A stretch of 64,000 nt of DNA from Pseudofabraea citricarpa (taxonomy: Eukaryota > Ascomycota > Leotiomycetes > Helotiales > Dermateaceae), in assembly GCA_029641185.1 (NCBI GenBank), contig JAPWGK010000005.1, forward strand, positions 930,001 through 994,000, given 5' to 3'. The notes under the pieces are model-generated. The model saw only the letters and a list, made by a program, of their open reading frames with translations. It did no database searches and was not told where the DNA came from. Below are positions 1 through 64,000 of the stretch, one piece after another. A program made the position numbers and the translations under genes. Positions within the stretch are counted from its first letter, which is position 1. Every line of letters begins with the position of its first letter.

Positions 1-1168
1 CAGACTGTATAAGTGCGATTCAATTGCGCGCTCCCAGTGACATTCTACTTGTTTTCGCCGCATCTCCTTAGGGGTAAGTGTGGTGCTCGGTAAAAACGCC
101 TTCCGTGGACACCGTACAGTACCTGCAGTAGGAGGCACCTCATGGTCGCTAGACACAACTGAGGTTTTCATATCGACGAGTAATAGTTCTCTCCTTATTG
201 AAGCACCTCAAGCCGAGTGCCAAGACGATTGTATGATTTTAACATTTATTCCGAGCTCGGAATTGCCGCGGCCTCCGGGGAAGTCTATAGAGTTCTTCGG
301 TAAAGCCGCCGAAGCTTCAGGCACAGAAGAAAAACACACCCCTTGCGAAGATGTAGAGAGGGAGATAGCAGCAAGGGTATCTCAGCTTGTAGTCTGCTTA
401 AGCTTTCACCAAGACTAAAAATACTCGCGTCTGATCCAGCCCTTGTGAGCGCGAGCTTGAATCGCACAAGTGTGAAACGAAACACGTCCGGGCGAAGCGA
501 TCATAACATGTGGTCGCGCGCTTCAGAGCCAGTATATCGGGCATCGAATGTCACCACAGGATCTGCCAAGGAAAGTGTAAGTATAAGCTTCCCACAAGAA
601 TTTGCTGGGCATGTCACTGGCGAGGGTCTCTGACGCGGTCCAGATTCGGGACGAAGCGCGAACTCATCTTCAGGACCCCGGTCAGACTTTATTCTTTTGC
701 CCCCCGTTGCGTCTCATATGGCTCTTTCACAGGCCTTTTCAGGGAACCGTTTGGGACCCCCGGGTTCTCGTGCTGCTCTGTTGCTGATCAGGTCGTCTCT
801 ACTCGGCCATGGTTGGTTACAGATCTTTGCTCCCAAGAGCAGTGACACCTCTTGGAGATCATGCTGTCACCTCATTCTCGCCATTGGTTATGCAGCCCCA
901 AACTCCGCCGAAGATACGAACGGCTTCGACTTATTCCTATCTACTCCTTTGCGTTATTACCCTGTCTTCAATAACTCAGGAGACGTTCATATCTAGAGCC
1001 AAGCGCCGACCATATTCATGCCATAGAAAATCGTCACCAGATCGATCACAAGCTTCACTCACAACACCGATGTTTTCAGAGAAGTGCAATATTTCACGAT
1101 AGTCTTTTGAACTTTTGCTGCAGCTTCAACTCCCCTCACTCCAACACTGCTCTTGAATCCCGCCCACG
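1..1168. other. Gene-free leading segment
   Basis: No reading frame here resembles a known protein or has coding-like composition on either strand. The last few hundred bases probably hold the promoter and 5' leader of the MFS gene that starts at 1169. A gene could end just outside the left edge, but I see no support for one. Confidence 0.5.
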
Positions 1169-3273
1169 ATGGCGAACATTCGGGAACCCGAGTTCCCACC
1201 GTTGGTCTACCAGCGTTCTGACAACTCAGGAACAACAAATGAAACGTGGGACTCGCGATTGGAAAACGTCCAAAGCAATACTTCTTCAACGCGTCGAGGA
1301 GTGGCATTCGCAGAGGCTAACAACGAAGAGAGACCGAAGATGACACCGAAGCGAGCAAGAGAACTGCGGTGGTCACACCAATCACTTGATGGAGGATGGG
1401 TACTGGCAAGAAGATCTCGCATACCGTCGAGAGCATGGAACCGAGAGAGCATTCAGATATTCGGCGATTTCCAAGACTTCGAAAGTAACTCTGAAGAAGA
1501 TGGATCCCGACGCCGTGCCGATCAGGATTCCGATGACGAGAATGACCCATTTGACGATCCACGACAGAGCCGCGATCTCTCTTCGTCTTCGACTTCCAGA
1601 GTGAGCAGTATGGCTCCGTTAGAGAAGACTGTCTCCGAACCACCTTACCATATATTCACCATGGCGAAGAAGAAGCAAATGGTCTACATCGTCAGTTTAG
1701 CGGGCCTGTTCTCACCACTCTCTAGTAATATTTACTTCCCAGCTTTGGGCCAGATCGCTACTGTTAGTTTGCCCTTCTCTAATCTGTTTGGTTCCCGGAT
1801 CGGGCTAACTTGAACAGGACCTGAACGTCACTATTTCGCTTGTCAGTCTCACGATCACCGTCTACATGGTTGTTCAAGGTATTGCGCCTTCTTTCTGGGG
1901 CCCCTTCTCAGATACTATCGGTAGACGTCCTGTTTTTGTTGGCACGTTCTTGGTGTATCTTGCCTCCAATGTTGGACTTGCTTTCAGCAACAACTTCGCT
2001 ACTCTCATGGTCTTTCGAGGTATTCAGGCAGCTGGCAGTGCTGCTACCATCTCTATTGGTATGTCATCCTGCAAGATCGAAGGAATTTTACTAACATCAA
2101 GTAGGAGCCGGTGTTATTGGAGATATCACAACCGCTAAAGAACGTGGTGGTCTGATTGGTATCTTCGGTGGAAGTAAGTTCTCGCTTCCTCATATCCTAC
2201 CCAGCTTGCTAACTTTCATAGTCCGTATGATGGGACAGTCGATTGGACCAGTCTTCGGTGGTATTATCACACAATACCTTGGATTCCGAGCTATCTTTTG
2301 GTTCTTATTTGGACTTGGAGCGATTACCTTGTTTTTGATCATCCTTCTCCTTCCCGAGACTCTTCGCAGCATAGCCGGCAACGGCACCGTGCGGCTAACA
2401 GGCTTCCAACGTCCTCTCGTCTACGCATTCAAAAAGCAACAGAATGTCTTGTCAGAACAAGACCCCAACGCGCCTAAGAGAAAAGTGACTTTATCTAGCA
2501 TTGTCGCACCACTCAAGTTCCTCTTCGAGAAAGACGTCTTCGTGTCTCTTTTCTTCGGAAGCATCATTTATACGGTCTGGAGCATGGTGACTTCCAGTAC
2601 CACGGGTTCGTTCCAGGCTAAATTCGGCCTCAACAATCTTCAGATCGGTCTCGCATTCTTACCAAACGGAGCCGGGTGTGTAGCTGGTTCCTACCTCACC
2701 GGTTACCTCATGGATTACGATTACCGCACCGTCGAAACCCAGTACAGAAAGCAGCACGGCATCCCAGAAGACGTCAAGCTCGACAAGAAGAAAGCAGCCG
2801 GCTTCCCGATCGAGAAGTCCCGGCTGCGAAACATCTGGTGGCTCGTGGTCATCTTCGTCATCACGACAGCCCTGTACGGCTTCTCGCTCGACTTCAAGCA
2901 GATCGCCGTCCCGCTCGTGCTCCAGTTCTTCATCGCCTACACGGCCACAGCCGTCTTCTCGCTCAACAGCGCCCTCATCATCGATTTGTTCCCCGGCGCA
3001 TCTGCCTCCGCTACCGCAGTGAACAACCTGATGCGCTGCTCAGTCGGCGCTCTGGGTGTCGCCGTCGTCGAGCCAATCATCGGCCTCATCGGCGAGGGGT
3101 TCACCTTCTTCGCCTTCGCCATGCTCACGGGAATCCTCTCGCCGCTCCTGGTCATCGAGTGGTACTTTGGCGAGGGCTGGAGGCTGGAGCGCACGAGGAG
3201 ATTACAGAGAGAGCAGGAGGCTAAGGCAGATGCTGAGCTGGGGAAAGTCAGCATCACGGAGAAGAAAGGCTGA
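1169..3273 (+). CDS. MFS multidrug transporter, DHA1 (Qdr/Flu1-like) family
   Basis: Plasma-membrane proton antiporter, probably exporting drugs or small organic compounds. Exons 1169-1762, 1818-2058, 2105-2173 and 2222-3273 join in frame and all introns are GT...AG. A hydrophilic N-terminal tail of about 165 residues, rich in Ser, Asp and Glu, precedes the first membrane helix (MVYIVSLAGLFSPLSSNIYF). The DHA1 motif A region GPFSDTIGRRP lies in the loop after TM2, and the TM5 region carries GQSIGPVFGG. A PETLRSIAGNG stretch after TM6 is typical of the fungal Qdr/Flu1 branch. A long central cytosolic loop and six more helices follow. The start is the first ATG in frame; a later Met (SSMAPLEKT) could also serve. 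The next gene downstream is a P450 on the same strand, but the substrate cannot be read from the sequence. Confidence 0.88.
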
Positions 3274-4244
3274 TTTAAAGTTCGGGAGCAGAGCACATGC
3301 AATTTTCTCTTTTTTTCTTTTACAGTACACCACCGCGCGAAAAGTTAGGTTGAGCCAATCTTTTCTTTTGCGGATTGTTACAGTTACAGTTACAGATATA
3401 TAGATAGATACATAGACACTACTAGCTACAGTAGGCCTACGGGTAACCTTCATGAGGGAGATTTATAGAATAGATATTTGTTCTTGGAACTCGACGAAAG
3501 CTTGACATTACTAAAATTTTGTCTTCCCTGTGTTTTTTTCTACAAATCGATCTCGCTTATTTTAAACCGCCAGAACATCAACTGCAACTACCGATTCTTT
3601 ACTCGTGTCTTATCAACAAAGCTATCTTATGCTAACGTATGTGTTTATGTTTTCATTATCATTTGTATATTGTATTTTGAGATTGATAGAAGTATGTCTG
3701 CGACAGAATATAAGCGAGCTGTCTGCTGCCACAGCACATGTGCTGTACTGTAGCGATCACTTATTCTCGAGGTTTGTTCAGAGAAGAGTCCAATCACGAT
3801 ATCAGCATTGCTGCATGACAAAGATTCGGACTCGGACGTGCCGGCGAGATTAGTTTATCCCATCCTCTGATTGCTTGCTCGCTGAATTGAAGCTTCTCTG
3901 TAGCCCCATTGTGGGGCTTGGTGGGATACCCCGCACTACATGTGGCAAGGCAGCTCAGTACGAAGTACGACCTGAGACCAATGTGTGCCTGGCTCTGACC
4001 GCACTTTCGGCTTGTGGGACGTACGGACATGCGGTGACCGGGCACATGGGGCTCTTTCCCGGAATAGAGTTTTTGTACTGCATGGTCTGCCGACAGTGCC
4101 GGCTGGCTATACCTCATACCTAGCTGGCCGTCCCGCATCGTAATAATCTATAGATCAACGGTGGTGAAGAAAACAGGAAACGGCCGCTTGAGCACAAGAA
4201 CAACAACTTTCTCTCTCTCTGCGAGGCACTCCCGTCGTTTCAAG
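3274..4244. other. Intergenic region, P450 promoter side
   Basis: No supported gene. It contains a short simple repeat near 3379-3400 (three TTACAG units, then ATAGATA runs) and a pyrimidine-rich CTCTCT tract just before the P450 start. The rest is unremarkable. Confidence 0.5.
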
Positions 4245-5911
4245 ATGTTCAGCTTCACTCAGGCTGTGTTGCTGCCTTTTGCTTTTCTCTTTTTGTCCTA
4301 TGTCGTCTATCAGAGATGGTTTCATCCGCTTGCCAAATACCCGGGCCCCTTTGCCGCTTCGCTGTCGAATCTCTGGAAGGCGTATCAGGTGTCGACGCTC
4401 AAGATGCCCTACATTCTCAATGACCTGCACGAAAAATATGGCCCTATCCTCCGTATCGGACCCAACACGCTGAGTTTTTCAGATCCCGAAGCTATTGCAC
4501 CTATCTATCAAGCTGGGAGGGCAATGAAGAAGTCGAGGTTCTATGATGCTTTTACTGCCATCACTCCTAATATCTTTGGAACACAAGATGAAGACGTACG
4601 CTTGCCATCCCTTCCACAAATCCCATAGAGTGGCAATGATTGAGTTGTGGATATCTAGTTCCACGCAATGCGACGACGGCAATTCATTCCAGCATTCTCC
4701 ATGTCGTCGGTAATGCGGATGGAAGAGCACCTGGATCGAAACATAGCGATATTACGGCAAAAGATGGACAAGCGAGCCGAAAACAACGAGATCTTTGACT
4801 TGAAAGAGTACGTCCACCGGTACATCATTGACGTGCTGGGAGAGCTAGCATTCAGCAAAAGTTTCGAGACGCAGACGTCTGCGACGGCTGAAGTGCCACC
4901 CGTCAAAGATCACGTCTTGCTAGCGACCGTGCTGGGACAAGTCCCGGATCTGCTGGCCCCGGCCAAAAAGCTACTCACCGTTCTGCCGATAGCTCGATAC
5001 CAGGAGATGTTCGCCAGCCGCATGCGCTTGAAGGACTTGGCCATCGATTGTGTGTCGAAGCGGCTGGAGAAGAAGGATTCGGATGGCAGGATCGATCTCC
5101 TAACGAGACTGATCGATGCCAAAGACCCAGAGACGGGTGCGAAGCTCACCAAATCAGAAATCGACACAGAAGCTTTTGGATTGATGTAAGTGCGAACGAC
5201 CAGATGGGAATTAATTAAGCTAATGTGGCACGCAGCATTGCCGGCACCCATTCTACCGCCGGCACTCTCTCTTTGCTTCTCTGGCATCTCTTGCATAACC
5301 CGGAGTATTTATCAAGATGTAGGGAAGAGTTATTGGCTAATATGGGCATGCTGAGCCCAGAACAAGCCGCGTATCCAGTAGGAGATCTGGAGATAAATCT
5401 CGAGTTCATGATGGCTTGTATTAAGGAGAATCTCCGAATGGATGCCGTATTTAACATGCCACTCCCAAGAGTTGTGTTGGCTCCCGAAGGTGCTGAGATC
5501 TGTGGCGAGTTAGTTCCCTTCGGCGTAAGTGTTTTCCATAATTTTTTTTCATTCCAAACAGAGTCCCGATCAGAACTAAACTCTTTACAGACCGAAGTAG
5601 CAATTGTCAACCACTGCGTACACCACAACTCCAGGGCATGGGGCGTAGACCACGACATTTACGACCCCACGAGGTGGTTTGACGAGCGGGCCGAGGGGAA
5701 AGGCAAGTGGCTCATACCGTTCAGCGTCGGGCACCGAATGTGCATCGGCAAGAACATTGCCATGTCGAACATCCTTAAGGTGACGAGCACTCTGCTAGCG
5801 TGCTACGACTTCGACGTTGTCGACAAGACCTCGAAGAGACCCGATGTGGTTAGCGTGGGCGTGGGCGAGATGAGGAACGAGATTCTATGCCGGGTCAAGA
5901 AGAGGTGCTGA
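4245..5911 (+). CDS. Cytochrome P450 monooxygenase
   Basis: ER-anchored haem monooxygenase. Exons 4245-4595, 4659-5185, 5236-5524 and 5591-5911 keep frame. It starts with a hydrophobic anchor (AVLLPFAFLFLSYVVYQRWF) and a proline-rich hinge (HPLAKYPGPFA). The I-helix reads IAGTHSTAGT, with His where many P450s have Asp or Glu before the conserved Thr; from memory AGTHTT occurs in several fungal families. The K-helix ExxR is ENLR and the haem loop FSVGHRMCIG matches FxxGxRxCxG with the Cys ligand. Its length of about 495 residues is normal. It lies 970 bp downstream of the DHA1 transporter on the same strand, and no backbone biosynthetic enzyme is nearby, so its substrate is unknown. Confidence 0.9.
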
Positions 5912-8204
5912 TCGGAGACGGAGTTGTGGAAACCTTCTTTCTGTTTGTGCTTGCCACTTCAATACCATGCCAGTTACAGTATCCATCCATCCCGCCCGTT
6001 TCTGGATCTTGCATCTTATCTAAAAATGTTTACTGCCCACTGCATGTTTTGTGATTCTTGTTATTATTGACTTTGTTAAGCTTCTCATTATTCTCGAAAT
6101 CCGAACGCTGACCCGAGTTTTGCTCGTATCCGGGAACTCTGTGTTGCTGCTGCTGCCAAGAGAAAGTCAAGCGAGGAGAAGAAATGGCATGAGACAGGCA
6201 GGAATCGTCGAAGGAAAACCGGTAGATTCGGTACTGTAGCACAGACGCGAAGAAAGCATGATAAAAATAGAAAACCGGCATCATCGTATCGCATAGGAGC
6301 GAAGTTCGTCGGCTGTTAGAATTCGCTTCCGAGGAAGCTTTTTCTTTTGCAGCAAGCTTTTGTCACAAGCTCACGAGCATGTCGATTTGAAGAGCCAAAT
6401 GCTTCGAGGAGATGTCGTGGAAGAAGTAAAGTTTGGTAATATGTACAGAAGAATGGTAACGTTGGACAAACATACTGCCTCCGGTGACTGCTGTTCTCTC
6501 CCCGCTGAGAATGAATGAATTCTTCACTTCGGCCCTTTCACATCCAACGCCGCTCGGGATTTATACTAGAGATGGGCATCAGCATCTAGCCGGGTCTGAC
6601 TTCCAAAAGTTAAATCTACTCACGAAATTCGAAGAAGCGACGCCGTTCCTCAGGCAGTAGCGCAGGTATTCGGCTTCCGAAAGTGCTTCTAGCCCACTTG
6701 GTCTCTCAAATGCTTCGGGATTACACGTCGTTCTGTTCTCTAGAAGAGAGCCATCTAGTATATGCTAAGTGATATTGTTAGCGAATATTTGATAGACTCG
6801 TTCGGATTATGACGTACGTTTGATATGCTGATCTGTGGAACAGCTGCGAAAGATGAGAGCAAACTTAGGAAGTTTGCGTAGAACATGTTGGTTTAGATGT
6901 ATGGCGAATGATGAGCACAAGCGACTTGAGTCTAGAAGAAGTAGGAGGAAGAGATGGATGTATAATTGTATAATATCGAGAGGAAGTCCAAGTCCAAACC
7001 AGCAACGGAAATGCACTACTCTTATCTATCACTCATCGAGTCAGCACAACTCCACTAAATAGCATTCGCGATTCTCCTATTCCAGCAAAGGAGGTGCCAT
7101 CCCATCTTTAGACTTTTATCTTACTCCTCAGTTAGATTGCTGCACGGCGCGTTGACGCAGCTTCGAGCCTTCGACTGTGTGAGCGCTGTGGGAGCTCGGG
7201 TCGCGTAATTACATGTGCGGTTCGAGCTTGATAACATGAAACTTCCACGTCACGTCACGTCACGTCACGTCTCCTGAGTAAGACTTACTGATCTGCTGAG
7301 TAAACACTTCCATTGCGTGGCATACCTCTGTATTGAAAAGAACCAAAGCATTGGATAACATATAGTGTGCTGAAATATACTTGCATGTTAAAACTGAAGT
7401 GACGTCGCTAGTTCTGGGGATGCTCAAGTCTCAAGAGAGAGATATAGTTTGTGAGTGAAACGTCCAAGGCTACGAGAGACATACCTAAACCTGTGCCCTA
7501 AACCACGAGATAAGTTTTTCTCTGGAGAATTGGTTCTACGCTTTCGTCTGATGAAAGAGCACCCCCCAGACCATACTCCAACGGATGCTGACACTTTTGA
7601 CACAACCCATACTTACGACGAACTAAACTCTATGCTGTGCCACCTCATCCTTATCCGACAGGATCCCTTCGCTGACTTATCCTGTACGGAGGATTCGTGT
7701 TCGTGTACAGTAAAGAGGGGAGATCCGCAGCTAGTAATGCACGTTGAATACGTGACTTCAGACCTCTTCAAACTCTCCCAGCTTCAATAGAATTGATCTG
7801 TTCATATAGTCAAGTTTAAGTATATTTGAAAAATTTTAGCATCTATTAGTAGTCGATAGTCCACGATGATAACGCTTCTCAAACGAGAAATCTCATGTGT
7901 AATCGTCTTTGTCATGTGGAGACGCAAGTGTCTACGCAATAAACTTTTTTCCAATCCCGAGACAACCGAAAGGGATTTGGCAATGAGAGATAACATCAAA
8001 GCCCCAGTCGGTATGGTGTTTTATCATCGGAGGGCTTACGTGGCGCAACGCCATCCTCGACCTCGTGCTGTACATAAGCGATGCCACTGTAGACACCTAG
8101 TGTTTCACTCGTTTAACTGGATCTATTCTCATCCGCGTCAAGATTTCTGCTTATTATTTTCGTATTCTATCATTGGGACATCTTTAGATCCATTCACATA
8201 GCAA
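5912..8204. other. 2.3-kb gene-poor region between convergent genes
   Basis: No convincing coding sequence. Open frames up to 111 codons exist (for example 7455-7790 and 7866-8201, plus strand) but resemble no family, lack splice-supported extensions and are not flanked by recognisable genes. A lineage-specific small gene cannot be excluded. The 7246-7270 pentamer array is listed separately. Confidence 0.45.
7246..7270. repeat. Tandem pentamer (CACGT)5
   Basis: Five perfect copies of CACGT in a row. On the reverse strand this reads as overlapping ACGTGACGTG, so it carries repeated CGTCA/TGACG half-sites of the kind bound by bZIP (CRE-like) factors and the ACGTG core. Whether it is regulatory or a plain microsatellite cannot be told; no gene start lies close by. 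Confidence 0.8.
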
Positions 8205-10317
8205 TCAGGTCCCCTTCACATCAACAGCAGCCGACTTTTTGCCATCTCCAGAAGATCCGGCTGAGGTGTGTATACTTGAAGCCACCTCTTCATCTTCACC
8301 GATGACCTCGCCACCATGAATCTGCTGTGCGAAAGCGAGACGTTCGGGCCTAGATTATCAAGGAGTTAGCGATAGAACTCCCCAAGGTGCCGAGGGAAGA
8401 TACTTACAAGAGCCATTTTATATCGATATATCGAAGCATACAGGTCATGATGATGACCAATACCCAACAAGCAAGAGCGGATTGCCAGCCATATTTATCT
8501 GCATCTGATTAACGATAATTCTCATGATGCAACGGACCTTGTGAACTTACAGTAAGGTGCTTGGACAGCCGGCCAGACGAGCACTTGTGACCATGCCGAA
8601 ATTGCATAGTAAGCCGCGATGGCTACGCCAACAATTAAAGATCGAGCCTCGGGATCTTGTGGAATGCTTTAAATTCGTCAATGGAATCCTTGGAGATTCA
8701 ATGTAGAGATACTTACAGGTCTGAGAGCCACGACATGATCAAAGGCGCAGTACCCAACGCCAGGTAAGAAATGAAGTAACTGGCATACGCAGCGGACAAA
8801 GCGACCGAGGCGGGATGAGTAGTCCAAATGCTCATTATGATGCACGGGATTATACCGATAACGGCTAATTCTCAAATCAGCAATCGTTTTTGCGTGGAAG
8901 TGGGAGATGCTAATGCTTACCTTGGGCGACGATCAATGTCCAACGCGTACCGAGGAAATCTGAAAGCAAGGCCCAGATCCAGACTTGAATGATGTGTAAG
9001 TAAAATATAGAACAGATTAAATCAGAATTATCTTACCAAAGACGACCTGGATTGCTCCCCCTCCGATGGGAATCGCGTTGACTTGCGCTGTGTTCCATAC
9101 CCTCGAGCCGTCAGGATGTTTGAGACTCTTCAGGAAAAGCCCAAAGTAGGCGTATCCATATGAGCCCAGTACACAAGCAATATACAAAATTGAGATAAAA
9201 TAGACAACCCAAGAGGAGAAAGTGCGTCTAGAAAGTCATCAGTACTAATTTAAAAAGTGAATATAGGAGTCTGCTCACCGAATACCAGCCCAGGTCATCT
9301 TCTTAGGTTCAGCTCTGTTGTGGCGAGCTAATCTCTCCATTGACATCTCAGCATGCTCCTTGGTGAACCAAAAGGCTCTCGGATTAGGATTATTTGGCAA
9401 GTCGGGAATCATGAAGAACCCAAAGAATCCCCAAACAACAGTGATGATGGAATTAACAATGAACAACCATCTAGATGAAAACTATTAGCAAACGTCATGT
9501 AAAGCCAAGAATGAACGGGCTTTTTTTACCTCCAACCTGCAAGGCCAGCTGATCCCTCAAGAGTCTCTGTAATGGCTACCTGAAGCGCACCTGACATCAT
9601 GCTGCCAATTGCCTGGCAGGAATGATAAAAGCCCATGCGCTTGGCGAGCTCCGTGGGTGTATACCAATGCACTTTTCACCCATTAATTCAAATTGTATTC
9701 AGATGGGTCAGAGATGACATACTGAAGAGAGTCATCATCCCAGGCCAAGCGGAACTCTCGCAAAGACCGAGGAATACTCGGAGGACGTAGACTTGCTTGG
9801 CGTTCTTTGCCAGAGCGATCAATCCCGTCATCATACCCCAGAGAAGCTCCAAGCCTGGTAGCCAATAACTTGGCCGAACGTACGTCAAGATTATCTGAGA
9901 TGGGATCAGCATTATGCAGTAGGCGACGTTGAACCATGTCGTGAAGCTGCATCTTGTTAATTTCTTCTCCTAATTTGAGACTTAAGGTACTTACTAGTTC
10001 AGTTCGTTGCCGACAAGATTCAAATCTTCCTTCATGCCCGAAACGTATGCATTATTGATGTTCTGCTGATCGAGATATCTGAGGTACATGTTAGTAAGAC
10101 ACAGTAGTTAGTTGCAAGTAGATTACACACTTAATAACTGTGTGATAATTAGCATGACCACACATATCACTCAGGACGTGTATGTATGTTGCGTACCTTG
10201 AGAAATACACCCAAAAGTCATGAGAAAAATATCCAGTCGGCGAACCAAGCTCTTCTCAGCCGGCGAGCGCTCAAACTTCTTGAACGCCTCAGGGCGAGAG
10301 AATTTGAAGGAAACCAT
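8205..10317 (-). CDS. MFS anion:cation symporter, Dal5/Liz1-type permease
   Basis: Proton-coupled uptake permease of the ACS family, whose substrates include allantoate, pantothenate, nicotinate and other carboxylates or amides. I place twelve exons: 10197-10317, 10131-10137, 9995-10078, 9723-9946, 9530-9671, 9279-9470, 9037-9227, 8921-8983, 8717-8864, 8551-8666, 8408-8504 and 8205-8349. They sum to 1530 nt, giving 509 residues. Exon 2 is only 7 nt but is needed to restore the family motif [20 protein letters not shown] after TM1. Other conserved parts are [26 protein letters not shown] and [20 protein letters not shown]. Family placement rests on these motifs. It is divergently transcribed from the FAD oxidase at 11010, sharing about 690 bp of upstream DNA, which suggests co-regulation in uptake and breakdown of a nitrogen compound. 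Confidence 0.88.
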
Positions 10318-11009
10318 CGTCGTTTCTTCTCAGCCGAGGTCTGAAGGGTTCAATTAGCAAGGCTCACGAGACCACAACACTTTCTCGTCCACGAAAGCCG
10401 AAGAGAAACACTCTACTCACAAAAATGAAGCTAAGAGCAGGTCAAGGGAGAAGAGAAGAAGAAAGAGCAGCGAGGCGACAGAATATAAAAAAATTAGCTT
10501 AGACCCCAGGATAGTGGAGACCATGCAACGGGCATGCATCGGTACAGTGAGAAATGATAGATAACGAAGGAGAGATAAAGGAAAGGAGCGACCGGCATTC
10601 AGGCAAGGTTATTACCGAATTCGGACGAGAGGGGAGCAGGAAGGAAGACAAATTGGATTGCGTATGGTTCCCCAGTACCCCACTCTTCCACTCTCCTTCG
10701 CCTCAACGAGATAACGAGCACGGATATACCGACTGTGGTGCTACTTGCCCAACGGCAAACCAAGAAGATTTGCCCGCTTTTTACTCGACTTCGGCATCGG
10801 CCTTCGCCATGTCGCTGCCACTTGCGTGACAATAAGCTTTCTTGTCTCCCGAAGTGCCAAAAGTCTTATCTATATCAAGACTTTGCCTTCCGAGCACCAG
10901 TCGCCAAATCAAGCACGGCTATACACCACACCACACCACACCACACCCAATCCGAGCAGTACTTGAAAGGCACAACCTCAACGGCACAAGAGAAAAAAAC
11001 CCATAAATC
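10318..11009. promoter_or_regulatory. Shared divergent promoter region of permease and oxidase
   Basis: A 692-bp head-to-head intergenic region between the minus-strand Dal5-type permease and the plus-strand FAD oxidase. It is purine-rich in the left half and holds a perfect short CACAC/CACCA array at about 10923-10947. No specific operator was identified by eye. Confidence 0.5.
10923..10947. repeat. Short CACAC-type tandem repeat
   Basis: About five copies of the pentamer ACACC/CACAC run up to the 5' leader of the oxidase gene. It is a simple-sequence tract and could tune promoter strength, but that is not shown. Confidence 0.65.
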
Positions 11010-12557
11010 ATGATCGCATCAAATACAGACCTCAGTGAAAATGGTGATGGAAAGGGCCCGGGTTCTCACCTCCCAGTCACGAAGCCATGCCTCAGTTACT
11101 GGCAGAAAACGACTCGTGGATTCCCACTCTTGAACGCAAACTCGGAACCATCAGAAAAAAATAGCATACCGCCAACAGCTAAATACGTCGTGATCGGGTC
11201 AGGAATCACAGGGGCGCTGACGGCATTCGAGCTCTTGGAGACATCGCCAGATATCAAAGGCGAGGATGTTGTGATTCTCGAAGCACGTGAGGCAGCCAGT
11301 GGAGCGAGTTCGAGGAATGCCGGACATGTACGACCAGGTAAAGTACAAGATGACTTTTTTGCCCTTTTGCATCTACAATGGGAAGAGCACAGGCTGATGG
11401 GCAGCAAAAGATTCATTCCGCGGATTCGTAGCCTACTCGCGTCTGCACGGCATAGAGCAAGCCAAGAAAATCATCGCCAACGAGAAACTCGTCCTGGAGC
11501 GGGTGGCCGAGTTCGTAGCGAAGCACAACGTGCAGTGTGATTTTAACCTCAGCACCACCTTCGACGTGTGCATGACGCCTGAGTTTGCCGCCTACGAAGC
11601 AGAGTGTTTCACCGCGTACCAGCAAGCCGGCGGCGACGTATCGCATGTCAAGTTCTATTCTGGCGAGGAGGCCAAGCGAGCATCGCGGGTCGAGTCTGCC
11701 ATCACGGCCTACGAATGGCCAGCCGGCTCGAGCCACCCTGCCAAACTGGCACAGTGGCTGTTAAACTCCGTGGTGCAGAGGGGTGGGAGATTGTTCACGC
11801 ATTGCCCGGCGCTCAGTATCGTCCAAGCTGCAGATGGAGTAGGGTGGAAGATCAAGACACCGAGAGGAGACATCGAGACGAAGATCGTGATCCATTGCAC
11901 GAATGCACATGCGTCTTTCTTGCTCCCGCAGCTTTCGAACCATATCACGCCCAATCGCGCACAGGCTCATTCGATTATCCCCACTTCGGCATTCGCTGCT
12001 GGCAAGGAGCTGAAAAGTACCTTATCGTTGCGCTATAGCTTGACGCATTTCTATTCTGTTATCCAGAGGAAGGGAGACGGCACCATTGTGTTGGGCGTCT
12101 CGAGATCTAATCCGACGTTGAGTGAGAAGACGTTGGCGGAGAGGATCAATATCGATGATCGCTTGTATAACCAGGAGATCGCAGATGATGCCATGAAGCA
12201 GTGGAAGCATATTTTCAAGGAGGGTGAAGGTGTTCATGGTGAAGGGATGGATCACTCTTGGACGGGCATTATTGCCATGACTCCCGACTCTGTGCCATAT
12301 GTTGGTGCTCTCGAGTCGTTACCCGGCCAGTTCATATGTGCAGGTTTCAATGGTCACGGTAAGTCTTTCCCACATACAGAATCTATAATAGACATGCTAA
12401 ATATTAGCAAGGGATGGCAAGGATCTTCACCAGCGCACCGGGAGTTGTGAAAATTGTGATGGGCAAAGCCTGGCAAGAGACAGGTTTACCCGAGTGCTTT
12501 CAGATCACGGAAGAAAGATTGTCAAAATTAATCGAGCCCAGCAAATCCGTTTGGTAA
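11010..12557 (+). CDS. FAD-dependent oxidoreductase (DAO family)
   Basis: Flavin enzyme of the D-amino-acid oxidase / sarcosine oxidase / gamma-glutamylputrescine oxidase superfamily, expected to oxidise a C-N bond of an amine or amino acid. Exons 11010-11337, 11411-12358 and 12412-12557 give 473 residues. The dinucleotide-binding motif VVIGSGITGA is at about residues 58-67, and ARE and SGASSRNAGH follow, the usual FAD contacts of the family. Exon 2 starts inside the conserved RPDSFRGF stretch, and the C-terminal substrate/FAD region includes GFNGHGMARIF across the last intron. No signal peptide is seen, so it is probably cytosolic or peroxisomal, with no clear PTS1 (it ends SKSVW). Flanking Dal5-type permeases suggest it consumes an imported nitrogen compound. 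Confidence 0.88.
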
Positions 12558-12640
12558 GAGCATATACAGCAGGTAAACGATAATATTTTCCTCGATAGAA
12601 TATTTGAAAACAAAAACAATGCGGCGATCATAACGTTCTT

Positions 12641-14445
12641 CTAGTAGATGTACACGAACTCGTCATTCTTCCCATCCGTGATATCATTCTCGTGCTCGCC
12701 AGGAGCATCGGCATCATTTCCAACGTATTTACTCTCCATAGACACGTCGTGAATAACGGCTTTCTTTCCGTTTGCAACTCTCCGGCGAGCGTTGAGTTTG
12801 TTGAGGAACATGAGGTTGGCGAGCTGAATGAGGACGACTGCCGCAAGAGCAACAAATATAGCCAACACAGCTCGAAGGCCAGGGTGATACATGGGTGCAT
12901 CTTTGTCCTTGAAGAGAAGGGGACCAATGATGTTACCAGCACTGCTGCCTGCCATATAGAGACTCATGACAATTGATTTCTTGGTTGTTCCGGCAGTATT
13001 TCCAACAATCCAGGACACAATAAGAGGATTGCTTCCGAATAACGATGCGAGAAGATAGTAGCCAACAAGGAGACCACCGGTATTGTCTCTTGGAAGAACG
13101 TACAACACTGCTGCTCCAGCAATAACCGGAAGAACAAGGCAGAGGAGGATCATCGACTTGACCTTGGCCTTCTGGGCTGCAAAAGATGCAAGAAGAATCA
13201 CGATGAGTTGGAGGGCTCCAAACGGCATGTTGAGAAGAGAAGTTATGTACTTGTCGTAGCCAAGACCGCTAATGATTAAGGGAGGGACCTGGATAATTAT
13301 TAGAAACGACAAAGAAACATCATTATACACGAGTACTCACCAAAGGTGTTCGTAACACTTGCACCAACATTAACAAGAAGAGACATGGAGATCCAAAGAT
13401 AAGTTTTCGGTTCAATCAAAACCTCTAGAGCCTGATCCCACTTGAACTCTCGAGAGCCGATTCCAGTTTGGTTTGCACGAAGTCGCTCGACAGCTTGCTC
13501 GCGTTCGTGCTCGGTCAAGAATCGGGCACTGGTCACATCGTTGTCGAGTTTCCAGTACACGAATGGGGCAGTAATAACGGTAACAAGGCCGACAAACAAG
13601 AAAATTCTACAAGTCGTCAGAAATTGGGTGGGAATTGTCACCAAGCGGTACTTACACCTGCCAAGAATGAATACTGTTTGATTTGATATGTCCCAGGCCG
13701 AAGGAGAGGACACCAGCTGCCATCGTGGCTGCGCCGTTGGTTCCATACCAGGATGCAACGCGTACAGGTTGCTCTGCACGTCGATACCATTGACTCGTGA
13801 TGACACTGAAAAGTGGAATACAGCCCCCTTCAAAAAGACCCAAGAAAAACCGGGCTGCCATAAGTCCAGAATAATTGGTGCAAGCAGCCATGCAAGTCTG
13901 CGCAATACCCCAGCCGAGAATCAAACATGGCATCAGGATTCGGTGTGGAACCTTGACAATCAGGATTGAGGAGAAGGGTTGCCACACCAGCTGTGCGATA
14001 GGAGCTATTGAGCCAACCAGCGAGTATTGATTGCCAACCAGTTTTGTATCCTTCTTTAAGCCAAAAACAGAGCCGTAACCAAGAACTGATTTATCCAAAA
14101 TCTGGAGAATTGATGTCAGTGGTGGGATACAGATTATCGCAAAAATACTTTGCGACACATACCTGAAGAAAGTAAACCCAGACCAGAATGGTCAAGATGA
14201 CTTTATCTGTCTTGCGACGAATCTTCTTGTTCTATAGATATGTCAGTTAGCGCATATGTTCGTTTCTTAGTGATCTCGCAATTGCAAAGAGATAATTGAC
14301 ATACATCTAATTCTGTAAGCTCGATCCGTTCAGTTCGTGGCATATCTTGCTTGGTGCTTGTTTTCTCGACATCCTCAACGAAATCGACGGTGTTCTTGTC
14401 CATTGGGAACTGAGCCTGGCTGCTTGATTGGCCAAAGAGACCCAT
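12641..14445 (-). CDS. MFS anion:cation symporter, Dal5-type permease (second copy)
   Basis: Second ACS-family uptake transporter of the block, tail-to-tail with the FAD oxidase and only about 80 bp from it. It has a hydrophilic N-terminus (start chosen at MGLFGQSSSQ, 14445; an alternative in-frame Met lies at 14526). Then come KTDKVILTILVWVYFLQ and, across an intron, ILDKSVLGYGSVFGLKKD, the TM1-TM2 region of the family. LFEGGCIPLFSVITSQWY marks the TM4-TM5 region. Exon-exon joins are also clear at 13652/13605 and in VTNTFG...PPLIISG near 13340/13290. The C-terminus is charged (ENDITDGKNDEFVYIY). The 7-nt microexon of the first permease has no equivalent that I can see here, so the two genes are not recent duplicates. 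Confidence 0.85.
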
Positions 14446-14918
14446 AACGTTGCGATTGCGATTTTGAAGACAGGTTGAGTCGCGTTCGATTCTCTGGGAG
14501 GTTCGCAATGCTGAGATGAAAGACACTGATGGGAGTTTGTAGCAGGGTGAAGTCTGCCGTTATATAATATCGACGGTATAGACACGACAGCCCTTCCCCG
14601 TCTCCCCACACTCTGATCAGACCTGGTTTCTCAGTAACCGGCGGCTATTGAAGAGGAACTGAACTGGATGCGACACAAGATCAGTTTAGGCCCACCGTAA
14701 ACAACGGATCCCCAGAAGGTTACGTGTTTAGGTTGGGGATAACTCGTGGGGTGGATGCCCCTTTTCGCCCCCCGCATTCCGGCAATTGGTCGGCTATTGA
14801 AATATAGAAGAATATTTGGGCTGGGTATGCATGTATGCATGCCGGTAACTGAAATCATCATAACCTGACTCATTTGAATCTCGAATCCTTCAGCTGCAGT
14901 GGTCTGCAGGCTTAAACT
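14446..14918. other. Intergenic region upstream of second permease
   Basis: A 473-bp segment between the permease start and the 3' end of the regulator gene. It holds no gene and presumably contains the permease promoter. A short ATGCATGTATGCATG palindromic-looking run is at about 14826-14841. Confidence 0.5.
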
Positions 14919-17370
14919 CTAAAATAATCGGTTCATATCTTCCCCCTCAGGCCATCCCATGTCATTCCACTCGCCGGCCATATTCATGAACTGGGTGTAT
15001 CCGTCCACGCCAAAACCCGACTCGTGGTCCCCTGTCACCAACTCGCCAACAGCCTGGAGATCTAACCAAGAAAATTCGTCCTGCTGATTATATGGCGCTG
15101 TTGGCCGGGAAGGGGTTGTGACAAACCCATTTGGATCGGGCACACTTGCGCTGTTCTGATTAATGGGATTATCGCCATCCTTTCGTTGCCACAGACGCTC
15201 AAGAAGCTGCGAATATCTGGAGGTGAAATCATTCGGTCGCATGCTGGCTTTTTGAAGTTGTCGAATTACGTCTCGAATAAGGTGCCGGATGCCAAGCTTT
15301 TCTTGCGTACTGAGAACTTCGAAAGACCAAGCCTTCACCGACGGTTAGAAAGAAATCCTTCCGCAAAGCTAATAATGGCCATACCTTGTAAAGAAAGACG
15401 GCTGAATTAACACAATATCTATAGGTTATTAGCACACTGCCATCATATTTGAGAACTCAACGTACAAAGAGAAACGAAGAGGTAAGTATCTTAAGCAATT
15501 CTCAGCATCGATATAGCTATTGATTATACTAAGAAGTGTCTTTGCAGCATCAACAGATTCGTATATAAATCTGGCATCTGGCATAGAAGGCACGCCATTA
15601 TGAGGGATTTCAACGACGCCTGCAGAATTCTGAGTTCTCGCTGCCACTCCACGTGACACTGTTGCTTGAAATGCATAAGCATTAGTGTATAGCCGGAGGT
15701 ATTCATAAGACATCTGTAAGGTAGCCTTGATATTAGATGGGCCTATTTGATTGGTTAGTGTTTTCACTAGAAGAAAAACTCAATAGAAGGCTTACATGTC
15801 AAGGTACCCCATACGCTTTTCCATCCGACAATTGCGCTCCTGAAATCGTCCACGTATTTTACATAATTACCGGCCAACATTAGCTTCATGCTACTGCCCA
15901 TACCGGAATACAAAACATCATGTACGTTACTAAACAGTTGTGTAAGATCCAAATTTGCTTGTAGAATGCTTGCATAATCTGTTTCGCTGGGATTCTGTGG
16001 CTGAAGTGATGGGAAATCATCGAAGCTCTGACGTCCATGACGGCCAACGCCCATCAGACCCATGGGTCCACGACTCCAAAAGGCCCGTCCGATTCGAGCA
16101 GAGAGCTGTCGATCGGCAATATAACAAGCTATAAACACTTAGACAGGCTTTTATCCTTCCACTGAAAGTACTTACCTTGCCAAGTCACTCGTCTCCGATT
16201 GAAATGGTTAGCTCTATCCTCGTCCTCGTACTTTATTGATGTACGATCAAGTCCCAGAAAATATCCAATTCTTAATGCCAAGCCAACATGCATCCATGCA
16301 GCTCTATCTTCTTCTCCACATCCGATCTGGCGGTCTTCTTGTAATGAGTCTTGCGGTTCCCATTCGGCTAACAAAAGCAGTGCTTCTACTGCTTCAACTC
16401 CACATTTAGTACCTGCTGAGAGTTTGGAGACAAGTTGATGCATGTAGTCTGAGCAAGTCCGCAGGACATGCTCTCCATTGACTAAATCTCTAGCTGCAAC
16501 AGTGATCATTGCGGTCAACAAATGAGGTTCTTGAGCTGCCATGAAACCCAGAGAATCTCGCTCAAAAGCTCTCTTCGGAACAATAGGCAGATAAGGGTGG
16601 TAATACGTTTTGAAACTGTTAAGGTTAGCATAAGGGATACGTAAAATAGAATTCACACGCACCGTGCCACAAGTTGAGAAACTTGTGAACTTGTGAGCAA
16701 ACCCTGAGAGACAAGGGGATACTGCAAAGAGCCATCATTCACAAATACCTCGGCAGCCTCGCCAAGAGAAGGATTTCTAACTCCATGGTTCCTGTTGATC
16801 GATGAGCTAGTCATGTGAGATCTTTGTCCTGGACTTGTATAGTTCCCGAGTTCTGCAGCTTGACTCAACAAGTTCAGAGCATCAGAAGTGGAGTGTAGAT
16901 CTGTCGACGCAATGGCATCCTCTATGTTCGGGGATGCAGTACGATGGAAGATACTGCGGCCCGTAATTGGTTCTTGTGGAAATTCTGTAGGTGTGGCGGC
17001 ATCCTCTTCTGCTTCTTCATGGTTCGATACCAAAGAGATGCTAGGCCGGCCGCCATCATTGAGTGCCGGTGTACCGGACTGTGGGGTATCAGCAATGAGG
17101 CTCAGAATTTTGGTTCACAGTGGCATGATACTTACAGTCCCACGGACTCTCCGTCCCCCACGCCGCGAAGTAGCAAGCACGCACTCGACACTGTCACGTA
17201 GACAGAGCTGACATGGCGGGACTCCAGGTTGGCCCAATGTTCCTCTGTATCATCAGTTAATCAGAGCACGTCAGATCTCTAATTCTCCACGTCTTGGCTT
17301 ACAGGTTGCATTTTGACTTTCTTTGCCGACACCGAACACAGGCTCTGGAGATTCGCTTCCTTTCCAGCAT
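14919..17370 (-). CDS. Zn2Cys6 transcription factor with fungal-specific TF domain
   Basis: Nuclear regulator. The start Met at 17370 is followed by the zinc cluster CVRCRQRKSKC, an intron, then CQLC and LRDSVEC, giving C-x2-C-x6-C-x12-C-x2-C-x6-C. A Ser/Pro-rich linker follows. The middle homology region begins around YYHPYLPIVPKRAFERDS and contains EPHLLTAMITVAARD and GYFLGLDRTS, as in regulators of nitrogen or carbon catabolism. The C-terminus at 14919-15338 is acidic and Asn/Gly-rich (WNDMGWPEGEDMNRLF), a possible activation region. Several introns are present. It lies beside two ACS permeases and the FAD oxidase, so it is the likely pathway-specific activator of that block. Confidence 0.85.
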
Positions 17371-17782
17371 TGATCCTGTCCCATCACTGTCGGGTATTGC
17401 TTTGTGGCCTGCACGATACTCTACTGCGGTTATTGAGCGAGCATAAGCCGGTCAACATGGACTTGAGATGAAGTTGTATCAGACAGACGGTTAATGGTGT
17501 TGTGTTCAAATTCTGCCCCTCTTCTTTTCTGGGGCAATAGCCGGGATATCCGTAGTTCTTGGCAGCCGGTAACCGACGGCTTTTGGCTATGACATCAGTC
17601 TTTGTGTGAATGATCTATTCGGCATGTCACCTTGGAAGACAAGACAATTTAATTGTTGGTAAAGAGCCATTTTTGTGTTCATTTTGATAATTACAAAAAA
17701 AAGTACCACTCGCATTTAACTCCTCCGCTCCCCTTATACCCCATCCCACCCCTATACTCCCCATACCCATCGCTCTCCACGT
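17371..17782. other. Intergenic region upstream of the Zn2Cys6 regulator
   Basis: About 410 bp between the regulator start and the 3' end of the GFA-domain gene. No gene or clear motif was recognised; the right half is a C-rich low-complexity stretch near 17720-17780. Confidence 0.5.
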
Positions 17783-18379
17783 CTAATGCATCCCATCAAA
17801 CTTTTTGGCTCCCTCCACCCCAGTGAACCAGCTCACACGGCTCCTGATAAACTGCTCGATTTGGGGTCTCAACTTAGTCTCGTGCAAGCTGAAATCGTCC
17901 ACAGTACCAATACGCAGGATACTCTGCTCTGGGTTACCCGAGCTGACACGGTACATGAGCGTGCCGCAGGTGGAACAGAAAGAATTGGTCATCGAGTTGC
18001 CGCTGTGGATGGTTTTCTGCTGACCGAAGGTCTTGAGGTTCTCTTGGCCACGGAGATGCTTCAGGTACGCATTCTCGACGGTAAAGTTAGATGCGAACAT
18101 TGAGGCGGTGACTTTGCGGCAATCCGAGCAGTTGCACACAAATGTATCAACTAGGCCTGGGCCTTGGGTTGGCTAGAAGTGTTGTTAGAACGAACGGAGT
18201 AGGTAGAAAGGGCACAAAGATCACTAGAAGTGTCTTGTGTACTAAAATGGCAGACTTACAAATGCTAGTTGTACGGCACCACAGAAGCATGTAGCTGTCG
18301 CCTCATCTTCCTTGGACCAGCCATCACGACCCAAGCCAGCAAGAGGGAAGTAAGGTTTGGATGTGTCGGTGGCAGACAT
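17783..18379 (-). CDS. GFA/CENP-V domain zinc protein
   Basis: Small zinc-binding protein of the Gfa (glutathione-dependent formaldehyde-activating) / CENP-V superfamily, 169 residues in two exons (18260-18379 and 17783-18172). Zinc ligands are visible in order: CFC in exon 1, then CNCSDC near the start of exon 2, and CSTC in the middle (SFCSTCGTLMYR). This matches the CxC...CxxC...CxxC pattern of the family. The catalytic role of most fungal members is unproved; many act on or bind small thiol adducts. It is probably cytosolic because no targeting signal is seen. It is unrelated in function to its neighbours as far as the sequence shows. Confidence 0.9.
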
Positions 18380-19285
18380 AGTTTTGTATATTGTCGGATG
18401 ACTTTTGATCGCGTTATGTGGAGTGAAGACGAAGTAAGGATGTGATGTTGATGTCTGCTGCTAGAGACATGCTACACGGTGCTTTATATAAGTTTGGTAG
18501 CTACCTATGGACCTATACTTTGCACCAGCATCAGTGGTATGAGCCTATCAATTACTTAAGCAGCATACATAGGCTGCGACACTGTTTTGGGACAATGACT
18601 TTTAGCCTTTTGTCATCTTTTCCATTCTAATACAGGATTTTAGCACCATTTCTATTCAGAGCAAAAAGACCTTCGTGGCATAGTGGTTTCTACTTCCAAA
18701 AGAGGCAGAAACTGGGATGGGATGGCTGCAAAGGAAATTGGTAAGCCAGCGAAAGTGAGTGAAGACTGGCAGCCAGCGAAGCGATAAGAGACACAGGTTA
18801 CATCATATCACTAATCACAGAACCGGAGATAAACGAAAGCGACATACTGCAGATAAGTGGCTTAAAGAGGGGTAGTGGGACTGCACGTAAATAAATAGTA
18901 CTCCATAGAGAGCCGGAAATAAGCAATATCGACATACTACTGTCACCGTAGGAAGTAGAGATAGGAATTAAAGAGGGGCAGTGGGGCAGGTACATAGCAG
19001 GAAACCACAACGAATTTAGCCGCAGGGACGGAGGAATAGGTACAATAGGCAACTAGATATGAAAACCGAATTTTAGTTGAAATAATTATGCGGCACATAG
19101 CTATAAAGCGGACACCACGTCAGATAATTACACGGACTTGGTGTATGTTAAAGGCCGTATATCATTTCGTTAAATCTTTTAAGATGTTCCAACCCAACAA
19201 AACGCCTAGCAAAAAAAGTTCAGTATACGATAGTCAACTACTCATACCAAGGAGATGCATAGTATGCGGCCCAACATTGTAACCA
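18380..19285. other. Intergenic region with a diverged tandem duplication
   Basis: No supported gene in about 900 bp. It contains two diverged copies of a roughly 90-bp unit (listed separately). The open frames present are low-quality and look like chance. Confidence 0.5.
18820..18990. repeat. Diverged tandem repeat, two copies of about 90 bp
   Basis: The first copy begins GAACCGGAGATAA and contains GCGACATACT and TTAAAGAGGGGTAGTGGGA. The second begins GAGCCGGAAATAA and contains TCGACATACT and TTAAAGAGGGGCAGTGGGG in the same order and similar spacing. The copies differ by substitutions and small gaps, so the duplication is old. I see no transposon termini or target-site duplication. Confidence 0.55.
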
Positions 19286-20690
19286 TCAAGCCTGAATCGA
19301 AGATAAAAACTCAAGATCCATCTCAAAATTGGCATCATAGGAACCCATAAGCTGCGTGATCGGGCCTTGATCAAAATCAAGAGCCTTGCTATCGAGATAC
19401 GGGGCTTGCAACTGTGTTGGTGGATAATTGGGAGAAGAGTAGGTGCTCTGGGCTTCGGAACTGGCAATTTCATCGGAATCATGGCAATCGATCGTCTCGG
19501 TAGCATGCGTGCTACACTGCGGATCTGTACTCACGGATTCAGTCTAGGACGAACATAGTTCTATACAAAAGTATCAAGATATCAAGGACGGGGGATGGCT
19601 TGCCGAGGTGCTTAACAGAATCAGGTGGATGGAACAGTCCGGCCAATGGATCATTTGTCAAATGTCCTCGGAATGCGTTGTGGGTTTGGGAATGCATTCG
19701 ACTGGCTTGAGTATCGGGTGCTGTGAGAAGGAATCAATCTAGGATCACAAAGTTCTTCAAAGTATTGTAGACTAAAGAAGGGATTGACTTGCCGAGCGTG
19801 AATGCTGTCTGCGGGTAATGCAGCGGCTGATACGTATTATATTTCTGCATCATACCGGTTGCACGTCTCTTATGACAACTAGAAGGAGTTGGAAGGTCGT
19901 ATCTGCGACGCTTATTCGAGTAATCATAATTGGCATTTGGAAGCTGATTGTCTGTACCTGCAACATTTGTTTCGAAGCGTGGAGAAGGCTCATGGGGTAG
20001 AGGTGAGATGTGGGATGCTGGGCTAGGGTCGGCATGTGAGGTGCAATGAGAGCAACATGGAGAAGTGCTTGGGGGCGACGGAGGAAGACCCGAAGTAGAC
20101 TCAATAGGATGCGAGTGAGGCTTCCGTGAATTCAATGGTGCAGCAACTGCATCGCGAAGAACATGGCGCTTTTCTCTAATCGGACGATTTGATATCTCGG
20201 ATCGGAGGTCGAATTTCTGGTTCAGTTCCGCATTGATATCAATGCCTGTATGTAAAATCAGCATCGGAGCATGCACATTTCTTGAGTAAGCAATCCTAAC
20301 CTTTCTCAAGTAGGATCCGTTCTAATAGCGAGTTCTTGTATCTCAAAAGTAGACATTCGTCCTTCGAGCTTGTGTGTGCGGCCTGGGAAGCTTGTAATTT
20401 GACCTTCTGCTCTTCAACCGTCTTCTCCAATTCAGCGATATGCTCTGTTCGACGTTCGCGGAATGCTGCCTGGGCATCACGGTTGCGTTGTTTTCGTTGG
20501 TCAAGAGTGGCGTATATCTAGGTGAGATATTAGCATATGGAGTTGCAGTGTTCTAGCAGCGTGGTAATGGACATACAAGCTTCCGACCCCCTTTGCATTT
20601 CTTTGCGGGTCTATCGGAGTCCACAGACACCCCTCTAGACTCCTGCAAGAGTTGGCCATCCTCTTTCCTTTCTTCTGTCATGCTGTGCAT
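19286..20690 (-). CDS. bZIP transcription factor (Yap/AP-1-like) with two GC-AG introns
   Basis: DNA-binding regulator of 379 residues. Exons: 20577-20690, 20301-20517, 19793-20245, 19604-19720 and 19286-19524; all phases agree. The basic region QRNRDAQAAFRERR is directly followed by a leucine zipper starting HIAELEKTVEEQ with heptad spacing to ERILLEKG. The DAQAAFR core is typical of the fungal AP-1/Yap branch. The rest is Ser/Pro/His-rich and disordered, with an acidic end (NFEMDLEFLSSIQA). The last two introns use GC rather than GT donors (CTCG|GCAAG both times) and resemble each other along their length. There is no Yap1-style Cys-rich C-terminal redox domain, so a stress-sensor role is not supported. 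An in-frame second Met lies three codons downstream of the chosen start. Confidence 0.85.
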
Positions 20691-22083
20691 CTTCAATTGG
20701 CTGCTGGTCAAGAGCGGTGTTGCTTTCGCGAGGCTTCAATTGCCTTAATATATGCGTTTGGTTTTCAATTGAGTCCCCGCTATCTTCTTACAGAGCTGGT
20801 CGTGAAGAAAAGATGCTGTATTTAGGAAAACATAGAATCAAAATTTTGTGCGTTTACACAAGTGGTGGTGGTTCTGGCCGGTCGACCGTTATCTTTCGAT
20901 GATGCATGGGCGAGGAAACAGTTACGTATGAGCTTCTTGAGCGATCGCGGAGTGGCTGACTCAGCAGCAGCTCAGATTTCACAATACAGAGTATAACCTC
21001 ATTTTCAACGCTCTCAACTCGCATTTGAAATTTCCGCCGTGGTTTACCCCAACTTGAGAATTCCAGGTCTTCATTCAGCAATAAAAAAATGATCCCGCGT
21101 TACGCTGTCACCAATACCAATAACCAAAATGCCTAGCCTCGTTTCTATTGATTTATATTTTACCGGTATAGTTGCGAGAACAGTGTCACAAATTTCTATT
21201 AGCTGAATTATGGCGAAGGACAATAATATGAGATGGCCTGATTTTACTCTGGTTGGAGTGATTGTTTGCTAGCACTATCTAGCAAGTGCTTATTCCCTAC
21301 TCGAACCTGCAACATGGATTCGTACATGAGCTATCACAAACCCCACTCTGTGTCCAGACTTTCGAAACTTTGCACTTGTATCCAGTCTAAGCCAAAATTC
21401 ATGTACAAACAAAAATCTCCGAGCCCAACATGACGCTCAAATCCACATCTGACGGAATCATGAAGAAAAGAACTTGAGTTGTTGAATGCCCCCTCATTCT
21501 CTGTTTTAAGTCGACCGGGTTATGGAAAATAAGAACAGCTGCAAAAAGACGCAACTGCGACACTGGTCTTATTTCAAGGATATCTTCAAGGCGAGGCTTC
21601 AAATCATACTAAGGTACAACTATGAGAATCGCCACATGACGTGAGAATAAACTGGAAACTCTACATTGGCTTGTTAATTCTAGGATTTGAGACGAACCAC
21701 AATTCAACTCTGTATGGATGCATTTCTCGGGCAATTGATTTTCAGTCCGCATGTACTCCTTTGGAGGTAATCGACCGTGATCCCTAATATAAACTATCTA
21801 AGAAGTCCAACACAAACTCGGACACTATTAGATATATAAGCTCGAATCTGATGATTATTCATATGAAGTAGATATAGTTGTACATAATAGCGTGCAAACA
21901 GGCCAACCAACTCACAGTCCGCAGTTTATTTAGTATTGTTATTCAAAATAAGAAGTGTGGTTGGTCAGCAATACAATATTTTCAACTCAGAAAGTAAAAG
22001 TAAATGGCTTGATTCTCATTTTCTGGGGATATCCCACTGAGGCATGGAAGATGACAGTGTACAAGAAGACTAAATTTCATTTC
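20691..22083. other. Gene-free region between bZIP and Hsp70-like genes
   Basis: About 1.4 kb with no supported gene. The part nearest 20690 should hold the bZIP promoter; the part from 21100 is visibly AT-rich. No repeats or termini were recognised. Confidence 0.5.
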
Positions 22084-24038
22084 CTAGAGATCATAATTTG
22101 AGTTTTTTGAAGGAAGAGCCGAGCAACCAAACTCATCATCCTTTCCACCCCCTTGCATAATAGCATCTACAGCAGCTAAGTCATCTTCATAATATTTTTC
22201 CGCATCTATGAAGATATGGTCTACGCCTTCTTGCCTCTCTTCAAATTGTTTTGCATGCATATGATTTAGAATGACGAGTTTATGTTCTTTGCCACTCTCT
22301 TTTACCTCTGCATCTATCCTAAGTGCGCCGTCCACACTGAGCTCAAACCCAACTTCGATCTGCGGGACACCTTTTGGTGCTGGAGGGATCCCTACAATCT
22401 CAAAAATACCGATGGGCTGATTCTTATTAGCCAAAGGTCGTTGACCTTCAACAATAGGAATCAGAATTTTGTCTTGGTTATCTTTGATTGTGGAAACAAC
22501 AACTCTTTTGCGCGTTGGTATAACAGAATTTCGTGGGATTACGGAACGGAACAATCCTCGATTTGTTTCGATGCCAATATCTAATATGGAGACATCGATC
22601 CAAGAACAGCAATCAATCCCATCGTCATTAGTGAGAATCTGTGATTGTGCGGTAGCCCCGAGTATAACTGCTTCGTCCGATCTGGACTTTTCGAGAACTT
22701 TCTTGCCATCGAAGTAGGCCTCTAAGAAAGGCTGGATTTTGGCCGAAATCTCTGTGTTTCCGGTAATGAGGATGTGATCAACTCTGCCTTTATCTATCTT
22801 AGATTTTGTTAAGGCTTCGTCGATTAGAGTACTAGAAGTATCAAAAACTGCTCGATAGATGTTTTGTAGTTGGTCCTGTGTTATGGTCTCGGAAAAATCT
22901 CCAATTTCAATCGTAGCCGATTCTTCTGCCAACAATGTTCGCTCTGCATTTTTAACACTTGCCTCCAGCTTCTCCACTAGTTCCGGATTATTTGAAAGGT
23001 CCAGTTGGCTCTTTTCTTTGTACCGAGTTGTTGCGTGGTTAAGAAGCGCGTTTTCCAAAGGAATCCTTCCAACTGATCTATCGCTTCCACTTGACAGGAT
23101 TTCAAAGACGCCTCTATCTATCCCCAGTAGTGTAACATCAACATTCGAATCCTCTAGGTTGTAAATTAATACAAAACATTCATTGTAGCCTTGGTCGGAT
23201 CTACAATCCATCAAATCAAGACCGTATCCTATGCTTGCAGACGTTGGCTCATTCATCACTCGTAGCGTGTGAAGGCCAACTAAACTAGCAGCATCCTTAA
23301 CGGCCTGCCTCTGTTGATCGTTGAAATAACTTGGCACAGTTATAAGAGTTTCTTCTACTCTTCTGCCCAAAGAGTACTCGGCCATGTCCTTCAGCTTCCC
23401 GAAGATTTTGGCTGATATTTCCACCGGGGTGAACATTTGGTCCGATCCATCGATTTTTACTTTGACAACTGGTTGGTCGTCGTGTTCTACTATTTCGTAT
23501 GGCAAGTCTTTGATATCTTTTTGGAAAGTAGGATCGGAGAAGTTACGTCCGATTAAACGTCTAAGCAATGTTAGGTGAAAACAATCAAAGTCCTAGAGAT
23601 TTAAGACCAACTAACCTGATGTTGATGATAGTGTTTTGTGGATTATCTTTTGCTTGGTCTTTTGCTTCAAACCCTACCAGAGGTCCCTGGTCTGTGAAAG
23701 AAACATAAGATGGGACCGTGTCTCTGCCTTGGTCGTCAAGCGCAAGTTTATGCTTCCCTTGGTGACGATAACCAACGCGAGAATAGGTATCTCCAAACTC
23801 AATACCAATGACTAATTATTCGAACAATCATTAAAGGTCAGCACTACCGGAAAACCAAGTTTATCTTCCACGTACCTAAATATCCCCATTCTCCGACCTC
23901 TGGAGTACCAGAGTGCGATATGATTTGCGACACAGAGTTGGTCAAGGTTTGGATGATAGTCTCCGATTTAAGCAGGATGGCAAGAGCCAGGACTGCTAGG
24001 AAGCCGATAAAGGACAATACTCTCTTTTGTAGTAACAT
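22084..24038 (-). CDS. Divergent membrane-anchored Hsp70-like protein (BiP-related, degenerate ATPase)
   Basis: Hsp70-fold protein of 611 residues. Exons: 23876-24038, 23616-23811 and 22084-23560. The N-terminus has one hydrophobic segment ([17 protein letters not shown]), a signal peptide or signal anchor, so it probably faces the ER lumen. The nucleotide-binding domain starts [14 protein letters not shown] (usual IGIDLGTTYSCVG) and keeps [17 protein letters not shown]. However, the phosphate-2 motif DLGGGTFDV reads NLEDSNVDV, and the adenosine motif VGGSTRIP reads ITGNTEIS. The substrate-binding domain keeps [14 protein letters not shown]. The C-terminal lid is short and there is no HDEL/KDEL tail (it ends SNYDL). 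The protein is therefore unlikely to be a standard ATP-cycling chaperone. It sits just before the putative peptide cluster, but a link is speculative. Confidence 0.82.
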
Positions 24039-25396
24039 ATTAATATGATGATATGTCTTTGAATTTGATGTTAAAAAATTATGATGCTTCAAGCTTATGT
24101 GTGTATCTGGTTGTGGCCCGTGACGAGGTTCTCGAAATCTGTCATCTCTTAAATCATGACTCACTTCGTATTTGCGTTGATAAAAGTTACCAGTTTGCTG
24201 TTCTATGAATCGAGAACACAATTTCTTTCAAGACGGCATATGTGTTCTCATATCTACCTCTTTAAGATATCTGTACCCAATTAACGCAGGATTCTCAGAT
24301 AGTTGGCTTTTTTTGCCAAGCAGGCAGACGACTGACTCTTTGCGCCAACGAAGCGAGCCACTAAATATAGCCTTGTTGGGGTCAGTAAACCAAGACTTAT
24401 AGCTACTCACAAGTTGATTTGCTTGTCGCTGAATAGATCAAATAGCTAAGTAATGAATTTAACTTTTGATAGCACCATACTTGGTATACATATTACTAAT
24501 GTCTTAGAAAACTATTAAAACCAATTTTGCGTGTGAATCGCTATTGTCAGTGGCTGAATCAGCTAAGGGAACCAGGCCAGATTTCGTATTCGCGATCATT
24601 ATTTTCATGATGCTAATAAGAGATAAAGATAAAAAGCCGTAAGTTGCTATCATATTAAGTTGTCATTTATACCTGCGTATTATTTAGTGCCAAAATGAGC
24701 GGGAAGTAGTTTCATTTTCTTCGCTCTTCAGTCGTGCATTCTCTGCTGGTCATTTTCATCATCGCTACCATAAATTCGTATAAATCTTGTATATATGAGT
24801 CCACCAAAGAAAATGCCGACGACAAATATCCAAAGAGAGTCTCTGGGAACTATTCTTATATCTATCAGATATCGCTGCAAGTCAAAAAAGCACATACTGG
24901 CCAATGGATTCTAGGATAGCTATATTTTCAGCGGTCTCAAATAAATTCCGGCCATAAATAGCTGGAAAGTTAATACCAATGTCAAATAAATTCAGGACAT
25001 ATAATACCAGTTTCAAATGTGTGTTTTAAGAGTTGAGAAAGCTACCCGACTACTAATAGGACGTGCAATAAATCAAGATTCTCTATCCACCTTCCCGGCA
25101 TAGAAAGAGTACAAGTAAAATAGGGGAAAGTTTTAAGATAAGGGCTGCCTAATCTTGGCCCGGAAAGTCCTTGGAAACTTGGCGGCCATCTGTTTTTGTA
25201 CCCTCCGTTTAGTGTCTACACACATATTCTGACAAATTCTGAAGAAGAGACACCGATAGATCATATTCTGGACCCGATTGATCAGAGGGGATATGAATTT
25301 GACACCGCAGATCTTTGTGGACTTGCTATAGTAGTATAGCTGGTCAGTAGACCAGTGGAAATGGGAGCGTAGATAATTTTAGAAGTGACGTACAAT
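24039..25396. other. AT-rich gene-free region
   Basis: About 1.36 kb with no supported gene. It is visibly AT-rich, and an imperfect repeat containing TCAAATAAATTC occurs twice around 24937 and 24978. The left part should hold the Hsp70-like gene promoter, and the right end is the 3' flank of the precursor peptide gene. Confidence 0.45.
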
Positions 25397-25655
25397 TTAC
25401 TCTCCATCGGTGATGTAGGTGTAACCAACTTCCCGCGGACCGCGCTTCTTTTCTGCAGTTGGATAGGTATATCCAACCTCTCTTTTGCCGTTCAGGTCGC
25501 GTTTCTCCTCAGTAGTCGAGTAGGTATAGCCAACCTCTCTTTTGGCATCTCCGTCACGCTTCTCTTCTATAATCGGATAGGTATATCCCACTTCTCGCTC
25601 TGCAAGGTTTGAATCACGCTTCTCTTCGAAAGTCGTGTAGCTGCAATCAACTTCT
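25397..25655 (-). repeat. Five tandem repeats encoding the core peptides
   Basis: Tandem units of about 50-57 bp inside the precursor gene. In protein terms the units start at residues 27, 47, 66, 85 and 101. The EVGYTY block and the EEKR block are the constant parts, while three residues after the core (PII, STT, PTA, ITD) and the 4-6 residue spacer (for example DGDA, DLNG) vary. The last unit is truncated after the core. Confidence 0.85.
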
Positions 25656-25732
25656 CTCTTAGCCTTGTTTGTAGGAGCAGCGCCAACAGCTATTGCGACC
25701 GCAAGGACAACCAAACTTTTGACTAAACGCAT
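25397..25732 (-). CDS. Secreted repeat precursor peptide with KR sites; candidate dikaritin-type RiPP precursor
   Basis: A 111-residue protein. Residues 1-19 are a clear signal peptide (MRLVKSLVVLAVAIAVGAA). Residues 26-111 are five tandem repeats of about 19 residues. Four contain an invariant EVGYTY; the first is a variant, EVDCSY. Repeats are bounded by dibasic KR (or ER/PR) and carry EEKR or EKKR after the core, so Kex2-type cleavage would release short Tyr-rich peptides. The architecture matches the UstA/PhomA/AprA class of fungal RiPP precursors, where each repeat yields one core peptide. Codons of the core vary synonymously (Gly as GGT, GGA and GGC; Tyr as TAC and TAT), so the peptide sequence is what is conserved. 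The frame is intronless and ends at TAA 25397-25399. Neighbouring UstYa-like and tyrosinase genes support the call. An alternative is a repeat-containing secreted effector or hydrophobin-like peptide. Confidence 0.8.
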   Translation of the reverse strand: MRLVKSLVVLAVAIAVGAAPTNKAKREVDCSYTTFEEKRDSNLAEREVGYTYPIIEEKRDGDAKREVGYTYSTTEEKRDLNGKREVGYTYPTAEKKRGPREVGYTYITDGE

Positions 25733-27025
25733 GATAGTGATGTTGATGAGAAAATTAATGAACTAAAGTCTGTATACCGGACAGATCTGATTGTAGATGT
25801 CAACTCAGATAAAGTCAGATGTCTCTTTTAAAGGAAGTTAACTTGCACCTCGGCTCGCTTCTTGTTAGAGCCACTGCCCTTCTTCCCCCGCACTCGCACT
25901 GCATAAAATCCTTCTCTGGAAAGCGTCTCGCTCAACACGCCGTGAAGGCGGCCCGCAACAACCCAAGAGCAATAAGCGGCATGCTCGTTCATAGATTCCA
26001 TGACGTACAACTTCGGGAGGAGTGCTGTCATTGATACGCTATGAACCAAGAATGAAGCGAGGAATTAATTTGGGTAGAAGCTTTATAGGCCAGAAAGTTT
26101 GTTTGGCGTTGTGGACTACAATTATATTACATAGTGATGAACAATTTACGTTCTCTAAAACTTCGAGTTCAAGTAACAGTTTTTCAAACCCTACCGGAAT
26201 TATACACCCAATATTTTTGAAACAAACACCCTTTCCTATAAATTTCCAGTCCGAAGTTGGAAAGCCGGAAATTGATTTTGAATTTCCTCAATACACCACC
26301 AACGGGTCGACAAATTTCTGCACCAAGTAATGACGCAGGGATGCATAATCACCTCATATTTTGCATTTCATCCTACATTTCATTGCCTTCTCGCGTGCCG
26401 CCCTCTGGTCTGCACAGCTGCGGTGACAAGATGCAAGGTGCAAGGTGCCGACTTTAAGCGAAGCGCGTGTCGCCCTGGCAAGATTAAGCGATGTGTACCT
26501 ATAGGGATTTGGTAAACCACTAGCCACTTATCCCTCACTTTTATTCCTTGTTTTACACAGATTGTAGATCCTAATATCTAGTGTCACTTTTATGTAAATT
26601 CAAATTTCAAAATTTCATCAGCCCTCATCTGCTTTGACTTTTAAAATCCAATCTTGAATCCCCACTTCTGACTGCTTCAAAGGTTGGTATTATTGTTGTC
26701 TGTCTGAGGAGGAAATACCTAGTTTAAAGTATTTACATATATATCAAATTTGAAACGATCGAATTCAAAGCTCTTGGCGTGATGTTCTTTCCTCGACTAA
26801 ATAATCATTATGATCACACCTAGATACTTGCCATGCTGGTGTCAAAAAGAAATTACCAAAATGAATTTACTGACACCATGACATTTTGGGTACTTATCGG
26901 AGAAGAGAAGGAAGCTGGAATTTTCAAGTACAATGCCCTACATTATTCAGAATACATGTGTTACATCAAAATTTTAATTTGGCCTGTTACCCGTAACATC
27001 TTGCTACTGATTTAATTTTCTACCC
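25733..27025. other. Intergenic region, precursor promoter side
   Basis: About 1.3 kb between the precursor start and the UstYa-like gene's 3' end. It should contain the precursor promoter. Small frames on both strands (for example 25828-26049, minus) have no recognisable features. Much of 26050-26900 is AT-rich. Confidence 0.45.
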
Positions 27026-27802
27026 TCATATCGCGTATAACCCACAGCTCGGAAACTGTCTCACCAACCCAGTGTTTATAAGCTCAAATGGCCTGTCCTT
27101 CCAATCGATCAACACTCGCTCGCAATCTATCGTATGTCCATATGCCGCAAGGTAGCCGTCAACTGCGGCCAACCCGAGGGGAGATATAAGTGCCCTGTGC
27201 ATCTTTCTCCATTGTAAGGTGCAGTGGCGCATGTGGTACTCATGGCTGACATAGAGGAGTTGGTATTCGCCTGAACTGGCATCATCTATGGATATAGGTA
27301 TCGTCTTATTCTTATCGAGATAGAAATCCCATTGATGGAGCCCAATAAATTCGTTAATTAGGTCCTCGTCAAAGCATTGATCAGGTAGCCAGAGAAAGCT
27401 GATCACATCGAAGCGACAGCCGCGGGCTCGTGCCTCGGCTGCACTATCGCCGCAAGGTTTTCGAAATGCGATCAGGTTAGACGACGACGACGAGGTAGAT
27501 TTCCTTGAAGCTGTGTGGGGGAGGAAGTAGAAAATGCTGACTAAAGTGGCACACAGGAGGAGTACGATAGCTAGAGCTGGTATCGTGAACCTTGAATAAA
27601 GGATGGCACTGTAGCGGTCGAGAACTCTAGACCGTGTCTGTCTCACGGCAGATGAGGATAAAAGTCCTTCATCTTCAACTATGTCTGATGAACTTCTTTG
27701 GGAGTCTCCATCCCCTCTTGCATCGTCCCGAGAAGAGAAATATTTCTCTTGTTCTCGGGAATTGGGGTTAGATGGTGGGAGAATATCTATGATATGATTC
27801 AT
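27026..27802 (-). CDS. UstYa-like (DUF3328-related) single-pass membrane oxidase candidate
   Basis: A 258-residue, apparently intronless protein. It has a hydrophilic N-terminal tail, one membrane helix at about residues 72-95 (TIPALAIVLLLCATLVSIFYF) and a C-terminal domain. That domain has CGDSAAEARARGC (117-129), FLWLPDQC, then HEYHMRHCTLQWRKMHRA (187-204), which contains the HxxHC motif (HMRHC, 190-194), and later GHTIDC (222-227). HxxHC after a single TM is the signature of UstYa-type proteins, which oxidatively cyclise fungal RiPP cores in the ustiloxin and asperipin pathways. The usual second HxxHC is HTIDC here, so it belongs to a divergent subgroup. Lying between the repeat precursor and a tyrosinase, all on the minus strand, it is the likely macrocyclase of the cluster. 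The enzymatic role is inferred. Confidence 0.65.
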   Translation of the reverse strand: MNHIIDILPPSNPNSREQEKYFSSRDDARGDGDSQRSSSDIVEDEGLLSSSAVRQTRSRVLDRYSAILYSRFTIPALAIVLLLCATLVSIFYFLPHTASRKSTSSSSSNLIAFRKPCGDSAAEARARGCRFDVISFLWLPDQCFDEDLINEFIGLHQWDFYLDKNKTIPISIDDASSGEYQLLYVSHEYHMRHCTLQWRKMHRALISPLGLAAVDGYLAAYGHTIDCERVLIDWKDRPFELINTGLVRQFPSCGLYAI

Positions 27803-29495
27803 GACGAATGAGTGTTAGAAAAGGCATACGATCAAACTAATATAAGTGCACAGGTATAGTTAATTGTACCGAGAAAGACTGTGCCTAAGTACAAGAGCTG
27901 GAACAAACAAGCCCAGGATGACATCAGAGAAATAGCATCTTCAACTTCTCTTTGCACATCCAACGTTACCTGCCATTCCCATAATCATTGCGGTCTTTGG
28001 CACGCCTAACTCGCCTCAAGATATGACGTTAGGAGCTTAGTCTGCTTTTTTGCAGCGTGACGCTCGAAGTATTGTGGGGATGGTACCAAGATTCACCATG
28101 AGGTAATGAACAGTACGTCAGGGCCTAGGAGTGGTGCTCAGGGGCAGAGTTTAGGACAGGACCCACCCGATAGGTAGCGTAGATTGCTCCGGAATTGCCT
28201 AGACTACTACTTGTGGTGCTTACTGCTTTGGTGGGGACGTTATATAACGGCGTTGTGCACTTTCCGGCCCCAGCATACCCCGCCTTACAGCATTGTTAAA
28301 GCTGCACAAGAATCGTGTGCTATGCCGAGTTATTGCTGCTTACTTTATTAGGTTTGCTCCAGTAACCTATCACTCCATGCTCTATTGCAAGGATTATCTA
28401 CGGGTATGCTTGTCGCATGCAAGGCTGAGTAATACCAGTAATAATGTATGCAGATGCTCTAGCCACGCAACCCCGCTATCTCATCTTGTTCCACAGTGTT
28501 GTCATCATGCGAAAAGTATGCTGCAATCATGGTCAAGTACTGTTTTTCTTTCGGGGTTTTCCTATGCTGAAGGATCGTAACGATTGCTTTAAATGGAGCT
28601 CGGCTAATCTTACTGGCACCTTCTACTAACTGGTGTGTACCAACCTGAAGCTTGTGCGGTCAAATATCTTAGTTTTCGAAGATGTGTATTATATATCTCC
28701 GTAAAACCTCTGTTCCTTTTCGCTTGTGAATATGGAAGGACTATTTTGAGGAAATTACCGAGAGTATCAGAGTAGCCTAGTAAAGTCGAACCAAACCTCC
28801 GTGTATCATGCCATACCTTCACATGGGAAAATAAACAATTTCGGGAAATGCAATCTTGTCCGGACATATAGTGTACCAGAAATTTGAATATCTATCTTGC
28901 ATGGCACCTCGGTTACAGCAACTGCAGCAGATTTCATTGCGGTACTAAATCTAGATGCATGCATTCAAACCAGCTGGAAGGAAGATAGAAGGCATCGGTT
29001 AATCTTGACCCGCTTAATTTGTACTTCACACAGGGGCTTGGTATCTATTGTGGAATAAAAATCAAACGTGTAGTTGGCGTTATATGTGCTTGGTAGTATT
29101 TGGAGGCTCGGTCACTTGGTCTGGTGATGCTATAGTATACGTGGTTCGTATTGATTAACCATAGTTTTATGCTAGATATCACTGAAATATTAAAATGAAT
29201 TCATTTCGATCGATTGTAACTTTTTCTCTCTGGGCTATTGAATTACAGGGTTGGGAGTTTGAGAGCAAAAGGGCGATCAAATGATGTGCAGGCATTAATA
29301 CTTGCGATGGAAACTGTTAATTTATCTTGAATGAGATGAATGGATGTAAATGCTCATTTTGGGATTGAATTTCCAGATATGTTTTCTTCATGTTGCTAAA
29401 TGTACCCATGTTCAGTGAGATAAAATATATTCAGGACTCTTCTCGTGACTCGTGTTGCATTGCTCTCCAGCCAAAATTTGTAATCATTCGATCAC
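27803..29495. other. Gene-free region inside the peptide cluster
   Basis: About 1.7 kb without a supported gene. Frames such as 28293-28580 (plus) and 28610-28867 (minus) have no recognisable motifs; a second UstYa-like gene, usual in such clusters, was looked for and not found. The region from 29000 on is AT-rich. Confidence 0.45.
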
Positions 29496-30745
29496 TCAAT
29501 AGGTATAACATAGAAGTTCAGACTCGGTACTCATAACATGCCTGACAGCCAAGTCTGGCCCAAGCCCAAGCATTGGTAAAATATCATCTAGAGAGCTAGG
29601 CTCTTTGGACTCCCCCTCTTTAGGGCCATTATAAGCCATTGCTCCCTGAGGTGTATCTCTCTGCCACATCCACCACAATCGGTCTACTTGGGCATGGTGT
29701 AGTAGAAATACGGGATCTGAAGGAGTAAGTATCTAGCTAAATACCCAAAAGACAGCTCTACTCACCATTTGGTGCCTCAAAAAGCATAAAGTCGCCGCAG
29801 ATATTATTTGGTAAAGCATTGTGAGGCCCAACCTCCAGCGCCATAGAAAAATCAATGAACATTCTTTTTTCGAAAGCGCTCTCTATGGCACTTGGTGAAA
29901 AGTCTTCGCCTGCGAAGCGAGCTGGATAATCTTGTCTTCCAAACCCGCGCGAAAGACAGTGCGGTTTCGCCGTTTTATTATTCCAATAAACCTCGTAGCC
30001 CACCAAAGGTCCTTCTGCAACACAAGTACCCCAACGTATGCTTTCATCTCCCCCAGAAGTGCCGTCGCCACCGAAGCCAGTTTGAGGATCCCATATAGGC
30101 GATTTGGCTGGCTCTTCCCAGTCTAGGGTCCAATCCCAATATCTAAGCACTTTTATTAATCAGTGCATTCCATTATTTGTGAGTATCTCTTACGGTAAAC
30201 TTCCTTGATATCCACAAGAATTGCGGAGACTTTGTTCATATATATGAAGAAAATATCGATGCCATGGAAGAAATGGCGCCGCGTAGTGGGCTAGAACTTG
30301 TCAGCAAGATTTTAGTATCTTGACACACTCATAAATGTCACTCACTGATTTCCCCAGTGTGTTTGTGAACCCATGGAAAATCATCTGATAAGTGACCTTC
30401 ACCAGTGACCATTGACGGAAGCTCGTGCAAACACTTGATGGCAGATATGTATTCGGCCTTTTCGTCGTCGCTTAGCTGCCGCCATTCCTGCCGCCGTCTT
30501 GGCTCCAAACAGGGCGAGGAAGAAGTGGTCTTTGCTTTTTGATTTATCTTGCTATGAACGAGCAGACCAAGTGATGTTAAGATTAAGAAACCTACGACAG
30601 CTGATATTACAGTAGAAAACCACGATCTCCATCGTTCTGAAAACCTTACAACTCGATCATCTTCAACGTATGGGAGGTCGTGTTCGGCTTCGAACAACTT
30701 GACAGCAAAATATCGGGAGTGGGGACTTTTCCGTGTGAGCCACAT
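29496..30745 (-). CDS. Membrane-anchored tyrosinase-like copper oxidase (UstQ-like)
   Basis: Binuclear copper oxidase of the tyrosinase family, 364 residues. Exons 30346-30745, 30194-30290, 29766-30142 and 29496-29716 sum to an exact frame. One membrane helix lies at residues 42-63 (WFSTVISAVVGFLILTSLGLL). The domain begins CLEPRRRQEW, and CuA ligands are likely H127, H135 and H144 (THYAAPFLPWHRYF). PYWDWTLDWE follows. CuB has GPHNALP (H273) with Pro where HxxxH tyrosinases have the second His, then DPVFLLHHAQVDRLWWMWQ. From memory this GPHNxxP...GDF form is usual in fungal UstQ-like proteins. In ustiloxin biosynthesis UstQ takes part in oxidising the core peptide. Here the single TM and position next to the precursor and UstYa-like genes suggest luminal oxidation of the Tyr-rich core. 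Confidence 0.85.
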
Positions 30746-31686
30746 AGCAAATTAGTTTCTGAGTAGATTGGAGTTTCAGAATGAGAAATATCACTTGAAC
30801 AATAGCACTAAAGAACCATGAATGGGTTACCAAGAACGCAAGAATGCAGTTATGCAGAGTTGTACAGATATGGTATACGAGGGAATCCTGCCGCACAATA
30901 AGGGCGTGACGCTGGCACGTCGTCAGATCGTCTGATCTGAGAGTTTTCACACAAGCCGTCGTACTCGGAAACGTGTAGAAAATCAACGGGATTAAAGGAA
31001 GGTAGCTCTGACGATAGCCAAGGAGACAAGTAAGGTGGAACCTCGGAATGAGGGCGGCACCACATACCTTACATACCATGTCATTGGCTCACAAACCTTT
31101 GGTGCGTTCTCCCCCGTAGATATTTCGTTGAGATAATCATGTTTACCAATCTATCGGTTTGCATAAGCATAAGCATCGGATTCGGAACATGGACCTATCA
31201 TGGTCTGTAAGAAGTACCTAGGTCGGTAAGTTCGTCGCTGCCAAGGCGGGAGCTGGCGAGGGTGTTGCGAGCTTCGGCACTAGAATTCAAAGGCATCGTC
31301 ATGCGGCATTCGTAAGTGCTACAAAAACGCCTTGGTACTGCTTGAAGATCAGATAAACATGGTTCTCACTTGTGTCAGCACTATATAGGGAGTCCAATTA
31401 GCCTTATCCGTGCCGTTTGGACGCATATCCTTTATCCGTCTTATCTCACCATGATCTGCATGCATATCCCACTTCTACCCCTCTTAACTGTGCCATGAGA
31501 ATGCATAATCTTCCTCTATCGGTCTTATCTAGCTATTATCTAAGGCGTCAGAGTGCATATTTTCCCTTTGTCTATGGACAGCCAATGTACCCCTATGATA
31601 TTTGTTTCCAACCCCTCAGACAATGTAAACATTTCCACTACTTACTGAATTAAAATTTTCTCTGGGTATAATTGAACTTTAGTACT
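30746..31686. promoter_or_regulatory. Divergent promoter region between tyrosinase and regulator
   Basis: A 941-bp head-to-head intergenic region. No gene is supported in it. It is the natural place for binding sites of the adjacent Zn2Cys6 factor, which usually binds CGG-type triplets, but I identified no convincing site by eye. Confidence 0.45.
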
Positions 31687-33912
31687 ATGAGTCCTAGTAA
31701 GTATTGATGCAGTGCAGTAATCTAGTGACTATTTTGACCGACGGATTGTCTTCAGCTGGAGCGAGCTCCCAGCTAAGGAGCACAAAAGGCTGCTGGACCT
31801 GCAGACTGCGAAGAAAGAAGTGCGACGAAACCCACCCGGCGTGCTTGATATGCAATTCCCTCGAGCTTGAATGTCAAGGCTATGGCCCAAAACCATACTG
31901 GATGGACCGAGGCCCCCTTGAGCGAGATGAGGCCGAAAAAGTCAAAACTAGAATTCTCAGAAGGTCTCAGAAGCGACGTCGTCGTTCAGGATCGACTGGC
32001 TTCACAAAATCCGATCATAATGGAGGTCCAATATCGCAAATGGAATTCTGCGATTCGGTACATCCCACATTTCCAAGCAGCAACCTATTTACTCCGCCTT
32101 ATTCACCAAACTCGATAGCTTCTATGAATCTGGATTTTTTCCCACTGCCTGCTCCAATTGGGAGTTTTGAATCTTATACAGGCCTTGAAAAACCTGAAAA
32201 TTTTGATTTTTCGGGCTCTCCCTCTTCGATGGGCAGTTTTGGTATGATCTCCGAAATAGACAAATCAGAGTCATCAGAAGGTCTATTCGCGGAAAATATA
32301 TTACAAAATGCTGAAACCCAGTCCCGAGATCAAGAACAGCGCAACAATTTCGAGGATAGTTTTGGCATAAAACAGCATAGGCAACCAAACCTTCCACAGA
32401 TAGTGCCCTTTTCAACCAATACTTTGAAGGCACAAAGCATTTTCCAGGATTCGAACTTCTCGAACCCGACATCGATCGCGAGGAAAGAGTCCTCTGATGA
32501 TTGTGAAACCGGATACCATTTTCAGTGTTCGCCTCCCTCAAGCTTGCATAACTGCTCAGTGCATGACGAGGCACTTATAACATTCTATCTGGACCAATTG
32601 TATCTCCTCCGCTATCCTTATTGTGATATGGGGTCTGATAACACAAGAAACCGCGACTTCTTGCAACTTTTTCTCTTTCGCTCCTCAATTACTAAGAGAT
32701 CTATTATTGCTCTGAGCACGGCCCACCAAGTCTTCAAACAGAATCATACCATTCGATCAACAGATGAAATTTACGAAGACCATGTTCACGTCGCAAGGAA
32801 CCTCTTTTCATTGGCACATATGCCGATTGAAAACTTAACCCTTCTAGATGAGGCAGATAAGGCATTACGGGTGACAGAGATGGGCATATGCCTGCTGCAT
32901 CTTTTGCTTCTGGAGGTAAGTTGCCTTTTTGTTGGCTTTATCCCAGGGTTCATATAGGAACATAAACTGAATTTTGTGTCAAAACCAACAGTCTTTCCGT
33001 GGTATTATAGGAAACTTTGCGGCTATTTTAAGAAATGCTGCCCCTTACGTACAAGAATTGGCATACTTGACATCGCAAAACCGAGACGAAACACGTACGG
33101 TGGAATTTTCATCTGACAAACGTGTTTCTGAGATGTATTCTGAGGTATCAAAATCTTTATTACGATCTTTTGTGTGGCATGATATCCTCACAATAGTGTC
33201 TAGTACGCATGGGTTTCTTTCGCTGGATATAAGCCACCAGCTACTCTTGCAGAAGGACACACTTTTGATGGAACACTCTATAGGGTGTGAGAATTGGGTG
33301 CTTATAGCAATTTGCGAGACACATAACCTGCGACAGTGGAAAAGGGAAGCAGAAACGTCAAAAACATTAAGTGTTCTTGAACTTGCCAACCGTGGCAATG
33401 TGATAGAGCGTCGTCTTCAAGAAGGGCTAGAATATTTAAGAGAGGAGGGAAACCACTCACAGTCAGTAAAACCGGCGGAAGATACAAAACTTTCATCAAC
33501 CGTCGTGTTCCAAATGCTTTCAGTTGCCATTCAGAAGGATGTCACCAAGATCTTTGCACAGGCAGCTTTACTCTACCTGCACGTTGTGCTGTCCGGGCCG
33601 AATGCTCAGCTACCCGAAATCCGACGAATCGTCTCGCACACATTAAAGTTATTCCAAATACTAGGCAGAAGGATTCCACTGTTTAGAGTCTTGTGGTGGC
33701 CATTGTGTCTTGTGGCCTGTTTTGCCTCAGGCGATGAAATGCCCTCATTTGAGAAACTTATGACGGAAGTGTTGAGCTACGACAATATGTTAGGAATTGG
33801 TTCAAAGGCTATGCAGGTTGTGAAACAGTGCTGGAAGACACGACGAGATGGAAAGGATTGCGAGTGGGCCATGGCTATAGAGAGCCTAAGGGGCGACGTT
33901 TCAATCTGCTGA
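31687..33912 (+). CDS. Zn2Cys6 transcription factor, likely regulator of the peptide cluster
   Basis: Nuclear regulator of 696 residues. Exons 31687-31696 (10 nt), 31756-32915 and 32992-33912. I chose the start at 31687 because the tiny first exon encodes MSP and splices to TGASSQLRSTKGC, a common N-terminus for this class. An unspliced start at 31704 would add a non-homologous leader. The zinc cluster GCWTCRLRRKKCDETHPAC then LIC and LELEC gives C-x2-C-x6-C-x6-C-x2-C-x6-C, followed by QGYGPKPYWMD and a basic stretch RRSQKRRRRS (nuclear signal). A Ser/Asn-rich linker and a helical C-terminal fungal TF region (LYLLRYPYCDM, LLLLE) follow. It is divergent from the tyrosinase, fitting a pathway-specific regulator. 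Confidence 0.85.
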
Positions 33913-36734
33913 CAACAATTTGAGCATACTTCGTCGAAAAGAGGTTTCATAAAAGCTCTTGTAGCAAGCAATGACGTAGATTATAAGATGTTTTCCGACG
34001 GGGAGACATAAATGTATATAATTCCTAAGAGCTCGAACTAGTATGCATCAGCAAAGCACATGGATTCCACCGAGCAACTGTCTGGAAAGGGGGGTGCTTC
34101 GCTTAAACACGTGCACGGTAGAGAAAGTGAGATAATCTCCTTCGGATTAGTGATTTCTACTTACGGGTAACTCCTCACTGAGCCTATGATTAATAATATA
34201 GAGATACAGCCACCTCCTATACTCCAGGCTATATGACCGACTCGCGATAACGTGTTCAGGCACGTGAGCGGGTAATACGGAGTTCATCGATAGATGGATC
34301 TCTGACTCAGCATTTTCTGATTTAGATATGAATAAGAATAAAGCTATTAAAACTCTGTCTTCTTCTTATGCGCCATAAAAAAAAGAGAAGTTTCAAAGTC
34401 AGTCGCAGTTGCCGATTCGTTATATGTTGAGTTATTGCGACAGCGCCTCAAGATCACCGAGCCAAGAAATCTGATCCATCGCCTGCCACCAGAAAATCGC
34501 CCAGAAAATCATCACACTTCACCTACCAAAGAAGGATCACTTCTAGTACGATAGTGCCTTGAAGGCGTGGAATGGAATATACACATACAGTTGTAATTTC
34601 GATGACAAGTGTCTGCTTTCTCTTTATACGAGTGCAGTATGTTTGTTTTCGTGCCTTGAAATTCGAGACTTCTCTAAGCTTCAGTAAGATGATGGAGTAG
34701 CAGTCAGAAGAAGCTTTGCCTTGCAAAGCCAAGACTCTTGGGCGCCGCTGCCAATCCGTCGGCCGAGTTCCTATCCTTAGATGAAGCTCGGCGAAAAATG
34801 CAACAAAGTTTGGAAAGTTGATGATAGCAGAAAGAAAGTGTCTTTCGAATCCTGTTGTCTCCAAGTCGAGCCTTACAGAGAGCCATGTGCTGAGGAAGAG
34901 TCTACTCAATTCACAGCCTTTCGTGATTATCTATTATCATTGACCATCGGGTCTTATAATATATCCACCGTGTCACTCGACTTCTATAGGCATTCTAGCC
35001 TTGATCTTGTTCCTCTACTTTTTCCATGCCGCTCTGTGGGGAATATGTTGCAATGGGGGTTGCATCCATCAGCCCAGAAATTTGGCCGGTCCATTGGATC
35101 GTGTTGATTTCCAGCAATCCGGTTGTAATGGAATTCTTCCGCGATAAGTCACCATGATCGCGCAAGTAGCTGACTGTGCCACCTGAATAGTGATCATAAC
35201 ACTCACATATCATTCAGCATGGGTATTCTCCTAAGCAGGCTGCCTGTTTGATGTCGATTTCCTATCATGGGAGTTGGAGCGAGGCAGCAAATCACAACAT
35301 TCAGACCGTATAGCGAGCCACCAGTTGTATCAAATTATCAACGGGTCATGGCGTGTGCGACATGCTGCAGCCCTTCTGCCAATTCTCTACGATACACTGC
35401 AGCAGTGCGATATCTATCGAAAATCGTGCCGACCAGTTGTACCGCGATATCTGAGCCTTGCCAAGACTTATCACTATATCACCTTCCATTTTTGCACAAG
35501 CATTCAACATTTCGCCTTGGCATCTGACATTCAACTTTTAAAACATCTTTAGAATATGAAGGTGTAGACTGCGGCGCAAGTAAAAATCAAATTGCACCTA
35601 CTCAATTTGAGATTGAATAAGATTTATTGGGTTTAGGTCCAGGCAGACAAAAGCTTGCGAAGAAGATGCAGATATGTTGGAATCAGAGTTTTTCTCGAGC
35701 CGGCCAACGTTCTTTGGAAAGATAGGCCAACTCAAAGTCCAGATCCTCTGGATCTACAAAGGGTTTCCAACAGCTTCTCGACAGCACACCATATCTGAGG
35801 GATTTTTCGACCAGTGTTATTATATACCTGTGTACATGGTCGCGAGCTGTATTGATCCGCCGAGATGCAGGCTACCGTCCCCGCTAGTCCAGATAATGGG
35901 ATTTCAAGGGCAATATCGACAATTGAACGTTCTGTTGTCGCCAAAAGATCAAATTCGAACTGATTGAGTTGTTCGCCCAAGAACACGACGCAGATTTGGC
36001 TACTATGAGCTAGGCATACCCCACTTCTCTCAACACATGGGATTCCAACAATGTGTTTTAGCCACGATGGAAAAGTGTGCGGGCCTGAAAATGCCCAGCT
36101 GATGCTTATCTTGCTGCACTGAGTATTGAATTTTCTGCATGCTGTTACATTGCATAGGCTAACGGGCGTCTGGGGACACATGCACAGATTATTTTCACGG
36201 GTAATGTAGTACTCGAGCAAGATGCCCAGCGGGAGTCACACAAAGTGCAACAAAGATGCCAGCCAGGTTTTGATTTGCCTCTTAGAGATCACTCATTTTG
36301 GATGGCCGGCAAGCTTATCGGATTGAGGTTTGCGTGAATTCGTGTTGCTCTGGCGATTTTCCAGGCGGGTAAATTCTCGAAGGGAGTTCGAGACCAGAAC
36401 TAGGGTGCTATTTGTGTTGCCACAATCTAGGGGCGGACTTGAATCAATCAGATCACCAGAGCCGTTGAGTGTGCATACGAAGTGGGATCGAAGTTTTGCC
36501 TTTTACTTCTCCGCCTGTCATCTGTTCAGTACATCGGCCAGTTTAGGAAGCTGAGAGTTATGAAAACCTAACCCATTTAATGTAGATTCTCAGCCCAGTG
36601 GTTCCAGAGCAGTTCTTTCTAGCAGGGTGCAAGATAAGGCTTATTTGGTGGTTATCATTGAAAAGTTGTATAAGTTCTACCAACTTTCTCATTACGATTT
36701 GCAGTCTATCAAGTCAAGATAAAGGATACCAGTT
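33913..36734. other. 2.8-kb region with no firm gene
   Basis: No recognised gene. Two minus-strand frames stand out slightly: 35732-36220 (162 codons, Cys-rich, WAFSGPHTFPSWLKHIVG) and 34523-34909 (128 codons, PTDWQRRPRVLALQGKASS). Both lack a recognisable domain and could be relics. The right end holds the OPT transporter promoter. Confidence 0.4.
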
Positions 36735-39568
36735 ATGGATTCAATTACGACCCCAGCGACTCCTCAAGTCGTTGAAGAAAAACGACCTTACGATGAGAAA
36801 AAGAGCTCTGTTGACATTGAAGTCAACTCACTTGGAGCTTCCGAGGATCCATATGACGATGCTAACAAAATCTATGTTCCCGCGGACGACGAAGAGTACA
36901 TTGACCCTCGCCTGAAGAATTATCCTATTCCGGTAGTTGCAAAAACAGTTGATTTACACAATGATTTTAAGTAAGATCCTCTGCTTCCCAGTCTGTATGG
37001 TAACGTTTCTCATCATTCTCAGTGAGCCAATCCTTACTTTCCGATACTTCTTCCTCGCCACCTTCTGGGTCGTCGTCGGTTGCGGTGTCTCCTCATTTTA
37101 CTACTTCAAGCCTTATCAAATCAGTTTGACCAGTTATGCTGTTCAACTTCTTTCATGGGGCATGGGTAATGCGATGGCCAAGTACTTGCCCAAAACAGAA
37201 CACAATATCTTCGGCTACAGATGGAGTTTCAACCCGGGTCCATGGAATGCGAAGGAGCACGCCCTTATCGTTGTTTCTTACTGGGGATCTGTAAGTACAT
37301 GCAGTCGCTTTGTATCTTGTTCTGAGAGGGGCCTTGAGGAAGACTAATTTATGTTATAGTGCTACACTGCTTACGGACTCGGCCCTTTGTCTGCACTGGA
37401 GCTCTATTATGGCAAGAAAATGAATGCTGGTTGGGGGATTCTCTTCCTTATTACAACTCAAATGATTGGGTACGGGTTCGCGGTGAGTTTGTTTGTGTGT
37501 GAAGAATCGGGAGCAACACTAATTTGTTCAGGGCCTATTCCGTGACATTCTTGTTAGACCACCAAAGATCTATTGTAAGTACCTCCATAGAGAATAAAAT
37601 TATGCCCACAAAAAAAAAGTCACACGGAGCTTTTGTAATGAAAAAGCAGAACATATAAGGATTTTAATTTGCAAATATTTACTAACTGCAACTCCACCAT
37701 TAGACCCCCTTACCCTACCGAATGTCGCTCTTTTTAATGCAATGCACCGTAATCCAAGTGTTACTGCGAACTCACTCAAATTCTTCACATGGGTTGCAGT
37801 TGCTACATTCGTTTACCAATGGTTCCCATCATTTATCTTCCCTATGCTTAGCTCACTGCCTCTGATTTGTTATATGGGGCACGGGAAATGGATCGCATAT
37901 TTGGTTGGATCTGGTTACAATGGATTCGTAAGTAAAGGCAATGATCTTTTTTTAGTCCAAATACTAAGATATCTAGGGTATTTTGAATCTTTCCCTTGAT
38001 TGGAATTATGCTGGCTTCTGGGGGCCGTTTTATACCCCCCTTTGGGCCAATGCCCACCATATCGCTGGTGCCATGGTTGCCGTCTGGGGCATTTACCCAA
38101 TCATGTATTTCACTAACACCTTGGACTCTTTGAAATATCCTCCTATGTCTTCAGGAACCTTCGACGACACAGGGAGCAGATATAACACGTCGAGAGTTCT
38201 GAATCCAGATTTCACGCTCAACCAAGCTGGTATGGATGCGTACTCTATGCCGCACTGGTCCGGTTCATATGCTATGTGTAAGCTTCATCATTTCGCTTTT
38301 ATTCGAGACAGCTTCTAATATCATAGTTTAGATTTCTTTTGGGGCTTCGCATCCTCAACGGGTGCTCTTGCATTTGCGATTTTGTGGTACGGAAAATCAT
38401 CCTGGATCTCTATCAAGGATGCCTGGCAGAACAAGCGCAGTGACTATGATGATCCATATCTCAAGCTCATGGATCGCCTCCCACGTGTTCCGCATTGGTG
38501 GTATCTTACTTTACTGGTTATTTGTGCTGCACTTTCTTTCGCTCAGTTGTACGGCGGAGAAATGCAACTTCCGTGGTGGGGATTTATTATCATTGCTGTT
38601 GTATCAGCTATCTCGACCTTTCCAAACGGAATGTAAGTTGTGCCCAGTTACCTTCAAATATGAAATGGAAGCTTGATTAAAATTGTCGCTAACCCGTTAC
38701 CCGCAGCTTGTTTGGAATCGCTAATTTCCAAGTCGGTATGGCTTTCCTCTCTGAAATAATTGCTGGAGCTCTTTTCCCTGGAAAGCCCGTGGCGGTCTTG
38801 ACATGTATGGTATACGGACGACAGATCCTCGAGCAGAACCTCAACCTGGTCTCGGACTACAAATTCGGCTTTTACATGAAGATCCCAGAAAAAGAAATGT
38901 TCATCGCCCAAGTCTACGGGACATTACTGGGCCCATTTATCAACTACGGTGTCATGCGGTTGATCATCGACTATATTGGAAAAGACACATTAACTGGAGT
39001 CGTCAAATCCACCGCATGGAACGCGCTGAAAACGAAGAACTTCTACTCCCTCAGTGTGCTGTGGGGTATTCTCGGCCCAAAGGTTTTCTTCGGCGAGGGT
39101 TCGGATTATGCTTGGATCTACTATGCCTTTCTAGTTGGTCCAGTTCTGGTCGTTTTGACATATATCGTGCATTGCTACAAGCCGGAATGGAATGTCGAAC
39201 AACACTGCAACCCGGTTGTTTTCATGTACGGTGCTTCATTGTTCCCAGTATACCAATCTGTCAACATCTTTACCTCTGCTCTGGTCTCATTCTTCTTGTA
39301 AGTTCCTATATCTCCCACAAATCAAAGGATTAAGGCTGATATACTGTTTAGCATGGGGTACGTGTATAGATTCCACCCTGTCTGGTTCCGGAAGTACAAT
39401 TACCTACTCGGAGTCGGCTTGGATTGTGGCAGCCAAATTATGCAGACTTTCTTGGTCTTTGGTGTTAACTTGCCTAATGCTTATATGCCTAACTGGTGGG
39501 GTAACAATGCGGATGCTCCAGACCGTTGCTTCGCTCCTTCTAGCTTGCCTCCGAATGCTTTGAACTGA
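36735..39568 (+). CDS. OPT-family oligopeptide transporter
   Basis: Proton-coupled oligopeptide transporter of the plasma membrane or an internal membrane, with many hydrophobic helices spread over at least nine exons. The charged N-terminus (MDSITTPATPQVVEE) leads to DPRLKNYPIPVV and EPILTFRYFFLATFWVVVG. Family landmarks are FNPGPWNAKEHALIVV, FRDILVRPPKIY, SGYNGF, DWNYAGFWGPFYTPLWA, YGRQILEQN and the C-terminal YMPNWWGNNADAPDRC. Splice joins agree with the family order, and total length is about 750-800 residues, normal for OPT. It lies 2.8 kb downstream of the cluster regulator on the same strand. A peptide transporter next to a peptide pathway may move precursors or product, or may simply be a nutrient transporter. 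Confidence 0.9.
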
Positions 39569-41161
39569 AGGGAAGATGAATGTAGATTAGATAGAAGTAG
39601 TTAATATCTCCAAATATATGCAACCATGATATCTATATAGTCGGATTTATGAGTAATGAAATGATCCAATTATTTGAGATGGCTCTTTTGTCTATATTAG
39701 TCTTACTCTACTGGTGTTCACAATGTAACAGAGGTTTATGTCTGTTATGGGAGACATGAGTTACATATAATTGAGCAGTTGAATTTCTTCCAAGGCTACG
39801 TTTTGAGAGAGATTCTTGTGACTCCTTATCAAACTTATATAAAATCGCAGGTTGAAAGACATCGAAGTATAATATGAGGGCCGGCTGCTGCATATGTTCT
39901 GTATTTATTTCAAGAGCAGCTCAGGGTTGGATGATACTAATACCAATTTATTTTGCTGAAGAATCCTTAGAATCATGATTTTCTAGGAATCTATCGACTC
40001 TTGAATGAGCTTTCTGGATGGAAATATGCGAAGGATTATAGTGACTTCTAAAATTTGAGTTCTTGGTGAATGCTACTCATAGCTAGTAACACACCTTTCG
40101 TTATAGCATCATGTAGGTATTATAGCTTAGTAACTACCTAGTATATTAGAAGCACGTGTAGACGCCTGTAATAATTGAAAAGGTTTAACTACTTACTGGA
40201 GTTGGCAATTCCGATGCGATCTCTTCAATGAAAATTTCGCATCACATGTAGTTTGGTGCACCGAGCTTTATTTGTGTTCGGATAAGTACCTCGCAAAGTC
40301 TTGCAAAATCTTGCAAAACTTTGCAAAACTTTGCACAGGATCTCAACGCCGTAGCTCGCTTATATGACCTGTAGTCAGCCTTTATCATGGCACATATGGG
40401 CATATGAGATGATGATGTCGAGAGAATCGGGGAAGAAATTGTAATTGGATGTCTCAAATTAGACCCTTGAAGGAATTTGAAGTATATATTGCTATGGCCC
40501 GACTGTGATATCTCTTGATCCAGAGTTTCATCATCATAACTCAAAAGTTTCCTCAACAGTTCCATAACGTTTCTAGTACGTCGAACTTAACAGAAGGAGC
40601 GAAAACAAGTAATAAGTGTATCTAGTTTACAAGGCAACGAACTCACAAGTACGTCATATTTGCCCTTCTGGTAGATTACCGGGTTGTGAAGGTATCATAA
40701 TCCTTGAGGTATGTAAAGCATCCATCTTCAAGAAACGAGGAGTCTAAAGTGCTGAAAGCTAATGTCCATCAGCATTATTTAGGAGTTACCAGTATGACTG
40801 CTAGCTCTGGAGTATCGGGGTTCTGTGGCAATTCCCGTTGCAGGCACGCGAACAATGAACACAATTACGAAACCTGCAGAGCCTCGAAATGCAGAAAAAA
40901 GTGGAAAATATGTCAAACAATGAGCCATGACATTCAGCTAGGGAAACATCGACCAAGTACGCCATATGCAAAAAGTGTGAGGAGCACCCTGCCGGCGGAC
41001 CTGATGGATTTGAAGACATGTTGGATTTAACATGATTTATTCCTTTTTGCAAGAATAGCTGTCAGGCAGAAGAAGGGGAATAGTGGCTCAATTATTTTGT
41101 TTTGTTAGATCTCGTTAGCTTCTTCCAGAATACAGAATACGTGTGGCCTTATTAGTGCATT
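39569..41161. other. Gene-free region containing a decamer array
   Basis: About 1.6 kb with no supported gene. The left kilobase is AT-rich. The 10-bp repeat array at 40291-40335 is listed separately. Frames at 40242-40565 (minus) and 40704-41030 (plus) look non-coding. Confidence 0.45.
40291..40335. repeat. Left decamer array, consensus TTGCAAAACT
   Basis: Four and a half consecutive 10-bp units: TCGCAAAGTC, TTGCAAAATC, TTGCAAAACT, TTGCAAAACT, TTGCA. The same unit in the same orientation recurs at 43338-43377, on the far side of the 666-residue gene. Confidence 0.8.
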
Positions 41162-43162
41162 CTATGTGTTGTCTACACCAGAATACCATCCTGTCGTATG
41201 CTGTTCGCCTAGCCATGTTTCTATTTGCTGTATATCCACAGTTTGACCAACCTCATCATCACTAGTCACATGCTCTTCCTCTCCCTCCGACTCGTCGAAG
41301 TCGAGCCAGGAATGACAATAGATCTCCTTCTCGGACTTAGCCCAGCCAGAATTGCGCAACCACCCGAATATATTACGTGTTGCGTTCTCCGATAGCCTTT
41401 CATCCTTAAGATGCATCTTTTCATGTAGATCTACGTGAGAATTATTAGTCTCATCTAGGCTCATGCTCTCATGGTTTCCATTAACAGTGAAGCCCGGGTC
41501 TTTCAACATTGTTCCATCCTGTAGAATCCAGGACCAATTGACATACTGCAAGTAGTGTCCCCTACAGTCCCTGTGTTTCCGAACTTCGATCTCAGTATCG
41601 CATAATCTTGTATTTCCAAAAGGCTTCCACGGGCAGATTGGAGGCCGAATATGTCCCTCGGCCCCTGCAAAGTAGAGCAACCGGCACTCGTCTGCACGAG
41701 ACATCTCTGCATCATTATTTCCGCATGGATTTTCAGATTTGAGGCTAATAAACGAATGCGTAGTAGCTGTCCACGCAGAGGCATTCAGCTCGGTTGCCAC
41801 TAATCCTGATCGAATCCATTGAAATATAGGGTTCGCCATTCCACTGACAGCAGCCCCCATCCACAAAGCAGCTAATTTAGGCTCCCTTTTCCCCATTATC
41901 GTAGCAACCTTCGCCAAATCTCCTGCCTTAAGCAGAGGGTCAAGAATTTCCAGAATTGGTTGAAACCAAGGACTGACAAGATTACAAGAAACACGAGGAT
42001 CGAAGAACGAACTGCAGAGGACAGCATGCATCCCAGGCCTGTTGCAACTCAAACTCATATAATAAGGAAGAAGCTTGCTTTCACTAAAGACTGCCCCTTC
42101 CCTTTTGTCGAGACCGATAAGGGAAGAATGTAGACTGGTTGGCGAAGACAGATTCGGCAATGGGAGAGTAACACCCCTTTCGCCAAGGAATGGAAAAGTT
42201 AAGGCTGCAGCCAATGCTACAGAACATTGATTCTCGAGGTGGTGAAACATACTGAAATCAGAGAGATACTTTATAGCTGCTTCGGATGATGGTGGGGACA
42301 GAGGGGTCTTGCCCATACGCTGAGTGTTTGTGGACCTTCGTATCCTGAATCTCTGCGTAGTCTCTATGGAAATTGACCAAGGGGATCGGAAGATGCTGCC
42401 ATTTCGAGCAACTTCTGCACGCCAACCTTCCCCCGCGGCTAGAATTGCGGACCACCAACGCGCTGCCTCATCGTTGACGTCGCCGAGATCGACTTCGAGG
42501 TCTCCTGGCGACTCTTTGGCACAGCCATCTATCCATCCAGCCCCGGCAGACAAATAGAACATGCGTTCGTTGTCATTCAGGGAGACATGCTCTGTGATGT
42601 CGGGTTTCTGCATCTCCATCCAACGCGCTGACAAAATATACGCCCAAGCAAATGCCAGGATAGCAAGGCAGTTGCCCCCAAGAGTATCCCTCTCGTGTCC
42701 AATCCCAGGCCACCTGAAAAAGCACGACCTACTGACGAAATGGCATGGCGTTGACCGTTGGACGCCCAAGAGTAGCTGAAGCGGAGTTTCCTTATCCATG
42801 AGATCACACTTGGCTCTACCTGTGCTCCAGGTCGATTGTCCGCTCACAAGTAACTCTGCTTCCTCAGAGCCCCTTTGCTCTAGCTTGAAAGCAAGACTTC
42901 CTCTGCGTTGCGTGAATCCGTGGGCAAGATATGCAGGAGCTCTGCCAAGGATACTTCGAAGCTGAACGTGAGACGGCTGAAGACCATCTTGATCGGTCGC
43001 CTCATCCAAGTAAGAAGACCAAATCCTATAACTTCTTGCGAGCATACGCCGAGTTTCCGTCTTGCTGGCGCGAACAGCATCTTGCATTTTCAGGCACAGG
43101 ATCTTCGAAACTCTGAGGACGATTGAAGCTTCGGAATTCGAAGACAGCTGAATGTTGGACAA
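41162..43162 (-). CDS. Large orphan protein, 666 residues, function unknown
   Basis: A single uninterrupted frame of 667 codons, unusual here because nearly every other gene of this size is split by introns. The product is soluble, with no signal peptide or membrane helix. Trp- and Cys-rich blocks include PLQLLLGVQRSTPCHFVSR, GGNCLAILAFAWAYILSARW and PWSISIETTQRF. It ends in an acidic tail (DFDESEGEEEHVTSDDEV). I do not recognise a catalytic domain. From memory, similar intronless proteins recur as multicopy hypothetical families in Pezizomycotina, but I cannot confirm this. Decamer arrays on both sides and a second orphan gene starting divergently 220 bp away suggest an accessory or mobile module. 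Confidence 0.75.
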   Translation of the reverse strand: MSNIQLSSNSEASIVLRVSKILCLKMQDAVRASKTETRRMLARSYRIWSSYLDEATDQDGLQPSHVQLRSILGRAPAYLAHGFTQRRGSLAFKLEQRGSEEAELLVSGQSTWSTGRAKCDLMDKETPLQLLLGVQRSTPCHFVSRSCFFRWPGIGHERDTLGGNCLAILAFAWAYILSARWMEMQKPDITEHVSLNDNERMFYLSAGAGWIDGCAKESPGDLEVDLGDVNDEAARWWSAILAAGEGWRAEVARNGSIFRSPWSISIETTQRFRIRRSTNTQRMGKTPLSPPSSEAAIKYLSDFSMFHHLENQCSVALAAALTFPFLGERGVTLPLPNLSSPTSLHSSLIGLDKREGAVFSESKLLPYYMSLSCNRPGMHAVLCSSFFDPRVSCNLVSPWFQPILEILDPLLKAGDLAKVATIMGKREPKLAALWMGAAVSGMANPIFQWIRSGLVATELNASAWTATTHSFISLKSENPCGNNDAEMSRADECRLLYFAGAEGHIRPPICPWKPFGNTRLCDTEIEVRKHRDCRGHYLQYVNWSWILQDGTMLKDPGFTVNGNHESMSLDETNNSHVDLHEKMHLKDERLSENATRNIFGWLRNSGWAKSEKEIYCHSWLDFDESEGEEEHVTSDDEVGQTVDIQQIETWLGEQHTTGWYSGVDNT

Positions 43163-43337
43163 CCTCCTGGTTTAGGCTTGCATATATGACCGGTCGATCA
43201 TCAAGAACTTGTGTTTACAATGTACCTAGGTAGGGATGAGAAAAAGAATGGAGTACGACCAACCATAGGGCGCAGGGGCGGCAGGGTCCGAGGTGCTTGT
43301 CATCACGTGGTTCCAAACCAAAGTCCCGCGTAGCAGG

Positions 43338-43377
43338 TGCAAAACTCTGCAAAACTCTGCAAAACATTGCAAAATCT
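43338..43377. repeat. Right decamer array, consensus TGCAAAACTC
   Basis: Four consecutive units TGCAAAACTC, TGCAAAACTC, TGCAAAACAT, TGCAAAATCT end six bases before the start codon at 43383. It is a direct repeat of the 40291-40335 array, about 3 kb away. Confidence 0.8.
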
Positions 43378-43382
43378 CTCAA

Positions 43383-44405
43383 ATGGCCCCACGTCAGCCC
43401 CTTACCAAGCAGTTACTCCTCGAATTGCTCGAAAAGGAGCGTTGCGCATTCACGGATCGATACGAGGAGTTGCTTGTATCCCAAGAAACTGCCCTGAAAA
43501 AGGCCGAGGCGGTTGCAAAGCCTGTTCATGACGGACGGAGGAATGCTTCCCGGACAAAAGCATCCGCAATCTTGAATGACATACGGAATCGCACAGGACA
43601 CGAGGTGTTTATTCTCACAGCGTTAGCTACATGTCCATCGCAACTAGGAGCATCAAGACTCGATGATTACATCCCAGCCATCACGTCCTGGTGGAACGAG
43701 GTCAATCACCCATACGGCCTGAGTAGACTAGCAGAACTACGCTTGGCCACACCCCCTCAGGAGAAAGGTATGGACGAGCAACAACATACACAGATAGAAC
43801 CAAACGCTGACGGTCAAACCTTGAAGCCTCTGAAGTACCGTTGCCTACCTATCAGACCAACCAGCAGACTTCTCAGCATACTGATGCTGGCAATGCCACT
43901 TTAAAACAACAACCATTCTGCTCTAGTTTTCTGGTCTCTAGCTTTCTTAATCCGAGCAAAGATAAGGCATCGTCCCCACAAATTGATGGGGGCGAGGATC
44001 GAGCCCAAGATGAACGACCTTCAAAGCGTGTTCGCATAACTTCACCTCCAGCCCTCGGCATGTAAACTGGAGTCAGAACTTTTTTGCTTTCTGAACTGAC
44101 TTTGGACAGGAACTCCATCGATGCGAGAAGGAGATAAATATATTCCTTTCACATTCACCAGTCGCGATACAATCGAAGCTCTTCCTGAGCCATTTCGGAC
44201 TGGTGTGAAGACAAGCAATTTGTGGAGTTCAGAGAAGCACAACGCCTTCAATGTCACCAATTCCTTATCCTTGTATATGCCAGCTATGTATAAAGCGGAT
44301 GGGTTCCTTGTAATTCGCGTTGGGTTTGATCAGAGCTTCAACATCTTAGAGTCACTTGGTTTAGGAGATGTCCCGTCAGTTCCGCCAAACGGTAGCAGAT
44401 CATGA
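43383..44405 (+). CDS. Orphan gene, exon structure unresolved
   Basis: The start at MAPRQPLTKQLLLELLEKER opens a helical, charged region (about 43383-43840) with no recognised domain. Coding appears to continue in a second frame at about 43927-44065 (FLNPSKDKASSPQIDGG then PSKRVRITSPP, nuclear-signal-like). A plausible GT...AG intron joins these two. A third block at about 44121-44405 (MREGDKYIPFTFTSRDT) is in yet another frame, and I could not find a splice that reaches it cleanly. Either an intron is mis-seen or the gene is frameshifted. The decamer array lies in its 5' leader. The gene faces away from the 666-residue orphan. Function unknown. Confidence 0.4.
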
Positions 44406-45865
44406 ATAAATTATGCTTTTAAATAGAACTCCACTTGAATAACTGTTCATCTTTTCTTGAACATGACTTCTCCCCTGATAACATAGCAACGGTATCCAGC
44501 TAGAACTTCTCTGTGCGCCTCGCCATCTCCTTTACCCCATGACTGAACGAGATCTCCTGCACTATTCTCAATATGGCATGTTTCGCCACGAAACCAGATG
44601 ACCATGTCTTCCGTAATATCGAATTTATGACCACCTATACTCTCCCATTCCCCATTCATCGCCTTGTTGCCATTAGCAGATGAGATTTTCGCAGACATGC
44701 CGCCGCTGGCCCACACAGGACACACCCGAAAGGCGTCGTCAGTGCCTCTTGGGGGGTGGTCGCAGGATACGTATTTCGAGATGATGAAGCAGGGCCTGTG
44801 TAGTATAAAAAGGATCAGGACTCAAAGGCTTTGCTCGACGACATTTTGCAGAAGGCAACTCACACTAATGAAGACTACCGTTCATATCGAGAGAGTAGAG
44901 TGCTTAAGAATTATGCTATCGCCATTGCCACGGAGCTCGTTATCGAAGCGCATTTAAGCAGCGGGAAAAAATGTCGTAATATTTGTGTGGCTGTTTCTAG
45001 TGTCGATCACATGCCGCTCGGCTTTAAGAACCGCCGAGCAGATATGAATCTTATAGACCAAAGGTATTTTCTTTACTTGCTCATTCAGAATATTATTAAT
45101 AAATACTTATTACTATATAGAAGTTAGGGGCCGACTCCCTATTTCAATAACAAAACGTTACCGTTCTCTATATAGAAGTATTAGAGGTAAATATATATTT
45201 TATAGTTACTGATAGTAAGAATTTTATATTCTTACAGGTGTGTATAAAACCTTTTGATACTTAAGTGTCCGTCCAGACTGTGTATTCACTAGTATGGGTA
45301 GCATTAACTGTTCGAAAAATGGATGATGATTGAGTCTACAAAGGAAAGGGAGCAATATCTGTTCCTTAGCTTGTAGCCACTCGTGACTCGGCTCCGGAGA
45401 AACCGGTTCTTCCACAGCACGCACGTGCCACACGTGATATCAATATCGACGTGTCGCAAAATTAAGTTAATAAACAATTTATATGAATAGTTCATATAAG
45501 ATCTGGGTAGTGCTTCTGGTTTGCTAAGTTATACCATTAACTGAAGAGTATCATCGGAAACTTTATAGACGATCCCTACTTCCAGGCAACACAAGCATGT
45601 CCTCTACAGTTGTGTATCTTAATTCTACCGATCGTGTTGTCCACGGCTACTAAGCTTTCAGCATTGGATACACTAAACTTTAACTCATCATCCCGCTGTA
45701 GGATGGCCTATAGGTTGTGTGAATTGATTTTCTGGGTGGTTGAAGAGAGAAGAACTCATGTAGCGGAGGAAACGACTTCAATACAGGTAGTGGCTCTGGT
45801 GCGCCTTAACATTCGTTACACCGTATCTTTACCATCAGAATCGAACATATAGGACTATCATTAGA
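44406..45865. other. Region with fragmentary frames, no firm gene
   Basis: Two short frames might be remnants: 44447-44725 minus (92 codons, MVIWFRGETCHIENSAGDLV) and 44831-45127 plus (98 codons, ATELVIEAHLSSGKKCRNI). Neither has a recognised domain. From 45060 to 45500 the DNA is AT-rich. Confidence 0.4.
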
Positions 45866-47837
45866 CTAGGAAATCTTGCTTCGTTCACGAGCGAATAATC
45901 TGACATTCAACGGAGGTTTACTCCACAAGACGTAAACCTTCTGCTGATCCCAATTAAGCGAATCGGGCTGTAGTTCCATGTCGAAATGCCAGATGAGTCG
46001 GGCCATGATGGAGCGCATTTCAGCAAATGCCAGGTTCTATTTGGAGTGCACATTTAGTCCTGACTAACCGATATATCGAAAGGACAAGAGAAATATCTAT
46101 CACCTTTCCAAGACAGCCTCGCGAGCCGATGGCGAAGGGCTGTGATGCAGCAAGATCATCATTACCATATCGACGCGCAAATTTATCGTTGGTAGAGTAT
46201 AGTGATGTAGGGTACTGTGCTGATGTAGTTGCTCCATCACTAGCACGCAGCTCGTTTTTCAGCCAACGTTCTGGCACGAATTTTAATGGGTCTTTAAAGT
46301 TCCGTGCTGATCTTCCTGTGCTGAGCTGGTGCATACTGACACTAGTCTGTCGTGGGCGAGAACGTTAAAGCTTGAAATCTTTCAGCATGGAGGGGAAGGC
46401 TATTCAACTCACATTGCCAGGTACAAAACGCCCATCAATAATCATGCCCTCTACAGGGACCTGACGAGGGAGGCCACAGGGTATCGGGGGATATAAGCGC
46501 AAGGCCTCTTCGATGCACGCTTGTAGATAGGGAAGTTCTGAAACTGAGGTAAAAGTGATGGCAGATGGGGAGATGAAGGCTTGCCGGATCTCCTGTTGGA
46601 GTAGCGTCAAAACACGGGGTGTAGAGTGAAGGTGGAAGATGAGGCCGCTGAGGAGTGTGGCAGTACTTTCGCTACCGGCGATTATCAAACAGCCTGCGTT
46701 TGTGATTAATTCTTTTTCGGACATTTCTTTTTTGTCGTTGTGGCGCAAAATAGCTCTGAATTGGCAAGTCAGTACTGTGGTGATAGTGCCATCCAGCAGA
46801 AAGAACCTCGCGTGTAATGAGAAAGTGACGCTGTTAATGATCAACCAACTTACGCTGTAATATCTCGACGATCTGTCTGCATCGACAACCTACTCAACGT
46901 CTTATCTCGAATAAAGTTGCGAAATTTATCCTTAGTCCTCACAACCGCTGGAAGCCTAGCCAAAAGGGAGAAAATCCACCCTCCAAAAGGCGCTGTCATA
47001 TATTCCTTCGCAGTTCTAACCAGAACACCAATTTTAAACCCATTGAAAATTGTGGACATCCACCAGTGGTCTTCGCCCTTTTCTAGGGCATGGAATGATT
47101 CGCCGAATGTGAGATCACCGATGATGTCGAAGGAGGCAAAATTCAGCCAGGCTGCTATATCTACAGTTCCTGATGCTTGGCCTTGATGAGAAAGTCTCTG
47201 AATGAGTAGATCACAGTAGCTCGTGATGATAGTCTCTTGTTCGCGTAAAGCGGCTTCGGAGAAGGCATGTATCATAACCCTTCGCATTCGAGCATGATTT
47301 GCCTCATTTGATGCTGAATTAGAATTAGTATTGCCCCGAGGCACCCAACTGGAAAGGCATCAGCTCACCAATAATGTTTTGAGTTCTTTCAGGATCTACA
47401 TAGAAAAATCGGGGATCTCTCTCTAAGTTTTGGTGGCCTTTGCGATATCCGTAGATGTCTGTCTTCCGCTCTGATTAGTTGTACTCTGTAAGAGATTTGT
47501 AAATTGAGTAAGAAGCATACCTCGCCATGCCTGAGAACTGTTGAAGGAGAGCTCATTGGGTGTTATTCGCACAACAGGCCCATACTTCTCGTGTAACTCC
47601 AATGTTCTGGAGGCTGAGTTACCAATGCACAAGTCATAGTACGCCGGCAAGATTGAAGCTCCATAGATAGTTGGGCCAGGGAAACTAGCTAATGGGTGAA
47701 ATGTGACATTGTATATTGCCCTTAAAGTATAATATAGAGTACCCTTCATAAGTCAGTAGGTTCTCTTAGCTGATATCGAGACGTACCAAGATAACCACAG
47801 TGGTGGCTATATCCGAAAGCAACGCGAGCACTTCCAT
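45866..47837 (-). CDS. Cytochrome P450 monooxygenase
   Basis: ER-bound haem monooxygenase. Seven exons keep frame: 47787-47837, 47521-47743, 47369-47458, 46855-47313, 46413-46755, 46104-46346 and 45866-46036. The N-terminal anchor (MEVLALLSDIATTVVIL) is followed by HPLASFPGPTIYGA and LHEKYGPVVRITPNELSF. The I-helix has IIAGSESTATLLSG, the ExxR is EEALRLYP, and the haem loop FAIGSRGCLG contains the Cys ligand. From memory the pattern resembles fungal isotrichodermin-15-hydroxylase-type P450s of secondary metabolism. It has the same orientation as the ABC exporter upstream and could tailor the polyketide made by the PKS at the right edge, though about 10 kb separates them. Confidence 0.88.
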
Positions 47838-48569
47838 GATGGCTGACGTGACTTTCGACTCGGAACTCTGTAAAAAAAAAACTCCTCAATAAACACCTCT
47901 GGCTTTCAGTAACATAGTAGCTACAATTTGTCAATTTACTATTTGGTGGGCGAGACAGATGCTACGAGAATTGGCGAGCTCGGAGACTTCGACAAAACTT
48001 TCCGCCGGCGACTTTGTGCAGAAACGCCATTGTCGATCCAATGATATAATACGACAAAATGATATCAAAATAGCAACAAATTATTTCCATCCGAGCGAAT
48101 AATTTCGAGATGGGAATACCTAAATGAGCCCGTGCTCAGATACCAACTAATGAACTCGCCGCTGGGAGGCAAAAAGGGTGGACAGATTACGGAGAAAAAA
48201 CAAGGGGGAGGGAGAGGGGGGAGGGGAGGTCAAAGTTTCGCATTTGTTAAAAGATATGCAAAATCAGTGATAATGTGACGATCCGAGAATTAAAAAAGCA
48301 ACATTAGGAAGGAGAGCGAGTCATTCTACAGATATGGCTCATTTGATGACGTCGCAGTCATACAAAATTATGCTTCTCGCTTCTCTCGCTTAATTATCGT
48401 GAGCCCCTTTTAATTTACGTCAATGCTCCCCTCCTTCATTGAGCCCCGCAATGTGGAAGCGTTAGCGGACCATTTTAAGAGGGCAAATTATACCCGCAGG
48501 TAACATGTGAAGAAAAAAAATCTAAGATACCATTGAGGAGCTCTTTCGTGTATTTGATGATCTTCAAAT
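47838..48569. other. Intergenic region with a purine-rich tract
   Basis: About 730 bp without a gene. A G-rich low-complexity tract occurs at about 48200-48230. It should include the P450 promoter and the ABC transporter 3' flank. Confidence 0.5.
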
Positions 48570-51500
48570 TCAATGCACCCGTTCCAAACTTTGCATCTTA
48601 GCCATCTCAAAATACAAGCCTCTCTTCAACAGTAGCTCCGAGTGACTTCCCCTCTCCGCAACACGGCCCTGATCCAAGACGATAATGACATCTGCTCTTT
48701 GAATAGTAGAAAGTCGATGGGCCACCGCTATCGTAGTCCGACCACGCATTGCATTTTCGAGAGCAGCTTGCACTATCTTCTCGCTCTCGGTATCCAACGC
48801 ACTCGTCGCTTCGTCCAAGAGAAGAACTTTAGGATTCCGTATGAGAGCGCGGGCTATTGCAAGTCTCTGCTTTTGACCTCCGCTTAATAGACTTCCTTTT
48901 GTACCGACTGATGTGTTGAAGCCGTCACTTATGGTTTCTCATTAGCCATGCCTGCTGTATAAGAGAAAACAATGGGAAGGTACTTACGGGAGAGACATGA
49001 TAAAGTCGTAAATATTAGCATCTTTACATGCCTGTGTGATTGCCGCATCATCTGTGTCATCCTGATCAGTGCCCAGAAGTATGTTTTCCCGGATAGTCCC
49101 TTGGTACAATGTCGGCTCCTGGCTGACTAGAGCTAAAATGTTACGATACTGGGCGAGGTTCAAAGTCGAGATTCTTTTGTTGTCGATGTAAATGCCACCA
49201 TCAACTATAGAAACAAAGGATCTAGGCGTTAGCATGGCTCATTGAGACACTAAAAAGGGGCACTCGTGTCCCTAGCATTTTCACAAGAGGAAAAACTCCT
49301 CATATAACTTACCTGGATCATAAAACCTTTCTAGTAATGCAAGAACCGTACTTTTCCCGCAGCCGCTTGCGCCTACCAGAGCTACATACTGGCCTGGAAT
49401 GACTGTGAAACTGAGATCCTTCAAAACTTTAGCACCGTCCCGGGTAGGATAATGAAAATGGACGTCTCGAAACTCAAGCTGTCCAACGATTTCTCCTACA
49501 GCCGCACCTTGTGAGGTTTTGGAATTGATCGTAGGTTCACTTTCAAAAAGAGCCTTCAATTCTAGCGCAGCGTTTTTTGCTTTGCCAAGCTCCGGGGCAA
49601 AGGCTAGAACCCTGCCTGAAGATTGTATGGTGAATATGAGAGCATTGTAGCAGACGTAGAATTCAAACATGCCAATCTCTCCTCTTGAGATCAAATGACC
49701 CCCATACCAGAATCCTAACGCCATAACGAGATAGGGGAAAGCTTGTGATATGGCGTACAAGTTGGAAGATTTTAAAGTAGACATCAAAGTACGTCGTCGT
49801 TCTTTTACGAGCGATTCATGATAGAAATTCAGAACATCTTTTTCGCGAGTTAGGGACGCAATGGTCCGTATAGCCGACGTTGCTTCGGCTGCGTAGCTAG
49901 CGGAGAACGCGAACGCCTTTTTGGTGCGTTTTGCAAGTTGGGCCATAATCCAGAACCGGTAGAAGCCACACGAAAGCATGAGAGGTACAGTTGCTCCACA
50001 TACTAGCCCGAGCTTCCAGCTAAGAGCGATGCTGAGCGCTAGAGCAGATATGATAGTGGAAACCACAGAAATGATTGCGCCTAACGTAAACCCACCAAAG
50101 CCAGCCAAGTTCGTTGGCTCAGTAGATAAGGAGCTTGTCAGAGACCCAACGGTGTTTTCTTCCCGGTCGAAGAATGAAACGTCTTGCCGAATTATGTCCC
50201 GAAAGGCTTTGCTTCCTACTCGCGAAGTCAACTTTGCTGAGCAATATCCCAGAGCCACCCCTTGTATGAGAAAGGTGAGAAATGCAACCATAGCAAGCAT
50301 GAAGTACATCCAGGACCAAAAGTTCACCTCGGACCGAAGTTGGGCGAATCTTGAAGGCGGCAGCGCCAATGAAGAAATGGACTTGGCGAAAAAAAGGGAT
50401 TGGGTTGGGTAGGTCCCTCCAGCAAGTATAGAGAAAAAGAGGCCGATGAGCATGATGGGCCATTCCTTTGAGTTGAACACCAAAACTGTCTTTATCAGTG
50501 CCCAAGACGAGTAATTGTGGCCGGGCTCTTGAACAGCGTGACGGAGAAGGGAATGTTGCTCAAGAACGATCTCCGATTTCTCGTCTGCTTTAATCTCAAC
50601 CTCGGAATCCTTGACGGCATTGAGGTCGTTATAGTTGTTTGATGCTGTCCCGGGTAACATTTCCTGGGCCTGAACAAGTTCGTAATAAGTAGATTTCTGT
50701 TCGAGCAACTCGTCGTGTGTTCCCTGTTCGATGATACGCCCATCAGACATCACTACAATGTTGTCTGCATTTTTGATTGTAGACAACCGATGGGCAATTA
50801 TGATTGTTGTTCTCCCTTCTGCGGCCGCGTTTAGCGCGGCTTGGACAACCCCCTCGGATTTTGTATCTAGAGCCGAGGTAGCTTCATCCAAGAGAAGGAT
50901 TCTAGGATCAGAGACCACGGCACGACTAATCGCAATACGCTGTTTTTGTCCGCCAGAGAGCAGAAGGCCGCGTTGCCCAACTTGTGTTTGATATCCTGCA
51001 GAAAGTCCTAGGATAAAATCATGTATATTGGTTGTTTTGGCAGCTTTCACGATCATTTGCTGCTGGATCTCTGGACTGGCGTGTTCGTAAGAGGTTCCAA
51101 TGAGGCCATGTCGGATATTTTCATACACAGTTGTCCCGAAAAGAATTGGCTAAAATACAATCAGTACCATCTTTTACAAAACCAAAGTATATTTTAAAGG
51201 AGAAAGAAAGCTTTTCCCGAAACGTTAGAAAACACAACAAACAAGAGGAGAGTCGATGAAAGAATCAATGAGCAGAGATGAACAAATTGAGAAATCTATT
51301 ACCTCTTGACTAACAAGAGCCATCTGCTGTCTGATCCATCTCAAATTTAGCTTACGAATGTCATGGCCGTCGATCAAGATTTTGCCCCCGATGGGTTCGT
51401 AAAATCTCTCAATCAAGCCAATAATTGTGCTCTTACCTGACCCCGAGGCTCCAACAAGCGCAGTCGTTTTTCCAGCAGGGAAAATAAGGCTCATATTATC

Positions 51501-53023
51501 CACTACGCAAACTTTTGGGCGGGAGGGATAGACATGCTTTATGTTTTGCAGTTCAACTCTCCCCTCCACAAATTCAAGCTTGAGGCCATCTTTAGATTCG
51601 TAATCCAGGGGGGATATCCGGTCAATGGTGCTAAAAATCTTTTTGGCAGCAGATAGAGCTATCGCAAAAGCCTTGAAAGGATTAGAACAGAGTCCTGTTC
51701 TGTAGACGAATAAACCGACTTACTTGAAAGTTAACTGCAATATTCACGAGTGCAAAAGAACCGAGAACGATTGCAAGCACAGTCGTGAGCAGCTTTGCTA
51801 GATTGATTTCTCCCTTGACCAGAAGTCGAGACCCCTCCCAAAAGGCAAGTCCCTATTATACATCTTATCAGCTTAGAACTCAACAGAGATTCTGGTGCTG
51901 GAGAACTACTCACGTACGTAAGCTCAACGATAGTCATACAAGATGCCAGCAAAACTGATATAGTTATCCCCAATCGAAACTCAAACTTTTCAACACTCTT
52001 CAAGAATTTATCATACTGTTTTGCCAATTTTTCTTGCGTGTTGAATGCAATTGCATTCTTGATGGAGCTGATTACTTCATCCGATAAAGCTGCTGCAGAG
52101 GCATTTGCAGCAATCTTTTGCACGCTATATTTTTTCGAGACAAGGGAAGTCAGGAACAGGCCAAGCAGAAGCGAAAACAAAGTTCCCGAGAGTATGAGAG
52201 TCAATTCTGAACTCTGTCAGCCCGTATCACGATTTAAATTGAAGCCGAGTACAAGCTGTAGCACATACTCCAATACATTGCAAATCCAACTGCAAAGGCG
52301 GAAATAAAAGTAGCTAGACCAGTGATGGTAAATCCCACCTTTTCCGAGACACCGTCCTGGACGAGGTTTAGATCCGCGGTTATGCGATTGATAACTTCCC
52401 CCGTTCCCAGCGTGTCAAAGAACGCAATGTTCTGCCGCATAACGGCCGCCAAGTATTCCTCTCTCAACCTTTGAGTCAGATGGGCTCCAGTGTAGATGAA
52501 GCCAAAGGTCGCTATGGAGATGGAGACATATTCACCAATCGCCAAGTAAACGAGGTACAGCGTCTTTGTGACGAGGCCACTGTCAAAAGCAGCTCTCTCA
52601 ACCGAGGACAACACTGCAAAGTTCTGGAAACTTTGGGCAAGGCTACCAAATATGACCTACATCTATAAGCGCTTGATACCTCTGAGTTTATAAGCAGAAT
52701 AGACTAACACTCATGAGAGGTAATATGCCCCCACCAATCATAGCACATATGCTGCTGATAGAAATGATCACGAGGTCGTTTCTCGTTGCGTAACGAAACA
52801 TTGTTGTCAAGCCAATTTTCACATCTGGAACATCAATTTGACGCTGTAAGATTAATTGCTCCTGTTCAGTGAGGTGGGCAAAGTCGCCATTCTGAAATTT
52901 CTCGTCGTTGACGCCGAAATTGGCGAGATTGATGCTGAATTCGCCCTCACCATGAACCCTGCCCTCCTCAACAATATCTGCTTCTCGCGGCTGTGGGGGC
53001 GAGGCTGCCATAATGCGCGACAC
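48570..53023 (-). CDS. Full-size ABC multidrug exporter (ABCB/MDR type)
   Basis: ATP-driven efflux pump with TMD1-NBD1-TMD2-NBD2 order. The N-terminal part ([16 protein letters not shown] start; a second Met at MAASPP is possible) leads to membrane segments from about 52750. NBD1 has Walker [10 protein letters not shown] (about 51440), signature [15 protein letters not shown] and Walker [12 protein letters not shown] (about 50880). NBD2 has Walker [10 protein letters not shown] (about 49350), [15 protein letters not shown], the Q-loop region, and a second [13 protein letters not shown] near 48810 with the H-loop VAHRLST. Introns interrupt both TMDs and NBD2. All catalytic motifs look intact. 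It probably exports a metabolite made by nearby clusters or xenobiotics; position between the P450 and PKS genes favours a self-protection role. Confidence 0.92.
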
Positions 53024-53669
53024 AATATTGCGACTGTAATTCCACAGTCACGACAGTACGAGGCTCGGGATGGCCCGATGAAATCGGATGAGAAACGGGG
53101 GCTCGGGCGACGTAACTTTCCAGCCTCCGAGACTTCAACAAGCCCGAAGATCTGGGCTGTATTCGAAAACTTGTGTATGGCGGATGGAGCACCCTGCAGT
53201 GAAGGGTATATCTTTTACCGATACAGAAAGAGCCAGTGATTCATTCCACCATCTAAGCTGCAGACGCTAGCTTCGACGGTGCCTTGTGAGTAGAGGCGAG
53301 AGCAACAAAGTCGCCGCGGACGATAAGAAGTATGAAGCCAGAGGGGAACTCGCCGCTGCATTCCGTGGGTGCAGTTGTGCTCATTTAAATGTAGTCGTGC
53401 GGCGTAGGTGGTACAAGTGATGTGTTGCGGTTGTTTGTTTGGCGCCATAAACGAGGGACATGCGCTTATCAGCAAGGGTGGTCTCTGGTTTCTGGAGTTC
53501 CGGGGTTCTGGGTCACCAGTCTGGGGCGTTCTCACACTGTATCTTCAGGCAGGTCAGTGTTGATTGGAGATGCTAAGCGACCAACACAGGAATATCATCT
53601 GAAGCAAGTCTGTCATTCTGTATATTTTTAATCCATGGCGAGCAATTGCTGACAGACAGCCTCGCCTGC
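53024..53669. other. Intergenic region upstream of the ABC exporter
   Basis: About 650 bp, no supported gene. It presumably contains the exporter promoter and the 3' flank of the epimerase-like gene. Confidence 0.5.
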
Positions 53670-54938
53670 CTACTGTTGCCCATTCTTGTTCACACTCAAC
53701 CGGAAGGTGCTATAGGCAATGAAACACCTGTCTGGCCCCCATATTATCCGGTCGTCCCTCTGCCATTCAGGATGATTGATAGCATCCGTCCAATCCTGCG
53801 TTTGGAGACTTACTCCTGCAAATTTGGGATATGATCCAATTCCTTGCTTCTTCTTCAATGGTATTGCGCCTTTCTGCGTTAGTTTAATTATCTCAATGGG
53901 AGGAAAAATGGAGGTTGGGAAGTACCTTCAGCTTCGTTCCAAGTCACAACTTGCAACGCTTCCTGGTCAGTATACAGATCAAGTTTGATTCCCGATTGTT
54001 TAGACTCCAGACTTGCAACGGGTTTGTGATCTTTTGCCCACGGCTGTGGCCGACTGGTGAGGAACGTATTATCAAGACCTGGGGATGCAACACGCGTTTG
54101 ATTCAGTGCAACATTTAACGGTCTTGGTGCCGACCAGAAATCGTAGGCAGACTTCTTCTTGTTGCCAAAGATATCGCCAGTAGGTACCTTATCCTCGTCA
54201 AGACCCAGACGGAGACCAGAGTAAGGTAAGGAGAGTATCTGCTTCTCAATCGTTCGAGTCGAGTTTTCCACGAAGCCATCTAAGTTCCAGAATACTTGGT
54301 GGCTCAGGTCCAAGGGTCCAGCTTCTTTCATGGGCGTTGATCCGTACGACATATGCCAGGCAAAGGGCGTGACGGTATGTGTCAGACTGGCGCCAGCAAC
54401 ACCCGGAAATCCATTGGCACCGCGATCGTATATGAAGAACGTGAGGGTGTCTTTGGTATGGACCGCCACGTCTAATTTTATGTTGCCCCAGCCTCTTTTG
54501 CCGCCATTGATAGTGACTGGTTTGCGGGCGTCTTTCCCGTTATTAGACGTTTTCCATCGTTTTCCGTTCAGCTCAAAGCTTGCTCCACTGATCAGACCTG
54601 CATATCGCCCTGTACACGTTATGTTAGCAACCCGAAATATTGGAGCTTTGGGAGCTGCTGAACTAACCTAGAGCTCCACCGAGCCTACCATCGTATTGCG
54701 CATATTGTGTTGCATTGTCTAGGCCCATCACAATGTCAATTTCGTTGCCGTGAGTGTCATTAATCCAGAAATTTGCGAGAGCTCCACCGTGATTGGTAAA
54801 TGCAAGTCTAACCCCTTCGGCCTGAATGACATATTTCCCCTCTTCGTTTGGCGTATGTATTGCTGTGAGGATGGCGAAAGGATTCCCACCTACCCACAAG
54901 AATTTCAGAAATGCTTTGAGGACTACCACAGGCCTCAT
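53670..54938 (-). CDS. Aldose-1-epimerase (mutarotase)-like protein, catalytic residues altered
   Basis: Galactose-mutarotase-fold protein of about 370 residues in three exons (about 54668-54938, 53935-54610 and 53670-53860). A moderately hydrophobic N-terminus (MRPVVVLKAFLKFLWVGG) may be a weak signal peptide. Family landmarks: GKYVIQAEGVRLAFTNHGG, GLDNATQYAQYDGRLGGALG, RYAG, then SHQVFWNLDG (keeps the His that acts as acid) and VSLQTQDWTDAINHPEW. In active enzymes the last motif normally reads ETQ, where Glu is the base; here it is QTQ. The HGG of the sugar-binding loop is NGG. Either this is a non-catalytic homologue or it does different chemistry. It sits among metabolite genes, where a sugar epimerase is unexpected. 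Confidence 0.82.
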
Positions 54939-55690
54939 GGCTATGACATAAAAAGAGCACAGTTAAAGATCAGCACTGTTGGAGCAATGAAGAAACTGCA
55001 ATATACGAGACCAAACTATGTTGAAAATGAAGTGACGGTCACTGGTAATACAGGACAAGGAAAATCAAGCCACCAAAAAAACCGCTCGTGAATTTTCCAC
55101 ACATAACCTCTGTGTGTGCCACATTGCGAATCTTGATGAAATATTGGGGGGTGCAAGTCCCTTGACCGGCGACTTGACTTGCGAGTGCAAGACTGCCGCG
55201 GCGACTTAAAATATCTCCGTTCCTTGCTTCCCTACCTAACTGACCTTAGGAGTTCGGCGAGGGCAAAGAAGGGGAGGGATAGGTATTTAGATGCGAATTG
55301 AGAGAACCGACTGGTCTGGTCGGAAAAACCAGGTGCAGAGGGAAAGGGAAACAGACCTAAACCGGAAATACTCTCGGGCTCGGTGGAGAACAGTACATAA
55401 TGTAAGCTCCAATTTAGAGATTTATAATAGTCCTATGCCACTTTCATGTACATCATGTACATGTGAACTTGATAATCAAGCGGGCAGCTTTCATTGTGAT
55501 TTGGAACCTCATAAAATCATGCCACAATTCTCGACCTCGCTTCGCCTTCGCATGAATAGATGGATTGTTTCTCAATAGAAAACACAAAACACTGCCTTAG
55601 GGGTATATTTTGCTCATACTATAAACATCCAACTCCATATCCCATGTCGTAATCAACGGCCAATTATACAGTGATCCAGCCATTTATAGT
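54939..55690. other. Intergenic region, no gene recognised
   Basis: About 750 bp. It contains the epimerase-like gene promoter and the regulator's 3' flank. A small inverted repeat around 55446-55466 (TCATGTACATCATGTACATG) could form a hairpin; no function is assigned. Confidence 0.45.
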
Positions 55691-57247
55691 CTACCGTTTC
55701 GTGGCAAGAATTTCCATAAACCTCTTTTCCTTCTCTGAAATTACCGCAAAAGCAGCATGGGCGGCAGAAATTACTGGGCTCCTGGTGTCAAATGAGCGGG
55801 AGTTTTCAGTATTCTGGCCGGTATAGTAAACAGTTCCATTGGGAGAACTAGCAACGTCCGAATGAGCGATGCTTGGCGAAGAAAACCTGGTCTGGAATGT
55901 CTCTTGAAGTTGCTCCAACATCTGCTTTATAACATGCAAAACAGTGCTGACAAATAGACTAGATCTTGCCGTCATACTGAAAGTGCCGAAAGTCAAAGAC
56001 GGCGATGATGGTGGGACTTGCATAACCGATTCATTGTTCGAAATGTCTGGCAATGACAATAAGGAAGAAACAAGGTTATCATAGGCCACAAGTAGACTTG
56101 AGTAGCAAGATAAACTCAGAAGCGCTGTAGCAATGTCTGGTTCGTGATTGAGGTTGTTATTTGAGGGTTTTACATTGTTGTTGGTCGGGCGTGAACGACT
56201 TTGGCTATCTCCGTGTGTTGTCCGGTCTGCACTGTCGTAACCTTCATGGGCCCGAGGAACTGGTAGAGATGTTGAGGGCGAGGTTTGGAGAATATCGATT
56301 AGTGTTTGAGTAGTCCCAAGGATCATGTCTAAACTTGACATTCCAGCCTTTCCCTGGGAAGAAGGGGAGCTTTCAGGTGAGGGCTTATCTTCTGAAAGGT
56401 GCGAGTTAGAATTTGATACTGATACATGGGAGGTGATTTTGTATAAATCCGAGTGAAGTCTCAATAGTTGATGTAGACAGCCTTCATAGTTGTCTGGAGG
56501 GCTCTCCGGAGGGCTCTCCGGTTCTTCCTGTGGACTCTCGTCGCCCAGATCAGCGTTGCTGTTGATGAAATTGGAGGAAACATCCAATAAACTACTCTTG
56601 GGATTATTCATCGAATTTGGGGTTGGAAATGCAGAAAATGAAGTATTGCCAAAGTGGTCCAAAGCCTTGCCCGGAGAAGTAATCGAATTATTAGGAGGTG
56701 ATGTGAAATCAGATTGCATTATACAATCTAGATCAAATTCGCCGCTCGGCCAATCAGCAGGTATCCAAGATTCGGAGATCGAGTGGTGTGAATCTGTCGA
56801 ACGCATAGGTCAGTGCATAATGAACAAAATGGGACTATACATCGATATCCCACCTTCAACTGGAATTATGGACAAAATCGAACTGGTGACATTTGAGGTG
56901 GATGAGGGAGGTGAGGCGAGGCTGTGATTGTCATTTCCAATCTGGACAGAAGCACATGTCCTTTGAGTAACTCTCTTTTGTCTCTTCCATTCCCTTTGCG
57001 CCTTATGAGCATGTGTATGCGTATACTCCTTTAGCGGTGGGCTAGAAGACTGGGTCAACGATTTCTCCTTCGGCCGACCCATTGGCCGTGGAGCGCTGTA
57101 AGCGCAGACATTGCCGAGTCGGCTGCATCTTTCGCATTCAAAGGATCCTATAGCTCTTGCACAACGACTTTTTGTCTCATGACATCTATCGCAAGCTGCT
57201 CGAACTGTCGATCTTGTGGTGGAACGATAGCTCTTGTGAGTCGTCAT
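55691..57247 (-). CDS. AflR-like Zn2Cys6 regulator of the polyketide cluster
   Basis: Transcription activator of 498 residues. Exons 56854-57247 and 55691-56793; the splice donor is at GTTGAAG|GTGGG, which restores frame into DSHHSISESWIP. The zinc cluster is ACDRCHETKSRC, then ECERC and LGNVC, followed by AYSAPRPMGRPKEK. The MGR after the cluster is a hallmark of AflR-type activators. The C-terminal half has CLHQLLRLHSDLYK and SCYSSLLVAYDNLVSSLL, matching the AflR C-terminal domain arrangement. The middle is rich in Ser and Pro, with a small internal repeat (ESPPESPP). It is divergent from the enoyl reductase gene and shares about 1.2 kb of promoter DNA with it. It should switch on the PKS, reductase and perhaps the exporter. 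Confidence 0.87.
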
Positions 57248-58414
57248 TGTGAGTGACCGAGTCGAAGAGCAAAAGACTCCAACAATGGTAGTGGAATGTT
57301 CAATTTCTGTCTTCGTAAGAGAGTTTTCACAAAATGTTTTCCTCTCTGGCTAGTACTCTTATCGTAGCTTCTTCCAGCGGTTGGGTTGCAGGGGCTACGA
57401 AGGATATGTATCTGAAAGGATCATTACCAGGCTGACATACTACGCCATTGATGATAGCTTTTCCTTTTGGAGTGAGTGCATTCTCGTTGTGCCTTAATGT
57501 GCCTTAATGTGCCTCATCCTAGCATATATTGGCATGTGGGGGCTACTGAAGTCGAGTTGGATTTTGAAAGGATCGATAAGTGGCGAGATGTCAGATTTTT
57601 TGTTGGAATGCCTCTTTATCGTGCCTCACTCGGGCATATGTTCACATGTGGCGTTGCTCAATTTACGCTAGATTTCGATAGGAAGGGCTATAACAACTGG
57701 TGCGATCTATGTATCAACCTTTAACAATATATTGCGCTCCATGCCATTTTGACTGCAGTCTTATGAGAACGTTTAAATATGAACTCGACATACCCGTAAT
57801 TGTTGGTTCAATGAGGCTTCATTTGCATACGCTATGGCGTGGTCAACATGAGTCTCTGATTGATGGGAATACCCCGCCTTGCCCGGAAGTATAGCTTAGC
57901 TTGGTAAGGATGCGACACGTGAATCCAAGGACCGGCATGCAGACTGACAGCGGAAACAACGGGATGGCATGATGCAGAACGGGCGAGTGCAGCTGCAGCT
58001 GCACAACTGCAAATCCGGGATATTTTGCAAGCAGGTTGCGTCTAAATAGTATGGCAGGGCGAGCATTTTAGCCGCCAACGTATGCACATACTGTAAGCAT
58101 GGATACGAGTGAAGGAGTATGTGTGGTCAAGTTGATCCGAAGGACAAGACCACCGGCGACATCCCTCTTCTTGCATATCGCCGTCCCAACTCCATAGATG
58201 CCAAAGCGCCGTTTCATTGGGCATTCAGGAAATATTGATATGACAGCCACGCAAGTACATCTGCAGAATGAATGTAATATATAGATAGTTGCAAAACGCA
58301 CATCTGCCGCAGCCGCCCCAAAGGAGCACCTATTTCGTTCGAGTCGTAAGTTGCTGCGTTCAAGAACAGCTTCAATTACTCGTCAGATAGTTGTCTCTTG
58401 TCACAATTTGCCAT
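57248..58414. promoter_or_regulatory. Divergent promoter region of regulator and enoyl reductase
   Basis: A 1.17-kb head-to-head intergenic region with no supported gene. It contains 2.6 copies of GTGCCTTAAT at about 57489-57514. I looked for the AflR half-palindrome TCG-N5-CGA and found no perfect site by eye. Confidence 0.5.
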
Positions 58415-59533
58415 ATGGATGCTCTTCCGGAAACCCAAACTGCGATTGTCGGTCTTGAGGATGGAACATTAGCCATATTGAAGAATGTACGACTTCCAAA
58501 TGTAGAAGATGATATGATTCTGGTCAAGAGCGTGTTCGTTGGGCTAAATCCAGTGGACACCAAAATGGTTGGCCGTCTTGTCATTCCAGGGGCCATAGTT
58601 GGTACGGACTTTGCTGGATATGTCGTAGCAATCGGTAGCAATGCCCAATGCCCCGGGGTCAAAATTGGGGATCGCGTAGCCGGCGTAGTCCAGTCTTCCA
58701 ACCCACTCCAACCTGATGTTGGGGGTTTCACGGAATACATCGGAGCAACTGGATTTGTGACGATGAAGATCCCGGATGCTATGTCTTTTGAGGAAGGCGC
58801 GGCAATTGGCAGTGGAATTGGAACAATGGGTATGGCACTGTTTCACTCTCTTAAGGTTCCCGGGTACCCAACAGAGCCTGCACTCAAGCCGAAGCATGTT
58901 CTCGTGTATGGGGGAAGCTCGGCGACTGGGACAATGGCTATTCAGCTTCTCAAATTGTAAAGAGACCACCAAACCCGCAAATGGCAAATCACTGACCTTC
59001 GACAAAGATGCGGACTGACCCCAATAGCAACATGTTCCGAGAAGAACTTCGCACTCACGATGTCCTACGGTGCCGAGAAAGTCTTCGACTATCACTTGCC
59101 ATCATGCCCCGACGATATCAAGGCATATACAAAAAACTCGCTGAAATTTGTCCTCGACTGCATATCTGAGCCTGAGACGATGGAGTTCTGCTACAAATGC
59201 ATCGGAAGAGCTGGTGGAAAATATACAGCTCTCGAGCCATTTCCCACTTGGTTGGACACCAAGAAAACCGTCAAAGCCGATTGGGTCTTTGGTCCAATGA
59301 TGCTAGGGAAAAAGATCGGATGGCCTGCTCCATTCAAACGAGAGGAAGACGAGGAATTGCGCAAGTTCTCCGTCAAATGGTTTGCGACAGCACGGCAGCT
59401 TTTGCAAGATGGGAAGATAAAGGCTCATCCTCTGAAGAGCATGCCAGGAGGATTTCAGGGCGTCATGGATGGGATGGATTTGCTGCGCAGGAAAGAACTC
59501 TCAGGTGTGAAGTTGGTGTATCGAGTTTCATAA
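58415..59533 (+). CDS. Trans-acting enoyl reductase, LovC-like (MDR superfamily)
   Basis: NADPH-dependent enoyl reductase, 355 residues, two exons (58415-58956 and 59008-59533), close to the length of LovC (363, from memory). The N-terminal GroES-like half contains VFVGLNPVDTKM and GAIVGTDFAGYVVAIG; the Rossmann half has VYGGSSATGTMAIQLLKL, the NADPH loop, followed by LTPIATCSEKN. There is no zinc-binding Cys/His set, as expected for this subgroup. Such stand-alone reductases act on the growing chain of a highly reducing PKS whose own ER domain is inactive. The PKS gene starts 650 bp downstream on the same strand, which strongly suggests they work together. PKS ER status cannot be checked because the PKS leaves the window. 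Confidence 0.88.
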
Positions 59534-60184
59534 AAGCAGAGTTGTGAGAAGTTGATGATGTGGTTGTGAGGTTAGACCGAGGACGGGAATGGGAATAAGT
59601 TGTGCCGGCTAGCAGATCATCTTGACCCACATCTCAACGACTTCAGAATTTAGATATCTAACTTCCACACTTGCACCTTACATTGCCATCTTTCTACATC
59701 TTGACTATGAATTTTATACTCATGTTGTTCATTTATCATTGGGTGCATCAATAAGTATCAAGATGCCGATCGTGAACGCTGCTCCAACCTTACCGGGCAA
59801 GAACTCTGAAGCGTCTGATCCAATGTCTCCCCCGTTTTTAGAGCGGCTATATCGCCATGGAGCCCTCATACCGGCGACGCCCTGGTCGACAGAAGTAAGT
59901 CGCCTGAAATACATCCGGCGGCGACTTTGAGATCCTGTGCAAATCACAGCTCCCAGCTCCCAACTCTTAGCGAACCTCGAGATCCGGGTAGCTTAGCTAT
60001 GGAGAGGTAGCTTGAAATCAGCTTGACGTGCTTGGTCAAACATACATTACTTAGCTTCCCTGCACTAATCACATTGCTCGGAAATGTCATCTACTTGATT
60101 TTGAAACAGGTCACCTAATCACGACACAAGAAACCGATATCTGCAATCAATTCTACTCACATTACCACTGCAGAGAAAGTCAAT
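59534..60184. promoter_or_regulatory. PKS upstream region
   Basis: About 650 bp between the enoyl reductase and the PKS. A short frame at 59763-59930 (MPIVNAAPTLPGKNS start) has no recognisable features and is probably leader sequence. This is the likely PKS promoter. Confidence 0.5.
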
Positions 60185-63100
60185 ATGGAACCCGTCCGAG
60201 AACCGATTGCCATTGTTGGAAGTGGATGCCGTTTTCCTGGAGAAGCAAATACACTTTCGAAACTCTGGGAACTCCTTAAGCAACCTCGGGACGTCTCCGA
60301 GCCAATTGCCTCAGAAAGATTCAATGTTGATCGATTTTATCACTATAAGGGCCACCATCATGGGACTACCAACGTCAAGGATGCCTATTTCATTGCTGGA
60401 AATGCCCGAAAATTTGATGCTACTTTTTTCAATGTTTTACCGTCAGGTACGTTAGTATTTGCGAAATATCCTCCTACTTTCCAATTTCATTGCGTGATAC
60501 TCAGATCATGTTTGCATGTTGGATCTCAATTATCTTGTATTCCTTCTATTAACATAAAAAACCCCACTAAATCCAAAATAGAAGCGGATTCCATGGACCC
60601 ACAACACAGGATGCTGCTAGAGGTATGTTACGAAGCATCGGAATCTGCAGGCATAACATTGTCCGACCTGTCAGGATCTGACACGGCAGTATTTGTTGGT
60701 CTAATGTCATATGATTACTCTGGAATTGCCAGTCGTGATCCCAATTTCATACCTACATACTTATCTTCAGGAACTGCAAACAGCAATGCCGCTGCTCGTA
60801 TATCTTAGTAAGTCATTGCCAATACCGTCTTCCCAATTCTGCATTCACATATATCCTACTGTTAACAATAAATTCTTGTTTTTCTTTCAGTTCAGTATAT
60901 TTTATTATTTTCTCCACAATTACTTCAGTATAAGAAGTAGCTAACTCCTTTAATATAGTCATTTTGATTGTCACGGTCCCTCGTATGTATATGCATTGTA
61001 AAAGAAAAAAGGTAAAAGCTAATTTGATAGGATGACCATCGATACAGCGTGCTCATCAAGTCTCGTCGCAATACATCAAGCGGTTCAGGTGCTAAGGGAT
61101 GGAGTCTCCCGGATTGCCATTACTGCTGGAACGAATCTGATTTTGGATTCAGGAAATTTCATCGCGGGAAGCAAGATGAATATGTGAGTTCCTCTTCCTA
61201 TTTACTTTGATATTGTGATTTAGATATCAAAGGCCTCCTATTTCTTTCTTCCCTTCTAGTCCTGACCGTACCCAACAGGCTCTCGCCCACCGGACACTCC
61301 CGGATGTGGGATGCCAACGCTGATGGATACGCACGAGGAGAGGGTGTTGGAGCAGTCATTCTCAAAACCTTACGCTCTGCAATCGAAGACGGTGATGAGA
61401 TCGAGTCCATCATTCGAGAAACCGGAATTAATCAAGATGGCAAGACTACCGGAATCACAATGCCAAGCGCTTCTGCTCAAGCAGCCTTGATTCGATCGAC
61501 TTACGCAAAAGCTGGACTTGACTTATTGCAGAAGAGCGATCGTTGCCAATACTTTGAAGCCCATGGGACAGGAACGCCAGTAAGTTCGAAACTTTCCTGC
61601 ATATCATCCCCGTTACCAGAAAAGTAATTCTGAAATTGATATTCTACAGGCTGGTGATCCTCAAGAGGCAGAAGCGTTAAGTAAAGCATTTTTCGGTTAT
61701 GGCAATGAAGATCCAGACGACGTTCTCTACGTTGGTTCAGTAAAGACGGTAATTGGCCACACTGAAGGAACTGCGGGGATTGCAGGTGTTCTTAAGGCTT
61801 CGATTGCCCTTAAGAACGCTATTATCCCGCCGAATCTGCTGCTGAATCGTCTAAATCCGAATGTTGCACCATTCTACACCAACATGCGAATCCTCCAGGA
61901 AGCCCAAGCTTGGCCGGAAGTACCCAATAATACACCCCGTCGCGCAAGTGTGAACAGCTTTGGTACTCTTGCGATTTAATCTCATAATATCGTGTAGATT
62001 AGGCTAATTATTTGACAGGATTTGGTGGGACAAACGCGCACGCTATTCTTGAGAGTTACCAATCATCACTTGCCTTGACCAATGTCACAATGTCAGAAGC
62101 TGATATGCCACTCATTCCATTCGTATTCTCTGCCGCTTCCGATAGGTCTCTTGAGGCGGTGATCAAGTCTTATCTTTCGTACCTCCAAGAATCTCCGCCC
62201 ATCGATCTCCGTCGCTTAGCATATACATTGGTTTGTAGAACAGTTCTTTTCCCATCGGCACAGTATCGGCAATATTACAAAATACTGACAAGATCTTGAA
62301 TAGAGCTGTCGCAGGTCTGTTCTTGCCATCAAAGCAACCTTTTCGGCTTTGACCACATCAGAGCTTTGTAGCTCGATGGAAGCACGTCTTGAAACAACTT
62401 CCGCTGGATCCAAACTGCTAGGTATACGATCAGCTCAAACCGCTTCAATTCTCGGTGTATTTACTGGCCAAGGTGCACAATGGGCTGGTATGGGTGTCAA
62501 ACTAATTAAATCATATCCCTTTGCTCAAAATATCATCGAGAAACTTGATCGGTCACTCGCAGATATCGCTGCAGCGGATCGTCCGGCATGGAGTATTCTA
62601 GCAGAGCTTTCGGTGGATAAGGAATCGACACGTTTAGGAGAAGCAATTTTTTCTCAAACCCTTTGCACTGCTATACAAATTGTTCTCGTGGACCTTCTTC
62701 AAAGTGCTGGCGTTGTCTTCAAAGCTGTTGTGGGCCATTCAGTAAGTTTGATAATATATAATGTCCAGTTTTTGTTTCACTAATCAAATTAGAGTGGCGA
62801 GATTGCCGCTGCTTACGCTGCTGGATTTATCACCGCTCATGATGCCATTCGTATTGCATATTATCGCGGATTTTATGCCAAGCTGGCTTCAGGACCCGGC
62901 GGTCTTGCAGGTGGTATGCTAGCAGTTGGCACTTCCTTCGAGGACGGAAAAGCGATGTGTGATTTAGAGGACTTTGAAGGGCGTATCACAGTGGCAGCTT
63001 GTAATTCACCCCAGAGCATCACCATATCCGGGGACAGCGATGCAATCGACGAAGTTCTCGTTGTTTTTGAGGAAGAGGGTAAATTTGCAAGACCCTTGAA

Positions 63101-64000
63101 AGTGAGCACGGCATACCACTCCCACCATATGCTTCTTTGCTCCGATGCCTATGTTAAGGCCATACAAGACTGTAAAATTCAAATCTTAGATCCAAAAGAG
63201 GACAGCCCCACTTGGTACTCAAGTGTAGATGCAGGCGCACGAGTGGAGGGTGGAGAATCTCTCAAAGACACTTACTGGGCTGAGAACATGACTCGCCCAG
63301 TACTGTTTTTCCAGTCCGTTGAATGTGCCATGGAAGAGTGCGAAGGATTTGATGCCGCGTTGGAAATTGGACCCCATCCTGCCTTGAAAGGCCCAGTTGC
63401 GCAGACAATACAGGAATTGAGAGCAGAGACAGTCCCTTACTTTGGAGTTTTAAATCGCGGAAAAGATGACCTCAAGTCTTTCTTAGACGCTCTTGGTTCC
63501 ATCTGGGCTCATGGCGGTGGGTTGGCCGTGGATTTTGCTACGTTTCAGAAAGTTCATTACAGTGAGAGTGAATATTTAATCCCGATGAAAGGACTGCCGA
63601 CATATGCATGGAATCACGAAAGAGACTACTGGAATGAATCCCGAGGCGGCAAGCAATACCGGACTCATGAGACCGCAATACATGACTTTTTAGGGAGGCG
63701 GACCCCAGATGGGATGGAGAATCAATGGCGATGGGAAACTGTTCTTAGTGTACGAGAGCTTCCCTGGCTTTCTGCGCATGCACTTCAAGGTGTAAGAGCA
63801 ATTCCAAGTCCGCCTGTGGTAAAAATTGCTAACCTTGAGTGTTCCAGCAAACTGTGCTTCCAGCTACTGGCTACATAGCCTTGGCCGTGGAAGCAGCAAA
63901 TCAGATCGCAAGCGGACGCTCAGTGAGACTTATCGAACTAACTAACCTCACAATCAGCAAGGCAATCACCATTGACGATGAGACGGGCACTGAAGTTGCT
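60185..64000 (+). CDS. Highly reducing type I polyketide synthase, 5' part (KS-AT-DH visible)
   Basis: Iterative multidomain PKS, truncated by the window edge. Exons: 60185-60446, 60582-60807, 60960-60983 (24 nt), 61031-61183, 61279-61579, 61650-61962, 62019-62230, 62304-62741, 62793-63791 and 63848 onward. The KS begins at [16 protein letters not shown] near the N-terminus, with DTACSSS (nucleophile Cys), EAHGTGT and VIGHTEGT. The AT starts near [14 protein letters not shown], with GHS|SGE (nucleophile Ser) formed across an intron, and YHSHHM. The DH begins at about 63680 with [10 protein letters not shown] then TVLPATGY, the HxxxGxxxxP motif. No SAT or PT domain precedes the KS, so it is not a non-reducing PKS. 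All visible catalytic residues are present. With the LovC-like reductase next door it resembles LovB-type synthases. The product is unknown. Confidence 0.92.

Follow-up and report, generated by a model that had tools for sequence, protein, structure and literature searches.

A probable compact dikaritin-like RiPP gene cluster in Pseudofabraea citricarpa with a divergent HxxHC membrane protein in place of a PF11807 enzyme

Only a handful of dikaritins are characterised, five by a 2022 count (available text of PMC10512285), and a DUF3328/UstYa (PF11807) enzyme has been called class-defining for them; an S41 peptidase is absent from some of the known cases (both in the available text of PMC12048977). 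Surveys of dikaritins rest largely on DUF3328/PF11807. The genome studied here contains a phomopsin-type cluster with 14 YVIP cores (C42:1060-1077 kb), and we compare with it a second locus, in a 64,000-nt stretch of contig JAPWGK010000005.1 (the window). The four genes of the original prediction are all present where it placed them: a Kex2-type repeat precursor, an HxxHC membrane protein, a PhomQ-type tyrosinase and a Zn2Cys6/Fungal_trans_2 regulator. Exon models are our own and were built without transcripts. We consider it likely that the locus is a compact dikaritin-like RiPP cluster extending over 25.4-39.6 kb, and that its only UstYa-type enzyme lies outside PF11807.

The precursor gene (25397..25732, minus strand) is an ORF of 111 amino acids with seven KR sites, five cores and a signal-peptide-like N-terminus, the last judged from N-terminal hydrophobicity alone; a secreted repeat precursor with KR sites had been predicted, and the ORF agrees with it. 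The cores, all on the minus strand, are imperfect repeats: the divergent EVDCSYTTFEE (25622..25654), then EVGYTYPIIEE (25562..25594), EVGYTYSTTEE (25505..25537), EVGYTYPTAEK (25448..25480) and, at the C-terminus, EVGYTYITDGE (25400..25432). EVGYTY is present in four of the five, and two lack a KR directly in front, the second core being preceded by ER and the fifth by PR. No other window ORF of at least 40 amino acids has as many as three similar segments that follow dibasic sites, and the putative signal peptide with Kex2-flanked repeated cores is the arrangement expected of a dikaritin precursor. Over the first six codons of the four EVGYTY copies (six pairs) there are 19 synonymous differences and none that changes an amino acid, so the peptide has stayed constant through drift of the DNA. 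A database search with the precursor gave 222 candidates, none at E <= 10; as far as our searches reach the core is new, in keeping with the earlier view that it is unlike published ones.

The tyrosinase gene (minus strand) has four exons: exon 1 with the membrane anchor (30346..30745), exon 2 (30194..30290), whose acceptor was picked from two in-frame AGs 6 nt apart, exon 3 (29766..30142) and exon 4 (29496..29716), which encodes a C-terminal LCYTY. The 364-residue product matches PF00264 with E = 3.5e-38, bearing out the predicted membrane-anchored tyrosinase. Its matches include PhomQ1' from Diaporthe leptostromiformis, at 44% over 88%, and three proteins named ustQ, and it has the tyrosinase domain, membrane anchor and LCYxY end of the PhomQ/UstQ family; its closest paralog in the genome (40%) is in the phomopsin-type cluster. 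In CuB the HxxxH motif lacks its second His, and because the same Pro is found at this position in 89 of 120 listed matches, PhomQ1' included, we dropped the reading of a dead tyrosinase. The histidines conserved among its listed matches are retained.

The regulator (31687-33912, plus strand) is modelled with three exons, a short predicted exon 1 (31687..31696), exon 2 with the Zn2Cys6 domain (31756..32915) and exon 3 with Fungal_trans_2 (32992..33912), giving 696 amino acids with both Zn_clus and Fungal_trans_2 domains, as the prediction of a Zn2Cys6 regulator requires. Of its eight paralogs, three begin 3.1 kb or less from UstYa-type genes, with repeat precursors 1.6-7.5 kb away; one of the three is beside the YVIP precursor, and the other five paralogs are not near such clusters; its likeness to a PhomR-type zinc-finger regulator comes through the paralogs beside repeat precursors and not through PhomR itself. 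We add to the gene set a multi-exon OPT oligopeptide transporter (36858..39565, plus strand; these limits give the extent of homology, not a gene model). A 202-amino-acid piece of it is 61% identical to the OPT protein of the phomopsin-type cluster in the same genome, the next best paralog having 26%, and from this similarity it very likely belongs to the cluster; an OPT gene common to both clusters suggests a transport step. Among the papers listed in our literature search, one contains both 'oligopeptide transporter' and 'phomopsin', and in the available part of it (PMC11943440) the transporter stands in a table as an unrelated item, so the link may nevertheless be in print. The pathway originally described as possibly minimal is thus compact, but larger than supposed because of this transporter gene.

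The observations so far cover which genes are present, how the precursor repeats are built and which families the proteins belong to, and they show that the tyrosinase, the regulator and the OPT gene each have paralogs in the phomopsin-type cluster of this genome. Judged from sequence, the dikaritin-type reading of the gene set is well supported, because it combines a Kex2 repeat precursor, a tyrosinase matching PhomQ1' and ustQ, and relatives of the tyrosinase, regulator and transporter within a phomopsin-type cluster of the same genome; to this extent the original assignment of precursor, tyrosinase and regulator is supported. When all window ORFs of at least 60 amino acids were compared with eight UstYa-type regions, matches came from the HxxHC, tyrosinase, regulator and OPT genes, from other frames that overlap these, and from four further ORFs (two ABC-transporter ORFs, one P450 and one without assignment; E 1e-6 to 2e-16). 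We also excluded a likely PKS cluster (46-64 kb), since apart from ABC and P450 ORFs it has no match to the RiPP regions. Two dikaritin components were not found on contig C39, which holds none of the genome's 50 PF11807 matches and none of its five S41 peptidase matches, and no methyltransferase was seen in the 26 stretches scanned, from a window that has 104 ORFs of at least 110 amino acids and short exons besides.

The HxxHC gene (27026..27802, minus strand, one exon) encodes a 258-amino-acid single-pass membrane protein whose strongest hydrophobic stretch is at residues 76-94. The anchor is followed, in the expected order, by a first copper-type motif, HMRHC (residues 190-194; 27221..27235, minus strand), and by HTIDC (residues 223-227; 27122..27136, minus strand). 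The predicted HxxHC single-pass protein is correct as to gene, anchor and HxxHC motif; a pair of HxxHC motifs is expected, and the second is found as HxxDC. An intact pair is present in 14 of the 17 aligned family members (the alignment does not include fragment P0004), and by this comparison the window protein may be altered or inactive; CctR lost its activity when the His and Cys of the motif were replaced by Ala (available text of PMC12435403). Alternatively, the HxxDC centre could be a variant that uses three histidines and one aspartate and has a changed chemistry.

The same protein gave no line against PF11807 at an E-value limit of 10, and the UstYa label by Pfam, for which an HMM search had been proposed, was rejected. 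Three of the 17 family members gave PF11807 lines (best E = 0.12), and none of the 17 matched NCBIfam. The family is found at 14 places in the genome and has the signature CG..xEARxxGC, WxPxxC, HxxHC, HTxHC. Its profile aligns with a UstYa profile across both motifs with E = 8.8e-5, a score reached by none of 200 column shuffles and better than that of the reversed profile. By itself (E 0.017), or together with its three closest homologs (E 0.013), the window protein gives a weak link, and it is the paralogs that carry it. By profile comparison, the family is distantly related to UstYa at the superfamily level; the UstYa-like identity first proposed survives in this distant form, outside PF11807. 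Of the six other loci of the HxxHC family, five have UstYa genes no more than 15 kb away (binomial P = 2e-9; 41 of the 50 PF11807 matches were entered, the nine omitted each being within 1 kb of an entered one). When the PDB was searched by sequence, neither a canonical UstYa nor the family profile found a credible match, and a PDB fold search gave no usable one; the predicted structure of the window protein has a pLDDT of 78.6, and that of the canonical UstYa, at 50.8, was too poor to compare.

The scan for repeat precursors listed seven ORFs, of which five were taken as precursors and two were dropped, one because it overlaps the YVIP precursor in another frame and the other for its low complexity. 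At three of the seven HxxHC family loci (C14, C23 and C39:534 kb) the scanned stretches contained no repeat precursor. A looser scan recovered only one of the five accepted precursors and one other candidate (L026); since such scans miss precursors, absence at these three loci is weak evidence.

We infer regulation, processing, cross-linking, transport and product of the cluster as follows. The regulator would switch the gene set on, and the precursor would enter the secretory pathway and be cleaved by Kex2 at its KR sites to give peptides with VGYTY-type cores. Oxidation and cross-linking of the tyrosines would take place in the lumen, through the PhomQ-type tyrosinase with its membrane anchor and the single-pass HxxHC protein, which is a divergent relative of the copper-dependent UstYa enzymes. 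The most likely bond would link the Tyr found in every core with the side chain of the Thr or Ile two positions further on, by analogy with ustiloxin and phomopsin, whose cores read Y-x-I; alternatively the two tyrosines of YTY could be joined. Computed linear [M+H]+ values include 1278.537 for EVGYTYSTTEE, 1129.505 for EVGYTYPTAE and 1246.547 for EVGYTYITDGE; each cross-link would lower them by 2.016 and each hydroxylation would raise them by 15.995. The OPT protein would then move the peptide. A new tyrosine-cross-linked peptide is the probable product, made much as phomopsin and ustiloxin are, but with an unusual, distantly related version of the usual cross-linking enzyme. We suggest only tentatively that the HxxHC proteins are a second, so far unrecognised and PF11807-invisible branch of UstYa-type copper oxidases, and that a PhomQ-type tyrosinase can cross-link with one of them as its only partner. 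A cluster that combines a phomopsin-type tyrosinase, regulator and transporter with no other UstYa-type protein than a Pfam-invisible HxxHC one would extend the enzyme family, add a new core sequence and make peptide cross-linking by the divergent family testable; if the second branch is real, RiPP surveys keyed to DUF3328 would miss a share of fungal clusters, this one being an example.

Other explanations have to be set against this. It is unlikely that the HxxHC family is unrelated to UstYa, with motif and topology convergent and another role in secondary metabolism, although such a role would be compatible with a RiPP cluster; the scarcity of PF11807 matches, the unproductive PDB fold search and the three loci with no precursor detected fit convergence, the last with the reservation that such scans miss precursors, whereas the alignment over both motifs, surpassing all 200 shuffles and the reversed profile, and the tight linkage of the family to UstYa genes argue against it. 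We think it quite unlikely that a dikaritin-type cluster has decayed or is decaying here, having lost its canonical UstYa, S41 peptidase and methyltransferase, left with an HxxHC protein minus a copper ligand, and making no cross-linked product. Decay would account for the HxxDC motif, where 14 of 17 relatives have both motifs, and for a contig C39 free of PF11807 and S41 matches, but the precursor, HxxHC, tyrosinase and regulator genes all read open in our models, the tyrosinase has kept its conserved histidines, and the EVGYTY copies differ by synonymous changes only. A small gene set also has precedent in the four-gene asperipin-2a cluster, for which the available text of PMC6514808 gives one UstYa homolog and no tyrosinase.

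It would be very surprising if the precursor gave linear secreted peptides of the pheromone or hormone type while the neighbouring oxidases acted elsewhere. DUF3328 genes accompany only 22% of fungal repeat precursors, and no relative of the window precursor was found, both of which would suit linear peptides; yet relatives of the tyrosinase, regulator and OPT genes lie beside the YVIP precursor in the same genome, and the cores here are rich in Tyr, a feature commoner in precursors next to DUF3328 genes, at 65.6% versus 38.2% (both survey figures from the available text of PMC7329392).

The probable dikaritin-like cluster can be compared with known systems at several levels. The HxxHC family resembles the PF11807 family (the copper enzymes CctR, ApnU and AprY) in its single-pass membrane anchor, in paired HxxHC-type motifs in the same order and in distant profile similarity; it differs in its own signature, in the lack of a PF11807 match for the window protein and in ending shortly after the second motif, where several aligned UstYa ORFs extend further. 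We saw no defining difference between the tyrosinase and PhomQ/UstQ, with which it shares the CuB His-to-Pro change as in PhomQ1', the LCYxY end and the membrane anchor. In common with the phomopsin cluster, the locus has a Kex2 repeat precursor, a PhomQ-type membrane-anchored tyrosinase and a Zn2Cys6/Fungal_trans_2 regulator, and with the C42 phomopsin-type cluster it also shares the OPT transporter; its core is different, and in place of canonical UstYa, S41 and methyltransferase genes, which were not found in the scans made, there is a divergent HxxHC protein. The asperipin-2a cluster (aprA, aprY, aprT and aprR), as described in the available text of PMC6514808, differs in having four genes with no tyrosinase, a UstYa/UstYb homolog in AprY and the core FYYTGY, but both clusters are small, with one UstYa-type gene, one transporter and a multi-tyrosine core.

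The precursor gene (25397-25732, minus strand) encodes 111 aa with a hydrophobic start, seven KR sites and five core-like segments, which bears out the original prediction of a secreted repeat precursor with KR sites. EVGYTY is present in four of the five cores, the first being divergent (EVDCSYTTFEE). Pairwise comparison of the four EVGYTY copies (six pairs) finds 19 differences in the first six codons, every one synonymous, and the full 11 codons show 24 synonymous differences versus 36 in residue-changing codons; these differences indicate that EVGYTY is kept while the downstream residues vary. ER or PR takes the place of KR directly before two of the five cores, which Kex2 cleavage at KR alone would thus free within longer peptides. 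Core position 6 is Tyr in all five, and position 8 is T, I, T, T and T. Ustiloxin and phomopsin Y-x-I cores are described as cyclised between Tyr and Ile (PMC7329392), and the Tyr6-x-position 8 pattern appears to resemble them, judged from five related copies. None of 222 candidates in a protein search proved to be a precursor relative at E ≤ 10, the genome (44-Mb assembly, 43 contigs) holds no second copy, and a text search found no literature combining a GYTY core with Kex2 or DUF3328, in keeping with the expectation that the core is unlike those published.

The predicted tyrosinase was confirmed by a profile check, the spliced product (364 aa) matching PF00264 at E 3.5e-38. Among the 120 matches listed of 3825 are Diaporthe leptostromiformis PhomQ1' (44% over 88%) and three proteins named ustQ, and the best listed match with a named source is from Stipitochalara longipes (56%). 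The second CuB histidine is Pro in the window tyrosinase and in 89 of these 120 (His in 14), and both C-terminal LCYxY tyrosines are kept in all 120. Its closest genomic paralog (C42:1074252-1075362; best exon 40%, E 2.3e-29; next locus E 2.0e-17) is the tyrosinase of a phomopsin-type cluster on contig C42 (1060-1077 kb), where an S41 peptidase, UstYa genes, a Zn2Cys6/Fungal_trans_2 regulator and an OPT transporter also surround a precursor (C42:1064206-1064853, fetched as L027:4206-4853) with 14 YVIP cores, eight YVIPFD and six YVIPID. YVIP is the phomopsin core, yet is reported from other genera as well (PMC7329392). An ORF with a Tle1-like lipase domain (PF09994; fetched stretch L028:8868-9287, plus strand) lies just outside this cluster.

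An OPT transporter gene (36858-39565, plus strand) was recognized by protein-family match, its frame changes falling at short, intron-like gaps. By sequence similarity it very likely belongs to the window cluster, because a 202-aa piece has its best genomic paralog in the OPT belonging to the phomopsin-type cluster (61%, E 6e-79; next 26%, E 4e-19) and the regulator paralogs point likewise: repeat precursors adjoin three of eight (C22:55632, C42:1010951 and C42:1065857) and not the other five, and three lie within 10 kb of UstYa-type genes (chance P 6e-5). Eight fetched regions, chosen for holding UstYa-type genes, were compared with every window ORF of 60 aa or more; matches were confined to the genes for the HxxHC protein, tyrosinase, regulator and OPT transporter, to frames overlapping these, and to four other ORFs (two ABC-transporter, one P450, one unassigned; E 1e-6 to 2e-16). 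The pathway had been suggested to be possibly minimal; it is compact, but the OPT gene has to be added. Contig C39, which carries the window (930001-994000, fungal judging by its genes), has none of the 50 genomic PF11807 matches and none of the five genomic S41 peptidase matches. A methyltransferase, likewise not seen originally, did not turn up in the 26 window stretches scanned, the window having 104 ORFs of at least 110 aa.

The HxxHC protein (27026-27802, minus strand) had been labelled UstYa-like; a Pfam scan gives it no PF11807 match, but a distant profile similarity emerges at the family level. A search of 5.8 billion proteins, limited in reach by its requirement for shared 5-residue words, yielded 995 candidates, four of them homologs at E ≤ 0.001 (best 55% identical). 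Thirteen paralogs lie in its own genome, making 14 places at seven loci, and three queries with different family members each return the same 14. An alignment of 17 sequences (the window protein, three of the four homologs and 13 genomic ORFs, two of these truncated at the edge of a locus or exon) shares the signature CG..xEARxxGC, WxPxxC, HxxHC and HTxHC. Both HxxHC motifs are present in 14 of the 17 and neither in two, including the cut exon L018:1-648; the other stretch without either, L018:3217-4056 (C23:1775 kb), is one of four family places within 4 kb. In the AlphaFold2 monomer model (mean pLDDT 78.6) the motifs lie on helices 187-206 and 221-233, and a PDB fold search gave no match at E ≤ 0.001.

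A profile of the 17 members matched a profile built from nine canonical UstYa ORFs of their genome with probability 66% and E 5.6e-5, spanning both motifs. With trimmed alignments the score was 35.4 (E 8.8e-5), whereas 200 column shuffles reached no more than 16.9 and the reversed profile 12.9. The window protein shows a weak link by itself (E 0.017) and when grouped with its three nearest homologs (E 0.013); 12 of the genomic ORFs give the strongest one (E 9.4e-6). Individually, three of the 17 produce a PF11807 hit with the E-value cut-off set at 10 (best 0.12). A canonical UstYa gene lies within 15 kb of five of the six other family loci, and within 5 kb of four (binomial P 2e-9, about 1.3% of the genome lying within 15 kb of such a gene). 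This proximity could reflect kinship or joint function, since local duplicates of a shared ancestor would be arranged alike. Repeat precursors lie 1.3 to 12 kb from four of the seven loci (window, C22, C34 and C42:1014 kb) and were not found in the fetched stretches at C14, C23 and C39:534 kb, where the Pfam neighbours (SET, tubulin chaperone, MFS, AMP-binding, acyltransferase, aldo/keto reductase, regulators and hydrolase) do not point to a RiPP setting. This divergent family was not found described in the DUF3328 literature covered, most subscription papers falling outside that coverage.

Elsewhere in the genome, three further Kex2-type repeat precursors lie near UstYa-type genes in fetched stretches, L025:446-1219 (plus), L019:7584-8312 (plus) and L013:370-798 (minus), with repeats GYDQRALY, AAYQYTDTPF and QGIQGLHNYVTL respectively. 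A 97-aa secreted-looking Gly/Tyr-rich repeat ORF near UstYa genes (L026:4796-5104, plus) may be another precursor, and S41 peptidase and tyrosinase matches about 8 kb apart (C20:341011-349401) possibly mark another such cluster. Within the window, a Hsp70-like ORF (22087-23592, minus) lies about 2 kb past the precursor, and a 669-aa ORF without Pfam match at E ≤ 0.01 (41165-43171, minus) is flanked by 10-bp tandem repeats (40293-40335 and 43338-43383). The region 46023-63875 is probably a separate polyketide cluster, with a P450, an ABC transporter ORF and a zinc dehydrogenase by Pfam, and a PKS and a Zn-cluster protein seen by eye in translations only.

The main doubt on the window cluster comes from the second motif of its HxxHC protein, HMRHC being followed by HTIDC. 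CctR is described as a dimeric single-pass membrane protein that has a luminal domain, whose paired HxxHC motifs bind two copper ions and whose activity is abolished when the motif His and Cys are changed to Ala (PMC12435403). By analogy, the window protein may be inactive, or Asp may serve as ligand. A DUF3328 protein is taken as class-defining for dikaritins in PMC12048977, and under that definition the window cluster should not be filed as a dikaritin; most likely, the candidate cluster nevertheless works like a dikaritin cluster. Its want of some usual genes is shared by a known system, the asperipin-2a cluster, which as described in PMC6514808 comprises four genes, with one UstYa homolog and no tyrosinase.
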